DNA from: Gluconacetobacter sacchari
GTDB taxonomy: Bacteria > Pseudomonadota > Alphaproteobacteria > Acetobacterales > Acetobacteraceae
Direction of reading: 5' to 3'
Length of the DNA stretch: 64,000 nt
Assembly: GCF_014174255.1 (NCBI RefSeq)
Contig: NZ_JABEQJ010000017.1
Coordinates: 1 to 64,000 of the forward strand
Shown here: positions 1-64,000 of the stretch, piece after piece
How positions within the stretch are numbered: position 1 is the first letter of the stretch
Layout: each line of letters opens with the position of its first letter
Position numbers and translations under genes: made by a program
Notes under the pieces: generated by a model
Databases searched by the model: none
The model's input: only the letters and a program-made list of their open reading frames with translations
What the model was told of the DNA's origin: nothing

Positions 1-297
1 TTGCCATTCGCTCTTGCCGCGCCCGGTCTGGAACAGCGTGGCGCGGATCGGCTGCATGAAAACGGGATCGTCCAGGGCGACGGAGATATACTCGCCAGCC
101 CGTTCGCCGATCCGTTTCCAGCCCGCCCCGACCTCCGGTCCGCTGTCGTTGTCCCCGAGATAGATGCGATAATCCGGCGCGTGTTCGGCACCGCTGTTCT
201 CCGCCAGCACGAAGGTCAGTTCCGCGTCGAGGGAGAGCGTGCGCAGCCGGCCGGCAAAGCCCCCGGCAACACGCGTGAAGAAGCCGATCTGGGTCAT
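1..297 (-). CDS. DUF736 family protein (element A), 3' end outside window
   Basis: The minus-strand frame starts at an ATG at 295-297 (MTQIGFFTR...) and runs off the left edge, so the C-terminus is missing. It carries the usual DUF736 features: an MxxIGxF start, a central GPEVGAGWKR block and a DDPVFxxPIRAxLF block. These are near-identical in layout to the copy at 39304-39642. DUF736 proteins are small conserved proteins of alphaproteobacterial conjugative elements with no proven function. The start lies 1 bp after the traF stop, the same spacing as in element B, which marks this as the equivalent operon in a second element. Confidence 0.88.
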   Translation of the reverse strand, partial: MTQIGFFTRVAGGFAGRLRTLSLDAELTFVLAENSGAEHAPDYRIYLGDNDSGPEVGAGWKRIGERAGEYISVALDDPVFMQPIRATLFQTGRGKSEWQ

Positions 298-298
298 C

Positions 299-856
299 TC
301 AACGTCCTTTCGCAGAAGGGGTGAAGGAAGGTTCGGCGGCATATTCCGGCCTGGATGGCAGCCAGAGCGGCGTCGCCCGCCCGATGACGGCCGAGACGGG
401 AAGCAGGCCGAAATACCGCCCGTCGAGGCTGAGCGGCTCGGCCTCGTTCATGACGAAGACCTGACCGGGATCGAGACGCCGGCAGCCCTGCCAGACAGGC
501 AGCGGGCGGCCTCGATGATCGACGGGTTTCGCGTCACCGGCGGGCACGCCGTCGATCGTGACGCGCGGACCGGACCGGCAGACGATCTGCCCCGCAATCG
601 CGGTCACCGGCTTGAGCAACGGAACGCCGAGCGGCAGGTAGCCGCGCCGGGCCAGCAGCATCGCCGTGGCGTCTGGCAGGCGCAGGGCGACGACATCCCC
701 GACCCGCGGTACGGGATCGGGACGCAGCCGATACAGGCCGACCGGAACGCTCGCCGTGGCGTTCCAGACCAGGCGCGGGACGGGGTGGACCGCCAGCGAG
801 GCGCCGACGCCAAGCACGGCGAAATAGGTGGTGAAAAACCAGCCGCGCCGGGTCAT
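299..856 (-). CDS. traF: TraF-type S26 signal peptidase (element A)
   Basis: This 185-residue protein has an N-terminal membrane segment (about residues 7-25) and the S26/TraF signature. Ser36 in TASVPVGLYRL is the likely nucleophile, and Lys82 in PLLKPVTAIAGQ the general base. In RP4-like systems TraF is the periplasm-facing peptidase that matures and cyclises the TrbC pilin. The ATG at 854-856 overlaps the DUF2840 stop by 4 bp (ATGA), which fixes the start and suggests translational coupling. The catalytic residues fall at the same positions in the element B copy. Confidence 0.9.
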   Translation of the reverse strand: MTRRGWFFTTYFAVLGVGASLAVHPVPRLVWNATASVPVGLYRLRPDPVPRVGDVVALRLPDATAMLLARRGYLPLGVPLLKPVTAIAGQIVCRSGPRVTIDGVPAGDAKPVDHRGRPLPVWQGCRRLDPGQVFVMNEAEPLSLDGRYFGLLPVSAVIGRATPLWLPSRPEYAAEPSFTPSAKGR

Positions 857-1341
857 GACGCTTCCCTCCGGCGCAGCCAGGCCGCGTGGCGTTCCGGCGT
901 GTAGGGTCGCGGTTCCTGGCGGGCCGTCAGACGGTGATGGAGATGCCGCCAGTGATCGGGACAAGCGATGGCCGGGTCGATGCCCAGCGCCTCGACGCCG
1001 TCGATGGCCTCCAGCACGCGGCGCACCTTCGGCCAGCCGCTCTGGCGCAGCAGGCTCTCGCCGCCAGGACACACGAAGGGCACGGTCTGGCAGGCTTCCT
1101 GAGCCTCGACCGCGCGCACGATGTCGATGCAGGACACCACGGTCCCGAAATCGTTCGCCGCCCAGCGGATGAAGGCGAACACGCTGCCCGGCGTGAAGCT
1201 CATCAGCCGGCGGCGCCGGTCGAGGATCCGATCCTCGGCTGGATGGCCGAAGCGGATCCAGTGCTCGATGCGTTTCTCGATCCAGGTCAGTTCGACCGTG
1301 GTGAGCGCATAGTCCGTCGGCCGGAAAGAACGGGCGGTCAT
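853..1341 (-). CDS. DUF2840 family protein (element A)
   Basis: This 162-residue protein belongs to DUF2840, a family found next to traF in alphaproteobacterial conjugative elements and without known function. Conserved blocks also seen in the 40183-40647 copy include LTWIEKRIEHWIRFG, FAFIRWAANDFGTVVSC and ESLLRQSGWPKVR. There is no signal peptide or membrane segment. Both ends overlap neighbours by 4 bp (repA stop upstream, traF start downstream), so it is part of a tightly coupled repA-DUF2840-traF-DUF736 operon. Unlike element B, no parA, methyltransferase or RHH gene lies between it and repA. Confidence 0.9.
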   Translation of the reverse strand: MTARSFRPTDYALTTVELTWIEKRIEHWIRFGHPAEDRILDRRRRLMSFTPGSVFAFIRWAANDFGTVVSCIDIVRAVEAQEACQTVPFVCPGGESLLRQSGWPKVRRVLEAIDGVEALGIDPAIACPDHWRHLHHRLTARQEPRPYTPERHAAWLRRREAS

Positions 1342-2411
1342 GGGACACCTGTCCCGCGATCCGCGACCGCTTCCTGAGCCTTTTTTCGCTTACCCCCGCG
1401 ACCGGAAATGCGGTGCGCGAAAAACCGCGATTCCCTACATCTATTAAGACTCTTTAAGTTATGTACTAAGTTTCGACCGTCGGATTCCGTTATGTGACAA
1501 GGCGTTGCATGGGGGTTTTCAGAACGATCAAACGGTATGCCGTCACGTAATCCAACGGTACCATCCACATTTATTGCAACGGGATGTCGCACAGGCTTGT
1601 CCACAGGTCCGGTGGATTGTGCCGTTGCTTCAATCCGCAGATATTCCACGCCGCGAGAAACGAACACCGCGAAACGGTAGCGCGGGAAGGCCGTATTTCC
1701 GGCGATTTTTCTGAGCGCCGACGCGAAATCGCCCCGTTGCATCAGGCTCCCGGATTTTGAATACAGGAACTCCGTCTCGAACAGCCACTGCCCCCTCTGC
1801 CGACCGACATGCTTGCGGGCGATCCGGTACAGCCAGCGTTCGACGCCGCCGCGCAGGCGGAAATAGGCCGGATCGACGGTGAGCACGCGCGTCGGCTCGG
1901 CGATGGTATCGAGAAACCATTCCGGCAGCGTCAGCGCGACGCCATCGTCGCTGGAGACGCGCACGTCGCTGACCCAGGTGAACGGCTTCTCCTGCCAATT
2001 CGGGCCATTGCGGATTGTCGTCGTCACTGTGGTCGCCGCCAGGCGAGCCAGCGCTCCGTGGAAGCGCCGGTACTGGTGCGCGCCATCGGCCCAGCCGAGA
2101 TCGGCGAACAGCCGCCAGGGCGTGAAGCGCACATGGCGCGATACCCAGAGGCCGTGGTTGAGGGCGTCGACGATCTGGCCCGCCAACCAGATCAGCACGT
2201 CGGCGTCCCAGATGGTCGCCATGCCGGTCGCTCCATCCGGGATTACATGCACCTCGGTGTAGCCCGCGCGGTAATGGATGGGCGCGTACCGGGGAATCTT
2301 CCCGAGGGCGAAGAACGGCCGCTCCATGAGGTCGCGCAGATCGCGCGGGCGGGCGGGACCGCTGATCACGAAGCGGCGGTCGGGCTCGCGCCAGCGCTCA
2401 TCGCCGCCCAT
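1338..2411 (-). CDS. repA: Replication initiator protein A, RPA family (element A)
   Basis: About 357 residues, resembling RPA-family plasmid/ICE initiators. It shares with the element B RepA the blocks GMATIWDADVLIWLAGQIVDA, LTVDPAYFRLRGGVERWLYRIARKH and GRQRGQWLFE. The family initiates replication of plasmids or excised ICE circles. An ATG at 2411 (or GTG at 2414) follows a GGGAGAG ribosome site and overlaps the HTH stop. The C-terminal third is less conserved and AT-richer (around 1430-1480, with several TTAAG/AAGTT motifs). A one-mismatch DnaA-box-like TTGTCCACA lies at 1598-1606. Both hint that an origin may lie inside the gene. Confidence 0.87.
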   Translation of the reverse strand: MGGDERWREPDRRFVISGPARPRDLRDLMERPFFALGKIPRYAPIHYRAGYTEVHVIPDGATGMATIWDADVLIWLAGQIVDALNHGLWVSRHVRFTPWRLFADLGWADGAHQYRRFHGALARLAATTVTTTIRNGPNWQEKPFTWVSDVRVSSDDGVALTLPEWFLDTIAEPTRVLTVDPAYFRLRGGVERWLYRIARKHVGRQRGQWLFETEFLYSKSGSLMQRGDFASALRKIAGNTAFPRYRFAVFVSRGVEYLRIEATAQSTGPVDKPVRHPVAINVDGTVGLRDGIPFDRSENPHATPCHITESDGRNLVHNLKSLNRCRESRFFAHRISGRGGKRKKAQEAVADRGTGVP

Positions 2412-2665
2412 CACAGGCTCTCCCGCTCTTCAGGGGTGAGCGGCCGGGCTGGGAAGACCCGGCTGGACGTCTTGTCCGAGGGCGAGCGGCGCGCACCCTC
2501 GGCGGTCCAGGCCATCATGTCCTCGACGGCGTAGAGCACCCGGCCCCCGACCTTCCGGTAGAGCGGGCCAGTGCCGTAGGTGCGATGCTTTTCCAGCGTG
2601 CGGACCGCGATTCCGAGGAACCGGGCGGCCTCGCGGACACGCATCAGACGTGGCGTTTCCGTCAT
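2411..2665 (-). CDS. Small HTH (AlpA/MerR-like) DNA-binding protein upstream of repA (element A)
   Basis: An 84-residue protein with an excisionase/AlpA-type winged HTH: MRVREAARFLGIAVRTLEKHRTYGTGP followed by the wing RKVGGRVLYAVEDMMAW. The ATG at 2663-2665 follows a good GAGGGAGA ribosome site. It immediately precedes repA, as the homologue at 43322-43615 does. Proteins of this type control plasmid/ICE genes or act as recombination directionality factors. Its place at the head of the repA operon suggests operon control, but a role in excision is possible. Confidence 0.8.
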   Translation of the reverse strand: MTETPRLMRVREAARFLGIAVRTLEKHRTYGTGPLYRKVGGRVLYAVEDMMAWTAEGARRSPSDKTSSRVFPARPLTPEERESL

Positions 2666-2748
2666 GACAAAATCTCCCTCTCTTGACGCGCCGGATCGGG
2701 ACATCGGCGCACATGGAGAGAGGCTGCTGGACAATCGGCGGGCCGGGG

Positions 2749-2781
2749 ATGGACGTTTTTGTCGGTGACAAAAACGTCCAT
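2749..2781. repeat. Perfect 15-bp inverted repeat upstream of the HTH-repA operon
   Basis: Arms ATGGACGTTTTTGTC (2749-2763) and its exact complement (2767-2781) are separated by GGT. The hairpin lies 83 nt upstream of the HTH start. There is no T-tract, so an intrinsic terminator is unlikely. Element B has an unrelated but equally perfect hairpin at almost the same distance (43702-43735), so position and structure are kept while sequence is not. Confidence 0.7.
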
Positions 2782-2938
2782 GGAACAAAACGGAAATCCG
2801 TCCGTTTCGCTAGCCGAAGACCGCCGTTTGCCGCATCGGCATGAAAATCCCTTCCGGCAGCGGGGCTTTTCTGCTCCGCTGCCGGAAGGCAATGCGTGGA
2901 GACGCGACGCGATGGCAGGCGATGGGGAAATGCCGTGT

Positions 2939-3716
2939 TCAGACGCGGCGGGACAGCGGATAGCCCATGAGGTCGCGATAGCCACCCGCGATCATGCGGT
3001 TCGCCAGGCTTTCGAGGCGGCGGAACTGAGCCCGTACCGACAGGTCGGGCCAGTCGGCGGACCGGGCAACCGGCTGGCCGAGCAGCAATTCGGCGATGAC
3101 GCGTTCGCCGACGCCGGCTGCGCGGGCGTCGGCCACACGCAGTGCGAGGATATGGCGGTCGAGGGACTGCCGGGACATTCTGTGCCACGGGCCGGGGTCG
3201 GAGAGGCCGGCGAGCACGCGCCAGAAGCGGATGATCTCGTGCGCGCGCAACGGGGTGAAACGGTCATAGGCGTGGTCGAAGGCATAATGACGCTGTCCGG
3301 GCCAGTGCCGTTCCATCCAGAGCTGCCAGGTGATGCCGCCGCAGACGCAGGAGACGTAGATCCCGTCGGGCGTTTCGATAAGACGCACCTCCGACAGGGC
3401 ATGGATGTCCAGGCGGCGCGGCGTCAGGGTCAGACCCGGCGCGAGCGGCCGGATGGTCAGCACCGTCGGCAGGACCAGGCGCGACCACAACGCGGTCAGG
3501 GCGCCGAACGGCTGATCAGGAGCGGCGGCGAAATCGCGGCCCCCAGCGGCGGGCGAATGCCGCCTGCCGTGGGTCGTCGGGCGCCAGTTCGGACCATGCC
3601 CGTTGCTCGTCGCGGTAGCACCGATTGCGCCGCAGATATTCCCAGCCGAGTTCGGCCGGCGTCGCGTCGCGCAAATGCTGGTACTGCGCCTGGACCTGCC
3701 AGTCTGCTCCGGGCAT
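2939..3716 (-). CDS. fseA: FseA-like ICE activator, DUF6499-DUF2285 joined by +1 frameshift (element A)
   Basis: Two overlapping frames make one protein. The first begins at 3716 (MPGADWQ..., after a GGGGAGG ribosome site), encodes a DUF6499 domain (ELGWEYLRRN, FARRWGPRF) and stops at 3516 after 66 residues. The DUF2285 domain (ALWSRLVLPTVL ... SVRAQFRRLESLANRMIAGGYRDLM) is in the +1 frame and ends at 2939. Reading CGA-TTT, skipping C3530 and continuing GCC-GCC gives a 258-residue product. In Mesorhizobium ICEMlSymR7A the same domain pair is fused by +1 programmed frameshifting to make FseA, the activator of excision. The element B copy has the identical shift site, which argues against random decay. 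Confidence 0.8.
3529..3536 (-). promoter_or_regulatory. Candidate +1 programmed frameshift site (CGA-TTT-C)
   Basis: On the minus strand CGATTTCG covers codons Arg61-Phe62 of the DUF6499 frame. tRNA-Phe can re-pair from TTT to the overlapping TTC. The context TGGGGG-NN-GCGATTTCG is the same as at 51219-51226. The zero frame stops five codons later. Confidence 0.7.
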
Positions 3717-3878
3717 GGCGCCCTCCCCCATTTGTATTGGTATGAGAACGGGCGGCACCGCCTGCCCGGACGGTCAGTATCCGGGCTGGACAAATGGAAT
3801 GGGAAGCCCCGTTTTGAAGATCACCCGATCTCCGGGACGGATCGGTCCGCGTCCCGTGTCACACCGGCGGCGCCAAAG

Positions 3879-3901
3879 CCCCTCCCGGTTGCCGGGAGGG
3901 G
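3879..3901 (-). terminator. GC-rich hairpin after the DUF736 fragment
   Basis: Perfect 10-bp stem CCCCTCCCGG / CCGGGAGGGG with a TTG loop, 11 bp past the DUF736 fragment stop. On the minus strand only a short T3 follows, so it is a weak intrinsic terminator at best. A matching hairpin follows the intact DUF736 gene at 52739-52763. Confidence 0.5.
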
Positions 3902-3912
3902 CGTCGGAGTAC

Positions 3913-4099
3913 TCAGTCCCCGTTGCGGCTGCGCGGGCGGCTCCAGACCAGGTTGAAGGCGCCGTTCTCATCCTCGAAGAGGCTGGCGAAGATCGGACCG
4001 GGAAGCATTGGGTCGTCCAGCTTCACGCTGAGATACTCGCGCCGATCCGTGGTGTGCTTGATCCAGGCGGCCCCGGCCTCAAGTTTTCCGATCTGGACC
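3913..4099 (-). pseudogene. DUF736 gene fragment, 5' part removed at the IS5 border
   Basis: The minus strand encodes the last 60 or so residues of a DUF736 protein (EAGAAWIKHTTDRREYLSV, PIFASLFEDENGAFNLVWSRP, ending SRNGD). It resembles the C-terminus of the intact protein at 52777-53103, which ends WSRPNGRRNGD. The frame is cut at 4099/4100 where IS5 begins. It is the last recognisable piece of element A. Confidence 0.85.
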
Positions 4100-5151
4100 G
4101 GCTTTGTTGCGCAAATGCGAGTGCGGGATTCACGGAATGAATCTGGTCTGGTAGCTGCTTGTCATGAGCAAGCCGACGCCCCCGCGCTACCGAACGACGA
4201 ACTGGTCCTCCTATAACGCGTCGCTGAAGAAACGTGGGTCTCTGACGGTTTGGTTTGACCCGTCCATGACCTGGGAGGGTCTTCCGACGGGGCGCCGTGG
4301 GCGTCAGCCGGGTTACAGCGATGCTGCGATCCAGACCTGCCTGACGCTGAAGGTCCTATTCGGCTTTGCCCTGCGACAGACGACGGGTTTTGTGGAAAGT
4401 CTCCTGCGTCTGGCCGGACTATCGTGGTCCGTGCCGGATTTCAGCACGCTGAGCCGTCGGCAGAAATCCCTGACGGTCGATATCCCCTATCGCGGTTCGG
4501 ACGGTCCGCTCCATCTTCTGATCGACAGCACCGGGATCAAGGTCGAGGGAGAAGGCGAATGGCACCGGCGCAAACATGGCGGCTCGAAACGTCGAATCTG
4601 GCGCAAACTCCATATCGCGATCGACGAAGGATCCCTGGAAATCAGGGCCGTTGAAATGACGAAAAACGAGATCGGGGATGCCCCGGTCCTCCCGGTGCTT
4701 CTGGAGCAGATCCCTGAAGACGAGGACATCGCCAGCGTCACGGCTGACGGAGCGTATGATACGAGGCGATCCCATGAAACCATCGCCAACCGTGGCGCAC
4801 AGGCTGTCGTTCCCCCTCGAAAGAACGCAAAGCCATGGCGCCCCACATCGGCAGGAGCCATCGCCCGAAATGAAACTCTGCGGGCTTGCAGGCATCTCGG
4901 ACGTGCCCTCTGGAGACGATGGAGCGGTTATCATCGACGAAGCCGTGTCGAGACAAAGATGCACTGCATCAAGCTCCTGGGGCAGCGTCTGACAGCACGC
5001 GATTTCGACCGCCAGGTGACCGAAGTTCACATCCGGGTCGCTATCCTCAATCGCTTCACAGCGCTCGGAACCCCTCTCACCTGCGCCGTCGCATAACAGA
5101 AAACCATAAAAACGTTCAACACGACAAATCTGTGAATTGTGCAACAGAGCC
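4100..5151 (+). mobile_element. IS5-family insertion sequence (about 1.05 kb)
   Basis: Imperfect terminal inverted repeats GGCTTTGTTGCGCAAAT (left) and GGCTCTGTTGCACAATT (right end, complement) bound one intact transposase. The flanks (ACC to the left, TGT to the right) show no target duplication. The element was therefore involved in a deletion or recombination rather than a simple insertion. Confidence 0.85.
4164..5096 (+). CDS. IS5-family DDE transposase
   Basis: This 310-residue transposase appears full length and intact. It has an N-terminal DUF772-type region (RGRQPGYSDAAIQTCLTLKVLFGFALRQT). The DDE residues lie in HLLIDSTGIKVEGEGEW (first Asp), VTADGAYDTRRS (second Asp) and the C-terminal SRVETKMHCIKLLGQRL (Glu). 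The length and terminal repeats fit the IS5 family, probably an IS903-like group. No frameshift is needed. Confidence 0.9.
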   Translation: MSKPTPPRYRTTNWSSYNASLKKRGSLTVWFDPSMTWEGLPTGRRGRQPGYSDAAIQTCLTLKVLFGFALRQTTGFVESLLRLAGLSWSVPDFSTLSRRQKSLTVDIPYRGSDGPLHLLIDSTGIKVEGEGEWHRRKHGGSKRRIWRKLHIAIDEGSLEIRAVEMTKNEIGDAPVLPVLLEQIPEDEDIASVTADGAYDTRRSHETIANRGAQAVVPPRKNAKPWRPTSAGAIARNETLRACRHLGRALWRRWSGYHRRSRVETKMHCIKLLGQRLTARDFDRQVTEVHIRVAILNRFTALGTPLTCAVA

Positions 5152-5253
5152 TGTTCAAGGTCGTCCAGGCCCTCCGCCACGCCAGACGCCGCAAGCTCGT
5201 GCGGATGGTCGCAAAGCGTAAAGGCATGTGCGTCTGGGCGCCAGGGGACGGCG

Positions 5254-5993
5254 TCACGCTGCGCGTCGTTGCCAATAGCCCTTCCATGCCCGACTGACGG
5301 GCACTGCCAACGCTCTGCCAGTCAATCGATCAGCCAGGCACCCGTTGCTTTCTTTGCGGTGATCCTCGAGCCACGCCGCATGGGTTGCGTAGGCATCAAG
5401 ATATCGTCCATCGACCTTCAGATGCTGGCCGCTGATCATGCGCCTGAGGCGAGAGAAAAAGCTTTCGGCAAAATTGGTATGCACTCCATCCCGACTGTAA
5501 GCTTGGGCGTGGTTGATCCGCCGCATGTCAAAGTCCTGTTCGAGCAGATCCCAGTGTGCTGCCTCGTCGGTCGCGACTATGGAACCGGGAACGATCCGCT
5601 CATGAGCGAAATCAACGCCCTGGGATTCCCGCAGAAACGTCCGTGTGAGCGTTCGGCCGTGTCGTTCGCGCAAGACGACAACCACGCGGCGCTTGTCGCT
5701 GCGATTGTCGAGACGCCGGCGATCGATGCGGTCTTCACGCAGGTTGGCGGGGCGGACATGGCCGCCGAAGAATGCACCGTCGACCTCGACCGTCCCGAAC
5801 AGTCGTGCCTCCCGGGTCTCCGTGGCCATTGCCTCACGTAACTTGTGCATCAGCACGAATGCCGTCTTGTGCTGGATGTCGAGGTCGCGCGAGAGCTGAA
5901 CAGATGACAAACCCTTGGAGGCATTTACGAACAGACAGATCGCCCCAAGCAAGTCTACGAAAGATAATTTCCGGGATGCGAAGATTGTTGACG
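5254..5993 (-). pseudogene. IS1595-family transposase, N-terminus cut off by IS3
   Basis: The frame from about 5993 down to the stop at 5254 reads TIFASRKLSFVDLLGAICLFVN ... VEVDGAFFGGHVRP ... DEAAHWDLL ... VHTNFAESFFSRLRR, the ISXO2-like/IS1595 DDE core with N-box and C-terminus. The N-terminal zinc-ribbon half is missing because IS3 begins at 5994, and the few residues before TSTIF are IS3 sequence. Between the IS5 end (5151) and this stop lie about 100 bp I could not assign. Confidence 0.85.
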
Positions 5994-6068
5994 TGCTCCC
6001 CGAAAACCGAGCCATTCTGAGTTGGAATTTTCCATTTATGATCCCGTACTCGGGATGAGGAGAGTTTC

Positions 6069-6335
6069 ATGAAGGCATCGAAGTTCACCGGGGCGCAGAT
6101 CGCGTTTGTTTTGAAGCAGGCCGAAGGGGGCACACCTGTCGGCGAGGTCTGCCGGAAGGCAGGCATTTCGGATACGACGTTCTACAACTGGCGGAAGAAA
6201 TATGCGGGCCTGATGCCATCCGAAATGAAACGGCTGCGTCAGCTCGAAGACGAGAACGCGAAGCTGAAACGGATCGTGGCGGACCTGTCGCTCGACAAGG
6301 CGATGCTGCAGGACGTGCTGTCAAAAAAGCTCTGA
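6069..6335 (+). CDS. IS3-family OrfA (HTH)
   Basis: An 88-residue HTH_Tnp_1 protein (FTGAQIAFVLKQAEGGTPVGEVCRKAGISDTTFYNWRKKYAG) followed by a leucine-zipper-like region (MKRLRQLEDENAKLKRIVADLSLDKAML). It recognises the IS ends. Its 3' end holds A-AAA-AAG (6323-6329), a standard slippery heptamer just before the stop. This would yield an OrfAB transposase by -1 frameshift. Confidence 0.9.
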   Translation: MKASKFTGAQIAFVLKQAEGGTPVGEVCRKAGISDTTFYNWRKKYAGLMPSEMKRLRQLEDENAKLKRIVADLSLDKAMLQDVLSKKL

Positions 6336-6358
6336 GGCCTGCGCGCAAACGCGAACTC

Positions 6359-7174
6359 GTGGACAGGCTTCAGGGGGAGTGGAAGATCTCGACACGGCGG
6401 GCCTGTGCGGTGCTGCAGATCGATCGTTCCCTCTATGTCTACAAGTCGAAGCGCGGCACGCAGGCCGAACTGACACAGCGGATCCGGGAGATCTGCGCAA
6501 CCCGTGTGCGCTATGGCTATCGCCGCGTTCATATCCTGCTGCAGCGGGATGGCTGGGCGGTGAACCCGAAGCGGATCTATCGTCTTTACAAGGAGTTGGG
6601 CATGCAACTGCGCAACAAGGTGCCCAGGCGGCGGGTCAAGGCGAAAGTGCGCGAGGACCGTCGTCCGGCGACGCACACCAATGATATCTGGGCAATGGAT
6701 TTTGTTCACGACCAGCTTGCGACGGGCCGCAAGATCAGGATCCTGACCGTGATCGACACCTTCTCCCGCTTCTCGCCGGCCACGGATCCCCGGTTCAGTT
6801 ATCGCGGCGAGGATGTCGTCCAGACCCTGGAGCGGATCTGCGGGCAGATGGGTTATCCCAGGAGCATCCGGGTCGACCAGGGCTCGGAGTTTGTCAGCCG
6901 GGATCTGGATCTATGGGCGTATCAGAAGGGTGTCGTGCTCGACTTTTCTCGCCCGGGCAAGCCGACCGACAACAGCTTCATCGAGTCCTTCAACGGCAAA
7001 TTCCGGGCCGAGTGCCTGAACACGCACTGGTTCATGAGCCTTGACGACGCCCGGGCAAAAATGGAGGCTTGGCGTCAGGACTACAACGAGGTCCGCCCAC
7101 ACAGTGCCATCGGCAACAAGCCGCCGATATCGCTGCTGAACGGCTCGCCGGCGGATCTGCCGGTGGGGCCTTGA
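6359..7174 (+). CDS. IS3-family OrfB (rve integrase core)
   Basis: About 271 residues in the -1 frame relative to orfA, with an HTH_21 segment (ATRVRYGYRRVHILLQRDGW) and an rve core. The DDE residues are in DIWAMDFVHDQL, IRVDQGSEFVSRDL and NSFIESFNGKFR. It is intact. The open frame extends upstream to the slippery site, so the natural product is most likely the OrfAB fusion rather than free OrfB. Confidence 0.9.
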   Translation: MDRLQGEWKISTRRACAVLQIDRSLYVYKSKRGTQAELTQRIREICATRVRYGYRRVHILLQRDGWAVNPKRIYRLYKELGMQLRNKVPRRRVKAKVREDRRPATHTNDIWAMDFVHDQLATGRKIRILTVIDTFSRFSPATDPRFSYRGEDVVQTLERICGQMGYPRSIRVDQGSEFVSRDLDLWAYQKGVVLDFSRPGKPTDNSFIESFNGKFRAECLNTHWFMSLDDARAKMEAWRQDYNEVRPHSAIGNKPPISLLNGSPADLPVGP

Positions 7175-7217
7175 ACCCGGAAGTTTCCAGTTCACGCTGG
7201 CCCAAAGTCGGGGAGCA

Positions 7218-7647
7218 CTTCAGCCAGACCCCGCGCGCAAAAAAGATCGCCTGGATCGGAACCTACATCGGCGCGGGTTTCGCCGAAATCATCGGACTCG
7301 GCATCGCCCTAGCGCCCTCACTGTGGGTAGGGCTGTTTACCGAACAAGCGCCGGTCTCGGATTTCGCAACTACCTATCTGATCATTGTCGCGCCAACTTA
7401 TGGCTTTATGGCGACAGGCTTCGTATTCGCCTTTTCTGCTCAAGGAGCTGGCCATGTGGTCTGGCCTTTCCTCGCCTATACAATACGCACACTGATTGCC
7501 GCGGGCGGCGGGATCTTGGCAGTTCAGGCATTTCATGCCGGAATGGCTGGCATTGCCGTAATCGTAGCGGTTTCCTATGTCATCTTTGCTCCGATATGCG
7601 GCATCGCTATGTTGTCGAAGACAGTATGGGAAAAACGTACGCCCTGA
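7218..7647 (+). pseudogene. MATE-family transporter, C-terminal remnant
   Basis: Open frame directly abutting the IS3 end and ending at 7647. It reads RAKKIAWIGTYIGAGFAEIIGLGIALAPSLWVGLF and continues through several hydrophobic segments to GIAMLSKTVWEKRTP, like the last third of a MATE Na+/H+ drug antiporter. It has no start of its own, and the N-terminal two thirds are gone. The start of the original gene is not elsewhere in the window. Confidence 0.75.
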
Positions 7648-8021
7648 ATATCGACGACACCGGCGAACCATAGCATGGTCCTGTAATCCCATGGGGCCAT
7701 ACACATTACGGGATTACCGGTTCGTTCAATACACCGGTCGCCAGTTCTTCTACAGCATGCGACTCACCTTGTTCCGCCCTGTCTGATCGTCACCAGCTTC
7801 TTGGACGCAGGCTTGACGACTCAACAATATTTCCAAGAAAAGAGAACACTTTCTGGCTAACTGCAAAAATCACATACTGACGACCAGAAAGCAGGCGCTC
7901 TTTACCTCAGATCTATAAAAAGCCTTCATGGCGTAAGCCACGAAGGCTATGCACGGGGCGAGCGTCCCATCATTGCTTACGACTGGACGCTTGCAAACCC
8001 CCGCACCTGGATCGGAGCGAG
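7648..8021. other. Intergenic region, no gene seen
   Basis: No coding signal was found on either strand. The stretch is AT-richer than its surroundings and holds only the terminator at 7915-7948. Confidence 0.6.
7915..7948 (-). terminator. Rho-independent terminator of the SDR gene
   Basis: Stem AGCCTTC / GAAGGCT plus inner TGGC / GCCA around a GTAA loop (7921-7948). On the minus strand it is followed by TTTTTATAG, giving a classic terminator about 70 bp past the SDR stop. Confidence 0.8.
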
Positions 8022-8828
8022 TTATGGTGAGACTTTAAGGCGATAGCGGGGCGCCGGTGTACCATTTTGAAATCCCGGCTGGAGTGCCAGTCGTGCTTTG
8101 TCATAGGCCTTCCATTGATCCTCATCGACCAGCGGCGGGATCGTCACATCCTCGCGCCGGTCAAAACCGACCAACGCTGCGTCCACCAGGTCATATACGT
8201 CCATTACGACTTGAGGTGGGAACATACCGATATCCATCCCACTCCTTTCCCAGACTTCCGTGCGAGTAACCGCGGGCAGCAAAGCCTGAACGTATACGCC
8301 TTTCGGACCGAGTTGCAGACCAAGCCAGCGACTGAACGTCAGTAGGTAAGCCTTGCTGCCATTATAGGCGCCATCCAGCAATTCGCTGACCAACGCAAGA
8401 ACAGAGGCAACATTCACGATCGCGCCTTGTCCCCGTTCGGCAAAGGCATTGCCAGCCGCCGTCGCAAGACGCGTCGGAGCAGTCACGTTCAGCGCGATCA
8501 GCCGCTCCACGTCGGCTGCGGGAGCCGTGAGGACGCTCCCCGTGAGCGCCATACCCGCGTTGTTAACGAGCAGGTCGATCGCGGAATCGCCGCGCAGGCG
8601 ATCCTCGACGCGCGCTACATCCTGACTTTTTGTGAGGTCCGCGCCGACTACGTCCACCTTACGAGACGTCTCAGCGGTCAGGCGTCGCGCGAGTTCCTCC
8701 ATTCGCTCGACGTTGCGCGCGACGAGAACGAGGTCATAGCCCCGACGGGCGAGACGATCGGCGTAGGCCGCTCCGATCCCGCTGGATGCCCCGGTGACAA
8801 GGGCTGTTTTGCGTGAAGTTTCGGTCAT
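8022..8828 (-). CDS. Short-chain dehydrogenase/reductase
   Basis: A 268-residue classical SDR with the nucleotide-binding TGASSGIG motif, the structural NNAG motif (LLVNNAGMAL), and Ser in VNVASV before the YNGSK active site (Tyr, Lys). The substrate cannot be told from sequence. It is divergent from an HxlR regulator with a perfect palindrome between them, the usual layout for an oxidoreductase controlled by its HxlR neighbour in response to electrophiles or aromatic compounds (inference). It ends at a terminator, so it appears monocistronic. Confidence 0.88.
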   Translation of the reverse strand: MTETSRKTALVTGASSGIGAAYADRLARRGYDLVLVARNVERMEELARRLTAETSRKVDVVGADLTKSQDVARVEDRLRGDSAIDLLVNNAGMALTGSVLTAPAADVERLIALNVTAPTRLATAAGNAFAERGQGAIVNVASVLALVSELLDGAYNGSKAYLLTFSRWLGLQLGPKGVYVQALLPAVTRTEVWERSGMDIGMFPPQVVMDVYDLVDAALVGFDRREDVTIPPLVDEDQWKAYDKARLALQPGFQNGTPAPRYRLKVSP

Positions 8829-8840
8829 GAGAGTTCTCCA

Positions 8841-8863
8841 GTCACTTGCAGAATGCAAGTGAC
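8841..8863. promoter_or_regulatory. Palindromic operator between SDR and HxlR genes
   Basis: Perfect inverted repeat GTCACTTGCA-N3-TGCAAGTGAC. A further half site (GACTTGCA) overlaps the right arm at 8861-8868. It lies 12 bp upstream of the SDR start and 35 bp upstream of the HxlR start, well placed for repression of both genes by a dimeric winged-helix protein. Confidence 0.75.
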
Positions 8864-8898
8864 TTGCACATCAATAGCCACCTCGCTATCAATATGCA

Positions 8899-9348
8899 AT
8901 GGACTGCGAAAAAATCTCTGGCGGAAAATGCGCCATCGCCCATGGGGTCGCCCGCGTCGGGGATGCGTGGAGCATGATGATTCTGCGTGATGCGGGGCTG
9001 GGCTTTTCGCGCTTCGACGAGTTCCATAAAAGCCTTGGTATCGCGCCCAACATCCTCACACGCCGTCTCGCAATGCTCGTCAATCAGGGGCTTCTCGAGC
9101 GTCGGCAGTATTGCGATCGTCCTCCGAGAGACGAGTTTGTGCTTACTGAGGCGGGACGAGATTACCTGCCCATCCTGCACGCGCTCGGTGCCTGGACCCA
9201 ACGGCATTTCGCTGATCGTCGGTTCAGCCGACTGGTGGACACACAGAGTGACGCACACGTTGAGCCTGTCGTCGTAGACCGTGCAACGGGCCGCCCCACC
9301 AGGGACATGGCATTACGACTCGAAGAGCCGGACCTCTCGAAGCGATAA
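8899..9348 (+). CDS. HxlR-family transcriptional regulator
   Basis: A 149-residue winged-helix HxlR protein with the typical N-terminal Cys (MDCEKISGGKCAIAHGVARVGDAWSMMILRDAG). The HTH lies around residues 38-65 (FSRFDEFHKSLGIAPNILTRRLAMLVNQGLL), followed by the wing (RPPRDEFVLTEAGRDYLPIL). The family often senses electrophiles through that Cys. It is divergent from the SDR gene and probably controls it through the palindrome at 8841-8863. Confidence 0.9.
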   Translation: MDCEKISGGKCAIAHGVARVGDAWSMMILRDAGLGFSRFDEFHKSLGIAPNILTRRLAMLVNQGLLERRQYCDRPPRDEFVLTEAGRDYLPILHALGAWTQRHFADRRFSRLVDTQSDAHVEPVVVDRATGRPTRDMALRLEEPDLSKR

Positions 9349-9358
9349 ATCCCCGCCC

Positions 9359-10618
9359 TCATTCTCGCCAGCGCCGAAACACGACGGAGGCGTTCACACC
9401 GCCGAATCCGAAACCATTCGAAATGGCATAATCAAAACACTTTTTCCGAGATTCAGGCCCTACAAGATCGAGTCCCTCCGCCAGCGGGTCCGGGCGGCTC
9501 AGATTCAGCGTCGGCGGCATGAGCTGATCGCCCAGCGCCATGACAGTGAAGATTGCCTCGACCCCGCCGGCGGCTCCGAGCAAATGGCCAGTCGCGGATT
9601 TCGTGGCGCTGATAGCCGGGCCGCCACCTTCCCCGAATACAGCGCGGATCGCGGCCAGTTCTCCACGATCTCCGACCGGCGTCGAAGTCGCATGGGCGTT
9701 CAGATGCCCGATCAGTCGCGGAGAGACGGCCGCCTGATCAAGCGCCGCGCGCATTGCCTCCGCGGCACCTGCGCCGTCTTCTGGTCCAGCCGTCAGATGG
9801 TAAGCATCCGCGCTCGTTCCGTAACCGACGAGTTCAGCAAGCGGTCGCGCGCCACGCGCCAGCGCGTGATCCAACCGCTCAACGACAAGAATGCCTGCGC
9901 CTTCCCCCATCACAAATCCGTCCCGCCCCTGATCGAAAGGGCGTGATGCCTGCTCAGGCCGGTCATTGTAGCCAGTTGACAAGGCACGGGCCGCCGCAAA
10001 GCCTCCAAGGCTCACCCGATCGATCGCCGCCTCCGATCCACCGGCTAAGGCGATGTCCGCCTCGCCCGCACGAATCAGGCGCGCCGCGTCACCCAATGCC
10101 TGGACACCGGCTGCACATGCAGTCGCGGGGGCTCCGATCGGTCCCTTGAAGCTATTCCGGATCGACACCCATCCCGCCGCAAGATTGACCAAGAAGGATG
10201 GAACCGTGAAGGGAGAAAGCTTGTCAGCTCCCCGTAATTCGACCGTCCGCACGGCATTGGCTATCGCGCCGAAGCCGCCGATTCCAGACGCGATGACGGT
10301 CGCGGTCCGTAGTTTTTCCTGCTCCGTTCGCGGATTCCAGCCGGCCTGACCCAGCGCTTCCTGCGCCGCGCCCAGAGCAAACTGAATAAAGCGATCCATT
10401 TTCTTGCGGTCCTTGACCGGGATCGTCTCCTCAATGTTGAAACCCGCGTCATCGGCGCGCCCCGGCACGAAACCGGCGATCTGGCAATCGACGCCGCGCG
10501 CGAAATCCTCGGCAACGCGCTGGATACCCGACTGACCGCGCAAAAGGCGGCGCCAGACCGCGTCCACACCGCAGCCGAGCGGAGATACGATACCCATACC
10601 AGTTATAACAATTCGCAT
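9359..10618 (-). CDS. fabF: Beta-ketoacyl-ACP synthase II (FabF-like), last gene of the efflux operon
   Basis: A 419-residue KAS II condensing enzyme. Cys168 in GAPATACAAG is the acyl-accepting nucleophile, and His in LNAHATSTPVGD (about 309) and SATGHLLGAAGG (about 346) completes the Cys-His-His triad, so it should be active. It would extend acyl-ACP with malonyl-ACP. It is not in a fatty-acid cluster: no acpP, fabG or fabD is near, and it follows the RND permease by 46 bp in the same direction. A lone condensing enzyme co-transcribed with an efflux pump suggests a spare or inhibitor-resistant target, or a lipid-modifying role. Both are inference. Confidence 0.88.
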   Translation of the reverse strand: MRIVITGMGIVSPLGCGVDAVWRRLLRGQSGIQRVAEDFARGVDCQIAGFVPGRADDAGFNIEETIPVKDRKKMDRFIQFALGAAQEALGQAGWNPRTEQEKLRTATVIASGIGGFGAIANAVRTVELRGADKLSPFTVPSFLVNLAAGWVSIRNSFKGPIGAPATACAAGVQALGDAARLIRAGEADIALAGGSEAAIDRVSLGGFAAARALSTGYNDRPEQASRPFDQGRDGFVMGEGAGILVVERLDHALARGARPLAELVGYGTSADAYHLTAGPEDGAGAAEAMRAALDQAAVSPRLIGHLNAHATSTPVGDRGELAAIRAVFGEGGGPAISATKSATGHLLGAAGGVEAIFTVMALGDQLMPPTLNLSRPDPLAEGLDLVGPESRKKCFDYAISNGFGFGGVNASVVFRRWRE

Positions 10619-10664
10619 GATATTCTTTCTGAATTCGGTAAGCGGGTGCCCGACCGCGACGCGT

Positions 10665-13600
10665 CTATGTGGGGCCAGTCGCAACCATGGTTTCTTCATC
10701 TTCGGGCCGGATGCGATACCAGATTGCATAGAGCGCCGGCAGGAACATCAGGATCAGCCCCGTGCCGGCCGCCGTGCCGCCGATCAGCGTATAGGCCAGC
10801 GATCCCCAGAACACCGATTCCGTCAGCGGGATAAAGGCCAGCACCGCCGCCAGCGCCGTCAGGATGACCGGGCGGGCACGCTGCACGGTCGCCTCGACCA
10901 CCGCATGGAACGGATCGAGCCCCGCCGCCTGATTGACCTTGATCTGTCCGATCAGAATCAACGTGTTGCGCATCAGGATGCCCGACAGGCCGATCAGGCC
11001 CAGGATCGCGTTGAAGCCGAACGGCTGATGAAAGATCAGCAGGGTCGGCACGGTCCCGATCAGCCCCAGCGGGGCCGTCAGGAACACCATGAACATGCCG
11101 GAGATGGACCGGGTCTCGAACACCAGGACGATCAGGGTCAGCAGGACCATCACCGGAAAGATCGGCACCAGGGCCTTGTTTGCCTTTCCGGATTCTTCCG
11201 CGTTGCCGCCGGCCTCAATACGATAGCCGGGGGGCAGCGTCGCACGGACCGGCGCCAAAGCCTGATCGACCTCCGCCGTGACCTGCGGCGGTTGCAGGTT
11301 TTCGTCGATATCGCTCTGTACCGTGATCGTCGGTATCCGGTCGCGCCGACGCAGGATAGGGTCTTCGGCACGGATCTCGACATGACCGATCTGGCTGAGC
11401 GGTATCAATTGGCCCGTGCGGTTGCTGATGGTCATGTCACCCAGCTTCGCCGGGTCCAGACGATCGGGTCCCGCGCTGCGAACCACGAGATCGACGGTCC
11501 GGACGTCCTCGCGAACCTGCGTGACCGGCAGGCCCAGTAGCAGGAACTGGATCTGTTCGGATGCTTCCTGGGGGGACAGGCCGATCAGTTGCAGGCGCGC
11601 CTGATCCAGCACGAAATGCGCCGTCGGTACGCGCTCACCCCAATCGGTATTGACGTCACGTGTATGGGGATTATTCCGCATGATTGTGCCGAGCTGGGCC
11701 GCGATATCGCGCACCCGATCCACATCGGGTCCCATGACACGGAACATGACCGGGAAATGGGTGTAGGGGCCGAAGACGAACTGCGTCACGCGGATCCGGG
11801 CTTCAGGCGCCATCCCCTGGGCCACGGCTTGCCGCATACGATCGCGCAAGCGGTCGCGATCCTGCGCACTCGGTGTCAGGACGACGATCTTCGCAAAGGA
11901 AGGGTCGGGCAGTTCCGGGTTGTACGCCAGGAAGAAACGCGGTGCGCCGGCACCCACATAACTGGTGACGATCCTTGCCTCAGGCTGTGTCTTCAACCAC
12001 GCCTCCACACGGGCCGTGACCCGCGTGGTGGTTTCGATACTGGTGCCCTCCGGCATCTGCACCTCGGCCAGCAGTTCCGGGCGGTCCGAACTGGGGAAGA
12101 ATTGCTGCCGAACAGAGCCCATCCCGATGAAGGCAAGCAGGAACAACGCCAGCACCGCTCCCCCGACCATGAACTTGCGGCGCACGACCCACACGACCAG
12201 GCGCCGGAAGCGACGGTAATTGGGCGTGGCGTAGATATGTTCGTAGGCGCCATCGACCCGCTTGATATCCGGCAACAGCTTGACGCCGAGATAGGGCGTG
12301 AACACCACGGCCACGAACCAGGAGGTCAGCAGTGCATAGCCGACGATCCAGAAAATGTTGCCGGCATACTCGCCGGCGGTCGAGCGCGCGAAGCCGACCG
12401 GGGTGAAACCGATGATCGTGACCAGCGTGCCGGCCAGCATCGGAGCCGCCGTGTGGCTCCAGGCATAGGCGGCGGCCTTCGTGCGTTCGTACCCTTCCTC
12501 CAGCTTCACCACCATCATTTCGATCGCGATGATCGCGTCATCGACCAGAAGACCCAGCGAGATGATCAGCGCTCCCAGCGTGATGCGATCCAGCGCCCGC
12601 CCGGTCACCAGCATGATGACCATCACGATCGACAGTGTCAGCGGCACAGCAGCCGCAACGACGATGCCGACCCGCCAGCCCAGGCTGACCAGGCTGACAA
12701 CCATCACCACCGCGAGCGCCACGAAGAATTTCAGCATGAACTCGCCAACGGCGGCATGAATGATGCCGGCCTGATCGACAATTTTCGTCAATGTAACCCC
12801 AACGGGCAGCCCTGCTCCCAGCGTCTTCTCTGCGGCGGCCAGGGACTGTCCGAGCTTCAGCCCATTCCAGTGATCCTGCATCACGACGTTCAGGATGAGC
12901 GTCTGCTGCCCGCTATGACGGACGAGATAGGTCGGCGGGTCCTCATACCCCCGCTCCACCGTCGCGATGTCCGAGATCTTGAAAGCCCTGCCGCCCGCCG
13001 CGATGGGGATGTCGCGAATTTTCTCCAGGTCGTCCAGCGCGCCGTCCAGCCGCACGAAGACCTGCGGGCCATGTGTATCGATCGAGCCGGCGGCCGTCAC
13101 CGCATTCTGACGCTGAAGTGCCGCGAACACGTCCTGGGCGCTGATCCCGAGCGTGACCAGTCTGGCATTGGAAAAATTGACGAAGATCTGCTCCGGCCGT
13201 TCTCCGACAATATCGACCTTGCGCACGCCCGGCACATGCAGCAGGCGCTGCCGCACCGTTTCCGCCTGACGGACCAGCAGGCGTTCGGGCAATCCATGAC
13301 CGTCCAGCGCATAGACCGCAAAATCGACATCGGAATATTCGTCATTAACGAACGGTCCCTGCACGCCTTTCGGCAGAAGGGGCATGGTGTCGTACAGCTT
13401 CTTGCGCGTCTGGTAGAATTGCTCGGGAACGGCGGCAGGCGGCGTGTTGTCCCTGAGCGTAACCATCATCAGCGCCAGGCCCGGCCGGGTCAATGTTTCC
13501 ACCCGGTCGTACCATTGCAGTTCCTGCACGCGCTTTTCCAGCGGATCGGCCACCAGATCCTGCATTTCCTGCGCCGTGGCACCCGGCCAGACAGCGGTCG

Positions 13601-13748
13601 CCGTCAGGGTCTTGACCGTAAAAGGCGGATCCTCGGCACGGCCGAGACTGAAGAACGCGTAGGCGCCAGACAAAGCCAGTGCCACGATCAGGAACAATGT
13701 GATCCCGCGCTCGCGCACCGCGAGGGCGGACAGGTTGAATCCGCTCAT
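10665..13748 (-). CDS. RND efflux transporter, inner-membrane permease (AcrB/HAE family)
   Basis: A 1027-residue RND permease with the normal two-half layout. The first membrane helix is near residue 15-30, a large periplasmic loop follows, then a helix cluster at about 340-550 with the proton-relay region GLLVDDAIIAIEMMV. A second loop and a final helix cluster end with FLPALYAIWY. It forms the proton-driven core of a tripartite pump with the adaptor encoded just upstream (4-bp ATGA overlap) and, probably, the outer-membrane factor at 15675-17150. Substrate is unknown. Confidence 0.92.
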   Translation of the reverse strand: MSGFNLSALAVRERGITLFLIVALALSGAYAFFSLGRAEDPPFTVKTLTATAVWPGATAQEMQDLVADPLEKRVQELQWYDRVETLTRPGLALMMVTLRDNTPPAAVPEQFYQTRKKLYDTMPLLPKGVQGPFVNDEYSDVDFAVYALDGHGLPERLLVRQAETVRQRLLHVPGVRKVDIVGERPEQIFVNFSNARLVTLGISAQDVFAALQRQNAVTAAGSIDTHGPQVFVRLDGALDDLEKIRDIPIAAGGRAFKISDIATVERGYEDPPTYLVRHSGQQTLILNVVMQDHWNGLKLGQSLAAAEKTLGAGLPVGVTLTKIVDQAGIIHAAVGEFMLKFFVALAVVMVVSLVSLGWRVGIVVAAAVPLTLSIVMVIMLVTGRALDRITLGALIISLGLLVDDAIIAIEMMVVKLEEGYERTKAAAYAWSHTAAPMLAGTLVTIIGFTPVGFARSTAGEYAGNIFWIVGYALLTSWFVAVVFTPYLGVKLLPDIKRVDGAYEHIYATPNYRRFRRLVVWVVRRKFMVGGAVLALFLLAFIGMGSVRQQFFPSSDRPELLAEVQMPEGTSIETTTRVTARVEAWLKTQPEARIVTSYVGAGAPRFFLAYNPELPDPSFAKIVVLTPSAQDRDRLRDRMRQAVAQGMAPEARIRVTQFVFGPYTHFPVMFRVMGPDVDRVRDIAAQLGTIMRNNPHTRDVNTDWGERVPTAHFVLDQARLQLIGLSPQEASEQIQFLLLGLPVTQVREDVRTVDLVVRSAGPDRLDPAKLGDMTISNRTGQLIPLSQIGHVEIRAEDPILRRRDRIPTITVQSDIDENLQPPQVTAEVDQALAPVRATLPPGYRIEAGGNAEESGKANKALVPIFPVMVLLTLIVLVFETRSISGMFMVFLTAPLGLIGTVPTLLIFHQPFGFNAILGLIGLSGILMRNTLILIGQIKVNQAAGLDPFHAVVEATVQRARPVILTALAAVLAFIPLTESVFWGSLAYTLIGGTAAGTGLILMFLPALYAIWYRIRPEDEETMVATGPT

Positions 13749-14845
13749 TGCATCGCGACCTTTGTCGAGGCGATCTGGACACGCTCGCCGATATGCAACT
13801 CGTGACCGCCGGCCGCCGCGATCAGCATGCCCGGGCGAAGATCCGCACCGGGAACGACCGTCGCCGTCTCCTCGCCGATATGTGCGATCTGTACCGGATG
13901 AAAGCTGACCGTCGATGCCCGGCCATCCACGCTCCAGACGCCGGGCCCCTTGCCCTCGTCATCGACGGCGCCCAACGGTACGACGAGCGCGGTCGGATCG
14001 TCGCTGGCTTCAGGCAGGTGGACACGCACCGTCGCCCCCAGCGGCGCGTCCGCGCCTGGCCCGTCCATGACGTAACGGGCCTCGAACGTGCGGGTACGCG
14101 GGTCGGCGGCGTCGGACAATTGCCGCAGATGCGCGGACACACGGGAACCCTCGTCATACAGTTCGGCTTCCGCCGCGGAATGCAGGATCGGACGCACCCC
14201 TTCCGGCAGGTCGATTGCGGCCTCGCGCGGGCCGGCATGTGCCAGCACGATCACGGTCTGGCCGGCCGCGACGACATGCCCCGGTTCCGCCAGGGTCTGG
14301 ACGACGACACCGTCTTCATCCGCCCGCAGCAGGGAATAATCGTCCTGGTTGCGGGCGATCTTCTCCTGCGCGATCGCCGCATCCAGTTGCGCGCGGGCGC
14401 TGTCCGCTGCGGCTTTCACCTGATCGTAGGCCGAGGCTGCCACAGCACCGGTCGCGACTAGACCGCGATAACGGCGCTCATCGGCGGCCGCCTGGACCCA
14501 GCGGGCATGCAACGATGCGACGCCGCCGATTTGGGTCGTCACGGCATGGAGATAATCCGTCGGGTCCAAACGCATCAGCACTTGCCCTTTGGACACAGTC
14601 TGCCCGGTGTCGACCAGGCGTTCGACGATCTTGCCGGAAACGCGAAAGCCTAGATCACTTTGGACTCGGGCCGCTACGACCCCTGTGTAGACATGCTCGG
14701 CTGTCGTTGCGGACTCGATCCGCACCGTCTCCACGATACGTTCAGCCGTGCGCGGATCAGGATCATCTTTGGGCTTGCAGGCCGACAGCCCGAATGCGGT
14801 GCAGATGCCGGCCGCTGCAAGAAGGGATAGGCGTGTTCCAGCCAT
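13745..14845 (-). CDS. RND periplasmic adaptor (membrane fusion lipoprotein)
   Basis: A 366-residue HlyD/AcrA-type adaptor. The signal peptide ends in the lipobox LSAC (Cys23), so it is a lipoprotein. It has paired lipoyl halves (DLGFRVSGKIVERLVDTGQTVSKGQVLMRLDPTDY and DGVVVQTLAEPGHVVAAGQTVIVLA), a coiled-coil hairpin between them, then beta-barrel and membrane-proximal parts. It is the first gene of the adaptor-RND-fabF operon. Its promoter overlaps a TetR operator (14888-14911). Confidence 0.92.
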   Translation of the reverse strand: MAGTRLSLLAAAGICTAFGLSACKPKDDPDPRTAERIVETVRIESATTAEHVYTGVVAARVQSDLGFRVSGKIVERLVDTGQTVSKGQVLMRLDPTDYLHAVTTQIGGVASLHARWVQAAADERRYRGLVATGAVAASAYDQVKAAADSARAQLDAAIAQEKIARNQDDYSLLRADEDGVVVQTLAEPGHVVAAGQTVIVLAHAGPREAAIDLPEGVRPILHSAAEAELYDEGSRVSAHLRQLSDAADPRTRTFEARYVMDGPGADAPLGATVRVHLPEASDDPTALVVPLGAVDDEGKGPGVWSVDGRASTVSFHPVQIAHIGEETATVVPGADLRPGMLIAAAGGHELHIGERVQIASTKVAMQ

Positions 14846-14887
14846 GTTCGGGCTCCCAACGGGTTTGGAAGCCCAAATTGTACACGA

Positions 14888-14911
14888 GTGACCGTATTGT
14901 CAATTGGTCAC
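14888..14911. promoter_or_regulatory. TetR operator 1, over the adaptor promoter
   Basis: GTGAC and GTCAC arms enclose 14 bp (24-bp span). On the minus strand a TTGACA -35 lies between the arms and a TACAAT -10 lies 15 nt beyond, so binding would block the promoter. The same arms and spacing recur at 15601-15624. Confidence 0.7.
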
Positions 14912-14930
14912 ATAAAGCCACGCGCTAAAT

Positions 14931-15539
14931 TCACGGCGCGAGGCTTCTCAAGACGAGACTGGCCAGCGTCGCCGCATCATCGTCCAGCGTGTCCATGTGC
15001 TGTTCGAGCAGGAGAGGGTGATAGATCGACTGCAGGACCAGCATGATAGCGTGACAGGTCTCGTCAACGGGCGTCTTGCGCTCGAACTCGCCGCCCTCGC
15101 GACCTTCATGGATCAGACGCTCCACCATGCCACGCAATGCCTCGACAAAGCTCCTGGAAGACGTCCACTCCTCCTCCACTGCCGAATAGACGATGTCGTG
15201 CAGCTTACGCTCATGAGAAAACAGCGCGACGGTATTGCGCGCCAACGCAAGGAAAACCCGGCGCATTCTGTCGGATGCCGACTTGTTATCCTCAATGATT
15301 GCCTGGAGATCCGCGTGCATCTTGCCGTGCTGGAGCGCGCAGATCGCTTCGCCGATCGCCTTCTTCGAGTCGAAGAATTTGTAGATATAGGCTTTCGACA
15401 GACCGATGGCGTCAGCCAGATCCGCCATCGTGGTCTTCTTGTATCCGTAATGCCCGAAATGTTCGATGGCCGCCGTCATGATCTGATCCCGACGTTCATG
15501 ATCGACCGGGCCGCGTTGTCCGCTGCGAGGCGCGCGCAT
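14931..15539 (-). CDS. TetR/AcrR-family repressor of the efflux genes
   Basis: A 202-residue TetR protein. The N-terminal HTH (RDQIMTAAIEHFGHYGYKKTTMADLADAIGLSKAYIYKFFDSKKAI) is followed by a helical ligand domain. It sits between the adaptor operon and the divergent outer-membrane factor, with a matching operator at each promoter. It is therefore very likely the local repressor of the pump and of itself. The inducer is unknown. Confidence 0.9.
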   Translation of the reverse strand: MRAPRSGQRGPVDHERRDQIMTAAIEHFGHYGYKKTTMADLADAIGLSKAYIYKFFDSKKAIGEAICALQHGKMHADLQAIIEDNKSASDRMRRVFLALARNTVALFSHERKLHDIVYSAVEEEWTSSRSFVEALRGMVERLIHEGREGGEFERKTPVDETCHAIMLVLQSIYHPLLLEQHMDTLDDDAATLASLVLRSLAP

Positions 15540-15600
15540 CCTGTTCCTCCTGACTGAAATCCGCCTTCTAGATAGGACGTCGGTTATAAATTGACAACGA

Positions 15601-15624
15601 GTGACGTATGTGTATATCGGTCAC
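15601..15624. promoter_or_regulatory. TetR operator 2, between tetR and the outer-membrane factor
   Basis: Second GTGAC-N14-GTCAC site, with the same 24-bp span as operator 1. On the plus strand it follows a TTGACA (15591-15596) and covers a TATATC -10-like hexamer (16-bp spacing). Confidence 0.7.
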
Positions 15625-15674
15625 TAGACAACGCCGGGACGTCGCGTGTCCGGGCTGATCGAAAGTCGACCACC

Positions 15675-17150
15675 ATGAACCTTTCGCTTCCCGCACCCAA
15701 ACTGAACGCCAATCGCACGAGGCACAGGGGAGTGGCTCCCGCAGTAGCCTTGACCATGACGCTCATGACAACGGCCTGCGCGGTCGGCCCCAACTATCAT
15801 GCACCCGATACGCATCTTCAGCCCTTCCACAGTGCTGCCGCTGTCGACATGCGACAAGTCACCTCGACTCCACCGTTAGATACTTGGTGGGAGGGATTTC
15901 ACGATCCCGAACTAGTCCGCATAGAACAGCGTGTCCTGACCCAGAACCTTGATCTCGCGGCCGCCATAGCGCGCGTCCGCCAATCTCGAGGTGCCGCTGA
16001 GGCCGCCACGGCGCGCCTGCTCCCCACTCTGGATTTCAACCCGCAGGCCTCCGCGAACCGGCTGTCGCAGGAGGGGCTGATCGGCCATGTCGTTCGCACC
16101 ATACCGAGCTTTCACCGCGATTATCGCACTTATGACGTAAGTGGCGCTGCGAGCTGGGAAATCGACCTGTTCGGCGGCCTACGACGTGGGCAGGAAGCCG
16201 CACGTGACGAAGCGGAAGCCGCACAAATGGAGCGTGTGGGGGAGCGTATCATGATCGCCGCCGACGCGGCAGACGCCTATTTCCAAATCCGCGGAGATCA
16301 AGCCCGCCTGGCCGTCGCGGAAAAACAGATCACAGTGGACGCCCATCTACTGGAACTGGTGCGTCAACGGCGAACAAGCGGCGTTTCGAATGAGCGGGAA
16401 CTGGCCCAGGCCGAGGCGTTACTGCAATCGGCGCGCCAGACCGTGCCGCTGCTCCGCATCGCACTCGAAGCGCAGCTCAATCGGCTCGACGTACTAATGG
16501 GCGTGCAGCCCGGTACCTATGCCGCCGAACTGGGAACGCCGTCTGAAATTCCGGCCATCCCTGCCATCGGCGGTACCAACAAACCCACGGACGTGCTGCG
16601 CCGCCGACCGGACATTCTGGCTGCTGAACGCAGACTGGCGGCATCAAATGCGAGGATAGGCGCGGCACTCGGCGACTATTACCCCAAGCTCTCTCTTTCG
16701 GGCATCCTCGGCTTTCAAAGCATCAATCCTCAGCATCTATTTACGGCACCGGGATTCCAGGCTGTCGGATCAGGCGCCATTCGCTGGCGGATCTTCGATT
16801 TCGGCAAGATCGACGCCGAGGTACAGCAGGCCCGTGGCGCCAATACCGAGGCCCTGGCGCGCTACCGGTTGACGGTCCTACATGCGGCCGAAGATGTAGA
16901 AAATTCTTTCACGACCCTGGTACAGACGGAGCAACGCAGTGGCGAATTGCAGACTGAAGTCGCCTCGCTGACCCGTGCACGCGATCTTTCCCAACAATCC
17001 TTCCAGGCGGGTGTCATCCCCTTGACTGATGTGCTCGACGCTGACCGGCAGCTTCTCGACTCGCAGGACCAACTGGCCCTTAACCGGGCGAACGCGGGGC
17101 GCGCGGCGGTTAGCTCCTTCAGAGCCTTGGGGGGCGGCTGGCCCACATGA
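15675..17150 (+). CDS. Outer-membrane efflux factor (NodT/OprM family lipoprotein)
   Basis: A 491-residue TolC-like outer-membrane factor. The start MNLSLPAP gives a signal peptide ending in lipobox TTAC, then AVGPNY, the usual start of mature NodT/OprM proteins. Two OEP repeats are visible: PELVRIEQRVLTQNLDLAAAIARVRQSRGA and the KPTDVLRRRPDILAAERRLAASNARIGAALGDYYPKLS block, with helical stretches around them. It would complete the tripartite pump. It is transcribed away from tetR under operator 2. Confidence 0.92.
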   Translation: MNLSLPAPKLNANRTRHRGVAPAVALTMTLMTTACAVGPNYHAPDTHLQPFHSAAAVDMRQVTSTPPLDTWWEGFHDPELVRIEQRVLTQNLDLAAAIARVRQSRGAAEAATARLLPTLDFNPQASANRLSQEGLIGHVVRTIPSFHRDYRTYDVSGAASWEIDLFGGLRRGQEAARDEAEAAQMERVGERIMIAADAADAYFQIRGDQARLAVAEKQITVDAHLLELVRQRRTSGVSNERELAQAEALLQSARQTVPLLRIALEAQLNRLDVLMGVQPGTYAAELGTPSEIPAIPAIGGTNKPTDVLRRRPDILAAERRLAASNARIGAALGDYYPKLSLSGILGFQSINPQHLFTAPGFQAVGSGAIRWRIFDFGKIDAEVQQARGANTEALARYRLTVLHAAEDVENSFTTLVQTEQRSGELQTEVASLTRARDLSQQSFQAGVIPLTDVLDADRQLLDSQDQLALNRANAGRAAVSSFRALGGGWPT

Positions 17151-17258
17151 GAGCGCTGATCAACCGAGCATGGCAGAGGGTTGGCTCGTTTCTCTTCTGC
17201 ATACTTATTACTCTGCTTGTTCGTGGGGCAGAGATATTCGCACGTCTCCGTTCACGTC

Positions 17259-18137
17259 ATGCGCAGCGCAAATCTTGAATATTTCAAACTGGCTGTGGAG
17301 GCCGGCAGCCTGACGCGGGCAGCCGGCCTCCATGGTGTGAGAGTTTCCACGTTCACGCGTGCAATCGACAAGCTCGAAGACGAGTTTGGTGTTACCTTAC
17401 TGGAGCGAAACCATGCCGGGGTCCGCCTTACGGCAGCCGGTGACTTATTGTTTCGGAGAATCGTCACGCTGCTTGATGATCTGGATGAAGTCAAAGCCTT
17501 ATGCCAAATGCTTGGAACAGGTCGCCGCGGGGTCGTTCGGATCGGTACCCTACTCCCTCCGGTCGGCGTCCAATTCAGGCTTGCATTATCGGTTTGGAAG
17601 TCGAAACATCCAGACATAAGAGTGATTTTTTACGAGATGGGAACACGAGACCTTCGATCCGCCTTGTTTCGTCGTCGTGTAGATGTGATTTTTTCCACGC
17701 CTTTTGCCAAATCCGGAGCGATTGAATCACTTCCGTTTTGCAGCGAGAACTTGATGGTGGCGCTGTCGAGCGAACACTCTCTGCATCAATATCCGAGTAT
17801 CACGCGGGGACAATTGCGAAATGAGACTTTCTTGGTCCAGGACTGGGGGAGCGATCATAGTGTAAGGAACCATTATATGGAGATTCTCGGCAAGGATGTG
17901 AAGATTGAAACGCATCCTGCGGGAAAACAATCCGTCTTCGCGCTGGTAAGTGCCGGATATGGCGTGACACTTGCCGTCCAGAGTCAAGCGGAACGAGGCT
18001 TTCCGGGCGTCATTTTCCGGCCGCTACGGGAAAGTGATGCCCACCTGCCCATTCGCCTCGGCTGGGATGCCGGTCGCCAAGACGCGGTTACGGGCCGTTT
18101 CGTTGCTTTTATCCGCGATTTTGTTCGACAGCGCTAA
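17259..18137 (+). CDS. LysR-family regulator next to the trb operon
   Basis: A 292-residue LysR protein with N-terminal HTH (LEYFKLAVEAGSLTRAAGLHGVRVSTFTRAIDKLEDEFGVTLLER) and effector domain (RGVVRIGTLLPPVGVQFRLAL ... PADVIFST-like). The ATG at 17259 is the first that preserves the HTH. It is convergent with, and overlaps by 29 bp, the DUF2274 gene that ends the trb operon. A LysR gene in this place is common in trb-bearing ICEs, where it is thought to control transfer. That role is inferred here. Confidence 0.85.
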   Translation: MRSANLEYFKLAVEAGSLTRAAGLHGVRVSTFTRAIDKLEDEFGVTLLERNHAGVRLTAAGDLLFRRIVTLLDDLDEVKALCQMLGTGRRGVVRIGTLLPPVGVQFRLALSVWKSKHPDIRVIFYEMGTRDLRSALFRRRVDVIFSTPFAKSGAIESLPFCSENLMVALSSEHSLHQYPSITRGQLRNETFLVQDWGSDHSVRNHYMEILGKDVKIETHPAGKQSVFALVSAGYGVTLAVQSQAERGFPGVIFRPLRESDAHLPIRLGWDAGRQDAVTGRFVAFIRDFVRQR

Positions 18138-18354
18138 TTCGAAGACGCCGCGCCTTAGAAAACGCTCTGTCACCCTCCATGAAACGCGCGAGCATCGGCG
18201 GGATCAGCTTCGCCGGTGCGATTTCAGCCTGACCGTTCTGTTGCGCCAGCAGGCGCCCGTAAGCGACAAGATCGCGATGCACGGTCGCTGGCAGTTCCAC
18301 GGTGAGCCGCACCGGCTTGTCATTCGCGATCGGCCCGAGCCTGAGTTTCGTCAT
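18109..18354 (-). CDS. DUF2274 family protein, end of trb operon
   Basis: An 81-residue protein (MTKLRLGPIANDKPVRLTVELPATVHRDLVAYGRLLA) of DUF2274, a small family nearly always found directly after trbI. The region VRLTVELPATVHRDLVAYGRLLA has a ribbon-helix-helix look, suggesting a DNA-binding role (inference). Its start overlaps the trbI stop by 4 bp. Confidence 0.88.
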   Translation of the reverse strand: MTKLRLGPIANDKPVRLTVELPATVHRDLVAYGRLLAQQNGQAEIAPAKLIPPMLARFMEGDRAFSKARRLRISAVEQNRG

Positions 18355-19511
18355 CGGGAAACCTCCTGTCCGTAGGGGGTGAGAACCAGGTCACGATGCA
18401 CCATCACCCGCACCGGAAAGCCCGGCCGGATGATGTTGGTGGGCTGGATATTCAGCGAGCGCCCGACGATCTGTTCGCCGATCTGGTTGAAGCCCTGCGA
18501 GCCGCCGGTCCGCAGGGCCTGGGCAATGCCGTTGCCGCCGCTGATATCGGCCTCGGAGCCGACGCTGAGGATGGTCGAGACCAGGGCAGCCTTGAAGACC
18601 TCGCCCCAATGATTATCGGTCTGATCCTGCAACCCGGCATAGCCGGCCGCATCCGCAGCCGGTTCGTTCTCCAGCACGATCGAATCTCCGGCACCGCGCA
18701 TCAGCCGGGTCCAGACCAGCAGCACGCGGGTCTGGCCATAGGCGATCTGGGAATCATAGCGGCCGATCAGCTTCGCCCCCTGCGGAATCAGCAGGATTTT
18801 CCCGGTCGGAGAGTCATAGACGTTTTCCGTCACCTGGGCGGTGACCTCGCCCGGCAGGTCCGAACGGATACCGGTGATCAGCGCACCGGGTATGATCGAG
18901 CCCGCCTGGAGCACGTAAGGGCTGGGCGCAGGCACCAGACGCTCGGCGCTGACGGTGCGGTGATCGACCGGGCCGTCGAGGAATGCCTGCTTGCGATCGG
19001 CAGGAGCGCCGCTGGACTGGACTGCAGTCATACCGGGTGTCGCCGGCGTCGCGATATCCCGTCCCATCTGCGTCTGGGTGAACAGATGGCTGACCCGCGC
19101 GGCTTCCTGCTCCTGAGCGACGCGCTGCTTTTCCGGATCAGCGGGTGCGGCCGGTGTCGCCATGCCGGGGGCACCCACGCCCGCCTTGAGCAACGGCCGA
19201 CCGAGATCGCCAGGCAGCGGCTGTCCGAGGCGCGGCGGATGGCTATAGTCGCCCGGCAGGTTCGCCAGCCCGTCCGGCGTGGTGCGGCCGCCGACATTAT
19301 AAAGCTCGGCATTGCTCTTCGGTGGCACCGGCCTCAACGCCAGATAGAGCGCGCCGCCGACGCCGCCCAGGGCGATGACCGACAGGCACAGGATCACCTT
19401 GCGCGACAGCCGCGTGACCGGCGGCCGCGTCGTCCGCAGCCGCATCTCTCCAGATGGCCTGACAGCGGCCCCTGGCGTTTCGGTGCCGCCACTTCCGGCG
19501 CTGTCGTTCAT
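18351..19511 (-). CDS. trbI: TrbI (VirB10-like) core-complex protein
   Basis: A 386-residue VirB10/TrbI protein. It has a short cytoplasmic N-terminus, one membrane helix (VILCLSVIALGGVGGALYLAL, about residues 39-59), a proline-rich periplasmic linker, and a C-terminal beta-barrel domain (QAGSIIPGALITGIRSDLPGEVTAQVTENVYDS, LIPQGAKLIGRYDS). It spans the envelope and links inner-membrane ATPases to the outer-membrane pore. 4-bp overlaps on both sides. Confidence 0.93.
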   Translation of the reverse strand: MNDSAGSGGTETPGAAVRPSGEMRLRTTRPPVTRLSRKVILCLSVIALGGVGGALYLALRPVPPKSNAELYNVGGRTTPDGLANLPGDYSHPPRLGQPLPGDLGRPLLKAGVGAPGMATPAAPADPEKQRVAQEQEAARVSHLFTQTQMGRDIATPATPGMTAVQSSGAPADRKQAFLDGPVDHRTVSAERLVPAPSPYVLQAGSIIPGALITGIRSDLPGEVTAQVTENVYDSPTGKILLIPQGAKLIGRYDSQIAYGQTRVLLVWTRLMRGAGDSIVLENEPAADAAGYAGLQDQTDNHWGEVFKAALVSTILSVGSEADISGGNGIAQALRTGGSQGFNQIGEQIVGRSLNIQPTNIIRPGFPVRVMVHRDLVLTPYGQEVSR

Positions 19512-20494
19512 GACCGCCGCGACCCGTCAGTGCGGACGATCCGCACTACCTGCTGGTGCTTCGCTCCCAGCCGCAGTTCGGCAGCGGCGAACAGGCGATC
19601 GACGATCATGCGGTTGCCGCGCACCCGGTAATTCACTAATTGCCCGTCGCCCTGCGGGCCGATCACCCAGAGCGGCGGCATTTCCCCTTGAGAGATCCCG
19701 GTCGGAAACTCGATGAACACCTGCCGCCCGTCATCGAAAGCCCGCAACGGCCGCCACGGCGCCTCGGCGCCCTCGATCCGGTAGCGGAAATTCAGCGCAT
19801 CGAGATCGACGCCGGTCGCGATCGGATTGCCAAGGTCCGCTTCACGATCCTGGCCGCGCAGGGCAACGATCTGGTCCTGCGGATAATCCCACGACACCGA
19901 CGCCATGTAGGTCCGCTCATCGGAACGTAGTTCCAGATGATAGGTGCGCCGGTCGGTATTGATGACCAGGTTGGTCGTCAGGTCCGGACGGGTCGGCTTG
20001 AGCAGGATGTGAATCCGTTTCGACACCCCTGCCCCGCTCTCGGTGTCGCCGATAATCCAGCGCACGGTATCGCCGACGGCGACCGGGCCGAAACCGACCA
20101 GCTTCTCGCCCGGCTGCAGCGCGATATCCGTGATTTCGCCCGGCGCCGCATAGAGCTGATAGAGCGCCCCCTCGGAAAACGGATAGACCTGGATCGCATT
20201 GAGATAGCCGGCCCGCGTCGGTTGGATCCGCGCCGCACTGTTGGCGCGCTCGACCCGCTGGTGCGGATCCGTCGGGTCCGGCACCGCATGCCGGGTTGGG
20301 ATCGGCTTGAGCTGCCCCGGCAGCGGCAACGGCTCCGGCAGTGCCACCACCTGCACCGGTTTCGGCGGCTCTGGGGCGAGAACCGCCTGCCGGGGCGTAT
20401 CGTCGTACCGGATGGAAGGCGGCTTCCACGAAGAGCAGGCCGCCAGCGGCACCAGCAGGATCATGAACGGCGCGATGGTGTTGAGGGTGCGCAT
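19508..20494 (-). CDS. trbG: TrbG (VirB9-like) outer-membrane core protein
   Basis: A 328-residue VirB9/CagX-type protein. The ATG at 20494 gives a lipoprotein-like signal (FMILLVPLAACSSW, lipobox LAAC). It has a proline-rich stretch, then the CagX domain (YPFSEGALYQLYAAPGEITDIALQPGEKL ... NLVINTDRRTYHLELRS) and the C-terminal domain that contacts VirB10 (LNFRYRIEGAEAPWRPLRAFDDGRQVFIEFP). The start shares one base with the trbF stop (TGATG). Confidence 0.92.
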   Translation of the reverse strand: MRTLNTIAPFMILLVPLAACSSWKPPSIRYDDTPRQAVLAPEPPKPVQVVALPEPLPLPGQLKPIPTRHAVPDPTDPHQRVERANSAARIQPTRAGYLNAIQVYPFSEGALYQLYAAPGEITDIALQPGEKLVGFGPVAVGDTVRWIIGDTESGAGVSKRIHILLKPTRPDLTTNLVINTDRRTYHLELRSDERTYMASVSWDYPQDQIVALRGQDREADLGNPIATGVDLDALNFRYRIEGAEAPWRPLRAFDDGRQVFIEFPTGISQGEMPPLWVIGPQGDGQLVNYRVRGNRMIVDRLFAAAELRLGAKHQQVVRIVRTDGSRRS

Positions 20495-21174
20495 CAGCCG
20501 AGTTCCCTGGACCAGTTGAGAGCGTGGATGTAGATGCCAAGCGGGTTCTTGCGCAGCCGTTCGGCATCGGTCGGGGTGTGGACTGCGATGGTCAGGATCG
20601 CACTCCAGCGCTCGGTCGCCGCCAATGCGCCGTCGACATAGCGACGCTCGACCCATTCCACCCGGAAACTGTCGTCGGAAGCGCGGATGACGCTGGCGAT
20701 CTCGATCGCCACCTGCATCTTGCCGATCCGGCTGAACGGATCGCTGGTGCGGGCATAATCGTTCAGGGCCAGCGCCCCGCGGTCGGTGACGTAGTTATAG
20801 GCGTCGAGCCAGTTCTGCCGCAGCACCACCGGATCGGCCGGGATGCCGCGCACCTCGGAGATGAAGCGGGCCAGATACCAGGCGATCTGCGGATCGGTCG
20901 GCCGATAGGCGGTCGTCGCTGGCCCCACGGCCTGCGCCTGGCCGAGATGGTCGATCTGCACCACCCAGGGGGTGACGGTGCCGCGCAGCGACTGCCAGAC
21001 CAGCCCGGCGGCCAGGCCGCCGCTCAAAGCGAGACAGCCGAAGAAGGCCAGCCGCCAGTTCCGGGCCTGGACGCGGGCCGAGCCGATGCGGTCGTCCCAG
21101 ACCTGTCCGGCTTTGTGATAGGGCGTCTCGGGCTCCGGCGTCCGGCCGAAACGCACATTGGGGCGGCGGAACAT
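20494..21174 (-). CDS. trbF: TrbF (VirB8-like) inner-membrane protein
   Basis: A 226-residue VirB8-type protein. One N-terminal membrane helix (LAFFGCLALSGGLAAGLVW, about residues 42-60) is followed by a periplasmic NTF2-like domain with conserved stretches VVLRQNWLDAYNYVTDRGALALNDYA and VEWVERRYVDGALAATERW. It organises assembly of the mating channel. It lies 2 bp after trbL. Confidence 0.92.
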   Translation of the reverse strand: MFRRPNVRFGRTPEPETPYHKAGQVWDDRIGSARVQARNWRLAFFGCLALSGGLAAGLVWQSLRGTVTPWVVQIDHLGQAQAVGPATTAYRPTDPQIAWYLARFISEVRGIPADPVVLRQNWLDAYNYVTDRGALALNDYARTSDPFSRIGKMQVAIEIASVIRASDDSFRVEWVERRYVDGALAATERWSAILTIAVHTPTDAERLRKNPLGIYIHALNWSRELG

Positions 21175-21176
21175 GG

Positions 21177-22433
21177 CTATTCTCCTTCCGAGAGGTCGAC
21201 GTCGTGACCGCCGCTGGGCCGGTCGCCGCCCTTGATCGCCTGCGCGGCCGCCTCAGCCCCGCCCTTGATCCGGTTGTTGCGCTGCATCCGGCTGGCCCAG
21301 GCCGGCGGTTTGCCGGCGGAACCTCCACCGCCGCCGCCCGAGGCCGTGGTACCGCCCGTCCCACCCGTGGCGGCAGCTCCGCCAGCCTGATAGCTGGTGC
21401 GGACACTGGTCATGGCCCGACGCAACGGGCTGGAGGCGGCGGACAGTCCAGTTTTCGCGACACCTGCCGCACCGCCGGCCTGATAGGCGGCGGTGGCGCC
21501 GCCCGCGACAAAAGCGCCACCACGCACGGCAGTAGCCGCAGCGCCCACGGCCAAGCCGGCTCCAGATGCGGCAGCCACGCCGGCACCGACGACCCCGGCC
21601 GCCGTGGCGACAGCGGAGCCCGCGCCCAACTGCGGCCCACCGGCGATCAGCCCATTGGCCAGCGCCGGGCCGAATACGGTCAGGCCCAGCAGCGTCAGGG
21701 ACGCAAGGATCAAGGTCAGCGCATCATTGATAGTGGGCGGATTGTTGATGCCGCTGGTGAACTGGTCGAACACCGTCGAACCGATACCGACAATGACGGC
21801 CAGCATCAGCACCTTGATCCCGGACGACACGACGTTGCCCAGCACCTTCTCGGCGAGGAAGGCGGTGCGGCCGAACAGTCCGAAGGGTGCCAGCACGAAG
21901 CCTGCGAGTGTGGTCAGCTTGAACTCGATCAGCGCCACGAAAAGCTGAATCGCCATGACGAAGAAGCTGATGACCACGATCAGCCAGGCGATCAGCAGCA
22001 CCGCGATCTGGATGGCGTTGTTGAAGATGGCGACGAAACCGACCAGCGAGGAGATCGAGGTCAGGATCGGCTTGCCGGCATCGATGCCGACCTGGGCCAG
22101 CCGCCCCGGCTGAAGCAGTTGCGCCTGGGTGAGATGCCCGCCACCTGCCTCGATGCCGAGGCCTGCGAAGGATTCATAGATGATCCGTGCCAGCCCGTTG
22201 AAGTTGCCGATAATGAAAGCAAACAGTCCGATGAACAGGGTCTTGCGGACCAGCCGCGCCAGCACGTCCTCATCCGGCGCCAGCGCCCAGAACAGCCCGG
22301 CCAGGGTGATGTCGATGGTGATCAACACACCGGCGAGCCAGTGAACATCGCCCTGCACCAGACCGAAGCCGGAATCGATATACTGGGTGAAGATGGCAAG
22401 GAAATTGTCGATGACGCCGGTGCCCTGCTGCAT
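21177..22433 (-). CDS. trbL: TrbL (VirB6-like) polytopic channel protein
   Basis: A 418-residue protein with about six membrane segments in its first 270 residues (for example FLLGLTVFGPALANGLI-type helices and VIGGLITID...LAGLFWAL near the N-terminus), followed by a long Gly/Ala-rich, then Gly/Ser/Thr-rich tail (GGTGGTTASGGGGGGSAG). The layout is typical of TrbL/VirB6, which forms part of the inner-membrane channel for DNA. The tail is low-complexity and probably cytoplasmic. Confidence 0.9.
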   Translation of the reverse strand: MQQGTGVIDNFLAIFTQYIDSGFGLVQGDVHWLAGVLITIDITLAGLFWALAPDEDVLARLVRKTLFIGLFAFIIGNFNGLARIIYESFAGLGIEAGGGHLTQAQLLQPGRLAQVGIDAGKPILTSISSLVGFVAIFNNAIQIAVLLIAWLIVVISFFVMAIQLFVALIEFKLTTLAGFVLAPFGLFGRTAFLAEKVLGNVVSSGIKVLMLAVIVGIGSTVFDQFTSGINNPPTINDALTLILASLTLLGLTVFGPALANGLIAGGPQLGAGSAVATAAGVVGAGVAAASGAGLAVGAAATAVRGGAFVAGGATAAYQAGGAAGVAKTGLSAASSPLRRAMTSVRTSYQAGGAAATGGTGGTTASGGGGGGSAGKPPAWASRMQRNNRIKGGAEAAAQAIKGGDRPSGGHDVDLSEGE

Positions 22434-22437
22434 GGCG

Positions 22438-22716
22438 TCACCGTGTCACGTCGGGCGAGAAGAAGCGCTTGCGACTCTCGGCCCAGATCGCGACACAAGC
22501 CGGATCGCCGTCGGCCTTCATGCCCAGCGCCTGACAGCGCGCCAGATCCGAGGCGAGTGCGTCATGGTCCGATTGCATAACCACTGCCGCATGCGACGCC
22601 TGGTCCCGCTCCGCTTCCCGGCGGGCGTGCAGGGCCGATGCCATGAGCAGGGCGATCAGCAGAATAATGCCGATCGCCCGCCCCATCGTCGGCGCATCGG
22701 GTCGACGCCAGCGCAT
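22438..22716 (-). CDS. trbK: TrbK-like small protein (entry-exclusion candidate)
   Basis: A 92-residue protein with one N-terminal membrane helix (AIGIILLIALLMASALHA) and a charged periplasmic part with two Cys (LARCQALGMKADGDPACVAIWAESRKRFF). It lies between trbJ and trbL, the place of trbK (the 'TrbK-alt' family), which in related systems blocks redundant transfer. There is no lipobox Cys, unlike RP4 TrbK. The ATG at 22714-22716 overlaps the trbJ stop. Confidence 0.8.
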   Translation of the reverse strand: MRWRRPDAPTMGRAIGIILLIALLMASALHARREAERDQASHAAVVMQSDHDALASDLARCQALGMKADGDPACVAIWAESRKRFFSPDVTR

Positions 22717-23462
22717 CAGTGGAACATCTGCGCGGTGCCAGGCGTGTAGCCGGTACCGTAATTGAGGAAATTCGTCAGTTGTGCCCTGCCCTGCTCCTCG
22801 CTCGCGACCTGACGCGCGCCTTCCAGCGCCTGGGCGCGGCCCATCGCCGTGACGACCGCGGTGAGATCGGCAAGCTGGCGCGTCTGCAGCGCGGCAAGCT
22901 GGTTCCCCGATTGCGCGGCCTGCAAGGCGCCACTCGCGGACTGACTCGACGTGACCAGACTGTCGATCTGGCTGCGCGTGGCATCGAGATTCTGCACCGC
23001 TCCGGTCTGCACGCGCAGCCCGTCCTGATAAGCGCCCCGTGCGTTCTGCCATCGGGTCTGCGCATCGGTAGTCATCTGCTTGGCCGAAACCGAATTCGTA
23101 AGCGCCTGCGGATAGATCTGCGAAAACGCCTGATCGATACTGGTCAGATTATAGGCCAATCCCTGCGCCTGGCCAACGATCTGCTCGGTCTGCTGGATTG
23201 ATTGCTCCAAGGGTGCCAGCACCGAGAGCGGCAGGTTGGCGAGGTTGCGGGCCTGGTTCTCCAGCATGGTCGCCTCATTGAGCAGGCTCTGCGCCTCCTG
23301 GTTGACCTGCTGCAATTCCCGCGCCGCGATCAGCACCGTCTGGACATGGGCTGCGCCGTCATAGACCGCCCATTGCGCATGGGCCGGGACGCTCACGACG
23401 ATGGATGAAAGGGCGCCAAATCCAGCCACGAACGCTGCTTTGCAGATCGACGAACTTCTCAT
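22716..23462 (-). CDS. trbJ: TrbJ (VirB5-like) secreted pilus-assembly protein
   Basis: A 248-residue protein with a clear Sec signal peptide (cleavage after VPAHA, about residue 29) and a mostly helical, Gln/Ala-rich mature part with long coiled-coil stretches (LQQVNQEAQSLLNEATMLENQARNLANL). TrbJ/VirB5 proteins are minor pilus-tip components. It ends with the family-like FLNYGTGYTPGTAQMFH. Starts within the trbE stop (4-bp overlap). Confidence 0.9.
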   Translation of the reverse strand: MRSSSICKAAFVAGFGALSSIVVSVPAHAQWAVYDGAAHVQTVLIAARELQQVNQEAQSLLNEATMLENQARNLANLPLSVLAPLEQSIQQTEQIVGQAQGLAYNLTSIDQAFSQIYPQALTNSVSAKQMTTDAQTRWQNARGAYQDGLRVQTGAVQNLDATRSQIDSLVTSSQSASGALQAAQSGNQLAALQTRQLADLTAVVTAMGRAQALEGARQVASEEQGRAQLTNFLNYGTGYTPGTAQMFH

Positions 23463-25885
23463 GATCCCTCTCCCGGCCTGAGCATTTCGAGCGCCCAGTC
23501 CACGCCCCTGTGCGCCAGCCAGGCGGCCGCAAACCCGTCGCGGCCGTGCTGGGCAAAGATCCGGTCGATCGCGGCCTGATCGTCGGGCGACGACGCGGCG
23601 GTGAAAGCCAACGCCACCTCGGACAGGCCGAGATCGAACAGCCGGTTGCCTCTTCGGGACTGGCAGTAATAGTCGCGCTTGGGCGTCGCCCGGCTGAGGA
23701 TCTCGATCTGACGATCATTCAACCCGAACCGGCGATAGATCGCGGTGATCTGCGGCTCCAGCGCCCGGTCATTGGGCAGGAACACCCGCGTCGGGCAGCT
23801 CTCGATCAGCGCCGGGGCGATCGGGCTGGCGTCGATATCGGCGAGCGACTGGGTGGCGAAGATGACGGAGGCGTTCTTCTTGCGCAGCGTCTTCAGCCAT
23901 TCCCGGAGCTGTCCGGCGAAGGCACGATCGTCCAGCGCCAGCCAGCCCTCGTCGATGATCAGCAGTGTCGGGCTGCCGTCAAAGCGGTCTTCGATGCGAT
24001 GGAACAGATAGGACAGTACGGCGGACGCGGCACCCGAGCCGATCAGACCCTCGATCTCGAAGGACTGAATGTCGGCCACGCCGAGCCGCTCATGTTCGGC
24101 GTCGAGCAATTGCCCCCACAGGCCACCAACACAATAGGGTTGGAGCGCCTGCTTCAGCGCCAGCGACTGGAGCAGCGCTGACAGGCCGGTGATGGTGCGT
24201 TCCGCGACCGGGGCCGAGGCCAGCGAGGTCAGCGCCGACCACAGATGCTCCTTGAGGTCGGGGACAACCGTGACGCCCTCGCGCTCCAGCAGGGTCGCCA
24301 CCCATTCCGCGGCCCAGGCCCGTTCGCCCGGCTCATCGATCCGCGCCAGCGGCTGCAAGGCGACGGGATCGTTGCCATCCTGCGCCAGCGCGCCGCCGAG
24401 ATCATGCCAGTCGCCGCCCATCGCCAGGGTAGCTGCACGGATCGAGCCACCGAAATCGAAGGCGAAGATCTGCGCCCCCGCATAGCGGCGGAACTGCATC
24501 GCCATGAAGGCCAGCAGCACGGACTTGCCCGCACCCGTCGGTCCAGCGATCAGCGTGTGGCCGACATCGCCGACGTGGAGTGCGAAGCGGAATGGGGTCG
24601 ATCCCTCGGTGCGGGCATAGAACAGCGGTGGCGCCGCGAAATGCCCGTCACGCTCCGGCCCCGCCCATACCGCGGAGAGCGGGATCATATGCGCGAGATT
24701 CAGGGTCGAGACACAGGGCTGGCGGACATTGGCGTAGACATGACCCGGCAGGCTGCCGAACCACGCTTCGAGGGCGTTGACGCTCTCGCGCATGCAGGTG
24801 AAGTCGCGGCCCTGGATGGTCTTTTCCACCAGACGCAGCCGATCGGCGGCGACGGTCGGATCCTCGTCCCACACCGTGACGGTAGCGGTGACATAGGCCT
24901 GGCCGACCTGGTCGGTGCCGAGTTCCTGCAATGCGGCATCGGCGTCTGCCGCCTTGTTGGCGGCATCGGAATCCAGCAGCACCGAGGCCTCATTGGTCAT
25001 CACCTCCTTGAGGATGGCCATGATGGATTTGCGCTTGGCGAACCATTGCCGCCGGATCTTGCCCAGCGCTCTGGTCGCGTCGGTGCGGTCGAGGCAGATC
25101 GCCCGCGTCGACCAGCGATAAGGAAAGGCCAGCCGGTTCAACTCGTCGAGCAGCCCCGGCCAGGTCTGGGTCGGGAAACCGGTGATGGTGAGTGTGCGCA
25201 GATGGGCGTCACCCAGGCGCGGCTCCAGCCCGCCGGTCAGTTCCTCATCGACCAGGATCGCGTCGAGGTGCATCGGAATTTCGGGCACCCGAACCTGCTG
25301 CATGCGCGTGGAGATGCAGGAATGGAGATAGGTCAGGGTTTCGCCGTCATAGAGCCAGTCGGCCTCGGGCATGAAGCCGTCGAGCAGGGCCAGCACCCGA
25401 TCGGTCTGGTCGATGAAGCCCGCGACCACCGCCCGCCAGTCCGAGCCGCCACGGGCGCGGTTCTCGTAGAGCCAGGCTTCCGCGCGGGCGGCATCGTCCG
25501 CCGGCGGCAGCCAGACCAGGGTCAGGAAATAGCGGCTCTCGTAATGCGCCCCCTCTTCCTCGAACTGCGCCCGACGCTCGGCGTCGACCAGTTCGGAGGC
25601 CGGATCGGGGAACGGGCTGGCGGGATAGCCCCGTGCCGGACGGCGTTGCGCCTCGACAAATATAGCCCAGCCGGAGCCAAGCCGCCGCAGGGCGTTGTTC
25701 AGGCGGGACGTAATCGCAACCAGTTCGGACGCGGTCGAGGAGTCGAGGTCCGGGCCGCGAAACCGGGCGGTGCGCTGGAAGGCGCCGTCCTTGTTCAGCA
25801 CCACGCCCTTGGCGACCAGGGCCGCCCAAGGCAGGAAATCGGCGAGCCGGTCACGGCGATGGCGGTATTCGGCGAGGTTCAGCAT
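23459..25885 (-). CDS. trbE: TrbE (VirB4-like) ATPase
   Basis: An 808-residue VirB4-family ATPase. The N-terminal CagE/TrbE domain starts MLNLAEYRHRRDRLADFLPWAALV. The C-terminal RecA-like domain has Walker A GPTGAGKSVLLAF (about residue 450), Walker B LLIIDEGWLALDD and the FATQSLADI motif. It powers pilus assembly and substrate transfer at the inner membrane. It is full length and lies 7 bp after trbD. Confidence 0.94.
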   Translation of the reverse strand: MLNLAEYRHRRDRLADFLPWAALVAKGVVLNKDGAFQRTARFRGPDLDSSTASELVAITSRLNNALRRLGSGWAIFVEAQRRPARGYPASPFPDPASELVDAERRAQFEEEGAHYESRYFLTLVWLPPADDAARAEAWLYENRARGGSDWRAVVAGFIDQTDRVLALLDGFMPEADWLYDGETLTYLHSCISTRMQQVRVPEIPMHLDAILVDEELTGGLEPRLGDAHLRTLTITGFPTQTWPGLLDELNRLAFPYRWSTRAICLDRTDATRALGKIRRQWFAKRKSIMAILKEVMTNEASVLLDSDAANKAADADAALQELGTDQVGQAYVTATVTVWDEDPTVAADRLRLVEKTIQGRDFTCMRESVNALEAWFGSLPGHVYANVRQPCVSTLNLAHMIPLSAVWAGPERDGHFAAPPLFYARTEGSTPFRFALHVGDVGHTLIAGPTGAGKSVLLAFMAMQFRRYAGAQIFAFDFGGSIRAATLAMGGDWHDLGGALAQDGNDPVALQPLARIDEPGERAWAAEWVATLLEREGVTVVPDLKEHLWSALTSLASAPVAERTITGLSALLQSLALKQALQPYCVGGLWGQLLDAEHERLGVADIQSFEIEGLIGSGAASAVLSYLFHRIEDRFDGSPTLLIIDEGWLALDDRAFAGQLREWLKTLRKKNASVIFATQSLADIDASPIAPALIESCPTRVFLPNDRALEPQITAIYRRFGLNDRQIEILSRATPKRDYYCQSRRGNRLFDLGLSEVALAFTAASSPDDQAAIDRIFAQHGRDGFAAAWLAHRGVDWALEMLRPGEGS

Positions 25886-25892
25886 AGCGCCC

Positions 25893-26159
25893 TCACCCGA
25901 CCAGATGGGTGGGATAGCGCAGATGCCGGCGCACCACGTCCACGAAGGCCGGATCGCGTTTGGCCGCCCAGACGGCAGCGAGATGGCCGACCAGCCAGAA
26001 GATGCCGCCGGCGATCCACAGCCGCAGGCCGAGCCCGATCGCCGCCGACAGCGTGCCGTTGACGATCGCCACCGTGCGCGGCGCGCCGCCGAGCAGGATC
26101 GGCTCGATCAGGGCGCGATGCACCGGGGCGGTGAAGCCGGGGACGGCGTCCGGTTCCAT
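25893..26159 (-). CDS. trbD: TrbD (VirB3-like) membrane protein
   Basis: An 88-residue VirB3-family protein (VPGFTAPVHRALIEPILLGGAPRTVAIVNGTLSAAIGLGLRLW). Two close hydrophobic segments around residues 28-62 fit a membrane hairpin. It pairs with TrbE/VirB4 in the inner membrane. The ATG at 26157-26159 overlaps the trbC stop. Confidence 0.9.
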   Translation of the reverse strand: MEPDAVPGFTAPVHRALIEPILLGGAPRTVAIVNGTLSAAIGLGLRLWIAGGIFWLVGHLAAVWAAKRDPAFVDVVRRHLRYPTHLVG

Positions 26160-26485
26160 CAGATCAGTGCCCCGCCCGAGAAGGAGAAGAAGGACAGGAA
26201 AAAGCTGGAGGCGGCAAAGGCAATCGACAGGCCGAAGACGATCTGGATCAGGCGGCGGAAGCCGCCCGAGGTCTCCCCGAAAGCCAGAGTCAAACCGGTC
26301 ACGGTGATGATGATCACCGAGATAATCTTGGCCACCGGCCCCTGCACGGATTCCAGGATCTCGTTGAGCGGGGTTTCCCACGGCATGCTGGAGCCCGAGG
26401 CATAGGCCGGGGCCGACAGCAGGGCGAGCGACAGGGTGGCGCCGGCCACGGCGAGGCGGCGGCGCAGGGCGATCATGCTTGTCAT
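26159..26485 (-). CDS. trbC: TrbC (VirB2-like) pilin
   Basis: A 108-residue prepilin. The signal peptide ends near SAPAYAS (about residue 29), and the two hydrophobic helices of VirB2-type pilins follow (IISVIIITVTGLTLAF and LIQIVFGLSIAFAASSFFLSF). TraF would trim and cyclise it, by analogy with RP4. Starts within the trbB stop (ATGA). Confidence 0.9.
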   Translation of the reverse strand: MTSMIALRRRLAVAGATLSLALLSAPAYASGSSMPWETPLNEILESVQGPVAKIISVIIITVTGLTLAFGETSGGFRRLIQIVFGLSIAFAASSFFLSFFSFSGGALI

Positions 26486-27450
26486 GACGGATCTCCGGCG
26501 GGTGCGAGGATGTAGTCCCCGTCCGGGGTCAGGCCCTGGACGGTGGCGAGCTCGGCCAGCCGGCGCGCGCTACCGCGCCCGGACAGGACCGCGATCATGT
26601 CGATGGTCTCGGCGATCAGGGCGCGCGGCACGGTGACGACGGCTTCCTGGATCAGTTGCTCCAGCCGACGCAGGGCGCCGATCGCCGACCCGGCGTGCAG
26701 GGTGCCGACACCGCCGGGATGCCCGGTGCCCCAGGCCTTGAGCAGGTCCAGCGCCTCGGCGCCGCGCACCTCGCCGATCGGAATCCGGTCGGGGCGCAGG
26801 CGTAGCGAGGAGCGCACCAGGTCGGAGAGCGAGGCCGCGCCGTCTTTTGTGCGCAGGGCGACCAGATTAGGAGCCGCGCATTGCAATTCGCGCGTGTCTT
26901 CGATCAGCACCACCCGGTCGCCGGTCTGCGCGATCTCGGCCAGCAGGGCGTTGACCAGCGTGGTCTTGCCGGTGGAAGTGCCGCCGGCGACCAAGATGTT
27001 CTTCCGCTCGGCGGCGGCGCGGCGCAGAAACTCGGCCTGTGCGGCAGTCATGATCCCGGCTGTCACGTAATCGTCGAGCGAGAACACCGCGACCGCCGGG
27101 CGTCGGATGGCAAAGCAGGGTGCGGCCACCACCGGGGGCACCAGCCCCTCGAACCGCTCCCCGCTTCCCGGCAGTTCGGCGGAGACGCGCGGGCTTCCGG
27201 GATGCACCTCGACCCCGACATGATGGGCGACCAGGCGGACGATGCGCTCGGCGTCGGCGGGCGCGATCCGGGTGCCGGTGTCCTCCATCCCGCCGGCCAG
27301 CCGGTCGATCCACAGTCGACCGTCGGGATTGAGCATCACCTCGACGATCGATGGATCGTCGAGATGCCCGGCAATCGCCGGGCCCAGGGCGGTGCGCAGC
27401 ATGCGTGTGCCGCGGGCGACGGCTTCGGAGCGGAAGGGAGCGATGGACAC
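26482..27450 (-). CDS. trbB: TrbB (VirB11-like) ATPase
   Basis: A 322-residue VirB11 hexameric ATPase with Walker [16 protein letters not shown] (about residue 155), the Asp box [11 protein letters not shown], Walker B-like [15 protein letters not shown], and His box [14 protein letters not shown]. The start is a GTG at 27448-27450, since no ATG fits the conserved N-terminus. It is the first gene of the trb operon. The divergent HU gene lies 214 bp upstream. Confidence 0.93.
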
Positions 27451-27664
27451 AGGAAACCCCGCGATTGACCTCCTGAGGGAGGCGATGGATCAACGGGGTC
27501 GATTAGAAAGAGGCATAGACACGGAAGCGCAACAAGTCTCTGGGGTCGTAGGGCGCTGGGATAGAAGAACTTGCATAGGGGTGTGTCGCCGTTTCGGCGG
27601 TGACGGGACGACTGGGCGCTGCTACCGTTTTCCGGAATCGACCACGACACGGACCTGCGCCCGC
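27451..27664. promoter_or_regulatory. Divergent trbB / HU promoter region with inverted repeats
   Basis: The region contains CCTCC-TGAG-GGAGG (27469-27482) nested within a weaker outer repeat (CCCCG ... CGGGG). I could not place convincing -35/-10 boxes. The inverted repeat just upstream of trbB is a candidate site for control of the whole trb operon. Confidence 0.4.
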
Positions 27665-27934
27665 ATGAGCAAAGCCTTCATTGCCGCCGTTCTTCAGGAC
27701 TCGCTGGACTGCACCGGCGTTGCCGCCGCCAAGGCCGCCGATGATCTGGTCGGAGCCATTGTCACCGAGCTGAAGCTGGAGGGCGGGTTCACGCTGCCAT
27801 CCTTCGGGACGTTCACCGTCCACAAGACCAAGGCCCGCAAGGCGCTCAATCCTCGCACCGGCGAGCCGGTGAAGGTCAAGGCCGGCAAGACGGTGCGCTT
27901 CAAGGCAAGTCCCAACCTCAAGAAGATGGTCTGA
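27665..27934 (+). CDS. HU-family DNA-binding protein
   Basis: An 89-residue HU/IHF-like protein (MSKAFIAAVLQDSLDC ... GGFTLPSFGTFTVHKTKARKALNPRTGEPVKV) with the beta-arm and conserved NPRTGE motif. It bends DNA and could assist replication, excision or relaxosome assembly of the element. It is divergent from trbB. Cys and the N-terminus differ from typical chromosomal HU, consistent with an element-borne copy. Confidence 0.9.
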   Translation: MSKAFIAAVLQDSLDCTGVAAAKAADDLVGAIVTELKLEGGFTLPSFGTFTVHKTKARKALNPRTGEPVKVKAGKTVRFKASPNLKKMV

Positions 27935-27955
27935 TCGTACATGCCGTCTAATAAC

Positions 27956-28094
27956 TGTCAAACAATGTTTTTTGACAACATGAACACGTTGGTCCGCAGA
28001 CTTCCGCCTTTGTGTCAGATCCACTCAATTCCAATGAAACTTGTCAAAAGCAGATGTATAAATATAGTGATTGATTTTGACATAATCCTGTCAA
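27956..28094. promoter_or_regulatory. AT-rich leader with repeated TTGACA/TGTCAA motifs
   Basis: Inverted pairs TGTCAAA / TTTGACA (27956-27977) and TTGACA-TAATCC-TGTCAA (28077-28094), plus a single TTGTCAAAA near 28041, lie before the ATPase gene. GC falls sharply here. The TTGACA units could be -35 boxes, operators, or both. Confidence 0.45.
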
Positions 28095-28151
28095 CTTCCG
28101 CCTGAAGGGCCGAAATTCAATTTAGTTGCAATGTTTTTTCGAGGACAAGAA

Positions 28152-30206
28152 ATGGTATCGCTAACTGGCAATATACGAAATAGGGTCAACAAACTTCCAA
28201 AGCCCTCTAACAATACCCAAGCGTTGCAGCCCCTATTTGAAGCAGTTAGCAATTCAATGTATGCGGTCGATGATCGCTATAAAGATACATCACATCATTC
28301 TGGACAAATAAAAATTACAGTAAGGCACATAAAGGATCCGGAAAAAATAGAAATAATTGTTGAAGATAATGGAATTGGCATAGATGAAGATAGATATGCG
28401 GCATTTTGCACGGTTGATACTGATTTCAAGCGTGCAAAGGGCGGGAAAGGGGTTGGGAGACTGTTTTGGCTGGATGCCTTTTCTTCTATCGTAATTGAAA
28501 GTTATTATATGGAAGGAGACACTTCCCACCGCCGATGCTTATCATTTGAATTGAAAAATAAAGACCAGATTACGGATGCAATTATTGATCAAAAATTCAG
28601 AACTCTTTCCGGCATTGGCACCAGCATTCGATTTAAAGGAATAAGGATTGAAGAATATTCAAAGTATTTCCCTAAAAGACAGGATACATTTCTTAGATAT
28701 TTTGGGGCACACTTTATATCGGAGTTTTTAACGGGCTCTTGCCCTGAGATCACCGTAGATATAGACGGAAAACTTTCTAGATATCCAGAGCAAATATCTT
28801 CGTTGGTGGTCGGCAATCCGATGAAGACGGGAGAGTTCGAATTAGATGATTTTGGCAAGCTAGAAATAGTTGGATTTACGTGTGATAAAGCAGCAAGTAC
28901 AGGGCTAGAAGGTTCACATCAACTCCATTTGTTGGCGCATGGTCGGACCGTTGAAACACGTAAGATTGATAACCTCCTTGGGGTTGAGTCGCTTACACGC
29001 GATGACAAGGACGATTTGGTTTTTCACGGCTGCTTGTCTGGAGCTTATCTAGACTCGCGAGTAAACGAAGGGAGGACAGCTTTCAATCTTCCTGAAAGTA
29101 TTCTTAAAGAAATAACCAGGAAATGCGTTGACGAGATTAAGATTAAACTAATACCGGATCAGGTAAAAGCTTATAAAGGGAGACGAAAGGAACGATTTGA
29201 AGATTTCGTTAAATCGTATCCTATATATGGATTTGATAGTACAGATGCTCAATTAGATCGCCTCCCCATACATGCCAAGACACCAGAGGATTTTGCCTCG
29301 GGGCTGGTAAAATATCAGATACGCAATGATGAAGACAGACAAAGAAGAATAGAACTGGTAATAGATGCGCTTGATCGTGCTGAAGATATACCAGAGAATT
29401 TCACAAAATCTATTATCGAGGCAGCTGAGGGGATTCAGAACTCGGAACGTCTTGCGCTTGCGCAACATGTTGTCAGGAGAAAGCTGGTTTTAGAGATATT
29501 GGAAAAGCTTCTGTTGCGGCTTAGACGTCAGGAAGGAAAATCCGACAATTTTCAGCTTGAAAAGACACTGCATTCATTGTTTGTGCCAATGAATGTGCGC
29601 GGGGATGACCCAACGGAGTGCGAAAGTCGCTCACATGATTTGTGGATGATCGACGAAAGACTTGCGTTTACAAGAGCTTTTTCTTCAGACAAACGTCTTG
29701 ATCAAATTTTGAAATCCGATGCAAGTGATGATCGTCCAGATGTCGTTATATGGGACTTTGCCGTTGGAATGGGCGTAATCGACCCATGGGCAGGTGAGGA
29801 CGCCGTTGATATCTCGAAGCCGTTATCAAAAGTCTTAATTATAGAATTCAAACGTCCTATGAGGAAATCCTACCCTAAAGCAGAAGACCAAATAGAGAGG
29901 CAAATAGTGAAATATCTTTCACAACTCAAAGGTAATGAACTTGAGAGTTTCGGAAGAAAAAGGATTAGAATAGCGCAAGATTGCATTTTTCATTGTTTTG
30001 TAGTTGCCGATATAGTTGGAGATCTTGAAGAACAACTCTCAAGTTGGGAAACGACCGCCAATGGAGAGGGTAGAATCCGACGGCTCGGTGGCAATTACCA
30101 GGGCACCATCGAAGTGATCCAATGGCAGGACTTGGTGAATGATGCTTGGCAAAGAAATGCATCTACGTTGTTTGCTGCCGGGTTAAAACGCGGGATCATA
30201 AAATGA
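28152..30206 (+). CDS. GHKL ATPase fused to a PD-(D/E)XK-like nuclease domain; probable defence protein
   Basis: About 684 residues from the ATG at 28152, which follows a GAGG ribosome site. The N-terminus is a GHKL (Hsp90/MutL/MORC-like) ATPase: N-box FEAVSNSMYAVDD (Asn34), EDNGIGID (Asp72) and GGKGVGR (97-103). A long helical middle follows. The C-terminus has DRPDVVIWDFAV (about 525) and LIIEFKRP (about 562), the D...ExK pattern of restriction-type nucleases. MutL/MORC-like ATPases joined to nucleases are known in phage-defence and restriction islands. The gene is much richer in AT than its neighbours, a sign of recent acquisition. Exact system not recognised. Confidence 0.75.
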   Translation: MVSLTGNIRNRVNKLPKPSNNTQALQPLFEAVSNSMYAVDDRYKDTSHHSGQIKITVRHIKDPEKIEIIVEDNGIGIDEDRYAAFCTVDTDFKRAKGGKGVGRLFWLDAFSSIVIESYYMEGDTSHRRCLSFELKNKDQITDAIIDQKFRTLSGIGTSIRFKGIRIEEYSKYFPKRQDTFLRYFGAHFISEFLTGSCPEITVDIDGKLSRYPEQISSLVVGNPMKTGEFELDDFGKLEIVGFTCDKAASTGLEGSHQLHLLAHGRTVETRKIDNLLGVESLTRDDKDDLVFHGCLSGAYLDSRVNEGRTAFNLPESILKEITRKCVDEIKIKLIPDQVKAYKGRRKERFEDFVKSYPIYGFDSTDAQLDRLPIHAKTPEDFASGLVKYQIRNDEDRQRRIELVIDALDRAEDIPENFTKSIIEAAEGIQNSERLALAQHVVRRKLVLEILEKLLLRLRRQEGKSDNFQLEKTLHSLFVPMNVRGDDPTECESRSHDLWMIDERLAFTRAFSSDKRLDQILKSDASDDRPDVVIWDFAVGMGVIDPWAGEDAVDISKPLSKVLIIEFKRPMRKSYPKAEDQIERQIVKYLSQLKGNELESFGRKRIRIAQDCIFHCFVVADIVGDLEEQLSSWETTANGEGRIRRLGGNYQGTIEVIQWQDLVNDAWQRNASTLFAAGLKRGIIK

Positions 30207-30414
30207 TTTTTCAATAAACTGATCCATAAAATTAACCACAAAGCTCCGATTTCATATCACGTCGCCGAAGGCAGACTTTCAGATCCACGAGCGCCTGTTT
30301 GCTTTTCGCGTAGCAGACAGGCAGCAGTCGCCTGCAAACGGCACGAACATGACGTGGCCGTGCATTGCATCTGCTTTTCCACTACTCCCCTTAAAAATGA
30401 GGATATACTCGAAT

Positions 30415-31554
30415 ATGTTGGGCGGACTTGGCAGGCTATTAGCGGCCTTTGGAACGAGCGGCATAGATGTCTACGAATGGGCACAGACAGATGTCCAAAA
30501 AGTGCGCCTGCCAAACGGTCCAAACTGGGGAAATCTTGCTCACCCGCGCCCGAAACTTCAGTTCAACGGGTGGAAACTCGCTCATGCCGTGACCAAAGCC
30601 GACTATCTGGTTGAACGCGATCTGCTTTTACCTGGTCTAGGATTCCTCCTTCAGATAGATCACATCATCGATTTCTCAGCCGGCGCCAATCTCAGGCTCG
30701 TACCGGGCAGCGCCGCAACACTCAACGATTTCACACGAACCAGTTTGAGTGGGCGAGTTGGCCAGGGCCTATCTCTGCTTTTCGCGCAGAGCAAAGGCTA
30801 TCACTTCGTCTGTCACTTGGCATCGGATGTGAACGTTGTGAGCCATATGTCTTCGCTTACAAAAAAATTGAAGGCAGCAGACTTTCTGTTCGAAGATAAC
30901 AGGGGTGCGCGTATGATCTTGGAATCCAAGGCATCATTTTCTCAGCCCACGAATGACCCTACCCTGATCAAGTCCATTCTCAAAGCCGCGTTAACGAGTC
31001 AGGTCGACTACTGGATGACTCGGCTCACCCCTCCGGCTTCAAAAGGCTTCGCACTCTATTCGTGCCTTCGTGAAACCGGCAATGCTATTCCCTCTGCCTT
31101 GATATTCGTTGACCCGCCTGAGCAACCAACCCACCAACCTGTTGACATACCGCAAGATCAGGTTCGCCGCCGCAACTACGCTGCATGGCTGACGGCAATG
31201 GGGCTAACTGAGACTGCGCGAGCGCTCCTACAGCCAAGCCGAGATGGCCGTAGGGCGATTGAACTTCCTCTTTTCCAGATCGGGCCGCGACAATTCGCTG
31301 TCGCTGTTCAGTCCTACTCACACGATGGAGAGCGGTGGCTGGGCATGGGCCTCGACGTTTCTGTCCTCAACGCGATCAGCGCCGCCCTTGGTGGCGAAGA
31401 TGGTCCACTTCTGGCCTATGAAAGATTGTTCACTGACGGACTAGACATGGCCATGGCGGAGATAGAGTCCGGCAGCATATTCCCAGACGGCTCTTATTTC
31501 GGGGAGCTCAATATAGATGCACAACTCACAGGATTTCAATCGTTTCTGCTCTGA
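30415..31554 (+). CDS. Unrecognised protein with PD-(D/E)XK-like motif, partner candidate of the GHKL protein
   Basis: About 379 residues if it starts at the ATG at 30415 (weak GAGG 12 nt upstream). Upstream ATGs at 30397 and 30349 are in frame but lack ribosome sites. No family was recognised. The segment LKAADFLFEDNRGARMILESKAS (Asp about 154, ExK about 170) looks like a restriction-type nuclease core. It follows the GHKL gene by about 210 bp in the same direction but has higher GC, so joint function is a guess. It ends about 50 bp before IS5. Confidence 0.6.
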   Translation: MLGGLGRLLAAFGTSGIDVYEWAQTDVQKVRLPNGPNWGNLAHPRPKLQFNGWKLAHAVTKADYLVERDLLLPGLGFLLQIDHIIDFSAGANLRLVPGSAATLNDFTRTSLSGRVGQGLSLLFAQSKGYHFVCHLASDVNVVSHMSSLTKKLKAADFLFEDNRGARMILESKASFSQPTNDPTLIKSILKAALTSQVDYWMTRLTPPASKGFALYSCLRETGNAIPSALIFVDPPEQPTHQPVDIPQDQVRRRNYAAWLTAMGLTETARALLQPSRDGRRAIELPLFQIGPRQFAVAVQSYSHDGERWLGMGLDVSVLNAISAALGGEDGPLLAYERLFTDGLDMAMAEIESGSIFPDGSYFGELNIDAQLTGFQSFLL

Positions 31555-31603
31555 AGCGCGTTTTAGGGCAGGAAACGGAGAGACATAAACGCGGATCCTA
31601 GAT

Positions 31604-32895
31604 GGAGGGCTCGAAAAACCCTCTGGTTTTGCGGCTTTCTCTGTGATTCCATTTCTTCTGCGTTGATTGAGGGAATAGCGCTATGAAGCAGTCTGGTTTC
31701 TTTGACGTTGAAGAGCGGCTTGCCCGATTGAGCGGGCTTGGCGATCAGCTCGAAGCGTTTTCCCGGACTGTGGATTTTGAAGTCTTCCGCCCTGATCTGG
31801 AGCAGGCTTTGGCGTATTCAGACGGCAGTAAAGGCGGGCGTCCGCCGTTTGATCCGGTACTGATGTTCAAGATCCTGATGATCCAGACGCTGAATAATTT
31901 GTCTGATGAGCGGACAGAGTATCTGATCAATGACCGCCTGTCGTTCATGCGTTTCCTTGGCCTGGGGCTGTCGGACCGTGTGCCGGATGCCAAAACGGTC
32001 TGGCTGTTCCGTGAACGCCTGACCCAGGCGGGAGCCATTGAAAGACTGTTTGGCCGGTTTGATGCAACTCTGCGGAACGCCGGTTATCTCCCGATGTCCG
32101 GCCAGATCCTGGATGCCACACTGGTAGCTGCTCCCAAGCAGCGCAATACGAACGCTGAGAAAGCCGATCTTCGGGAAGGGCGTATTCCTGAAGACTGGCA
32201 GGACAAACCCGCAAAGCTGTCGCACAAGGACCGTCATGCGCGCTGGACACTGAAGTTCACCAAAGCAAAGCGGCAGGATGATGGAACCATGCCATCCAGC
32301 GATCTCGCCATCCCGTTCTTTGGCTATAAATCGCACATTTCCATCGATCGGAAATTCCGGTTCATCCGAAAATGGAAGACGACGGATGCCGCCGCCAGTG
32401 ATGGTGCGCGATTGCGAGAAGGGCTGTTGGATAAAACCAATACGGCCTCAAGCGTTTGGGCCGACACGGCGTACCGCTCCAAAGCCAACGAAGACTTCAT
32501 GGAAAAGCAGGGTTTTGTCTCAAAGGTTCACAGAAAAAAGCCGCATCTCAAGCCTATGCCCCAACATATCCAGAAATCGAATGCTGGAAAGTCGGTCATC
32601 CGCTCGCGTGTCGAGCATGTCTTTGCCGATCAGAAATCGCAAATGGGTTTGTTCGTCCGAACTATCGGTATCACCCGGGCCACCATGAGGATCGGCCTGG
32701 CCAATATCGTCTATAATATGCGCCGCTTCCTCTTCTTGGAGCGGATGAACGCGAGCGCGTAGTCATCCAGCCGGACAGCAGTCCCCGATCTGCTCAAAGC
32801 GCAGATCAAAAGCCAACCAAAAACCATCAATCAAATCACCAAAAGCCTTAAATCACCAGCCAAGCACATCAATCAACGGTTCTTCGATCCCTCCA
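31604..32895 (+). mobile_element. IS5-family insertion sequence with 4-bp target duplication
   Basis: Terminal repeats GGAGGGCTCGAAAAACC (left) and GGAGGGATCGAAGAACC (right end, complement) are flanked by AGAT on both sides (31600-31603 and 32896-32899). This is a simple, probably recent insertion at the end of the cargo region. Confidence 0.88.
31683..32762 (+). CDS. IS5-family transposase
   Basis: A 359-residue transposase, apparently intact. The DUF772-type N-terminus (GGRPPFDPVLMFKILMIQTLNNLSDERTEYLINDRLSFMRFLGL) is followed by DDE blocks GQILDATLVAAPKQRN, SSVWADTAYRSKA and SRVEHVFADQKSQMGLF. It differs from the IS5 transposase at 4164-5096 and belongs to another subgroup. Confidence 0.92.
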   Translation: MKQSGFFDVEERLARLSGLGDQLEAFSRTVDFEVFRPDLEQALAYSDGSKGGRPPFDPVLMFKILMIQTLNNLSDERTEYLINDRLSFMRFLGLGLSDRVPDAKTVWLFRERLTQAGAIERLFGRFDATLRNAGYLPMSGQILDATLVAAPKQRNTNAEKADLREGRIPEDWQDKPAKLSHKDRHARWTLKFTKAKRQDDGTMPSSDLAIPFFGYKSHISIDRKFRFIRKWKTTDAAASDGARLREGLLDKTNTASSVWADTAYRSKANEDFMEKQGFVSKVHRKKPHLKPMPQHIQKSNAGKSVIRSRVEHVFADQKSQMGLFVRTIGITRATMRIGLANIVYNMRRFLFLERMNASA

Positions 32896-32899
32896 GATG

Positions 32900-33139
32900 G
32901 CCGTCGCGATATCCCGGCTCGGTCGCCTCGCGTTACCGATCGTCTGCTTCGATGAACTTCTTCGGCAGTTCAGGTCAGGAACAGACCTCCGTCGACGTCG
33001 CACTAAGCAACCGGCTCTGGTCTAAAGCTGTCATAAAGGTGAACTCTGCGAATGACTGCGTTTCGGTCAATCTTTTCCCGAAGCAGTCATTCCGTTTATC
33101 CTGCAGCCCAGAACTAAATTTGAGAGAAGCCTCACAGCG
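32900..33139. other. Intergenic remnant between IS5 and copG
   Basis: No intact gene was seen. The stretch has stops in all frames and may hold decayed coding sequence, but I recognise nothing in it. Confidence 0.4.
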
Positions 33140-33574
33140 TCAAGTATCCCGCCCTTCTACAACTGGCGCCAGGTCCAGCCTCACCTCATCGTCCAGAGTC
33201 GTCCCACGTGCCAACCTGCGCCCGACTGCCTCGATAAACCCGTCATACCGCTCCCGCCCCTTGCTCTGCGCAGCCGCGAGAGCTGCATCCGGCAAGGGCG
33301 GCGTGCTGGTCAGCCAGAACCGCACGAACACGGCCAATGATTCGTTCGAAATCGTGACCCGTCGCTCCATGCGCTCCAACTGCCGCGTCATCCGGTCCAG
33401 CCGCCGAGCCAACGCCGCTTCCAACCGCTCCGGCCCGTCCGGCGACAGGAACGATGCCAGCGCCGTCTCAACGATCAGCGCCTGCGGCACCTTCTTGCGG
33501 GCAGCGTAGGCAGCGAGCCTGTCGCTGAGATCGGCGGGTAGCCGGATCGTGTGTTTGATCCGCATGGCGCTCAT
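33140..33574 (-). CDS. CopG-type ribbon-helix-helix protein downstream of traG
   Basis: A 144-residue protein. The N-terminal RHH (MRIKHTIRLPADLSDRLAAYAARKKVPQALIVETALASFLSP) is followed by a helical, Arg/Glu-rich region (RLEAALARRLDRMTRQLERMERRVTISNESLAVFVRFWL). CopG proteins of this type are a usual neighbour of traG in these ICEs and may be relaxosome or regulatory factors. The start overlaps the traG stop by 4 bp. Confidence 0.85.
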   Translation of the reverse strand: MSAMRIKHTIRLPADLSDRLAAYAARKKVPQALIVETALASFLSPDGPERLEAALARRLDRMTRQLERMERRVTISNESLAVFVRFWLTSTPPLPDAALAAAQSKGRERYDGFIEAVGRRLARGTTLDDEVRLDLAPVVEGRDT

Positions 33575-35553
33575 AGTCCCATCCGATCGCCGGGATCGAG
33601 CGAAACCTGACGCGCGAGAGCCCGTTCCCCGCGCCGCAGGGTCTGTGCCCGTGTGGTATCGTCCTCGGATTCATCCTCGGGCGGGTCGAACTCATGCACC
33701 GGTTTCCTCGGCGCCTGCACCACCTCTTCCTGTTCGGGCAGTTCCGGCTCACGGCGGATGCCGGCATTGGCGGGATCATCATCCCCATTGCTGGCAGGAG
33801 GCGGCTGCACCACATCGGCCCAGTCCCCCGGCGGCTGCGGTCCGATGGGTGGCGTTCCTTCCGGGGGCGGCGGCGGTTCGAACCGGGGTGGCGGCAGGAT
33901 GCGTGCGGCCAGTTCGGCGTCCTCGAAATACCGCGCCTTGCGCGCCCGGATCGGCGGGCAGCCGGAAACCAGCACCAGTTCCTCGTCGGGGGAAAGCTGC
34001 ATGATCTCGCCGGGCGTCAACAGCGGCCGGGCGGTTTCGTGGCGCGTCACCATCAAATGCCCGAGCCACGGCGACAGTCGATGCCCGGCATAGTTCTTCG
34101 CGTCACGGATCTCGGTCGCGGTGCCGAGCGCGTCGGAAACCCGTTTGGCGGTCCGTTCATCATTGGTCGCAAAACTGACCCGGACATGACAGTTGTCGAG
34201 GATCGAATTGTTCTGGCCATAGGCTTTCTCGATCTGGTTCAGGCTCTGGCCGATCAGGAAGCTCTTGATCCCATAGCCTGCCATGAAGGCCAGCGCACTT
34301 TCGAAGAAATCCAGCCGCCCCAACGCCGGGAACTCATCAAGCATCAGCAGCAGGCGATGGCGGCGCTTCGCCTCCAGTTCCTCGGTCAGCCGGCGGCCGA
34401 TCTGATTCAGCACCAAGCGGACCAGCGGCTTGGTGCGGCTGATATCCGAGGGCGGCACCACCAGATAGAGCGTTGCCGGATGACTGCCGGCGACAAGATC
34501 GCGGATCCGCCAGTCGCAGCGCCGCGTCACATGCGCCACCACCGGATCGCGATAGAGGCCAAGGAACGACATGGCGGTGGACAGCACGCCCGAGCGCTCG
34601 TTATCGCTCTTGTTGAGCAGTTCCCGCGCCGAACTGGCGACCACCGGATGCACGACCTTTTTGCCGAGATGAGGCGTGGCCATCATGGCGCGCAGCGTGG
34701 TCTCGATCGCACGCTTGGGGTCGGAGAGGAAATTGGCCACTCCGGCCAGGGTCTTGTCCTCCTCGGCGTAGAGGACATGCAGGATGGTACCGACCAGCAG
34801 GGCGTGGCTGGTCTTTTCCCAGTGGTTCCGCTTCTCAAGGGCGCCCTCGGGATCGACCAGCACGTCGGCGATATTCTGTACATCACGGACCTCGCGCTCG
34901 CCACGCCGGACCTCCAGCAGCGGATTGTAGGCGGCACTAGCGAGGTTGGTCGGATCGAACAGCAGCACCCGGCCGAAACGGGCGCGCCAGCCGGCCGTCA
35001 GTGTCCAGTTCTCGCCCTTGATGTCATGGACGATGGCAGCGCCCGGCCAGGTCAGCAGCGTCGGCACCACCAGGCCGACGCCCTTGCCCGAGCGGGTCGG
35101 CGCAAAGCACAGCACATGCTCCGGCCCGTCATGGCGGAGATAGGCATCGCCGGAGCGGCCCAGCACCACGCCATCGGGCGCAAGCAATCCAGCGCGGCGG
35201 ATCTCGCGCGGTTCGGCCCAATGCGCCGAACCATAGGTAGTGGCGCGTTTCTTCTCGCGGGCACGCCAGACAGACATTGTGATCGCGACGACGACAGCGG
35301 CAATGCCGCCCGATGCCGCGATGTAACCGCCCGTGGTGAAGATGTCCGGCGCGTAGGCGTCGTAGGCAAACCACCACCAGAAAAACTCGGGCGGATAATA
35401 GACCGGCCAGCCGAGCAGCGTGACCCACGGCGCGCCAAGCTGCGCCTGAAAGCCGAGCCGCCAGGCAGTCCACTGCGTCGCGGCCCAGGTGAAGGCGAGG
35501 ATCACGGTGCTGACCGCACACACCGAGCCCCAGAGGATTTTGGTCTGGTTCAT
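33571..35553 (-). CDS. traG: TraG/VirD4 type IV coupling protein
   Basis: A 660-residue coupling protein. Two N-terminal membrane segments (about residues 8-30 and 75-95) are followed by a cytoplasmic ATPase domain with Walker A APTRSGKGVGLVVPTLLTW (about 155) and Walker B-region LLMLDEFPALGRLDFFESAL. The C-terminus is a Pro/Glu-rich tail (PPPRFEPPPPPEG) typical of the family. It delivers the relaxase-DNA complex to the Trb channel. Confidence 0.94.
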   Translation of the reverse strand: MNQTKILWGSVCAVSTVILAFTWAATQWTAWRLGFQAQLGAPWVTLLGWPVYYPPEFFWWWFAYDAYAPDIFTTGGYIAASGGIAAVVVAITMSVWRAREKKRATTYGSAHWAEPREIRRAGLLAPDGVVLGRSGDAYLRHDGPEHVLCFAPTRSGKGVGLVVPTLLTWPGAAIVHDIKGENWTLTAGWRARFGRVLLFDPTNLASAAYNPLLEVRRGEREVRDVQNIADVLVDPEGALEKRNHWEKTSHALLVGTILHVLYAEEDKTLAGVANFLSDPKRAIETTLRAMMATPHLGKKVVHPVVASSARELLNKSDNERSGVLSTAMSFLGLYRDPVVAHVTRRCDWRIRDLVAGSHPATLYLVVPPSDISRTKPLVRLVLNQIGRRLTEELEAKRRHRLLLMLDEFPALGRLDFFESALAFMAGYGIKSFLIGQSLNQIEKAYGQNNSILDNCHVRVSFATNDERTAKRVSDALGTATEIRDAKNYAGHRLSPWLGHLMVTRHETARPLLTPGEIMQLSPDEELVLVSGCPPIRARKARYFEDAELAARILPPPRFEPPPPPEGTPPIGPQPPGDWADVVQPPPASNGDDDPANAGIRREPELPEQEEVVQAPRKPVHEFDPPEDESEDDTTRAQTLRRGERALARQVSLDPGDRMGL

Positions 35554-35596
35554 GACAGGAAACGACCAAACGGCTCGCTTCGCCAGCGTTCAAGGG

Positions 35597-35800
35597 CTAA
35601 TTATGACGTCTCGGGCCGCCGGATAGGTGCGGATAATAAACGGACGATTTCCCGCCGACCTTTACGGCGGCAAGAATATCCAGAATCGTGCGCGTGCTGA
35701 CACCGCTTCGCTCGCCCTGTTCCAGCAACTCGACAAGCGTGCGCTCATCTTGACGAGTGGCTGGATAACAGGTCGATGGCGCCTCATTTCGCCTTGTCAT
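35597..35800 (-). CDS. Small ParD-like protein or antitoxin remnant
   Basis: A 67-residue frame (MTRRNEAPSTC...). The stretch LVELLEQGERSGVSTRTILDILAAVK resembles the toxin-binding tail of ParD antitoxins (EGxxSGVSxRTxxDI), but there is no RHH DNA-binding part and no convincing ribosome site. No ParE follows it directly. It may be a decayed second antitoxin or not a gene at all. Confidence 0.4.
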   Translation of the reverse strand: MTRRNEAPSTCYPATRQDERTLVELLEQGERSGVSTRTILDILAAVKVGGKSSVYYPHLSGGPRRHN

Positions 35801-35962
35801 GCTGGGAAACTCCGATCGCCCTGTCGTCGCATGTGGAGAAGAACCCGATATGACAAAGATGCTTCCGCCGGCTGATCGCGTCCACGTTCTGATCGTCGTG
35901 ATGGCGGCGAAGTTCATTGTCACTGGCGACGGCTGCGCGCAATCCCACTGGAAACCCTGACT

Positions 35963-36256
35963 TTACGAGTCGAATATCTGCGGCAGATCCCGTGCGCCAT
36001 GTAGCACGCGGACGATGCGTACCTCGTCAGCGAGTTCGCGGAAGAACAGCACATAGCGGCCGTGAACAACGACCCTCAATCCAGGACTGATCTCATCGCG
36101 CGCCGGAAAGCTCCCCGGATGCTGCGCCGCAGTAGCTGCCTTCGCTTCCAGTTCGGCAACGAAACTCATGGCCCGCTCGGGATTGTCCTCGGCGATGTAG
36201 AGCGCGATTTCCAGAAGGTCAGCACGCGCGGCGGGAGCAAAGCCGAGCCGTTTCAT
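35963..36256 (-). CDS. parE: ParE-family toxin
   Basis: A 97-residue RelE/ParE toxin (MKRLGFAPAARADLLEIALYIAEDNPERAMSFVAELEAKA ... VHGRYVLFFRELADEVRIVRVLHGARDLPQIF), with the family C-terminal IVRVLHGARD strand. ParE toxins poison DNA gyrase. The start overlaps the antitoxin stop by 4 bp. In an ICE it would stabilise the element in the host. Confidence 0.92.
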   Translation of the reverse strand: MKRLGFAPAARADLLEIALYIAEDNPERAMSFVAELEAKAATAAQHPGSFPARDEISPGLRVVVHGRYVLFFRELADEVRIVRVLHGARDLPQIFDS

Positions 36257-36525
36257 CCCTGCGCGCGGCGACGGGCGATCACGTCGCGCAATTCGGCGAA
36301 GACGGTTTCGGCCGGGATGCTCGACCCGCTCTCATCACCAAGCCGGATCGCCTCGCGCAAGGTATCGAGATCGCGGCGGTCGGTATCGCGCCGGCGCATC
36401 CATTCGCGCAATGCCTCGCGCACCACCTCGCTGGTTGAGGCATATTCGCCGCCATCGACGGACTGGCGCAGGATCGCGGCCATCTCGGACGGCACGGTGA
36501 TGGTCATACGTTCGATCGTTGACAT
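36253..36525 (-). CDS. parD: ParD-family antitoxin
   Basis: A 90-residue antitoxin. The N-terminal RHH (RMTITVPSEMAAILRQSVDGGEYASTSEVVREALREWMRRRD) is followed by an acidic, flexible tail that should wrap ParE (LREAIRLGDESGSSIPAETVFAELRDVI). The ATG at 36523-36525 follows a strong GGGAGGAG ribosome site. It normally represses its own operon. Confidence 0.92.
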   Translation of the reverse strand: MSTIERMTITVPSEMAAILRQSVDGGEYASTSEVVREALREWMRRRDTDRRDLDTLREAIRLGDESGSSIPAETVFAELRDVIARRRAQG

Positions 36526-36614
36526 GAGGCGGCTCCTCCCAAGCGGGCATACTTTATCATACTTATGAAGCACCCGCTTTGTCAGCCGAAAACCTGCAGG
36601 CGGGCCAGCCAACA

Positions 36615-38369
36615 TCAAATCCCGAGCCCGCGCTTGCGCCCAAAATTCCAGTCCACCGCTCCACCCGGCGACATGGTCCCGGAAACCTGCCGTCCGAGCT
36701 TCTGCTCCAGCGCCGGGCGCCACGGCACGAACTGGAAGCCCAGCCCGTCATCGACCATGGCAAACCGACCCGAGGACAGGTCCACCCGTTGGCGATAGAC
36801 CCCCGAGACGATCTCGCCTTCCTTCGCGGGCCGGTGCTCTAACCCGGTCTGCGCGGCGAGCCTGGTCGCCGCCTGATCAAGATCCCGCTGGCGCAGGGTG
36901 CCAATCAAATCGGGTGCGAACACCACCCGTTCGCCCTGCCGCCGGGCCAGCCCCTCGGACGCCAGATGGTCGATCCGCCGCGCCATCGCCGCGCGGACCT
37001 CCGCGCCGAAGCCCGCATTGGCCAGTGCCGGCTCTTTTGCGAGTAACTGGCGATCTAGCCAGGTTGCACCGGGTGCCGTCACCTGCTCGGCCAGCGTGAA
37101 GTCCGAGCGCGTCGCCAGTGACAGGCACTGCGTGCCTTTGGCATCCTCCCAACTCCGGGTCTCGACAATCGCACCGGTCCTGGCATCGCCGGTCAACTCC
37201 AGATCGGGGAAGCGGACATGATGCGTCCGCCCGTCGGTGCCGGCTATGACCACGTAGCCGGAGCCTTTCAGTTCGTCATCCAGCCCGCGCTCGACCAGCC
37301 GGCCAATGACGGGATCGGCCAGCGTCTCGCCGTGGATCGCGAAACCCGCGACATCGGGTTCCACCCCGCCGCCGACCATCGCGCGGTGCATGGTCTTGAT
37401 GATGTCGCCCCGGATGGAAAGATCGCGCAGCGTCGCCTCCAGCCCCGGCTTGAGAGCCCAGCGCGCTACCCCGACTCGTTCGGCCAGGCCAAGCCCTTCC
37501 AGCTTGGTCGCCCGGCCAACCAGCAGGCGCCGCAGTTGCGGGTCTTCGGCACCCGCGCCCGGCCGCAGATCGACGATGCCGCCCCCTTGGTCGCTGATGT
37601 CCTGCAGCGCGCGATCGAGGCTGGTCCAGCGGTCGGCGCCGATCTCGGTCTCCAGGGCGGTGCGGATTTCCTGTTCGCTGCGCGGGCCAAGCTCCAGCGT
37701 CACCCGTTCGGCGGCACGGTCGCGCAGTCCCTGACTGATATAGGCGCGGCTGATCACCAGATCCTTGCCGTCATCGGCCACCCCGCGCACCAGGATGTGG
37801 ACGTGCGGATTGTCGGTGTTCCAGTGATCCACCCCGACCCAGTCCAGCTTTGTGCCGAGGTCGCGTTCCATGTCCTGCATCAGTTCCCGTGCGAAGCCCC
37901 GCAGGTCTTCCATCCGCGCCGCATCCTCGGGCGAGACGATGAAGCGGAAATGATGCCGGTCGTCTTCACAGCGTTCCGCGAAGGCCTTGCTGTCCGCTTC
38001 GTCAGACCCGGCATCGAACAGATGGGCCTTGGCACCGTCGCGGGTCACGCCCTCGCGTCTCAGATAGGCGATGTGGCGGGCGAGCGGCGCGGAACGAAGC
38101 CGCGTGCCCTGCTGGCGAACAACGCGCGCCTTGACCACGACCCGACGGGCATTGCTGCGCAGCCGCATGGACAGCGCCGCGCGTCGGCCGCGTCCGAAGC
38201 GGGAACCGCCGCCACCTCCCCTGCCCTTCGCGCCGAACCGGGTGCCGGTATGACCGGCCCTTTTCGCGGCACGCATGACCTCGCCGACGAAGGATTTCGG
38301 TCGTGCGCCCTGATTGCCATGCTGGATGCGTCCGGGCCGGACAGTCAGGCCGTCATCGCGCGTCGCCAT
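36615..38369 (-). CDS. VirD2-like relaxase (DUF3363 type)
   Basis: A 584-residue relaxase. The N-terminus is basic and Gly/Arg-rich (GAKGRGGGGGSRFGRGRRAA). The nuclease core has HFRFIVSPEDAARMEDLRGFARELM and the metal-binding HUH-type motif DHWNTDNPHVHILVRGV. The C-terminus is a DUF3363 region ending FQFVPWRPALEQKLGRQVSGTM. It would nick oriT and pilot the strand. The start MATRDDG at 38369 fits the family, and upstream sequence in frame is low-complexity. Confidence 0.92.
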   Translation of the reverse strand: MATRDDGLTVRPGRIQHGNQGARPKSFVGEVMRAAKRAGHTGTRFGAKGRGGGGGSRFGRGRRAALSMRLRSNARRVVVKARVVRQQGTRLRSAPLARHIAYLRREGVTRDGAKAHLFDAGSDEADSKAFAERCEDDRHHFRFIVSPEDAARMEDLRGFARELMQDMERDLGTKLDWVGVDHWNTDNPHVHILVRGVADDGKDLVISRAYISQGLRDRAAERVTLELGPRSEQEIRTALETEIGADRWTSLDRALQDISDQGGGIVDLRPGAGAEDPQLRRLLVGRATKLEGLGLAERVGVARWALKPGLEATLRDLSIRGDIIKTMHRAMVGGGVEPDVAGFAIHGETLADPVIGRLVERGLDDELKGSGYVVIAGTDGRTHHVRFPDLELTGDARTGAIVETRSWEDAKGTQCLSLATRSDFTLAEQVTAPGATWLDRQLLAKEPALANAGFGAEVRAAMARRIDHLASEGLARRQGERVVFAPDLIGTLRQRDLDQAATRLAAQTGLEHRPAKEGEIVSGVYRQRVDLSSGRFAMVDDGLGFQFVPWRPALEQKLGRQVSGTMSPGGAVDWNFGRKRGLGI

Positions 38370-38615
38370 GGCCCGCTCTCCGCTTCGATGTGCGCCTGAC
38401 GGCGCCCGGGCCGTTGAAAAGATTAGGAAAAATGCCCGGACAGCCGCAGGCGGTGCGGGGTGAGAGGACAAATTCCCCAATCAAACCAACCACATGCAGC
38501 CCTGAACGGGCGCTGCTTTTACCTTGCCGTCCTTCCCTCCGTTGCCAGCCTCCCCCCGGCACCCCATCCCCAATCCACCCATAGCCCGCCAGCGCCCGAT
38601 GGACCGGAACGGGGA
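38370..38615. other. Non-coding gap between relaxase and transglycosylase genes; oriT candidate region
   Basis: A 246-bp stretch without a good gene, in the midst of an otherwise gapless operon. It holds an AT-rich island (around 38415-38435) flanked by CCCGG repeats (GCCCGGGCC and GCCCGGAC). oriT often lies beside the relaxase gene, but I see no certain nic-site consensus. Confidence 0.3.
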
Positions 38616-39317
38616 TCATCGGCGCGCCTCCCCATGCCCTGACGCGATGAACAGCCCGGCCGATTGCGGTGCGAGCGCCGTCCAGTCGGTCATTCGGGAA
38701 CCAGATGAATGTGCCGGATCGTGTGCGCTATCGACAGGCCCGGACGCATCGCCCGTGCGCAGGAATGAGGCCGGAAAGAGGGAAGAATCCTGCCATGATG
38801 GTGCAGCCAGAGCGCCGACCGCGATGTCATCGGCAAGCGGAAGAGCCAGCCGCGCGCTGACCGACGCGACGTAGTTCCGCGTCTCGGCAGGCAGCGGCCG
38901 GCCGGTCGCGAGATGCTCGTCATAGCGCGCGGGACCGGCATTGTAAGCGGCGAGAAACCCGGCCTCGCCGTAGCGATCCCGCATCCAGCGCAGATAGGTC
39001 GCACCCGCCAGGATGTTGTCGTGCGGGTCGAACGGATCGTCGCCAAGGCCGAGCGACGTGCGCAGGCTGGCCCATGTTCCGGGCATCACCTGCATGAGCC
39101 CCATCGCACCCGCCGATGACACGGCCCGCGCATCGCCTCGGCTCTCCGCGTGCAGGACGGCAGCGATCCATGCGGCCGGAATCTGCGCGCGCGTGGCTGC
39201 TTCCGCGATCATGTCGGTGTAGGGATCGGCGACCGCGACATGCCCGGATATCGTCATGGAAACGACGACCGGAAGCGCGACACCGAACAGCCGTGGCCCC
39301 ATTTTACCGCCGATCAT
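38616..39317 (-). CDS. Lytic transglycosylase (SLT family)
   Basis: A 233-residue SLT-domain protein with a signal peptide (VALPVVVSMTISGHVAVADP). The catalytic Glu lies in AAVLHAESRGDARAVSSAGAMGLMQVMPGTW, followed by NILAGATYLRWMRDRYGEAGFLAAYNAGP. It opens peptidoglycan for the mating channel (VirB1-like role). The start may be 39317 (overlapping DUF736) or 39302. Both keep the signal peptide. Confidence 0.9.
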   Translation of the reverse strand: MIGGKMGPRLFGVALPVVVSMTISGHVAVADPYTDMIAEAATRAQIPAAWIAAVLHAESRGDARAVSSAGAMGLMQVMPGTWASLRTSLGLGDDPFDPHDNILAGATYLRWMRDRYGEAGFLAAYNAGPARYDEHLATGRPLPAETRNYVASVSARLALPLADDIAVGALAAPSWQDSSLFPASFLRTGDASGPVDSAHDPAHSSGSRMTDWTALAPQSAGLFIASGHGEARR

Positions 39318-39642
39318 CGCGCTTCACCGGACGGTTCCAGACCAGATGGAAGGCACGTCCCTGACGGTCGGACTGGAACAGGTTGGCCCGGATCGGCTGC
39401 GCCAGTATGGGGTCGTCGAGAACCAGCGAGAGATAGGTGCCCGCCTTCTCGCCGGTGCGTTTCCAGGCCGCGCCGACCTCCGGTCCGGCATCGGCGTCAC
39501 CAAGATGGACGCGATAGTCGGGCGCATGCTCGGCGTCCGACGATGTCGCCAGCACGATCGTCAGTTCGACGTCGAGGGCGAGCGTGCGCAGGCGCCCGGC
39601 GAAGCCGTCAGACGTGCGCGTGAAAGTTCCAATCTGGGCCAT
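39304..39642 (-). CDS. DUF736 family protein (element B, traF operon copy)
   Basis: A 112-residue protein with the DUF736 layout: MAQIGTFTRTSDGFAGRLRTLALDVELT, GPEVGAAWKRTGEKAGTYLSLVLDDPILAQPIRANLF and AFHLVWNRPVK. It equals the left-edge copy of element A in place and sequence type. It starts 1 bp after the traF stop. Function unknown. Confidence 0.9.
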   Translation of the reverse strand: MAQIGTFTRTSDGFAGRLRTLALDVELTIVLATSSDAEHAPDYRVHLGDADAGPEVGAAWKRTGEKAGTYLSLVLDDPILAQPIRANLFQSDRQGRAFHLVWNRPVKRDDRR

Positions 39643-39643
39643 G

Positions 39644-40186
39644 TCAGCCTCGTTTCTGCTTGGGGGTGGGAGACATCGATGACGGCACGAGCCACAGCGG
39701 CTGTGCACGGCCGAGCACTGCATCGACCGGCAGGACGCCGAAATAGCGGCCGTCGAGACTGGTCGGGACCGCCGGGTTCATGACGAAAATCTGCCCGGGC
39801 AGGACGTGCCGGCATCCCTGCCAGACCGGCAGCGGACGGCCGCGATGATCGCGGGCCAACGCATCGCCAAGCACCGTGCCATCGACCGAAACGACGGTGC
39901 CGATCCGGCAGACCAATTGCCCCGGCAGTGCCGCAACCGGCTTGAGCAGTGGCACACCGAGCGGCAGATAGCCGCCGTGCGCCAGCATCGTGGCAATGTC
40001 GGAGGGTGGCCGGATCGCGATCAGGTCGCCGACATGCAATGAGCGGGCCGATTGCAGGCGATACAGCCCGACCGGCGTGCTGGCGGTGGCATTCCAGATC
40101 AGGCGGGGCGCCGGATGGATCGCCAATGACGTGCCGGCACCGAGGACTGCGAAATACGTGGTGAAGAACCAGCCGAAGCGCGTCAT
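39644..40186 (-). CDS. traF: TraF-type S26 signal peptidase (element B)
   Basis: A 180-residue protein very similar to the 299-856 copy, with an N-terminal membrane helix, Ser36 in TASTPVGLYRL and Lys82 in PLLKPVAALPGQ. Its expected substrate is the TrbC pilin encoded about 13 kb away on the same strand. The start overlaps the DUF2840 stop (ATGA). Confidence 0.92.
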   Translation of the reverse strand: MTRFGWFFTTYFAVLGAGTSLAIHPAPRLIWNATASTPVGLYRLQSARSLHVGDLIAIRPPSDIATMLAHGGYLPLGVPLLKPVAALPGQLVCRIGTVVSVDGTVLGDALARDHRGRPLPVWQGCRHVLPGQIFVMNPAVPTSLDGRYFGVLPVDAVLGRAQPLWLVPSSMSPTPKQKRG

Positions 40187-40647
40187 GATACCGCCCTCCG
40201 GCGCAACCAGGCATCATGGCGGTCGCGCGTGTAGGGGCGTGGTGCCTGCCCGGCGAGCATCCGATTGTGCAGATGCCGCCAATGCTCGGGGGCCACGTCG
40301 ACTGGGTCGATACCGGTCGCCTCGATGCGATCGATCACTTCGAGCACCAGCCGGACCTTCGGCCAGCCGCTCTGGCGCAGCAGGCTTTCACCACCAGGGC
40401 GCACGAACGGCACCGTCTGATACGGCTCGCCGGGACGGGTAACGCGCACGATGTCGATGCAGGACACCACCGTGCCGTAATCGTTCGCCGCCCAGCGCAG
40501 GAAGGCGAACACGGCGTCCGGAGGAAAGCTCAGTATCCGTCGGCGACGATCAAGAATCTGCTCATGGGCGACTGGACCAAAGCGGATCCAGTGCTCGATG
40601 CGCTTCTCGATCCAGGTCAGTTCGACATGAGCGAGGGTGTCGTTCAT
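40183..40647 (-). CDS. DUF2840 family protein (element B)
   Basis: A 154-residue DUF2840 protein with LTWIEKRIEHWIRFG, FAFLRWAANDYGTVVSCIDIVR and GGESLLRQSGWPKVR, closely matching the element A copy. The conserved link to traF suggests a part in pilin processing or element maintenance, but this is unproven. 4-bp overlaps on both sides. Confidence 0.9.
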   Translation of the reverse strand: MNDTLAHVELTWIEKRIEHWIRFGPVAHEQILDRRRRILSFPPDAVFAFLRWAANDYGTVVSCIDIVRVTRPGEPYQTVPFVRPGGESLLRQSGWPKVRLVLEVIDRIEATGIDPVDVAPEHWRHLHNRMLAGQAPRPYTRDRHDAWLRRRAVS

Positions 40648-40886
40648 GGCACATCTCCAGAGGTATCGGGGAACTCGCGGGCCAGCAGCACGCGCAGCAT
40701 GTCGGCGACCGTGATGCCGCGCTGGAACGCCGCGACCTTGAGGCGGGCGCGGAGCGCCGGCGTAACGTCGATGGTCAGCCGGGCGGTAAAACGGTTGGGG
40801 GTCGCAGGCTTCTCCGGCGCCCTGACCCAGCGCTCAGGATCGGCGGGACGCGCGGCGAAACCGGGCGGCGTGCGACGTTCCGTCAT
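40644..40886 (-). CDS. Ribbon-helix-helix protein, probable ParA partner
   Basis: An 80-residue protein with a disordered Pro/Arg-rich N-terminus and a C-terminal RHH (NRFTARLTIDVTPALRARLKVAAFQRGITVADMLRVLLAREF). Its size and layout (flexible arm plus RHH) recall ParG-type centromere-binding proteins, which work with small ParA ATPases. The parA gene is two genes upstream, with only the methyltransferase between. Partition role inferred. Confidence 0.8.
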   Translation of the reverse strand: MTERRTPPGFAARPADPERWVRAPEKPATPNRFTARLTIDVTPALRARLKVAAFQRGITVADMLRVLLAREFPDTSGDVP

Positions 40887-41626
40887 GGCGAAATTCCTTC
40901 ACCGAGCGGCAGCACGGACGCGATACGGTCACGCGCCTTCTGCGCCATGACAGGATCGATCTCGCAGCCGACATAGCGCCGGCCAGCCAATCGGCAGGCG
41001 ACACCGGCCGCACCCGATCCGGCGAACCAGTCACCCACCAGACCGCCCGGCGGGCAGCTCGTACGGATCAGGATCTCCAGCAGGGCCACCGGCTTCTCGG
41101 TGGGATGGATGGCGCGGCCATGCGCATTGCGGACCGGAATCACGGAGCGCATCAGGCGCGGGCCGCCATCCTCGCTGACGTAATGGCCGGCATCGATCTG
41201 CCCCATATGCGGCGGCCGGTGTTTCCGCCGGACCGTGCGCGCCCGAGCGTCGGGCGTGGTCGGGACCGAGTTGTAAACGGCACGCCAGGGCGTATCGTCG
41301 CGATAGAACTGGACGAGCAATTCATGCACGCGGCGGAAACGGTCGGCATGGAAGCTGGAACCGTTCTGCTTCTCCCAGACCAGTTCCTGGGCATATTTCC
41401 AGCCCGCATTCCGGAATGCGGCGCTGGATGCAAGAAAGCTCCGCAGTGAACCGAACACCCAGAGCGAGCCACTCGGTTTCAGGGCGGCGAGCGCCTTGCC
41501 CGGCCAGTCCGGCACGCATCGGTCCCATGCGAGCGACGTATCGCCATAGGGGGGATCGACCAGGATCATGTCGTAGGGGCCGTGCCAGGGCATCAGGAGC
41601 GCGCTGTCGCCGGTCAGGAGGGTCAT
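40883..41626 (-). CDS. Orphan N4/N6 DNA methyltransferase
   Basis: A 247-residue amino-methyltransferase of beta-type order. The catalytic motif IV DPPY (residues 24-27, MILVDPPYGDTSLAWD) comes first. The cofactor region lies near the C-terminus: HPTEKPVALLEILIRTSCPPGG, then DWFAGSGAAGVACRLAGRRYVGCEIDP. No restriction enzyme is near. It lies inside the partition operon between parA and the RHH gene, coupled by 4-bp overlaps. A role in protecting or marking element DNA, or in regulation, is likely. Confidence 0.88.
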   Translation of the reverse strand: MTLLTGDSALLMPWHGPYDMILVDPPYGDTSLAWDRCVPDWPGKALAALKPSGSLWVFGSLRSFLASSAAFRNAGWKYAQELVWEKQNGSSFHADRFRRVHELLVQFYRDDTPWRAVYNSVPTTPDARARTVRRKHRPPHMGQIDAGHYVSEDGGPRLMRSVIPVRNAHGRAIHPTEKPVALLEILIRTSCPPGGLVGDWFAGSGAAGVACRLAGRRYVGCEIDPVMAQKARDRIASVLPLGEGISP

Positions 41627-42261
41627 GGCACCAGTCCCCCGATCTCGGCCGTCAGGGCGGCGATTTCGCGGGCTGCGATCCCGTGCGGGCGCAGGTCGCA
41701 GACCAGGCGGCCGGTGCGCGCGGCGTCGGCGAAAGCAATCCGCTGGCCGATCCGCGCCGCTAGAGCGGCAGGCTCATGCCCCACCAGCGCGAGCCGCGTT
41801 TCGCGGGCAATGACCGTGCGTGCGGCGCAGCGGTTGAGCACGAAGCGGGCCAACAGGCCGGGACGGAAGAGTCGCGCCTCTTCCAGCAGCCGCAGCATTT
41901 CTGCTGAGGCCCAGCCGTCGAACGGGGAGGGTTGCGCCGGGATCAGCACGAGGTCGGCCGCCAGCAGGGCGGAGCGCAGCAGCGCCGCCACCCGAGGCGG
42001 GCCGTCGATGACGACGTGATCCACCCCCTGAGCCAATTCCGGCGCCTCGTGGTGCAGTGTGTCGCGCGCCAGCCCGATCACGCCGAACAGCCGTGGCAGT
42101 CCCTCCCGCGCCCGCTGCGCCGACCAATCCAGCGCCGAGCCCTGCGGGTCGGCGTCGATGACCGTCACGCGCCGGCCTTCCCGAGCCCATTGGCCCGCGA
42201 GATGCAGCGCCAGCGTCGTCTTGCCGACGCCGCCCTTCTGGTTGAGGAAGGCCACGATCAC
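41623..42261 (-). CDS. parA: ParA-family partition ATPase
   Basis: A 212-residue ParA/MinD-like ATPase with the deviant Walker A KGGVGKTT (residues 9-16), the DADPQGSALDW motif and VVIDGPPRVAALLRSAL. The GTG at 42259-42261 is chosen because a GGAGAGG ribosome site precedes it and it overlaps the repA stop by 4 bp. An upstream in-frame GTG at 42285 is possible. It is the short type without an HTH, which usually works with a small RHH protein. Confidence 0.9.
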   Translation of the reverse strand: MIVAFLNQKGGVGKTTLALHLAGQWAREGRRVTVIDADPQGSALDWSAQRAREGLPRLFGVIGLARDTLHHEAPELAQGVDHVVIDGPPRVAALLRSALLAADLVLIPAQPSPFDGWASAEMLRLLEEARLFRPGLLARFVLNRCAARTVIARETRLALVGHEPAALAARIGQRIAFADAARTGRLVCDLRPHGIAAREIAALTAEIGGLVP

Positions 42262-43322
42262 CGCCCCTCTCCGGGGGTTTTCCACAGATCATGTGGGGTG
42301 CCAACATCCTTAAAGTTAGATTCTTTTAAGTTAGATTCTAAGTTAAGGGCGTCATAACCCTCTGATTCAATGTCGCGATTCGGCGATTTCTGTTCACATA
42401 AGCACGGTTTCGCTGTTCCCGAAGTCACGGCTTTCGCCGGTTCGGGCGTTCCCGATAGCACGGACGGACTCACAGTTTGTCCACATGAGGATGTGGATAA
42501 CCTGTCGCGAGAAAAGGTCAGGATTTCACACCCGTCAGCGGTCCGCTCGACCGCCAAGCGATAGCCGGGCAATGGCTGCCGCCGGACGATGCCGCGGAGT
42601 TCGAACGCGAAGCGACGGTATGGCGACAGGCTGGCCGATTTGAGATGCAGGACATGGAAATCGAATTTCCAGCCTGAGCGCTGGCGGCCGCCATGCTTGC
42701 GGACCAGCCGATAGAGCCAGCGCTCCATTCCGCCGGTCAGTCGGAAATAGGCCGGGTCGATGGTCAGCACCAACGCGTCATCGAGCACGGCCTGGTAAAA
42801 CCAGTCCGGCAGGATCAGCTCGACCACGCGGGCGCGGCCCTCCTGCGTGGTATGCCGCTTCCATTCGTTGATCCAGGAAAACCGGTGCAATTGTCCCGCA
42901 CCGGCGTGGCGCAGCGAGGTCTTGATCGTGGTGGATTGCAGCCGGTCGAAAGCCGCTTCCAGCCGTTGGTAATCCCGCGCGCTGTCGCCCCGGCCGATGA
43001 AGGCCAGGATTTCATGCGGCGTCGCCACCATCAGACGCGAGGTGCAACGACCCGCGTCCCGTGCTTCCACGATCTGGCTCGCCGCCCAGATCAGCACGTC
43101 GGCATCCCAGATCGTGGCCATGCCATGTTCGCCGGTCGCTTCCACGCGGATGGTGACGTCCGGGGTCCGGAAATCGATCGGCACGGTCCGCACTGTCTTG
43201 GACAGGCTGAAGAACGGAAATGCCATCAGATCCTGCGCGTCGCGCGGGGCGAGTGTGCCGGGGATGGCGCGGAACACCGCGAGCTTCGCGCGCTCGGACT
43301 GGTTCCGATCGGGCGTACGCAT
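42258..43322 (-). CDS. repA: Replication initiator protein A, RPA family (element B)
   Basis: A 354-residue initiator. It shares with the element A RepA GMATIWDADVLIW, LTIDPAYFRLTGGMERWLYRLVRKHGGRQRSGW and the following region. The C-terminus diverges and ends in an Asn/Leu/Ser repeat (NLESNLKESNFK) written by AT-rich tandem repeats. It also contains a perfect DnaA box (42492-42500). The ATG at 43320-43322 overlaps the HTH stop. The pattern suggests an origin within the gene. Confidence 0.9.
   Translation of the reverse strand: MRTPDRNQSERAKLAVFRAIPGTLAPRDAQDLMAFPFFSLSKTVRTVPIDFRTPDVTIRVEATGEHGMATIWDADVLIWAASQIVEARDAGRCTSRLMVATPHEILAFIGRGDSARDYQRLEAAFDRLQSTTIKTSLRHAGAGQLHRFSWINEWKRHTTQEGRARVVELILPDWFYQAVLDDALVLTIDPAYFRLTGGMERWLYRLVRKHGGRQRSGWKFDFHVLHLKSASLSPYRRFAFELRGIVRRQPLPGYRLAVERTADGCEILTFSRDRLSTSSCGQTVSPSVLSGTPEPAKAVTSGTAKPCLCEQKSPNRDIESEGYDALNLESNLKESNFKDVGTPHDLWKTPGEGR
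42313..42346. repeat. Iteron-like AT-rich direct repeats inside repA
   Basis: AAGTTAGATTCT occurs at 42313 and 42328 (15-bp period), with a partial third copy AAGTTAA at 42340. They lie in the last 100 bp of repA. They also encode an Asn-Leu-x-Ser repeat, so protein repeat and DNA repeat cannot be separated from sequence alone. Confidence 0.6.
42492..42500 (-). promoter_or_regulatory. DnaA box within repA
   Basis: The minus strand reads TTATCCACA, the exact consensus. The adjacent TGTCCACAT makes an inverted pair with it. It lies about 150 bp from the iteron-like repeats. Confidence 0.6.
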
Positions 43323-43615
43323 CAGCGTCTGTTCCCGCGTGAGGTCGCCGGTGTCGGCGGGATCAGCGGACTTTGCCGCGCGGCGGCCGACACGGTGCCG
43401 GCGGTGGTATCCGAGGTATGGGCGCGTGCCCCGCTCTCGACCCAAGCCTGCAACTCGTCGACCCGATAGACCACCCGGCCGCCGAGCTTCGAATAGCGCG
43501 GACCAGTGCCGTAAATCCGGTGTTTTTCCAGTGTGCGAATGGACAGTCCGACGAAGCGCGAGGCGTCGGGCGTGCGCAGATAGCGCGGCGGCAGATCGCT
43601 GTAATTGGCGGACAT
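43322..43615 (-). CDS. Small HTH (AlpA/MerR-like) protein upstream of repA (element B)
   Basis: A 97-residue protein with LRTPDASRFVGLSIRTLEKHRIYGTGPRYSKLGGRVVYRVDELQAWVESGARA, the same HTH and wing as the element A protein (2411-2665), and a Thr/Ala/Pro-rich tail. It heads the repA-parA-methyltransferase-RHH-DUF2840-traF-DUF736 operon. The region before the ATG (GATCACGGAGC on the coding strand) closely matches that before the DUF736 gene at 53103. Confidence 0.82.
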   Translation of the reverse strand: MSANYSDLPPRYLRTPDASRFVGLSIRTLEKHRIYGTGPRYSKLGGRVVYRVDELQAWVESGARAHTSDTTAGTVSAAARQSPLIPPTPATSRGNRR

Positions 43616-43701
43616 GAGAAGGCTCCGTGATCGCTGTCTGGGGCCGCGGGACAGATGCGGCCAGCGGGGATCAGCGTGGCGGAGAGGGGTATTTTGGAAC
43701 T

Positions 43702-43735
43702 AGGACCGATCTCACCGGGGGACGAGATCGGTCCT
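43702..43735. repeat. Perfect 12-bp inverted repeat upstream of the HTH-repA operon
   Basis: AGGACCGATCTC and its exact complement around a 10-nt GC-rich loop, 86 nt upstream of the HTH start. It corresponds in place to the element A hairpin at 2749-2781 but differs completely in sequence. Confidence 0.65.
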
Positions 43736-43784
43736 GGACAAGCGGATAGAATGGCCGTGACGGCTCCCGCCGTCGGTCTCTGAA

Positions 43785-46700
43785 TCAATGAAAATTTCTT
43801 GATTTTACGGAGAGTGTCTCGACTGAATGATCCACAGCAGCTCCATGGCCTCGGTCGAAATCGCGGTTGCCGACATCGGCGAGCAGCGCGGAGAGATCGG
43901 TGATCTCCAGCGCCACCAAATGCACGACTTCGCCCTCCTTCTGGAGCCGCCCCTTGATGCCGAGCATCTGCCCCGCAAGGATGACACGGCGATATTTTTC
44001 GAAAATATCCTTCCAGATAATGACATTGAGGACGCCGCTTTCATCCTCCAGGGTCAGGAACACGACGCCTTCGGCGGAGCCGGGGCGCTGGCGCACCAGG
44101 ACCAGCCCCGCGGCATCCAGCCGCTTGCCATCGCGTGCCTCATGGGCTTCACGGCAGGAAAAAAATTTCCGCTGGCGCAGATCGTCGCGGAGAAAGGCGA
44201 CGGGATGATCGCGCAGTGTCAGGCCGATCCGGTTATAATCGCGCGTGACCTCAGCCCCGGCGCGCATCGGCTGGAGCAGCACGTCCGGCTCCTCGGCCTC
44301 GCGCGCGACGGCCGCCGCCGCGAACAGCGGCAAAGGCTCGTCCCGCAGCGCCTTGATCGCCCACAGCGCCTCGCGCCGGGCGAGGCCGAGCGCCGGCCGG
44401 AAAGCATCGGCTTCCGCGAGATGGGTGAGTGCCGCGACCGGTACGCCGGCGCGGCGCCAGAGATCGTCCACCGATGCGAAGGGCCGCGCTCCGCGCGCAG
44501 CAACGATGCGGGCGGCGTCAGCATTGGCGAGGCCTTTGACCAGGCTCATGCCGAGCCGGACGGCGAACCGGCCGCACGCCGTTTCCGGCCCTTCGAGCGT
44601 GCTATCCCAGCGGGAGGCGTTGACGCAGATCGGCCGGATCCCGACGCCATGCTCGCGCGCGTCGCGCACCAGTTGCGCGGGCGCGTAGAAGCCCATCGGC
44701 TGGGAATTGAGCAAAGCCGCCAGAAACACGTCGGGATGATGGCATTTCAGCCAGGAGGAAGAATAGGCGAGGATCGCGAAACTCGCCGCATGGCTCTCGG
44801 GGAATCCATAGGATCCGAACCCTTCGAGCTGCTGGTAGATCCGCTCGGCGAATTCTTCTGTATAGCCGTTCGCCTTCATGCCCTCGACCAGCTTGGTCTG
44901 GAACCTGCCGATGGTACCGGTGTTCTTGAAGGTGGCCATCGCGCGGCGCAATTGATCGGCCTCGCTGGCGGTGAAATCAGCGCACACCATGGCCACCTGC
45001 ATCGCCTGTTCCTGGAACAGCGGGATGCCCAATGTCTTTTTCAGAACCTTTTCCAGTTCGGGGGTGGGATACTCTTCCGGCTCGATGCCCTCACGCCGGC
45101 GCAGATAGGGATGGACCATATCACCCTGAATCGGACCGGGGCGGACGATGGCGACCTCGATCACCAGGTCATAGAACACGCGCGGTTTCAGCCGTGGCAG
45201 CATCGACATCTGCGCCCGGCTTTCGATCTGGAAGACGCCGATCGTGTCCGCCCGGCGGATCATGGCGTAGGTCAGCGGGTCCTCGGCCGGGATGGTGGCG
45301 AGCGCGAAGCGCTGCCCCTTATGCTCGGCCAGCAGATCCAGCCCCTTCTTCATGCAGGTGAGCATGCCCAGCGCCAGGATATCGACCTTCATGAATTTGA
45401 GGACGTCGATATCGTCCTTGTCCCATTCGATGATCTGACGATCATCCATCGCGGCGGGCTCGATCGGCACCAACTCGTCGAGCCGGTCATGGGTCAGCAC
45501 GAAGCCCCCCGGATGCTGCGACAGATGCCGCGGCACGCCGATCAGGCAGCACGCCAGATCCAGCGTCAGCCGGATGCGCCGATCGGACAGGTCGATACCG
45601 GTATCCCTGAACTGCTCCGGATCGGCATTTTTCGACCAGCCCCAGATCTGACCGGACAAGGTGCCGATCAGATCCTCGGGTAGGCCCATCACTTTGCCCA
45701 CATCCCTCAACGCGCCCTTGGCCCGGTATCGGATCACCACTGCGGTCAGGGCGGCGCGCTCACGGCCATAATGCCCATAGACCCACTGGATCACCTGCTC
45801 GCGCCGCGCATGCTCGAAATCGACATCGATATCCGGGGGCTCACCCCGTTCCTCCGATACGAACCGTTCGAATAGCAGCGAATTGCGCGCCGGATCGATG
45901 GCGGTGATGCCCAGCACGTAGCAGACCGCGCTATTGGCCGCCGAGCCACGGCCCTGACAGAGAATGTCCTGACTGCGGGCATAGCGGACAATGCTGTTCA
46001 CGGTGAGAAAATACGGCGCGTAATTCATACGCCCGATCAGGGCGAGTTCGTGATTCAGGCTGGCCGTTACCTCGTCGGGAATCCCTTCGGGATAGAATCT
46101 CCGCGCCCCCTCCCAGGTCAGCACTTCGAGGGCCTGCTGCGGCGTCTGGCCCGGCACCGAAACTTCATCGGGATATTGATAGGCGAGATCGTCGAGGCTG
46201 AAGCGACAGCGCTCCATGATCGCGATCGTGCGGTCGACCGCCTCGGGATAGCGGCCGAACAGGCGCGCCATCTCCTGTGGCGGCTTGAGATAGCGATCGG
46301 CGTGGCGCTCGCGCGCGAAACCCGCCTCGTCGATGGTGGTGTTGTGCCGGATGCAGGTCACGACATCCTGCAGGATGCGCCGGTCATGGGTGTGGAACAG
46401 CACATCGTTGGTCACAACGGTGGGCACGCGTGCCCGATGGGCAAGATTCGCCAACGCGTAGAGCCGCATCTGGTCGTTGGGCCGACGCAGCAGGGTCAGC
46501 GCCATATAGGCGCGGTCATGGAACGCGTCCTTCAGCTTGCGCAGATGCAAGGCGCAGGCCTCGTCCGCGACGTCGGGGACCAGGATGGCGAGCAACCCGT
46601 CGCCCCAGGCCACCAGGTCTTCCCAGAGCAGATGGCATCTGGCCTTGCCGGCACGGCTCTTGCCCAGGCTGAGCAGCCGGCACAGGCGGCCGTAGGCCGC

Positions 46701-46949
46701 GCGGTCGGTCGGATAGACCAGCACCGGCGGGAAATCGGCGAGGTCGAGGCGACAGCCGACGACCAGCCGGACGCCGGTGGCCCTCGCCGCGACATGGGCC
46801 TGCACCATGCCGGCCAGGGAATTGCGGTCGGCGATGCCCAATGCCGCGATACCGAGCGCCCTCGCCTGCTCGAACAGTTCGAGCGGCGACGACGCCCCGC
46901 GCAGGAACGAGAAATAGCTCGTCACCTGCAATTCGGCATAGCGGCTCAT
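43785..46949 (-). CDS. dnaE2: Error-prone DNA polymerase III alpha (DnaE2/ImuC)
   Basis: A 1054-residue C-family polymerase, full length. It has an N-terminal PHP domain ([40 protein letters not shown]), the polymerase palm with catalytic Asp in [14 protein letters not shown], a fingers region ([31 protein letters not shown]) and a C-terminal OB domain. It performs translesion synthesis in SOS mutagenesis with ImuA and ImuB. Starts within the imuB stop. Chromosomes of this group usually have their own copy, so this one is probably an extra, mobile mutasome. Confidence 0.94.
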
Positions 46950-48469
46950 CCGAAGATCCCATGCAGAAACCAGCCTTGCGAGCCGGTTTCCCCGTGCTCG
47001 CCGTCACCCGAGCGATAGACCCAGAACCGCTCGCCGGATGCGTCCTCCAGACGGAAATAATCGCGCACCGTGGTCAGTTCGGCATCGCCCTGCCACCATT
47101 CGCCGAACACCCGTTCCGGCCCATCAGCGCATTTCACCTTCCGCCGCACTCCACGCCAGATGAAGAACAGCGGCGGCTGATCCGGCAGTTCCGCCATGGC
47201 CTGCACCGGCTCCGGCCGCGCCAGCAGGCGTGTCGGACGTGGCCAGTGCTCCGGCCAATCCTTCTGGTCGTCCGGCGCCAGCGCCGGCACTCGACAGAAG
47301 GACCGCTCCGGCACATCGCTCTCCACCGGAGCGAAGCGATACAGGGAACGATGGCCCACGCGATTGGCCAGGGTATCGATCAGATCCGAAACATCCGGTT
47401 CTTCCTCCGCGATCAGCGAGGAGATTTTCTGGCGCGGCGCGATCGGCTCGGCCAGTGTGGCGGTCAGGACCATACGCTCGATGCCAAAACCCGGATCGAT
47501 GGTTTCGATCTTCTCGCACAGCAGCCTGACCAGGCGCTTGGCGTCGCGCACCGGCGTCGCGGTGGCGATGCGGATCGCCTCGGTGCGGCTGTCGACGCGG
47601 TGCAGCACCAGGTCGAGACGCCGGGCTCCCTGCCCGCGTTCTTCCAGTCCCTGACAGAGCGGCGGGACCAGCCTGCCGATATAGCGGGCAATCGTCTCGG
47701 CGGCCCCGATCGGTTCGGCAAAATTCCGGCTGACCATGACCGGGTCAACCGGCCGGACCGGCAGGATGGCCTCACTGATGCGACCATAGGCCTGGTCCAG
47801 CCGGCGGGCGACGTCCGGCCCGAAGCGGAGCGCAAGCGGCGCGCGCGGCATCGCGGCGAGCGGAGCGATGGTCGCGACGCCCAGCGCCCGCAGGTCCTCG
47901 ATCATATTGTCCGGCAGGCGCAGGGCCTCGATCGGCAGGTCCGCGATCGCGGCGGCCGTCTCCCCGGCCGGCACCACCAGAGTGCGCGCGCGGCCATAGC
48001 GCGCCAGCGCATGGGCTGCGCCCAGCGTGTCGGCGACCACAGCCTTGGCTGTGATGCCGGCGTCTCGCAGCCGCCGCACCATTTCCGCCAGCATGGCCGG
48101 CTCGCCGCCATGCAGATGATCGGCGCCGGTCGTATCCAGCACCAGACCGTCAGGCACGTCCACCGCCACCAGGGGGGCGATCCGCTGCTGGAACCACAAC
48201 GCCAGTTTCTCCAGCCCGGTCCGGTCGCCCTCCTGGTCGGCATCCATGGTGATCAGATCAGGGTAAAGCGCCTGCGCCTTGGCGACCGGCGTGCCGGGAC
48301 GCACGCCCGCCTTGCGGGCGGCGAGATCGACCGAAAGCACGACGCGGCGTCGTCCCTCGCGCCCGACCAGCGCCAGCGGCGCCTCAGGCGCGGGTGCGTC
48401 GGCGCCCAGCCTTTTCCTGATCCGGTCCGTCGGCCACAGCGGCAGGAAGAGAGAGACGACCCTTGCCAT
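46946..48469 (-). CDS. imuB: ImuB, Y-family polymerase-like mutasome hub
   Basis: A 507-residue Y-family-like protein starting [19 protein letters not shown]. The palm is recognisable ([33 protein letters not shown]), but ImuB proteins lack active-site acidic residues and serve as adaptors to the beta clamp and DnaE2. The C-terminus ends with the family-typical WFLHGIFG. It overlaps imuA by 86 bp and dnaE2 by 4 bp. Confidence 0.92.
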
Positions 48470-49145
48470 CGCAAGCCTCCACTTCGAAATCGGCGGATTC
48501 TCCCGCCCGCGCCCGGATCAGTTCCAGCAGCCAGCGCGCCCGTCCGACGCCGGGCACCGGCAGGGATTCAGACGGCAGGACCGAAATCCGCCAGCGCGTG
48601 ACACTGGCGGTCGGCTGGCCGAAATCAGCCGCCTCGGTCTGCCGGCGCCAGCGGCGGACGGCGATCCCCAGCGCGCCGGACGTCTCGGCCGCCAGTTGCA
48701 GCCGGCGGGAGGCGGTCATCGACAGACGCGCGACCTCGGCCACGACGGCACCCAGACCGCCATGCCGCAGTCCCTCCTCGAAACAGGCCAGGACATCCTG
48801 GTCCGCCCCGGCCTCGACATAGATCACCCGGCTTCCACCCAGTCCGACCTGTTTCAGGGCGGGGGCGAACAGATCCTGGCGGGTGACAATCCACAGCACC
48901 TTGCCCTTGGTGCGCGCGGCGATGCCGGCGGCGAACTGCCCGGCGGCCGCGCTGTTGAGGGCGTCGTTCCCGCCGCCTGCCACCTCGTGCAAGGCGCCGA
49001 GCGCCAGGCCGCCACCCGGCAGGCGGCGATCGATGTCACGGATGCCAAAGGGCAGCACGGCCCGTCGGCGGGTGGCCGATCCTTCGAGACGGCGGATCTG
49101 GTCCCGCAGCGCCTCCAGCGGGGGACGGGATAGGGGCGTGGACAT
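48384..49145 (-). CDS. imuA: ImuA, RecA-like SOS mutasome protein
   Basis: A 253-residue RecA/SulA-like protein (MSTPLSRPPLEALRDQIRRLEG ... AVLPFGIRDIDRRLPGGGLALGALHEVAG). The ATG at 49143-49145 follows the LexA box by about 50 bp. It is the first gene of imuA-imuB-dnaE2. It helps mutasome function through contact with RecA and ImuB. Confidence 0.92.
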   Translation of the reverse strand: MSTPLSRPPLEALRDQIRRLEGSATRRRAVLPFGIRDIDRRLPGGGLALGALHEVAGGGNDALNSAAAGQFAAGIAARTKGKVLWIVTRQDLFAPALKQVGLGGSRVIYVEAGADQDVLACFEEGLRHGGLGAVVAEVARLSMTASRRLQLAAETSGALGIAVRRWRRQTEAADFGQPTASVTRWRISVLPSESLPVPGVGRARWLLELIRARAGESADFEVEACDGKGRLSLPAAVADGPDQEKAGRRRTRA

Positions 49146-49194
49146 GGTCGATCGGTTTCCGGGATGGGTTCCCAACCGGCGGTCGGGGTCTTTT

Positions 49195-49209
49195 GTTCCC
49201 TATTTGTTC
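49195..49209. promoter_or_regulatory. LexA (SOS) box before imuA
   Basis: GTTC-CCTATTT-GTTC, an exact GTTC-N7-GTTC alphaproteobacterial LexA site, 50 bp upstream of the imuA start. DNA damage should induce the mutasome genes. Confidence 0.88.
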
Positions 49210-49535
49210 CTTACTCTATCCAAGAGTCAACGCCGCATCGCACGTGCAGGGGTCGCCCCAGGCGGAAAAGCCGGAATCGACATCGTGGCAGCGACACCGT
49301 GATTCCATTGCAGGACAGGGGGTTACGTCCGCAGCGCTGAGAGCGCCCCCCTCTCGACGGCTTGAACGCGGCGCAAGGCCAGGCCGTCATGCACGGCGCC
49401 AGAGCCGGGATCCGCCGTCCGCCCGAGTCCCCGACCACCAGGGGCAGGTCAGGATGGCGCAACTTCGCGAAAAATAATGTGTTCCTTGCCTTCGCTCCAT
49501 GCGTTCCTCCCATTGCCGCATGTATGGAGATACCG
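49210..49535. other. Intergenic region between imuA and the membrane-protein gene
   Basis: Apart from the LexA box at its edge I see no gene or clear structure. Open frames here run through the region only as extensions of the next gene. Confidence 0.5.
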
Positions 49536-49946
49536 ATGCCCGACGATCTTCCCGCGGTTCGGACGCAAACCCTGGCCCGTATCATCGGGCCCTATCTCGT
49601 GGTGCTCGCTGTCGCGTTGTTCGCCCGCCTGGGCACATTGCCCATGCTGCTGCCGGTCTTCATGCAGAACGGCCCACTGGTGCTGGCCACCGGCGCGTTC
49701 ACCCTGATGGCGGGCCTCGCCATCGTCGCACTCCATCTTCGGTGGGAGAGCCCGAGTGCGATTGCAATTTCTCTGATCGGCATTGTCATCACGCTCAAGG
49801 GCGCGGCGCTCATGGTTGTGCCGAGCCTCGGCGCCGCCATGACGGCCGCGATCGTGGAAACGCCCCCGCTGTTGCTGATCGCCGCCGCTATCGTACTGCT
49901 GTTAGGCCTTTGGCTGAGCTTCGTCGGCTGGACTTCGCGGGCATAG
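49536..49946 (+). CDS. Four-helix membrane protein, unknown function
   Basis: A 136-residue protein with four hydrophobic segments (IIGPYLVVLAVALFARLG, GPLVLATGAFTLMAGLAIVAL, IAISLIGIVITLKGAALMVV, LLLIAAAIVLLLGLWLSFVGW). The ATG at 49536 follows a GGAG ribosome site. It is read together with the SRAP gene 36 bp downstream. No family name recognised. Confidence 0.7.
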   Translation: MPDDLPAVRTQTLARIIGPYLVVLAVALFARLGTLPMLLPVFMQNGPLVLATGAFTLMAGLAIVALHLRWESPSAIAISLIGIVITLKGAALMVVPSLGAAMTAAIVETPPLLLIAAAIVLLLGLWLSFVGWTSRA

Positions 49947-49982
49947 CCATCGCGTGCGAGACGAGGGAAGAGAAAGCGATCC

Positions 49983-50642
49983 GTGTGCAATCTGTTTTCG
50001 ATGACCACCAACCAGCAGGCGATCCGCGACCTCGCAAAGGTCATGGTCGACCGCACCGGCAATCTCCCGCCGTTACCTGGCATCTATCCCAACATGATGG
50101 CGCCGATCGTTCGCAATTCGGTGGACGGGCGCGAACTGATGATGGCGCGCTGGGGGATGCCGACGCCGCCCCGCTATCTCGCCGGCAAGACGGTCGATCG
50201 GGGCGTGACCAACATCCGCAATCCGCAGTCGCCGCATTGGCGGCCGTGGCTCGATGTCGCGCATCGCTGCGTCGTGCCCTTTACCAGCTTCGCCGAGCCC
50301 GAACCGCAGCCGGACGGTTCCCGGCCGCCGGCCTGGTTCGCGTTCGGTGAGACGCGTCCGCTCGCTTTCTTTGCCGGCATCTGGTGCCGGTGGACGTCCG
50401 TGCGCAAGGCGAAGGACGGAGAGACGACGGACGACCTGTTCGGCTTTCTTACGACAAAGCCGAACCACGAAGTCGGAGCCATTCATCCCGAGGCCATGCC
50501 GGTGGTCCTGGCCACCGGGGAGGAGATCGACCGCTGGATGACGGCGCCGATCGACGATGCGCTGCTCTTGCAGAACCCGTTGCCTGACGGCACGCTGACC
50601 ATTGTTGCCAGGGCGACCCCGGAAGACCCATCACGGCAATAG
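49983..50642 (+). CDS. SOS response-associated peptidase (SRAP/HMCES/YedK family)
   Basis: A 219-residue SRAP protein. The catalytic Cys2 (MCNLFS) is exposed after Met removal. Conserved NIRNPQSPHW, VVPFTSFAEP and AIHPEAMPVVL (active-site His) are present. These enzymes form a thiazolidine crosslink with abasic sites in single-stranded DNA and so protect them, relevant to DNA entering as a single strand by conjugation. It lies close to the mutasome, but no LexA box precedes it. Confidence 0.9.
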   Translation: MCNLFSMTTNQQAIRDLAKVMVDRTGNLPPLPGIYPNMMAPIVRNSVDGRELMMARWGMPTPPRYLAGKTVDRGVTNIRNPQSPHWRPWLDVAHRCVVPFTSFAEPEPQPDGSRPPAWFAFGETRPLAFFAGIWCRWTSVRKAKDGETTDDLFGFLTTKPNHEVGAIHPEAMPVVLATGEEIDRWMTAPIDDALLLQNPLPDGTLTIVARATPEDPSRQ

Positions 50643-50652
50643 CCCCCTCTCG

Positions 50653-51418
50653 CTATCGTCCCCGGAACGGATGGAGCAGCAGGCGCCGGTATCCTCCTTC
50701 TGTCAGCACGCGCGCGAAACGCACCAGCCGTTTCATGCGGAAATGCAGATCGTGCGAGAGCCAGTCCCGTGAGGAAACCTTCTGACCGAAAAGGACGAAC
50801 GCGATCTCATGCTGCGTCGCCCCGGCGTCCAACCCATCGAGCGTACGGAGCGCCAGGATCAGCCGAGTGACCCGATCTGGCGACAAGGTCGCGGGATCGG
50901 GTCCGGAGCGCCGGCCCATCAACGCGCGCCAGAGCCGCAACGCGGCCTGGACGCGCACCTCGAACAGGGCGTCGAGCGGCAGGACGACAGAGAGGGCTTC
51001 GATCTCCGACGTCACCAGATGCAGGCGCAGAACGACGCCGGGGCGCTCAAGCAGGAGTTCACCAACCTGGCCCGCCGGCAATCCGATAAAAACGGAGGTG
51101 AACGGCGGGTGATCCGGGTCAGCGAGACCGGTCGGTGCTTCCATCAGCGCGATCACGCCCGGCAGCACCGCAGCACTCCACAACGCAGTACGCGGGTTCA
51201 GCGCAGTGCGGACACTTTCGAAATCGCAACCCCCAGCGCCGGGCGAACGCCTCGGCATCTGGCTGCATCAAGGCACCCCGGCGCAGGGCGCGCTGAAGGG
51301 TGGCACGCTCACGGATAAAGTCCCGATTGCGACTGACAAACTGCAAGGCAAAGGCAGGGGCGTCGAGCGACCGCAGGCCCTCGTACGCGCCCGCCGACCG
51401 CCAGGTGGCGCGGCTCAT
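50653..51418 (-). CDS. fseA: FseA-like ICE activator, DUF6499-DUF2285 joined by +1 frameshift (element B)
   Basis: The zero frame starts at 51418 (MSRATWRSAGAYEGLRSLDAPAFALQFVSRNRDF), encodes DUF6499 up to FARRWGLRF (Phe66), then runs into an unrelated Cys-rich tail (RKCPHCAEP) and stops at 51119. The DUF2285 domain (TALNPRTALWSAAVLPGVIALMEA ... FRMKRLVRFARVLTEGGYRRLLLHPF) is in the +1 frame and ends at 50653. Skipping C51220 after CGA-TTT fuses them into 254 residues. The site and domain boundary equal those of element A. This supports programmed +1 frameshifting as in rhizobial FseA rather than a mutation. Confidence 0.82.
51219..51226 (-). promoter_or_regulatory. Candidate +1 programmed frameshift site (CGA-TTT-C)
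   Basis: CGATTTCG on the minus strand, in the same TGGGGG-NN-GCGATTTCG context as at 3529-3536. Slippage of tRNA-Phe from TTT to TTC gives the DUF2285 frame. Confidence 0.72.
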
Positions 51419-51550
51419 GGCGTCGTCTCCGATGCGTAACGGGTGGGAACTGGGCAAGCACTTGCTCGCGAGAGTATGCCAGACCATCCCGCTGCCCGCT
51501 ACGCCCCGGCAATGCAACAGGTCTTGCGGATTACGCAACGATTCAGGGTA

Positions 51551-51829
51551 TCAGTGGGGGGCGCCGCCACGCAGCAGATGCTGGTAGCCATGCTTGGTCA
51601 TCCAGTGCGCCCGAGCCAGATGGCTGTGCCAGCAGCGGTGGACACCATCGGGATCGGCCGCCGGGTCGCGGTGGAGCACGATCCGGGCGACCTCGCGCCA
51701 GTCCGCACCGTCGGCCTCGGCGTCCAGCAGACGCAGATAGGTGATGAGGTGCTGTTCGTCGTAGCCGGTGAGACAGGACGCTTCCGGGGCGCTGTCGGCG
51801 ACGGGCGGGTCGAGCGGGGGCTTCTGCAT
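51551..51829 (-). CDS. Single-domain DUF2285 protein, QseM-like antiactivator candidate
   Basis: A 92-residue protein: LTGYDEQHLITYLRLLDAEADGADWREVARIVLHRDPAADPDGVHRCWHSHLARAHWMTKHGYQHLL. This is one DUF2285/RovC-like HTH unit, with the AxWMxxxGYxxLL end also seen at the C-terminus of the FseA-like protein. In ICEMlSymR7A the small DUF2285 protein QseM binds and blocks FseA. Here it lies between xre and the fseA-like gene on the same strand, so the same role is likely (inference). Confidence 0.78.
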   Translation of the reverse strand: MQKPPLDPPVADSAPEASCLTGYDEQHLITYLRLLDAEADGADWREVARIVLHRDPAADPDGVHRCWHSHLARAHWMTKHGYQHLLRGGAPH

Positions 51830-51840
51830 GGTGGGGCCAA

Positions 51841-52125
51841 TCAGGTCGGAGAACGAACGCGACGCACCCTAGCCTGCCGCGCTTCATTACCGGAAGTCTC
51901 GTGAAGAAACATGACGCCGCGTCCTTGTCCGGACTCGATGAACAGGATGCCCGCCGCCTCCAGCGCACGGCGGACCTGGTCGGTCGTGCCCTCATGGACG
52001 CCGAGACCGCGTTCGGATTCAAGGCGCTTCAGCGCGGTCAGTGCTACGAGGGCTTTTTCAGCGAGCATCTCCTGTGTCCAGTTCAGAAGTGCCCGTGCCG
52101 CCCTAACCTGTCGGCCAGTGATCAT
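51841..52125 (-). CDS. XRE-family HTH regulator (QseC-like position)
   Basis: A 94-residue protein with an N-terminal Cro/C1 HTH (MITGRQVRAARALLNWTQEMLAEKALVALTALKRLESERG) and the common TTDQVRRALEAAGILFIE tail, ending in an Arg-rich stretch. It is followed after 11 bp by the qseM-like gene. Palindromes at 52118-52135 (over its start) and 52168-52182 are candidate operators. The rhizobial counterpart would be QseC, which controls qseM. Confidence 0.82.
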   Translation of the reverse strand: MITGRQVRAARALLNWTQEMLAEKALVALTALKRLESERGLGVHEGTTDQVRRALEAAGILFIESGQGRGVMFLHETSGNEARQARVRRVRSPT

Positions 52126-52135
52126 CCATGATCAC
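52118..52135. promoter_or_regulatory. Palindrome over the xre start codon
   Basis: GTGATCATCCATGATCAC, a perfect 8-bp inverted repeat with a 2-bp centre, covers the xre start. Binding there could close autoregulation. Confidence 0.6.
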
Positions 52136-52167
52136 ATCCGACACGCGGAGCATGCACACCAGAAATA

Positions 52168-52182
52168 CGACTATAATAGTCG
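52168..52182. promoter_or_regulatory. Palindromic operator/promoter upstream of xre
   Basis: CGACTATAATAGTCG, a perfect palindrome with a central A, contains TATAAT on the plus strand and TATTAT on the minus strand. It resembles ACTATxATAGT operators of XRE regulators and sits 43 bp upstream of the xre start. Confidence 0.6.
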
Positions 52183-52273
52183 CGTTAGAGAGATTCAACA
52201 TCGTTCTTTCAGGATGATGGCCAAGTGGAACCGGCGTCTGGATGTCCGAAGGTACGGGCGACCATACGAAAAG

Positions 52274-52294
52274 CCCCCCGTTCTATGCGGGGGG
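52274..52294 (-). terminator. Rho-independent terminator of the 50-residue gene
   Basis: Stem CCCCCCG / CGGGGGG with a 7-nt loop. On the minus strand it is followed by CTTTTC. It overlaps the stop codon of the small gene. Confidence 0.7.
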
Positions 52295-52435
52295 TGTCTC
52301 ATCGTAGCGGTCCGCCGCGAATTGCGCGCATGCCTGCTTCAGTTCGCGCTCGATCTGTGCCCGCTCGCGGCGGCTGAGTGCGTAGCTGGTGAGTTCGGCG
52401 CGCAGCATCTGGATCTGGTCGTGTAGCGTGGTCAT
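52283..52435 (-). CDS. Small coiled-coil-like protein, 50 residues
   Basis: Encodes MTTLHDQIQMLRAELTSYALS, then RRERAQIERELKQACAQFAAD and a short acidic tail; helical and charged with heptad-like spacing. The ATG at 52433-52435 has an ideal AAGGAG ribosome site 7 nt upstream. A terminator follows, and a structured leader lies about 100 nt upstream. No family recognised. These signals make it a better gene candidate than its length suggests. Confidence 0.7.
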   Translation of the reverse strand: MTTLHDQIQMLRAELTSYALSRRERAQIERELKQACAQFAADRYDETPPA

Positions 52436-52538
52436 CGTCCTGCTCCTTTCGTTTCTCGAAGACAGGCCGTTGCCTCATGCACGCGTGAACCGGGTCAGGG
52501 ATCGCCGCCGGCGACCGCGCCAGCGGCGCGCGGGGGAG

Positions 52539-52582
52539 CCGATTTTGTCTGGTGTGCCCGCAGGGGCGCCGGGCAAAATTGG
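52539..52582 (-). ncRNA. Leader hairpin upstream of the 50-residue gene
   Basis: Arms CCGATTTTGTCTGG and CCGGGCAAAATTGG pair with three G-T wobbles around a GC-rich loop with inner pairing (GCCC / GGGC). It lies 103 nt upstream of the start. On the coding strand it shares AATTTTG/C, CCCCTGC and CACCARR-AAAAT elements with the 53204-53288 leader. Confidence 0.5.
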
Positions 52583-52738
52583 GGGGACCGCGCGTCCTTG
52601 AGGCGGTTCACGCCGGGCATGGTACAATGGGAAGACTGAGGGAAGCCCTATTCCCGTTTCTTGCCCGCACACCGGCGGATCGGGCACGGCGCAACCGTTG
52701 CGGGCCCGCCCGCCAGTTCCCGATCGGTCATGCGAAGG

Positions 52739-52763
52739 CCCCGCCCGGACCGGCCGGGCGGGG
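52739..52763 (-). terminator. GC-rich hairpin after DUF736
   Basis: Perfect stem CCCCGCCCGG / CCGGGCGGGG with a 5-nt loop, 13 bp past the DUF736 stop. A poor T-tract on the minus strand makes it a weak terminator. It is equivalent to 3879-3901. Confidence 0.5.
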
Positions 52764-52776
52764 GATCGCTGGCACT

Positions 52777-53103
52777 TCAGTCGCCGTTGCGGCGACCGTT
52801 GGGGCGGGACCAGATCAGGCTGTAGGTCTCGCCGTCCTCGTCGTTGAAGAGATTGGCGAAGATCGGGGCGTTGAAGCTCGGATCATCCAGCTTGAGGCCC
52901 AGATAGCTGCGTCCCTCGTTGGACTGCTTGGACCAGGCCGCCCCGATCTCGGCCCTGTTGACGAACACCCTGTGGCTGGGGGCGTTCTCGCTCTGGCGTC
53001 CGGTGTCGGGAACGATACGGACATTGCGGACCTGAACCGAGAGGGTGACGATTTCGCCGACATATTCGTTGCCGGTCTTCCTGAAGGTGCCGATGGTGGC
53101 CAT
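52777..53103 (-). CDS. DUF736 family protein (second type, element B)
   Basis: A 108-residue DUF736 protein: MATIGTFRKTGNEYVGEIVTLSVQVRNVRIV, EIGAAWSKQSNEGRSYLGLKLDDPSFNAPIFANLF and YSLIWSRPNGRRNGD. It differs from the traF-linked copies and matches the element A fragment at 3913-4099. The start region (GATCACGGAGC before the ATG) equals that of the HTH gene at 43615. Function unknown. Confidence 0.92.
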   Translation of the reverse strand: MATIGTFRKTGNEYVGEIVTLSVQVRNVRIVPDTGRQSENAPSHRVFVNRAEIGAAWSKQSNEGRSYLGLKLDDPSFNAPIFANLFNDEDGETYSLIWSRPNGRRNGD

Positions 53104-53203
53104 GATACTGCTCCGTGATCTCTGTTATCGAGCCCGCACCATTGCGGCCTCGATGGCGATCGGACAGACGGAGGCGAGCGGCGGTGCATCCCGCAGGGAC
53201 CGA

Positions 53204-53288
53204 AGCGCAGCGGAGGACGGCGGGACGGAATTTTCTTGGTGCGCGCGGAATGACGGCGCAGCCGGCAGGGGAAGAAAATTATGGCCCG
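53204..53288 (-). ncRNA. Leader hairpin upstream of DUF736, with conserved AGCGCAGCGGAGGA tag
   Basis: The tag AGCGCAGCGGAGGACGG (53204-53220) is followed by a long stem: CGGG / CCCG outer pairs, then AATTTTCTT (53229-53237) against AAGAAAATT (53272-53280) around a 34-nt loop. The stem lies 125 nt upstream of the DUF736 start. The same tag and a different long stem precede DUF2493 (55561-55648). Confidence 0.5.
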
Positions 53289-53705
53289 CTGTTGCGCCAT
53301 AGCCGATCGAGGCGAAGCCGCCCTCCGGCTAGATCAGCCATTTTCAGAGGCCGTATGCGTGCGCGACCCGACAGAGCGCACATCACGGAGGACATGATGC
53401 CCCCTCGGCGTGCAGGATCCGGCAGAGAAGAAGCCAGGCATCGTCACCAGGCCGTTCCGGCCGTGACCATGACCCGTTCTCGTGGGCGGGTGCCCCGCGG
53501 GCACACCGCGTCGGCCACTGTTTCTGTCAACGCGCGCAGAACAGGAAGACGGTCCGGAGCCGACAGCCCCGCGAGAGGGACCATCAGGGGCGGATGCACG
53601 TTGCGCCAGGCTTTATCGCCACACCCCGCCTTTCTCATGACGACAGGATGCGCGTCTCCACGAAATGCCTGATCCAGGCCTGCCCACCGGCTACCGTGCA
53701 GGCCG
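53289..53705. other. Intergenic region, no convincing gene
   Basis: Long GC-rich stretch. Open frames exist on both strands, but none has a recognisable family, ribosome site or codon pattern that stands out. Confidence 0.45.
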
Positions 53706-54146
53706 TCAGACCCGCGCGATGCTTCCGCCGGTCGGTTCGGGCGGGGGCATGCCGGTAAAGCGGACGACCGCGGTGATGCCGACCGCGATGGCGCCAATGA
53801 CCGAAAAGAAGGACTGCCAGATGGCGGAGGGCATCATCATCTGGGCGAGGCCATGGGTGGCGCTATAGCCGGCAATGACGGCGGGCACCGTATAGAGCAG
53901 GACGATCAGTCCTCTCAGCCAGATCCACGGCGCGCAGGCAAGTGCGATCTGGCCGAGCGTGAAAGTCGCAATACCCGCCATGACGCCGACGATCAGGGCG
54001 CCGATCACTCCGGCGCCGGTATGGAACGCCCAGAGCCCGGCATACAGCCCACCGGCAAACGGCAAGGCGAAGACCGCGAGCGTGAAGATGAGCCAGCAGA
54101 AAAATCCGATGCCGGTGACGATCAGGAACGGTGCGAAGATTACCAT
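53706..54146 (-). CDS. Membrane protein, unknown function
   Basis: A 146-residue protein with about five hydrophobic segments (MVIFAPFLIVTGIGFFCWLIFTLAVFALPFAGGLYAGLWAF, VIGALIVGVMAGIATFTLGQIALA, LRGLIVLLYTVPAVIAGYSA, SFFSVIGAIAVGITAVV). The ATG at 54144-54146 follows a GGGAG ribosome site. Small polytopic proteins of this kind are common in ICE accessory regions. No family name recognised. Confidence 0.75.
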   Translation of the reverse strand: MVIFAPFLIVTGIGFFCWLIFTLAVFALPFAGGLYAGLWAFHTGAGVIGALIVGVMAGIATFTLGQIALACAPWIWLRGLIVLLYTVPAVIAGYSATHGLAQMMMPSAIWQSFFSVIGAIAVGITAVVRFTGMPPPEPTGGSIARV

Positions 54147-54310
54147 GGTGGCGGCTCCCGTAGAGATGACATGATCTGACGGTCGCGCCTGCCACCACCA
54201 CCACGGCGCGACCCTCATCATAGCGAAAATGGTCTGTCGACGGAACGAGAATCATACTGGCGTCCGGCACGCGGAGGTGCATCGTTATCGTCTCTCAGGG
54301 AGAAGACGTC

Positions 54311-54520
54311 ATGGCGGAAATCACGGGGCGCGAACTGCATCTGGCTAAAAAGGCGCTCGCCATTGCAGTGCTGGCGATCGAGCGGCAACCACGGCCGTTT
54401 CAGTCCTATTCGGACATGCAGGACATGAAGGGCCTGCTCGATCTTCTGGTGCCCGGCGATATCGAACTGGCCTTTTATGCCCGTTCCGCGCGGATCGCGG
54501 TCACGGGCGATCCGGACTGA
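54311..54520 (+). CDS. Small conserved-looking hypothetical protein (69 residues)
   Basis: MAEITGRELHLAKKALAIAVLAIERQPRPFQSYSDMQDMKGLLDLLVPGDIELAFYARSARIAV: helical, soluble, no family recognised. AGGGAGAA lies 7 nt before the ATG. It is on the opposite strand to its neighbours and stops 9 bp before the DUF2493 stop (convergent). Confidence 0.7.
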   Translation: MAEITGRELHLAKKALAIAVLAIERQPRPFQSYSDMQDMKGLLDLLVPGDIELAFYARSARIAVTGDPD

Positions 54521-54529
54521 AAACGGCGC

Positions 54530-55456
54530 TTACGCGCCGCCGCCGAACCGCAGGACCGGGATACCGAGGCGCTTCGCCTTATCGGCCAGGTTCTCCTGGA
54601 TGCCCGTGCCGGGAAAGACGATGACGCCGATCGGCATGGTGTCGAGCAGCGCATCGTTGCGGCGGAAAGGCGCTGCCTTGGCATGCTTCGTCCAGTCCGG
54701 CTTGAAGGCGATCTGCACGATCTCGCGGTGATCGGCCCAGCGAGAGGCGATGAATTCGGCGCCTTTGGGCGAGCCACCGTGCAGCAGCACCATGTCGGGA
54801 TGCTTGGCGCGCACCTTGTCCAGCCGGTCCCAGATCAGGATATGGTCGTCGAAGTCGAGACCGCCAGTGACGACGACCTTGGGGCCGGGCGGGACCAGCA
54901 ATTCGCCCTCGGCGCGACGTCGGGCATTGAGGAAGTCACGGCTATCGATCATGGAAGCCGTCATGGTCCGGCGTGAGAGCAGCGAGCCGGTCTTCGGTCG
55001 CCATGCGCTCAGGGTCAGACGTTCGAACTGCTCCTGCGCCTCGTCGCGGAAGATCTCGTAGGCGTTGCGGCGCTCGATCAGGGTCAGCCCTTCGGCGATC
55101 AGCCGCTCCAGTTCCACCGAGCGGATCTCGCTGCCATCCTGTTCCTGCTGGCTGCGTTTCTGCGCCGCCTCGTTGCGGTCAAGCTCACGCTCGACCTGGC
55201 CGACCATGCGATGGAAGACATTGACGGTGGACCAGAGCAGCGCTTCAAGGTCGGGTTCCAGCCGGGTGTCGGTCAGGGTCGCGGCGATGGCGTCGAAGAT
55301 GTCGGCGACCGCACCCCCGATGCGCGGAGCTTCAGGCAGCGGCCTCGGGTCCGGCTCGTCCTCGAAGGGACGGTAGCCATACATCTGGAGTTCAGCCAGC
55401 ACATGGGCGGTGGAGGAAGCGGCGTGCGGCGGTTCGAAATCGTCGGTGCGGGTCAT
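54530..55456 (-). CDS. DUF2493 (SLOG-like) protein
   Basis: A 308-residue protein. The N-terminal helical part is rich in Glu/Arg (VGQVERELDRNEAAQKRSQQEQDGSEIRSVELERLIAEGLTLIERR). The C-terminal DUF2493/YAcAr domain is PKVVVTGGLDFDDHILIWDRLDKVRAKHPDMVLLHGGSPKGAEFIASRWADHR ... VIVFPGTGIQENLADKAKRLGIPVLRFG, a Rossmann-like nucleotide-binding SLOG fold. A common accessory gene of these elements, with unproven function. A long structured leader precedes it. Confidence 0.9.
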   Translation of the reverse strand: MTRTDDFEPPHAASSTAHVLAELQMYGYRPFEDEPDPRPLPEAPRIGGAVADIFDAIAATLTDTRLEPDLEALLWSTVNVFHRMVGQVERELDRNEAAQKRSQQEQDGSEIRSVELERLIAEGLTLIERRNAYEIFRDEAQEQFERLTLSAWRPKTGSLLSRRTMTASMIDSRDFLNARRRAEGELLVPPGPKVVVTGGLDFDDHILIWDRLDKVRAKHPDMVLLHGGSPKGAEFIASRWADHREIVQIAFKPDWTKHAKAAPFRRNDALLDTMPIGVIVFPGTGIQENLADKAKRLGIPVLRFGGGA

Positions 55457-55560
55457 GTTTTTGCCCTCCCAGGTCTCCGGCCGCGCCCTTCGCGGCCTTT
55501 CCGGGGGCGGATAGCGGCAGACCAGGGACGGGCCGGAACCGCGCGCTCGCGCGCGGCCGC

Positions 55561-55648
55561 AGCGCAGCGGAGGATGGCAGGGGGTCGGCTATTTTGCTTC
55601 GCGATGTAAAGCGCCCCCCAAGGGGCGCGACGGAAAATAGCCGGCCCC
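55561..55648 (-). ncRNA. Leader with 15-bp stem and inner hairpin upstream of DUF2493
   Basis: Tag AGCGCAGCGGAGGATGG (55561-55577), then arm GGGGTCGGCTATTTT (55581-55595) pairing with AAAATAGCCGGCCCC (55634-55648, one G-T wobble). Inside is a perfect GCGCCCC / GGGGCGC hairpin (55611-55628). It lies 124 nt upstream of the DUF2493 start. The remaining 130 bp to the Toprim gene hold nothing else I can see. Confidence 0.55.
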
Positions 55649-55778
55649 GCCATTGAAGGCCCGGCCCGGCTGACGCCCGCTCCCCTCCAGAAAGGCCGAG
55701 GCGCGGACCTGCCGGACGGGAGGCCGAACAGACCCACCGAAAGAAGAAGGAAACCGCCCGCCCCTCTTTCCGGCCCGC

Positions 55779-56825
55779 TCAGGTGCCGGCGGCCTCCAGA
55801 AAGCGGGCTACGTCCGCTGGCGCGAGTTGGGGATGCAGGATCGCCCGCAGCGCCCCGCGTCCGAGGGCACGGAGATCATCGTTGAAATCGCCCAGCCGGG
55901 GCGACAGGCCGATCAGCTCGATCCCGGCGTCATCCGCGCGGGCGTGCAGCGTCGCCAGCGCCTGATCCCCGGCCGGATCGTCATCGCGCAACACATAAAG
56001 ACGGCGCAGCATGGACGGAAACGCCATGGCGGCGAGATGCGCCGAAGACAGGCAGGCGGCCAGTGGCAAATCGGGCAGCACCTGCCGCAGCGACAGGACG
56101 GTCTCGATGCCTTCCCCGGCGGCAAGCACGTCGGCTGCGACCCCGAAGCGCACGGCATGGCCGAGCAGGCCGCCCAGGGCACGGCGCGGATGATCGACCG
56201 GCGCCTTGCCACGACCGTCCGCCGCCAGCCAGGTGCGATGCACACCGGTCAGGGTGCCGTCGAGGTCGGTGACGGCGGCGATCATCGCGGGCCAGGCCTC
56301 GGTCGGACCGTCCTCGTCCGGGCGGTAAAAGCAGCGCGGATGGAAACGCAGGGCTCCGCTTCCGTGCAAAAGCGTAATGTCGCGTCTGCGGAGATACGCT
56401 TCTACTTGTGTGCCCGCGATCGACCCGGACATGGCCCAGAGCCGACGCGCCGCTTCTGACGAACTGGCGGGTCCGCGTTCCTGAACCTGGCGCTCCCGCA
56501 ACGACGGCACTGGATCGGGGCGAGGCAGGCTGAGAAAGGCGCGCGCCTCGTCGGCCACATCGCGGAAATCCACCAGGCCGAGGCTTTCGCGGATCACGTC
56601 GAGCAGGTCGCCATGCTCGCCCGACTGTGCGTCCGTCCATTTTCCGGCCCTGCCGTTGGCGGTATCGCGCAGCCGGACGAACAGCGACCGGCCGGGCGTG
56701 TTGCGCACGTCACCGACTAGCCAGTAATTGCCGTGACGGCGACCGGCGGACAGATACCGCCGGCACACCGCCTCTGCGTTCTCCGCCAGACGGCGGGCCA
56801 GATCGCCCGCGTCATGCAAGGTCAT
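55779..56825 (-). CDS. Toprim-domain protein (DUF7146/primase-like)
   Basis: A 348-residue protein. The N-terminal part resembles element-borne primase-helicase relatives (GNYWLVGDVRNTPGRSLFVRLRDTANGRAGKWTDAQSGEHGDLLDVI). The C-terminal Toprim_3 domain has Glu in LAAGEGIETVLSLRQVL and the Asp cluster LYVLRDDDPAGDQALATL. There is no zinc finger or helicase domain. Possibly it primes complementary-strand synthesis in the recipient (inference). It overlaps the upstream gene by 14 bp. Confidence 0.85.
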   Translation of the reverse strand: MTLHDAGDLARRLAENAEAVCRRYLSAGRRHGNYWLVGDVRNTPGRSLFVRLRDTANGRAGKWTDAQSGEHGDLLDVIRESLGLVDFRDVADEARAFLSLPRPDPVPSLRERQVQERGPASSSEAARRLWAMSGSIAGTQVEAYLRRRDITLLHGSGALRFHPRCFYRPDEDGPTEAWPAMIAAVTDLDGTLTGVHRTWLAADGRGKAPVDHPRRALGGLLGHAVRFGVAADVLAAGEGIETVLSLRQVLPDLPLAACLSSAHLAAMAFPSMLRRLYVLRDDDPAGDQALATLHARADDAGIELIGLSPRLGDFNDDLRALGRGALRAILHPQLAPADVARFLEAAGT

Positions 56826-57252
56826 CGCCCTGCCCTCCTGTGTCGGGATCGCCTCCGTCGAGGGCGATCGCCAGCCAGCGATCAGTGGTTATCCATGAAA
56901 TCGTCTTGCGCCGACCCAGGTCAAGCAGATGCGCGCCGCCGCTGAAGGCGTCGATCCGGGGACGTGAGGCCGTATTGGCCCACTGGAATCCCCATCGGCC
57001 CCGCAACCGGAATGTTCGCGCACAGCGTAGCACGAATTCCACCACCTGATGCGGATCGCCGGTTGTCTCATCGTGCATCCAGAGTTTGGTGCCGCCATAT
57101 TCAGGCACGATCGACAGGACAAAACCGTCAGACGGCGGATCTTCCGCCGCCAGTTCGTCCATGAATTCATTGTAGAGGTCGAGCGCCGTTGCGGCATTGT
57201 CCACTGTGCCCACGTCGAGAACGCAGGAAAAATGCGTGAAGAAATCAGCCAT
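56812..57252 (-). CDS. Hypothetical protein, 146 residues
   Basis: MADFFTHFSCVLDVGTVDNAATALDLYNEFMDELAAEDPPSDGFVLSIVPEYGGTKLWMHDETTGDPHQVVEFVLRCARTF: a mixed alpha/beta soluble protein. The sequence is like that of small conserved ICE proteins beside Toprim genes, but I cannot name a family. The ATG at 57250-57252 is chosen. It lies just downstream of the DUF932 terminator and is coupled to the Toprim gene. Confidence 0.75.
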   Translation of the reverse strand: MADFFTHFSCVLDVGTVDNAATALDLYNEFMDELAAEDPPSDGFVLSIVPEYGGTKLWMHDETTGDPHQVVEFVLRCARTFRLRGRWGFQWANTASRPRIDAFSGGAHLLDLGRRKTISWITTDRWLAIALDGGDPDTGGQGDDLA

Positions 57253-57275
57253 CGGAAGAACTCCCGAAACGAAAA

Positions 57276-57297
57276 AGCCCGGCACAATGGCCGGGCT
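57276..57297 (-). terminator. Rho-independent terminator of the DUF932 gene
   Basis: Perfect stem AGCCCGGC / GCCGGGCT with a 6-nt loop, followed on the minus strand by TTTTTC. It lies 39 bp after the DUF932 stop. Confidence 0.85.
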
Positions 57298-57335
57298 CGT
57301 AAAAACGTATTGGCGGAAAGACAGAAAAGCGGCTT

Positions 57336-60300
57336 TCAGGACACACGCTCCATCAGCCTGCGGGCCTTCTCTTCCAGATCCAGCCGCGTGTCCTGATTGG
57401 CCTTCGTCCGCGCCAGGGCGGTGATCCCCTGCACGAAATCGAACACGCTCTCGGGCTTGCGGCCCTCCTCGTGCAGGACCGTTTCTATGATTTTCGTGGT
57501 TTCCGGTCTGGAGAACCCACGACGACGCAGGAAACTTTCGCGGTCCTCGTCATTTTTCGCCACCAGCGCCCGGCGTGACGCCTGGATGCCCGAGACAAAC
57601 GACGCTGGGCTGGCCGTGGCGAAGTTCCGTAGCGCTGGCGTCGCCTGATGCACGAAACGGGACGCTGCAAACTTGCTATGCCGGATCGTGATCTGTTCGA
57701 AATTTTCGACGCCGTCGGGTAGGGGCGAGACGTCCCGATGGGATAGTCTCTACCCCTCCCACGGAACCGGACGTGATAGTTTCCCATCATCCGGCTCCTA
57801 CGCTTGCACCATATGTGACAGTCTGGCCTGTAAACGCCCGGCATGATGGGCAACATGACAGTCATGACAGAGCACCACACGCTTGCGCGTCCGTGCTGCC
57901 TTGACCTGAGTCCACAATGTGGTCCCCTGCATATCACTCATCTTACGGGCATGATGTACCTCCAACGGTATGTCTTCCATCTTGCACGCCTGACAGGATC
58001 GTGCGCGCAGTTGATCGACAATGTCGTTCCTGCCCGCAAAATGCCTTAGCGTCGTGATCTGACGGTCGACATATGGAGGTGTCCGATCGATCTTGATATC
58101 GGCCAGACGAAACATCGGCATGAACCGTCGCTGTGTGCGACCTTCATACCACAGGCCGAGGCGATCCTCAGTCCGGAGCCTCGCTACCGTTTTCGCAACC
58201 GAACACTTATGCTTCCGCGACAGGGTCTTCATCAAACTCCACCACCAGATGTGGTAAAGTCTGCCGATCTCCTGCTTCCAGAGCGTCCCAAGTTTATAAT
58301 ACTCGGCCAGCCCCCGCATCAGCGCATTATATCCGGTCAGGATCGCGATATCGGAATTGTTGATCAGTTCACACCGTGCCTCACCCCGGTTGATGTGAAT
58401 ATTCCCGAGGCGCTGCCTTTCGGCAAAACGAACTAGACGGTCAACGGGGACATGAAGCTGCATGCGATCATCAGGAATGCGCTTGGTGACGGCACGATTA
58501 CCGGCCACCATTCGCTTTGTCCGACCATCGCCATACGTCTTCAGGCCATACCCGAGGAACGTGGCCCCTTCGTCTGCCTTGCTGATCCCACTTTTCTCCT
58601 CGGAGACCAGCAATTTAAGATGGTGTCCAAGAAACTCCTGAACCTCCACCATTATCCTGCGGGCCTCCTCCTTGCTGCCAATGATGCCGATGACAAAATC
58701 ATCGGCATATCGACAATAACGGAGACGACGGAAATCAGGATCAAACGGATCAACAGACGGCATCTCCTGACGCCGCCGCTCCCATTCCCTGATCTCTTCC
58801 AGCAGAATGGGGATTTCTTTCTCTTCTCCCCATACACGCCGTCTTTCGATCTTTCTGCGTCTTATCTGGATCTGTTTGGAGCATTCCAGATAATGGGCGC
58901 TTCGCTTCCGACCCGCCCCCTTGTCGAACCGGGCTTTCATTTCCCCCATGAACTCATCAAGTTCATGAAGGTATATGTTGGCGAGGATCGGCGAGATGAC
59001 ACCACCTTGAGGCGCCCCGCTGAATGTCCGGTGGAACACCCAGTCTTCAAGATAGCCAGCCTTGAGCATCCGCCCGATCAGCCGTATCAAACGCTCGTCA
59101 TCGATACGTTTTCTTAACAGACCGAGAAGAATTTCATGGTCGATATTGTCGTAATATCCAACGATATCAACTTCGATCAGCCACTTGATGCCATGCCATG
59201 TGCGCCTGATTTCCGTCAGTGCAGTATGACATGACCGCCCTTTGCGGAACCCGTGCGACTGTTCGGCGAAAACCGGCTCATAGACGTGTTCGAGCAGAAT
59301 TTTCACCGCCGCCTGCACGAGCTTGTCGTCAGCGGTGGGAATGCCCAGCGGGCGTTTCTTCCCGTTGGGTTTGGGGATATATTGCCTGCGCGCCGGGGAA
59401 AAACGATATGATCCGTCCATCACAGCGGTTCTGACCCTTTCCAGTCTTTCAAGCGAGAAGCCGTCGAGAGTATTTTCGGGGTCAGTTCCGGGCGTAAGCG
59501 CCCCTTTATTCGGGGCGATCTGCTCGTATGCCTGTTCCCAGAGGAGCGGGCAGCCAAGCAGCCTGAACAGGCCATTGATACGTTTTCCCTGACGAGACAG
59601 TCCTACGATCGAGTCCAGTCTCTTCTCTACGGTATCCGGTTGCATCAGCAGACCTCCGTCATGAAGTTGAACAGACCCAGCAAACGCGCCGCCCTTCACC
59701 CGCGCAGAGGGGATTCCCCATCCGGTTGCCCGGTCAGTTTCACCCGTGCCCGTCCATCCGGAGATGGCTGTCCCGGGAGTTACCCCGGGCGTTTGGCTAT
59801 TATGGCGGCTCCGTCGCCTTACGGGACACCGGAGAGGTGCCCGCTTAGGCGATCCCGTGTTTACGCGATCAGTGAGATGCGACGTGGTTAGGTGGCCCGT
59901 TCGATCGTTGGGCTCTCGACGAGAGCTGGACCGTGCGACCAAGTTTAGGAAGACGCTATGGGGTAGTCTTCCCTTCGCACGGCATGGCGCGTCAACCATT
60001 GCTGCGCCACGACCCGGCATAAGGTTCCTGAATCTAGGCTTCACGCAGTTTAGCATTCACCATACACGTCTTGCCCTGACGTCCCGCTAACCTACAATGG
60101 TTTCGGCCCGGAGACGCCTTTTCCCGACATGCTATTGTCCCCTGCCGGTTTCCCGGTCGCAGCCATTGCTGGCCAAGGTAAGTCGGGTGGGCATCAGGCA
60201 GTTCCTGGTTCCCTGAGAAGTCATCCTCCACTCAATTGATCGCGCCACCACGGCGCACCCACAACATACGATTTTGACACACTCCGCGCAGATAGAATGA

Positions 60301-61083
60301 CGCAATGCCGAGGCTCTTGCTGCCGACTTCCGAATTCCAGGCGTAGAAGCCCCGGAAATAGAGATCTGGGTCGCCATTGGGCAGGCGTCCGGCCTCGATC
60401 GGGTGTGTATCGTCCACGAGGAACAGGAAGACGTCGCGATCCGATGCATAGAGCGTCGTGGTTTCCTTCGTGATGTCGACATAGGGATTGTGGGTCATGG
60501 TGGCCCAGTCGATCACACCCGGCACCTTCCAGTTGGTATCGCCGGTGCCGTCACCGGCGATCTTGCGCACCGCTCCGACCAGTTCGTGGTCCCAGATGCG
60601 GCCGTAATCGGGGCCAGTGACGGCACGCAGTTCCACGCGCCCGTCTTCGGTCTCCAGCGTTTTCACCAGTTCGGCCCGATGCGACAGCAGGCCGTGCTGC
60701 AGGTTGATGGCCGCCAGCGGTGCCGGAAGGTTGCGCAGGTACGACGACGGTGCCCCCACCAGACTGCACATCTGGCCGAATGACCAGTGGGTCGGTGCGA
60801 TTGGCTCATTCTGTCCCGGCACGGTTAGGGTCAGGCGCTCGGCATTGTCGCGGGATGCTTCCACACGGATGGCGCGGCTTTCCACCGTGCGGGCCGTAGC
60901 CCGATCTGCCCGCGCCAGGGTCGCGGCGTGCAAGTCGGACAGGGATAGATATCGCTCATCATCCGGGCGCGAGAACCATTCGGACGATACGCGGGCATTG
61001 CGGTCGCCACGGGAGGGGTCGATCCGGAAGCCGCTGGACGCGGCACCACGGGACGCAGGGGGCAGGATGGTGGTCGTGGTCAT
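57336..61083 (-). CDS. DUF932 protein, gene split by a group II intron (exons 60259-61083 and 57336-57713)
   Basis: Exon 1 (MTTTTILPPASRGAASSG ... SFYLRGVCQNRMLW) ends at codon TGG (60259-60261). Exon 2 resumes with GGC at 57713 (GVENFEQITIRHSKFAASRFVHQ ... FDFVQGITALARTKANQDTRLDLEEKARRLMERVS). Removing 57714-60258 joins them in frame into a 400-residue DUF932 protein of normal length. DUF932 is a large phage/plasmid/ICE family without proven function. Unspliced mRNA would end at a stop ten codons into the intron (60232). The gene should work only if the intron splices. Confidence 0.85.
57763..57796 (-). ncRNA. Group II intron domain V
   Basis: A 34-nt hairpin starting GAGCC and ending GGTTC on the minus strand, with a GAAA-type tetraloop in the middle. 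It contains the AGC catalytic triad and lies just after the maturase stop, 49 nt from the 3' splice site. Confidence 0.85.
57798..59645 (-). CDS. ltrA: Group II intron reverse transcriptase/maturase (LtrA type) with HNH domain
   Basis: A 615-residue protein from the ATG at 59643-59645. The RT domains include PKPNGKKRPLGIPTADDKLVQ, the SHGFRKGRSCHTAL block, GAPQGGVISPILANIYLHELD and the catalytic YADD (about 313-316). The maturase X domain follows. The C-terminal HNH endonuclease has paired Cys (CQACKMEDIPLEVHHARKM ... VVLCHDCHVAHHAG). It is intact, so the intron should be mobile. The open frame extends upstream into intron domain I, which is probably not translated. Confidence 0.92.
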   Translation of the reverse strand: MQPDTVEKRLDSIVGLSRQGKRINGLFRLLGCPLLWEQAYEQIAPNKGALTPGTDPENTLDGFSLERLERVRTAVMDGSYRFSPARRQYIPKPNGKKRPLGIPTADDKLVQAAVKILLEHVYEPVFAEQSHGFRKGRSCHTALTEIRRTWHGIKWLIEVDIVGYYDNIDHEILLGLLRKRIDDERLIRLIGRMLKAGYLEDWVFHRTFSGAPQGGVISPILANIYLHELDEFMGEMKARFDKGAGRKRSAHYLECSKQIQIRRRKIERRRVWGEEKEIPILLEEIREWERRRQEMPSVDPFDPDFRRLRYCRYADDFVIGIIGSKEEARRIMVEVQEFLGHHLKLLVSEEKSGISKADEGATFLGYGLKTYGDGRTKRMVAGNRAVTKRIPDDRMQLHVPVDRLVRFAERQRLGNIHINRGEARCELINNSDIAILTGYNALMRGLAEYYKLGTLWKQEIGRLYHIWWWSLMKTLSRKHKCSVAKTVARLRTEDRLGLWYEGRTQRRFMPMFRLADIKIDRTPPYVDRQITTLRHFAGRNDIVDQLRARSCQACKMEDIPLEVHHARKMSDMQGTTLWTQVKAARTRKRVVLCHDCHVAHHAGRLQARLSHMVQA

Positions 61084-61321
61084 GGAAAACTCTCCTCTGA
61101 TGCCGGCTATTCGGCACCAAAGGCGAAGCCACCCTCTTCCTCCTATGACTACTTCCCACGCGGGATCCCATCCGACCGCGGAGACACCCTGCCCCTCGTT
61201 CCGAAAGACGGCGAGGCCGCAGCCTCGCCGAAATTACGAGGACAACGTGGGGAGGAACGAACCCGCTGCGCGGGAATGGTGTGTCAGTTCCAGATCGAGC
61301 AGCACGGGGCCGGCCACCCTA
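61084..61321. other. Leader/intergenic region upstream of DUF932 with a stem-loop
   Basis: It contains GGCGAGGC-CGCA-GCCTCGCC (61210-61229), a perfect 8-bp stem 126 nt upstream of the DUF932 start, flanked by CGTTCC / GGAACG. The distance equals that of the leaders before DUF736 and DUF2493. No T-tract. The ribosome site GGAG lies before the DUF932 ATG. Confidence 0.4.
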
Positions 61322-61778
61322 CTACTTTAGGAGCTTCAAGCCCTTCAGTATTTTATCGGCGACCGATCGATCTGTCCGAAATGCCATTCCCACGATATCC
61401 AGAGCATCAGTCTCAACGGCAGCAACAGCGCCGCGATTGTCTTCGTCATTAAACGTCGAAAACAGATCCTGCGTGAACACAGAGAAGGCGACACCACGGG
61501 ATCGCGCGCGGCCAGCCGTACGCTTCATCTCATCTGCTGAAGCTCCGAACACCAGAACGGGCTCATTGAACATTGGCAGGTATTCATAGCCAGAGGCATC
61601 TCGATAGGCTTCACCGACAGCAGACGGTGTAGCAGCCACGCCGCTGATCGTAAACGCGGCAACATTCAGTCTCTGCCAAGGGAGCAGATCTTCTGCGTAG
61701 CAAGATGGCGATCTTCCTAACCCGCAAGGCCGCGCTCTCGGACACGAACTCGTTCTCGTGATTATTTTGTCTGTTCAT
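61322..61778 (-). pseudogene. DUF2000 family gene with single-base frameshift
   Basis: The first frame starts at the ATG at 61776-61778 (MNRQNNHENEFVSESAALRVRKIAILLR). The rest (EDLLPWQRLNVAAFTISGVAATPSAVGEAYRD ... GMAFRTDRSVADKILKGLKLLK) is in another frame and ends at 61322. One extra base at about 61694 separates them. Removing it restores a 151-residue DUF2000 protein. It is probably inactive, or a sequencing error. It is divergent from MarR/MFS. Confidence 0.75.
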
Positions 61779-61958
61779 TAGAAGCGTTCCCTTTCTTGTT
61801 CAATGTCGCTCAGCTTGATTGCTTCACGCAGCAGCGGGCATGTTAAGGTGTCGTCCCATTGTCTTGTCCCTTCCTCGCGTCCCGCAGGACTCTCTTCAGA
61901 ATTGGACCAATTTTTCCAGGGCAGACCAGTTGACCTTGCAGCGCTCATCATAGCATAA

Positions 61959-61972
61959 GATGCATATGCATC
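61959..61972. promoter_or_regulatory. Palindrome at the marR start
   Basis: GATGCATATGCATC, a perfect 14-bp palindrome between the divergent DUF2000 and marR genes, covers the first marR ATG. It is a candidate MarR operator; if so, translation probably starts at a later ATG. Confidence 0.5.
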
Positions 61973-62415
61973 ATAGTTCACTCACTATCGACGGATTGAC
62001 TTGCGTCTGCAATGCGCTGCGCAAGGCGTCACGCTCGGTCACTCGCTTCTACGACGAGAAGATGGAAAACACCGGCATCTCACTCGCGCAGTTCGCGGTG
62101 CTCCGAAACATCGGGCGGCGCGAACCGCTGCCTCTGATGGATCTCGCCCACATTCTCGTGATGGACCGAACCACGCTCTATCGCGCACTCAAGCCGCTTG
62201 CGCGCGAAGGCTGGATTGCGCTCGATGATGGTCATGGACGCGCGAAGACCGTTCGTCTGACCAGCAAGGGGCACGAGGCTGTCGCGAACTCTACTGATGC
62301 GTGGCATGCCGCCCAGCGAAGTCTAGTAGAAAGGTTTGGCTTGGATCGCTGGGCGACCACGGAAACTGCGCTCCAGGATCTGGTAACGATTTCGCAGGAA
62401 GCGACGACACAATGA
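61960..62415 (+). CDS. MarR-family regulator
   Basis: A 151-residue MarR protein: helices ALRKASRSVTRFYDEKMENTGISLAQFAVLRNIGRREPLPLMDLAHILVMDRTTLYRALKPLAREGWIAL and wing DDGHGRAKTVRLTSKGHEAV. The start may be 61960 or the ATG two codons later. The stop overlaps the MFS start by 4 bp (ATGA), so the pair is an operon and MarR likely represses the transporter. Confidence 0.9.
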   Translation: MHMHHSSLTIDGLTCVCNALRKASRSVTRFYDEKMENTGISLAQFAVLRNIGRREPLPLMDLAHILVMDRTTLYRALKPLAREGWIALDDGHGRAKTVRLTSKGHEAVANSTDAWHAAQRSLVERFGLDRWATTETALQDLVTISQEATTQ

Positions 62416-63683
62416 GCCGCATGCTCCACCGGACCGGCTTGGTGTCCGCGCGCGTCCACATTGTCCTGATCGTCACCGTCACCTTCTTCGCGCTTCTGGT
62501 ATCGGCGGGCCTGCGCGCAACGCCGGGTGTTCTGATGATGCCGCTTCAGCTCAACTTCGGATGGGACCGATCGACCATTTCCTTCGCCGCTGCGATCGGC
62601 ATCTTCCTCTACGGCCTTGTTGGTCCCTTCGCGGCGGCGCTCATGATGTCGTTCGGTATCCGACGGACGATGCTGGCGGGCCTGATGCTCATGGCCGGCT
62701 CGACCTTCGCCAGTCTCTGGATGCGCCTTCCGTGGCAATACGTGTTGAGCTGGGGCGTGATGTCCGGCATCGGCAGCGGAACAGTTGCTTCGGTGCTCGG
62801 CGCGGCCGTAGTCAATCGCTGGTTCGCCACGCGACAGGGGTTGATCATGGGCCTGCTTAGCGCCAGCACGGCGACAGGATCGCTAATCTTCCTACCGATT
62901 CTCGCTTGGCTGTCCAATCAGGGGGCATGGAGGCCAGTTGTCGTCGCCGTGAGCCTCGCCTGCTTGATTCTTGTGCCGATCGTCGCATTGGTGCTGCCCG
63001 AGCATCCCGGCGATATCGGCACGCGTCGGTTCGGCGAGCGCCCGGACAGCGTGCCAGCAGCATCGCCAAAACAGGCTCGCACGGCCGGCCTTGCAATCAG
63101 CGTGCTGGTTAGCGCAGCGCGACGCCCTGTCTTCTGGCTGCTGTTCGGCACCTTTTTCGTCTGCGGTCTGACAACCAACGGCCTCGTCGGCACCCACATG
63201 ATCGCCTTCTGCGGTGACCATGGCGTCACCCCTGTGGCTGCCGCCGGTCTGCTCTCGACCATGGGCTTCTTCGATCTTTTCGGAACCACTGCATCGGGAT
63301 GGCTGACCGACCGCTATAATCCACGCGTGCTGCTGATCGTCTACTATGGTCTCCGCGGGCTCTCGCTAATGGCGCTCCCCTTCTTGAGCTTCGATGCAAT
63401 GAGCTTAGGCGTCTTCGCTGTATTCTACGGCCTCGACTGGATCGCCACTGTCCCGCCCACGGTCAAGCTTGCGAACGAGACGTTCGGAGAGCAAGAAGCC
63501 CCGATCGTCTTCGGCTGGATCCAGACCGGGCATCAACTTGGAGCGGCCTTTGCCGCCTTCGGCGGCGGCGTCATCCGCGAGCAAAGCGGTACCTATCTGC
63601 CCGCATTTCTAGCGGCAGGCACCATGGGCGTCATTGCGGCGGGCGTGCTTCTTTTGACCCTGCGACAGGACGAAGCCACTTAG
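62412..63683 (+). CDS. MFS transporter
   Basis: A 423-residue major-facilitator protein with 12 predicted membrane segments. It has MFS loop 2-3-like FGIRRTMLAGLMLMAG and the central loop RFGERPDSVPAASPKQARTA. The C-terminal half contains SGWLTDRYNPRVLLIVYYGLRGLSL. The family resembles monocarboxylate/oxalate-type or drug MFS proteins, but the substrate cannot be told. It is coupled to marR. Confidence 0.88.
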   Translation: MSRMLHRTGLVSARVHIVLIVTVTFFALLVSAGLRATPGVLMMPLQLNFGWDRSTISFAAAIGIFLYGLVGPFAAALMMSFGIRRTMLAGLMLMAGSTFASLWMRLPWQYVLSWGVMSGIGSGTVASVLGAAVVNRWFATRQGLIMGLLSASTATGSLIFLPILAWLSNQGAWRPVVVAVSLACLILVPIVALVLPEHPGDIGTRRFGERPDSVPAASPKQARTAGLAISVLVSAARRPVFWLLFGTFFVCGLTTNGLVGTHMIAFCGDHGVTPVAAAGLLSTMGFFDLFGTTASGWLTDRYNPRVLLIVYYGLRGLSLMALPFLSFDAMSLGVFAVFYGLDWIATVPPTVKLANETFGEQEAPIVFGWIQTGHQLGAAFAAFGGGVIREQSGTYLPAFLAAGTMGVIAAGVLLLTLRQDEAT

Positions 63684-63783
63684 TTATACCAGATCGCCCA
63701 GAGACTGACGCATGGGATAGGCCCTCTAAGGGCTTTGCCCTGGCTGTGTCCCGAGGCGTGGTGTGGAGACGGGTTCGAGGGGA
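63684..63783. other. Space between MFS gene and IS256 transposase end
   Basis: It probably contains the IS256 right end. CCCTCTAAGGGCTTTGCCCTGG near 63723 is a small inverted structure, but I could not fix the IS border without its other end. Confidence 0.35.
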
Positions 63784-64000
63784 TCAGGCGGCCACGGCGG
63801 CCAGGCTGATGGTTTGATCATGGCTGATGGCGGCGAGTCCTTCCAGTGTCATGTAGCGTCGGCAAACAGCCCACTCGTCGTTCTGCTCGAGCATCAGCGC
63901 GCCGACGAGACGGATGATGGCGGCGTCGTTGGGGAAAAATTCCGATAACGTCGCAGCGACGCTTGATCTCCCGGTTCACCCGCTCGATCGGGTTCGTCGA
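63784..64000 (-). pseudogene. IS256-family transposase, C-terminal part, frameshifted and cut by window end
   Basis: The minus strand encodes STNPIERVNREIKRRCDVIGIF, then, after removing one base in an A5/T5 run (63935-63939), PNDAAIIRLVGALMLEQNDEWAV and RRYMTLEGLAAISHDQTISLAAVAA to the stop at 63784. This is the conserved C-terminus of IS256/Mutator transposases. The rest is outside the window. The frameshift suggests a dead copy or a sequence error. Confidence 0.8.

Follow-up and report, generated by a model that had tools for sequence, protein, structure and literature searches.

The minus-strand locus at positions 50653–51418 of the window, the whole 64 000-nucleotide stretch of Gluconacetobacter sacchari DNA analyzed here, is an fseA gene with a probability of about 0.92: a +1 slip at UUU_C would add a DUF2285 half to its DUF6499 half, and the joined product would be an activator antagonized by a QseM-like protein. 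The identification draws on the domains, gene order, reading frames, biased codon use at the site and conservation observed in this analysis. FseA and its +1 programmed frameshift have already been published, and the locus, which we call fseA-B, is the copy of an acetic acid bacterium. According to PMC10359603, msi172 (DUF6499) and msi171 (DUF2285) of ICEMlSymR7A together yield FseA through a +1 programmed frameshift of low frequency; the shift site is conserved across the alpha-, beta- and gamma-proteobacteria, and some 61% of 4709 homologues are split in this manner. The same text describes rdfS as activated by FseA and QseM, a DUF2285-only protein, as binding DUF6499 and antagonizing FseA. 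Our mapping of the slip to UUU_C is put forward as an independent inference, with no claim to priority.

Two reading frames meeting at a repeated junction

The zero-frame ORF of fseA-B (51119–51418, minus strand), equivalent to msi172, runs from an ATG at 51418 to a TGA at 51119 (99 codons), the same interval that was singled out in the preliminary description. Its product has a DUF6499 domain (PF20109, E = 2e-15), followed by WGLRF and a 33-codon tail to the TGA. The +1-frame part, equivalent to msi171 (50653–51219, minus strand), comprises a middle region and a DUF2285 domain (PF10074, E = 1e-30); the ORF listing starts this frame at 51258 and the frame closes at 50653. Both domains score above the Pfam cut-offs, and the halves appear from sequence to be joined in the +1 register at a conserved site, as in FseA. 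The frameshift signal that we propose from comparison is TGG GGG TTG CGA TTT C (51220–51235, minus strand), in which a Shine-Dalgarno-like GGGGG (51230–51234, minus strand) is set off by a 6-base spacer from the candidate slip codon UUU (51221–51223, minus strand), with the C at 51220 as the base that would be skipped. The genome as a whole has six DUF6499 and nine DUF2285 matches.

The junction sequence TGGGGGNNGCGATTTCG occurs exactly at 51219–51235 and at 3529–3545, both on the minus strand, and once more without mismatch on another contig of the same genome (C49:12827–12843). With up to two mismatches allowed, the window holds three matches against 0.40 expected, a count reached in none of 100 shuffles, and the reversed pattern, used as a control, gave no match. 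The copy at 3529–3545 is the +1 junction of a second fseA gene, that of element A (2939–3716, minus strand), whose zero frame encodes DUF6499 (PF20109, E = 3e-14) and whose +1 frame encodes DUF2285 (PF10074, E = 6.5e-18). The earlier claim that the two elements share the TGGGGG context and the domain boundary is therefore borne out, as TGGGGGNNGCGATTTCG is exact in both and DUF6499 and DUF2285 are split alike. The zero-frame tails had been given as 35 codons in B and 5 in A; the difference stands, and the lengths counted after the UUU codon are close, at 33 and 4. Upstream of the element A gene, no DUF2285-only match was found in the stretch examined (window 2939–7174). By eye, transposase-like ORFs can be read there.

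Conservation of the register and of both frames

Junctions were gathered from order-level (a relative of the B half in 71 of 299 genomes), class-level (PF20109 in 25 of 385 genomes) and phylum-level searches (43 of 398 genomes), from named loci and from the window's own genome; the three search lists overlap in some genomes, and the listed places were fetched in part. Of 206 DUF6499 matches, 7 were dropped because no DUF2285 partner accompanied them, and a further 4 in-frame rows (L133, L158, L181 and L195) because they had no Trp near the junction; the remaining 195 rows gave 155 distinct junction windows in 93 clusters at 80% nucleotide identity. The register is +1 in 70 clusters and in frame in 22, the latter including four (L134, L164, L166 and L167) whose Trp does not resemble the WG motif. 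The single cluster in another register, L145, has a DUF2285 match that begins late; in both L142 and L145 the junction looks intact and the DUF2285 match is late, which suggests later decay of the second half.

Closest to fseA-B are 28 named loci from 27 acetic acid bacteria, one of which has two loci, including members of Gluconacetobacter, Ameyamaea, Asaia, Novacetimonas, Komagataeibacter and Acetobacter. All 28 are in the +1 register and 27 have the identical 17-base junction, which makes a sequencing error unlikely; the remaining locus, L034, differs by one G to A. L034 (3001–3582) is one of the two loci of Komagataeibacter diospyri, with TGGGAG in place of TGGGGG (a GGGAG run) and UUU_C intact. 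Among six plasmid loci, five have the UUU_C site (L208, L209 from Mesorhizobium loti pML2037, L210, L212 and L213), and in the sixth, L211, which has transposase genes beside it, the site pattern was not matched. L208 (2811–3576) places fseA on the 16.6 kb mobilizable plasmid pGDIPal5II, where it is annotated as two CDSs, the second starting well past the junction.

Selection on both halves can be read from 30 distinct aligned sequences of the B clade. Upstream of the site the most variable class of columns (mod 2) is the zero-frame third position (48/65 versus 35 and 33), a signal confined to the nearest 105 bases, with little or none in the 5-prime 90 bases. Downstream, the most variable class (mod 0) is the +1-frame third position (187/194 versus 126 and 118). 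The most variable codon position moves by one base across the site, and the 18 site columns themselves are invariant in the clade except for the one G to A in L034. A single-base register change beside a G run is what a decayed gene or a sequencing error could leave, but all 28 named loci and 70 clusters share the register, which, together with the codon-position pattern on both sides, makes this reading extremely improbable. The preliminary description had argued that the out-of-frame join is selected, and the +1 register in 70 of 93 clusters and the codon-position switch agree with it; as to the indel error or unconserved site that it had allowed for, an indel is unlikely and the site is kept in relatives.

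UUU_C as the most likely slip site

Of the 70 +1 clusters, 68 have UUU as the fifth codon of W-G-L-x-F, the exceptions being L117 (TGT_C) and L129 (ACC at this position, with TTT one codon later). Elsewhere in the same genes, Phe is encoded by UUU in 154 of 502 cases (31%; Fisher 9e-32 versus the junction codon). In 65 clusters the base after the fifth codon is C and in 5 it is T, and the codon that follows reads CGN in 31 clusters and CCN in 32. Among in-frame clusters the fifth codon is TTT in 0/22 and TTC in 4/22; the in-frame Phe count (TTT 1, TTC 4) includes L145, the other-register cluster. In 17 of the 22 in-frame clusters W-G-L is retained in the zero-frame register, which places the shift most likely after the third codon. 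A DP motif stands two residues past the fifth codon in 14/22 in-frame clusters, and the same spacing is obtained in 38/70 +1 clusters when one base is skipped after UUU. Since the motif was not found in 30/70 +1 and 8/22 in-frame clusters (in 2 it is positioned elsewhere), the spacing argument rests on the remaining clusters. Taken together, the constancy of UUU and the DP spacing make UUU_C the most likely slip codon, with the frames joined after W-G-L-x-F and one base skipped; tRNA-Phe would re-pair one base on, with UUC or UUU. PMC10885494 lists UUU with the codons that slip most readily ahead of a stop in +1 shifts.

Constraint extends over the rest of the signal. CGA makes up 40/48 Arg codons at the junction versus 210/2075 elsewhere (6e-31), TTG 38/59 third-codon Leu versus 226/2064, and GGG 51/66 Gly versus 149/1097 (9e-29); with GGG, CGA and TTG also enriched, all 16 bases are constrained beyond the protein. 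The second codon varies among the 70 clusters (GGG 51, GGT 9, GGC 6, AGG 3 and CAC 1), and the first is TGG in all 70, TGG having been the search anchor of the script. The preliminary description had taken a TGGGGG heptamer for the shift site, which lies too far upstream given this variation and the UUU in 68 of 70 clusters. The conservation check that it proposed, run on the 70 +1 clusters, confirms that the site is kept, but the most constant part is UUU_C and not TGGGGG. A shift on the GGGGG run itself, by a ribosomal slip from GGG to GGU or by loss of one G in transcriptional slippage, would fit the enrichment of GGGGG (51/70) and the account of UGGGGG as ribosome-binding-site-like in the accessible text of PMC10359603. 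We regard it as very unlikely, since clusters with GGGGT (9), GGGGC (6), GGAGG (3) or GGCAC (1) are still +1, W-G-L is held in the zero-frame register by those 17 in-frame clusters, and the G run is less constant than UUU.

The two halves might instead be separate proteins, the DUF2285 half having its own initiation without any frameshift. They are annotated as two genes in pGDIPal5II, an Azorhizobium pair is argued to have its own starts and stops in the part of PMC9601964 at hand, and a start codon is present in the open +1 frame within 240 bases upstream of the site in 45/70 clusters (ATG in 24). This count covers the 240 upstream bases, starts downstream of the site being left out, and 25/70 clusters are without a start codon there, while a Shine-Dalgarno-like sequence with a start occurs in only 7. 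In-frame fused relatives also exist, and separate initiation leaves the UUU_C bias unexplained, so we give this reading hardly any weight.

The G run as a likely upstream stimulator

Because UGGGG is already fixed by the coding of W-G, the informative base of the run is the third of the Gly codon only. The predicted anti-Shine-Dalgarno pairing averages -8.2 kcal/mol in the 70 +1 clusters and -1.7 kcal/mol in 2336 background windows, and the mean of -5.5 kcal/mol for the 22 in-frame clusters includes the 4 without the WG motif. L007, L107 and L117 have Arg (AGG) in place of the WG glycine, which yields the canonical Shine-Dalgarno core GGAGG; in these three clusters the replacement alters the protein and keeps the pairing. 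On these comparisons TGGGGG looks less like the place of the slip than like a Shine-Dalgarno-like stimulator six bases upstream of the slip codon, and some +1 relatives alter TGGGGG yet retain UUU_C.

Downstream RNA structure was considered as a stimulator and rejected, as the 60 bases downstream are predicted to fold less stably than same-gene controls (-17.4 versus -19.3 kcal/mol; 70 clusters, Wilcoxon p 0.0045).

Gene neighbourhood of element B

Just upstream of fseA-B on the same strand are a DUF2285-only gene (51551–51829, minus strand; PF10074, E = 4e-9), a putative antiactivator gene that is QseM-like by domain and position, and an XRE-type helix-turn-helix gene (51841–52125, minus strand; PF01381, 23.6 bits with a cut-off of 23), QseC-like by position only. 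DUF736 and DUF7146/Toprim genes lie on the opposite side of fseA-B. As expected for an fseA gene, the element also has RdfS-like, relaxase and type IV secretion system (T4SS) genes, all downstream of fseA-B: an RdfS-like helix-turn-helix (HTH_17) gene (43322–43615, minus strand; PF12728, E = 2e-6), assigned by PF12728 and gene order, stands ahead of two backbone genes of element B, for replication initiator A (RPA) and for ParA (41623–43445, minus strand). These are accompanied by genes for an S26 peptidase (TraF-like by order), an SLT transglycosylase, a DUF3363 relaxase and a T4SS coupling protein (33571–40186, minus strand) and by TrbE/TrbB-type mating-pair formation genes (23459–27450, minus strand).

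Between fseA-B and the RdfS-RepA block, positions 43785–50642 hold DNA polymerase III alpha-type, impB/mucB-family and SRAP genes, the first probably DnaE2-like judging by its company, as if repair cargo sat inside the element's regulatory region. A group II intron-type reverse transcriptase/maturase gene with an HNH domain is found at 57798–60056 (minus strand), and no tRNA genes were found in the window.

Similar gene orders recur on plasmids. In pGDIPal5II (G. diazotrophicus) the order is DUF736, hypothetical, DUF2285, DUF6499, DUF2285, antiporter, HTH, RepA, ParA, and in Sphingopyxis pMC4 it is HTH, DUF2285, DUF6499, DUF2285, HTH, RepA. Among the 43 +1 clusters having at least 900 nt upstream, a DUF2285-only match is present upstream in 26 and absent in 17, including element A. 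A search for FseA boxes (inverted hexamers, 16 bp apart) showed a single exact pair ahead of either RdfS-like ORF, against 0.096 and 0.106 expected, but by eye both pairs are arms of longer terminator-like hairpins, and neither is a clear FseA box; for element A the listed TTG start was used. As to quorum-sensing genes, a single AHL synthase match was found in the genome, on contig C42, and LuxR-type matches on C42 and C43 (two in all), with none on the window contig, C17, so that a link to TraR would be hypothetical.

Comparison with known systems

As in R7A FseA of Mesorhizobium japonicum, DUF6499 and DUF2285 are joined +1 at a UGGGGG-containing junction, near a conjugation backbone with adjoining DUF2285-only and HTH genes and with RdfS-like, RepA, ParA, S26 peptidase and relaxase genes. 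Element B differs from R7A in that the AHL synthase and LuxR-type genes of the genome are on other contigs, that a DUF2285-only gene is just upstream of fseA (which follows traI2 in R7A, as published), and that about 7 kb of other genes stand between fseA-B and its RdfS-like gene. The AWEFLRRN motif of FseA (DUF6499 helix 2) also reads ALQFVSRN in fseA-B, with the equivalents of F34 and R37 kept and those of W32, E33 and R36 changed.

A profile of four joined products searched against solved structures matched RovC (6xz5, 5e-13) and, weakly, QseM (7uqt, 0.003), while phmmer with the +1 half alone gave no match up to E 1. Three further chains in the profile search, with E from 0.2 to 0.65, were taken as chance. 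The relation to RovC, an activator of type VI secretion, is one of sequence profile, best over DUF2285; RovC regulates another system than that proposed for fseA-B and is encoded in a single reading frame.

The closest mechanistic likeness is to the prfB (RF2) +1 frameshift, which, in the accounts available, also combines an upstream Shine-Dalgarno stimulator with a P-site tRNA slipping by one base. There the slip is at CUU followed by the stop codon UGA, whereas in fseA UUU has a sense codon after it, in 63/70 clusters CGN or CCN. The Shine-Dalgarno spacing is 3 in prfB and 6 at the fseA site. The UCC_UUU_CGU +1 shift of influenza A PA-X, as available accounts give it, likewise has UUU before a C-starting sense codon, but it takes place on eukaryotic ribosomes with no Shine-Dalgarno element and serves as an analogy only.

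Proposed mechanism and implications

We model the slip and its efficiency, the pause, the DNA target, antiactivation and a function of fseA-B in excision on the R7A system. Ribosomes that read straight through would yield the short DUF6499 protein. A fraction would come to UUU with UGGGGG, the Shine-Dalgarno-like element, six bases behind them, and the pause and the following codon (CGA here; CGN/CCN in most relatives) may let tRNA-Phe slip from UUU to UUC, so that translation passes over one C and appends the DUF2285 half. The joined protein would activate transcription of the genes with which the element excises and transfers itself (the rdfS operon), and would be antagonized by the neighbouring QseM-like protein, which would bind its DUF6499 half. 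That the whole FseA family uses this kind of signal is a tentative proposal to which we give a little less than an even chance: tRNA-Phe would slip by +1 at a sense codon, on UUU_C/U, with a Shine-Dalgarno-like GGGGG/GGAGG at the 6-base spacing of initiation and CGN/CCN mostly next, and without a stop codon or strong downstream RNA structure.

Both conjugation-gene clusters in the window carry the FseA switch, and the comparison narrows down the codon at which the frame changes, which bears on how a gene-transfer activator is held at a low level. For annotation the comparison matters too, as fseA is listed as two genes in pGDIPal5II, pML2037 and pMC4, and the TGGGAG of L034 offers a natural variant bearing on the weight of the stimulator. 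If the family-wide slip on UUU_C/U is true, it would form a distinct bacterial class of +1 frameshifts and would provide a pause at which QseM can catch the nascent DUF6499 domain.
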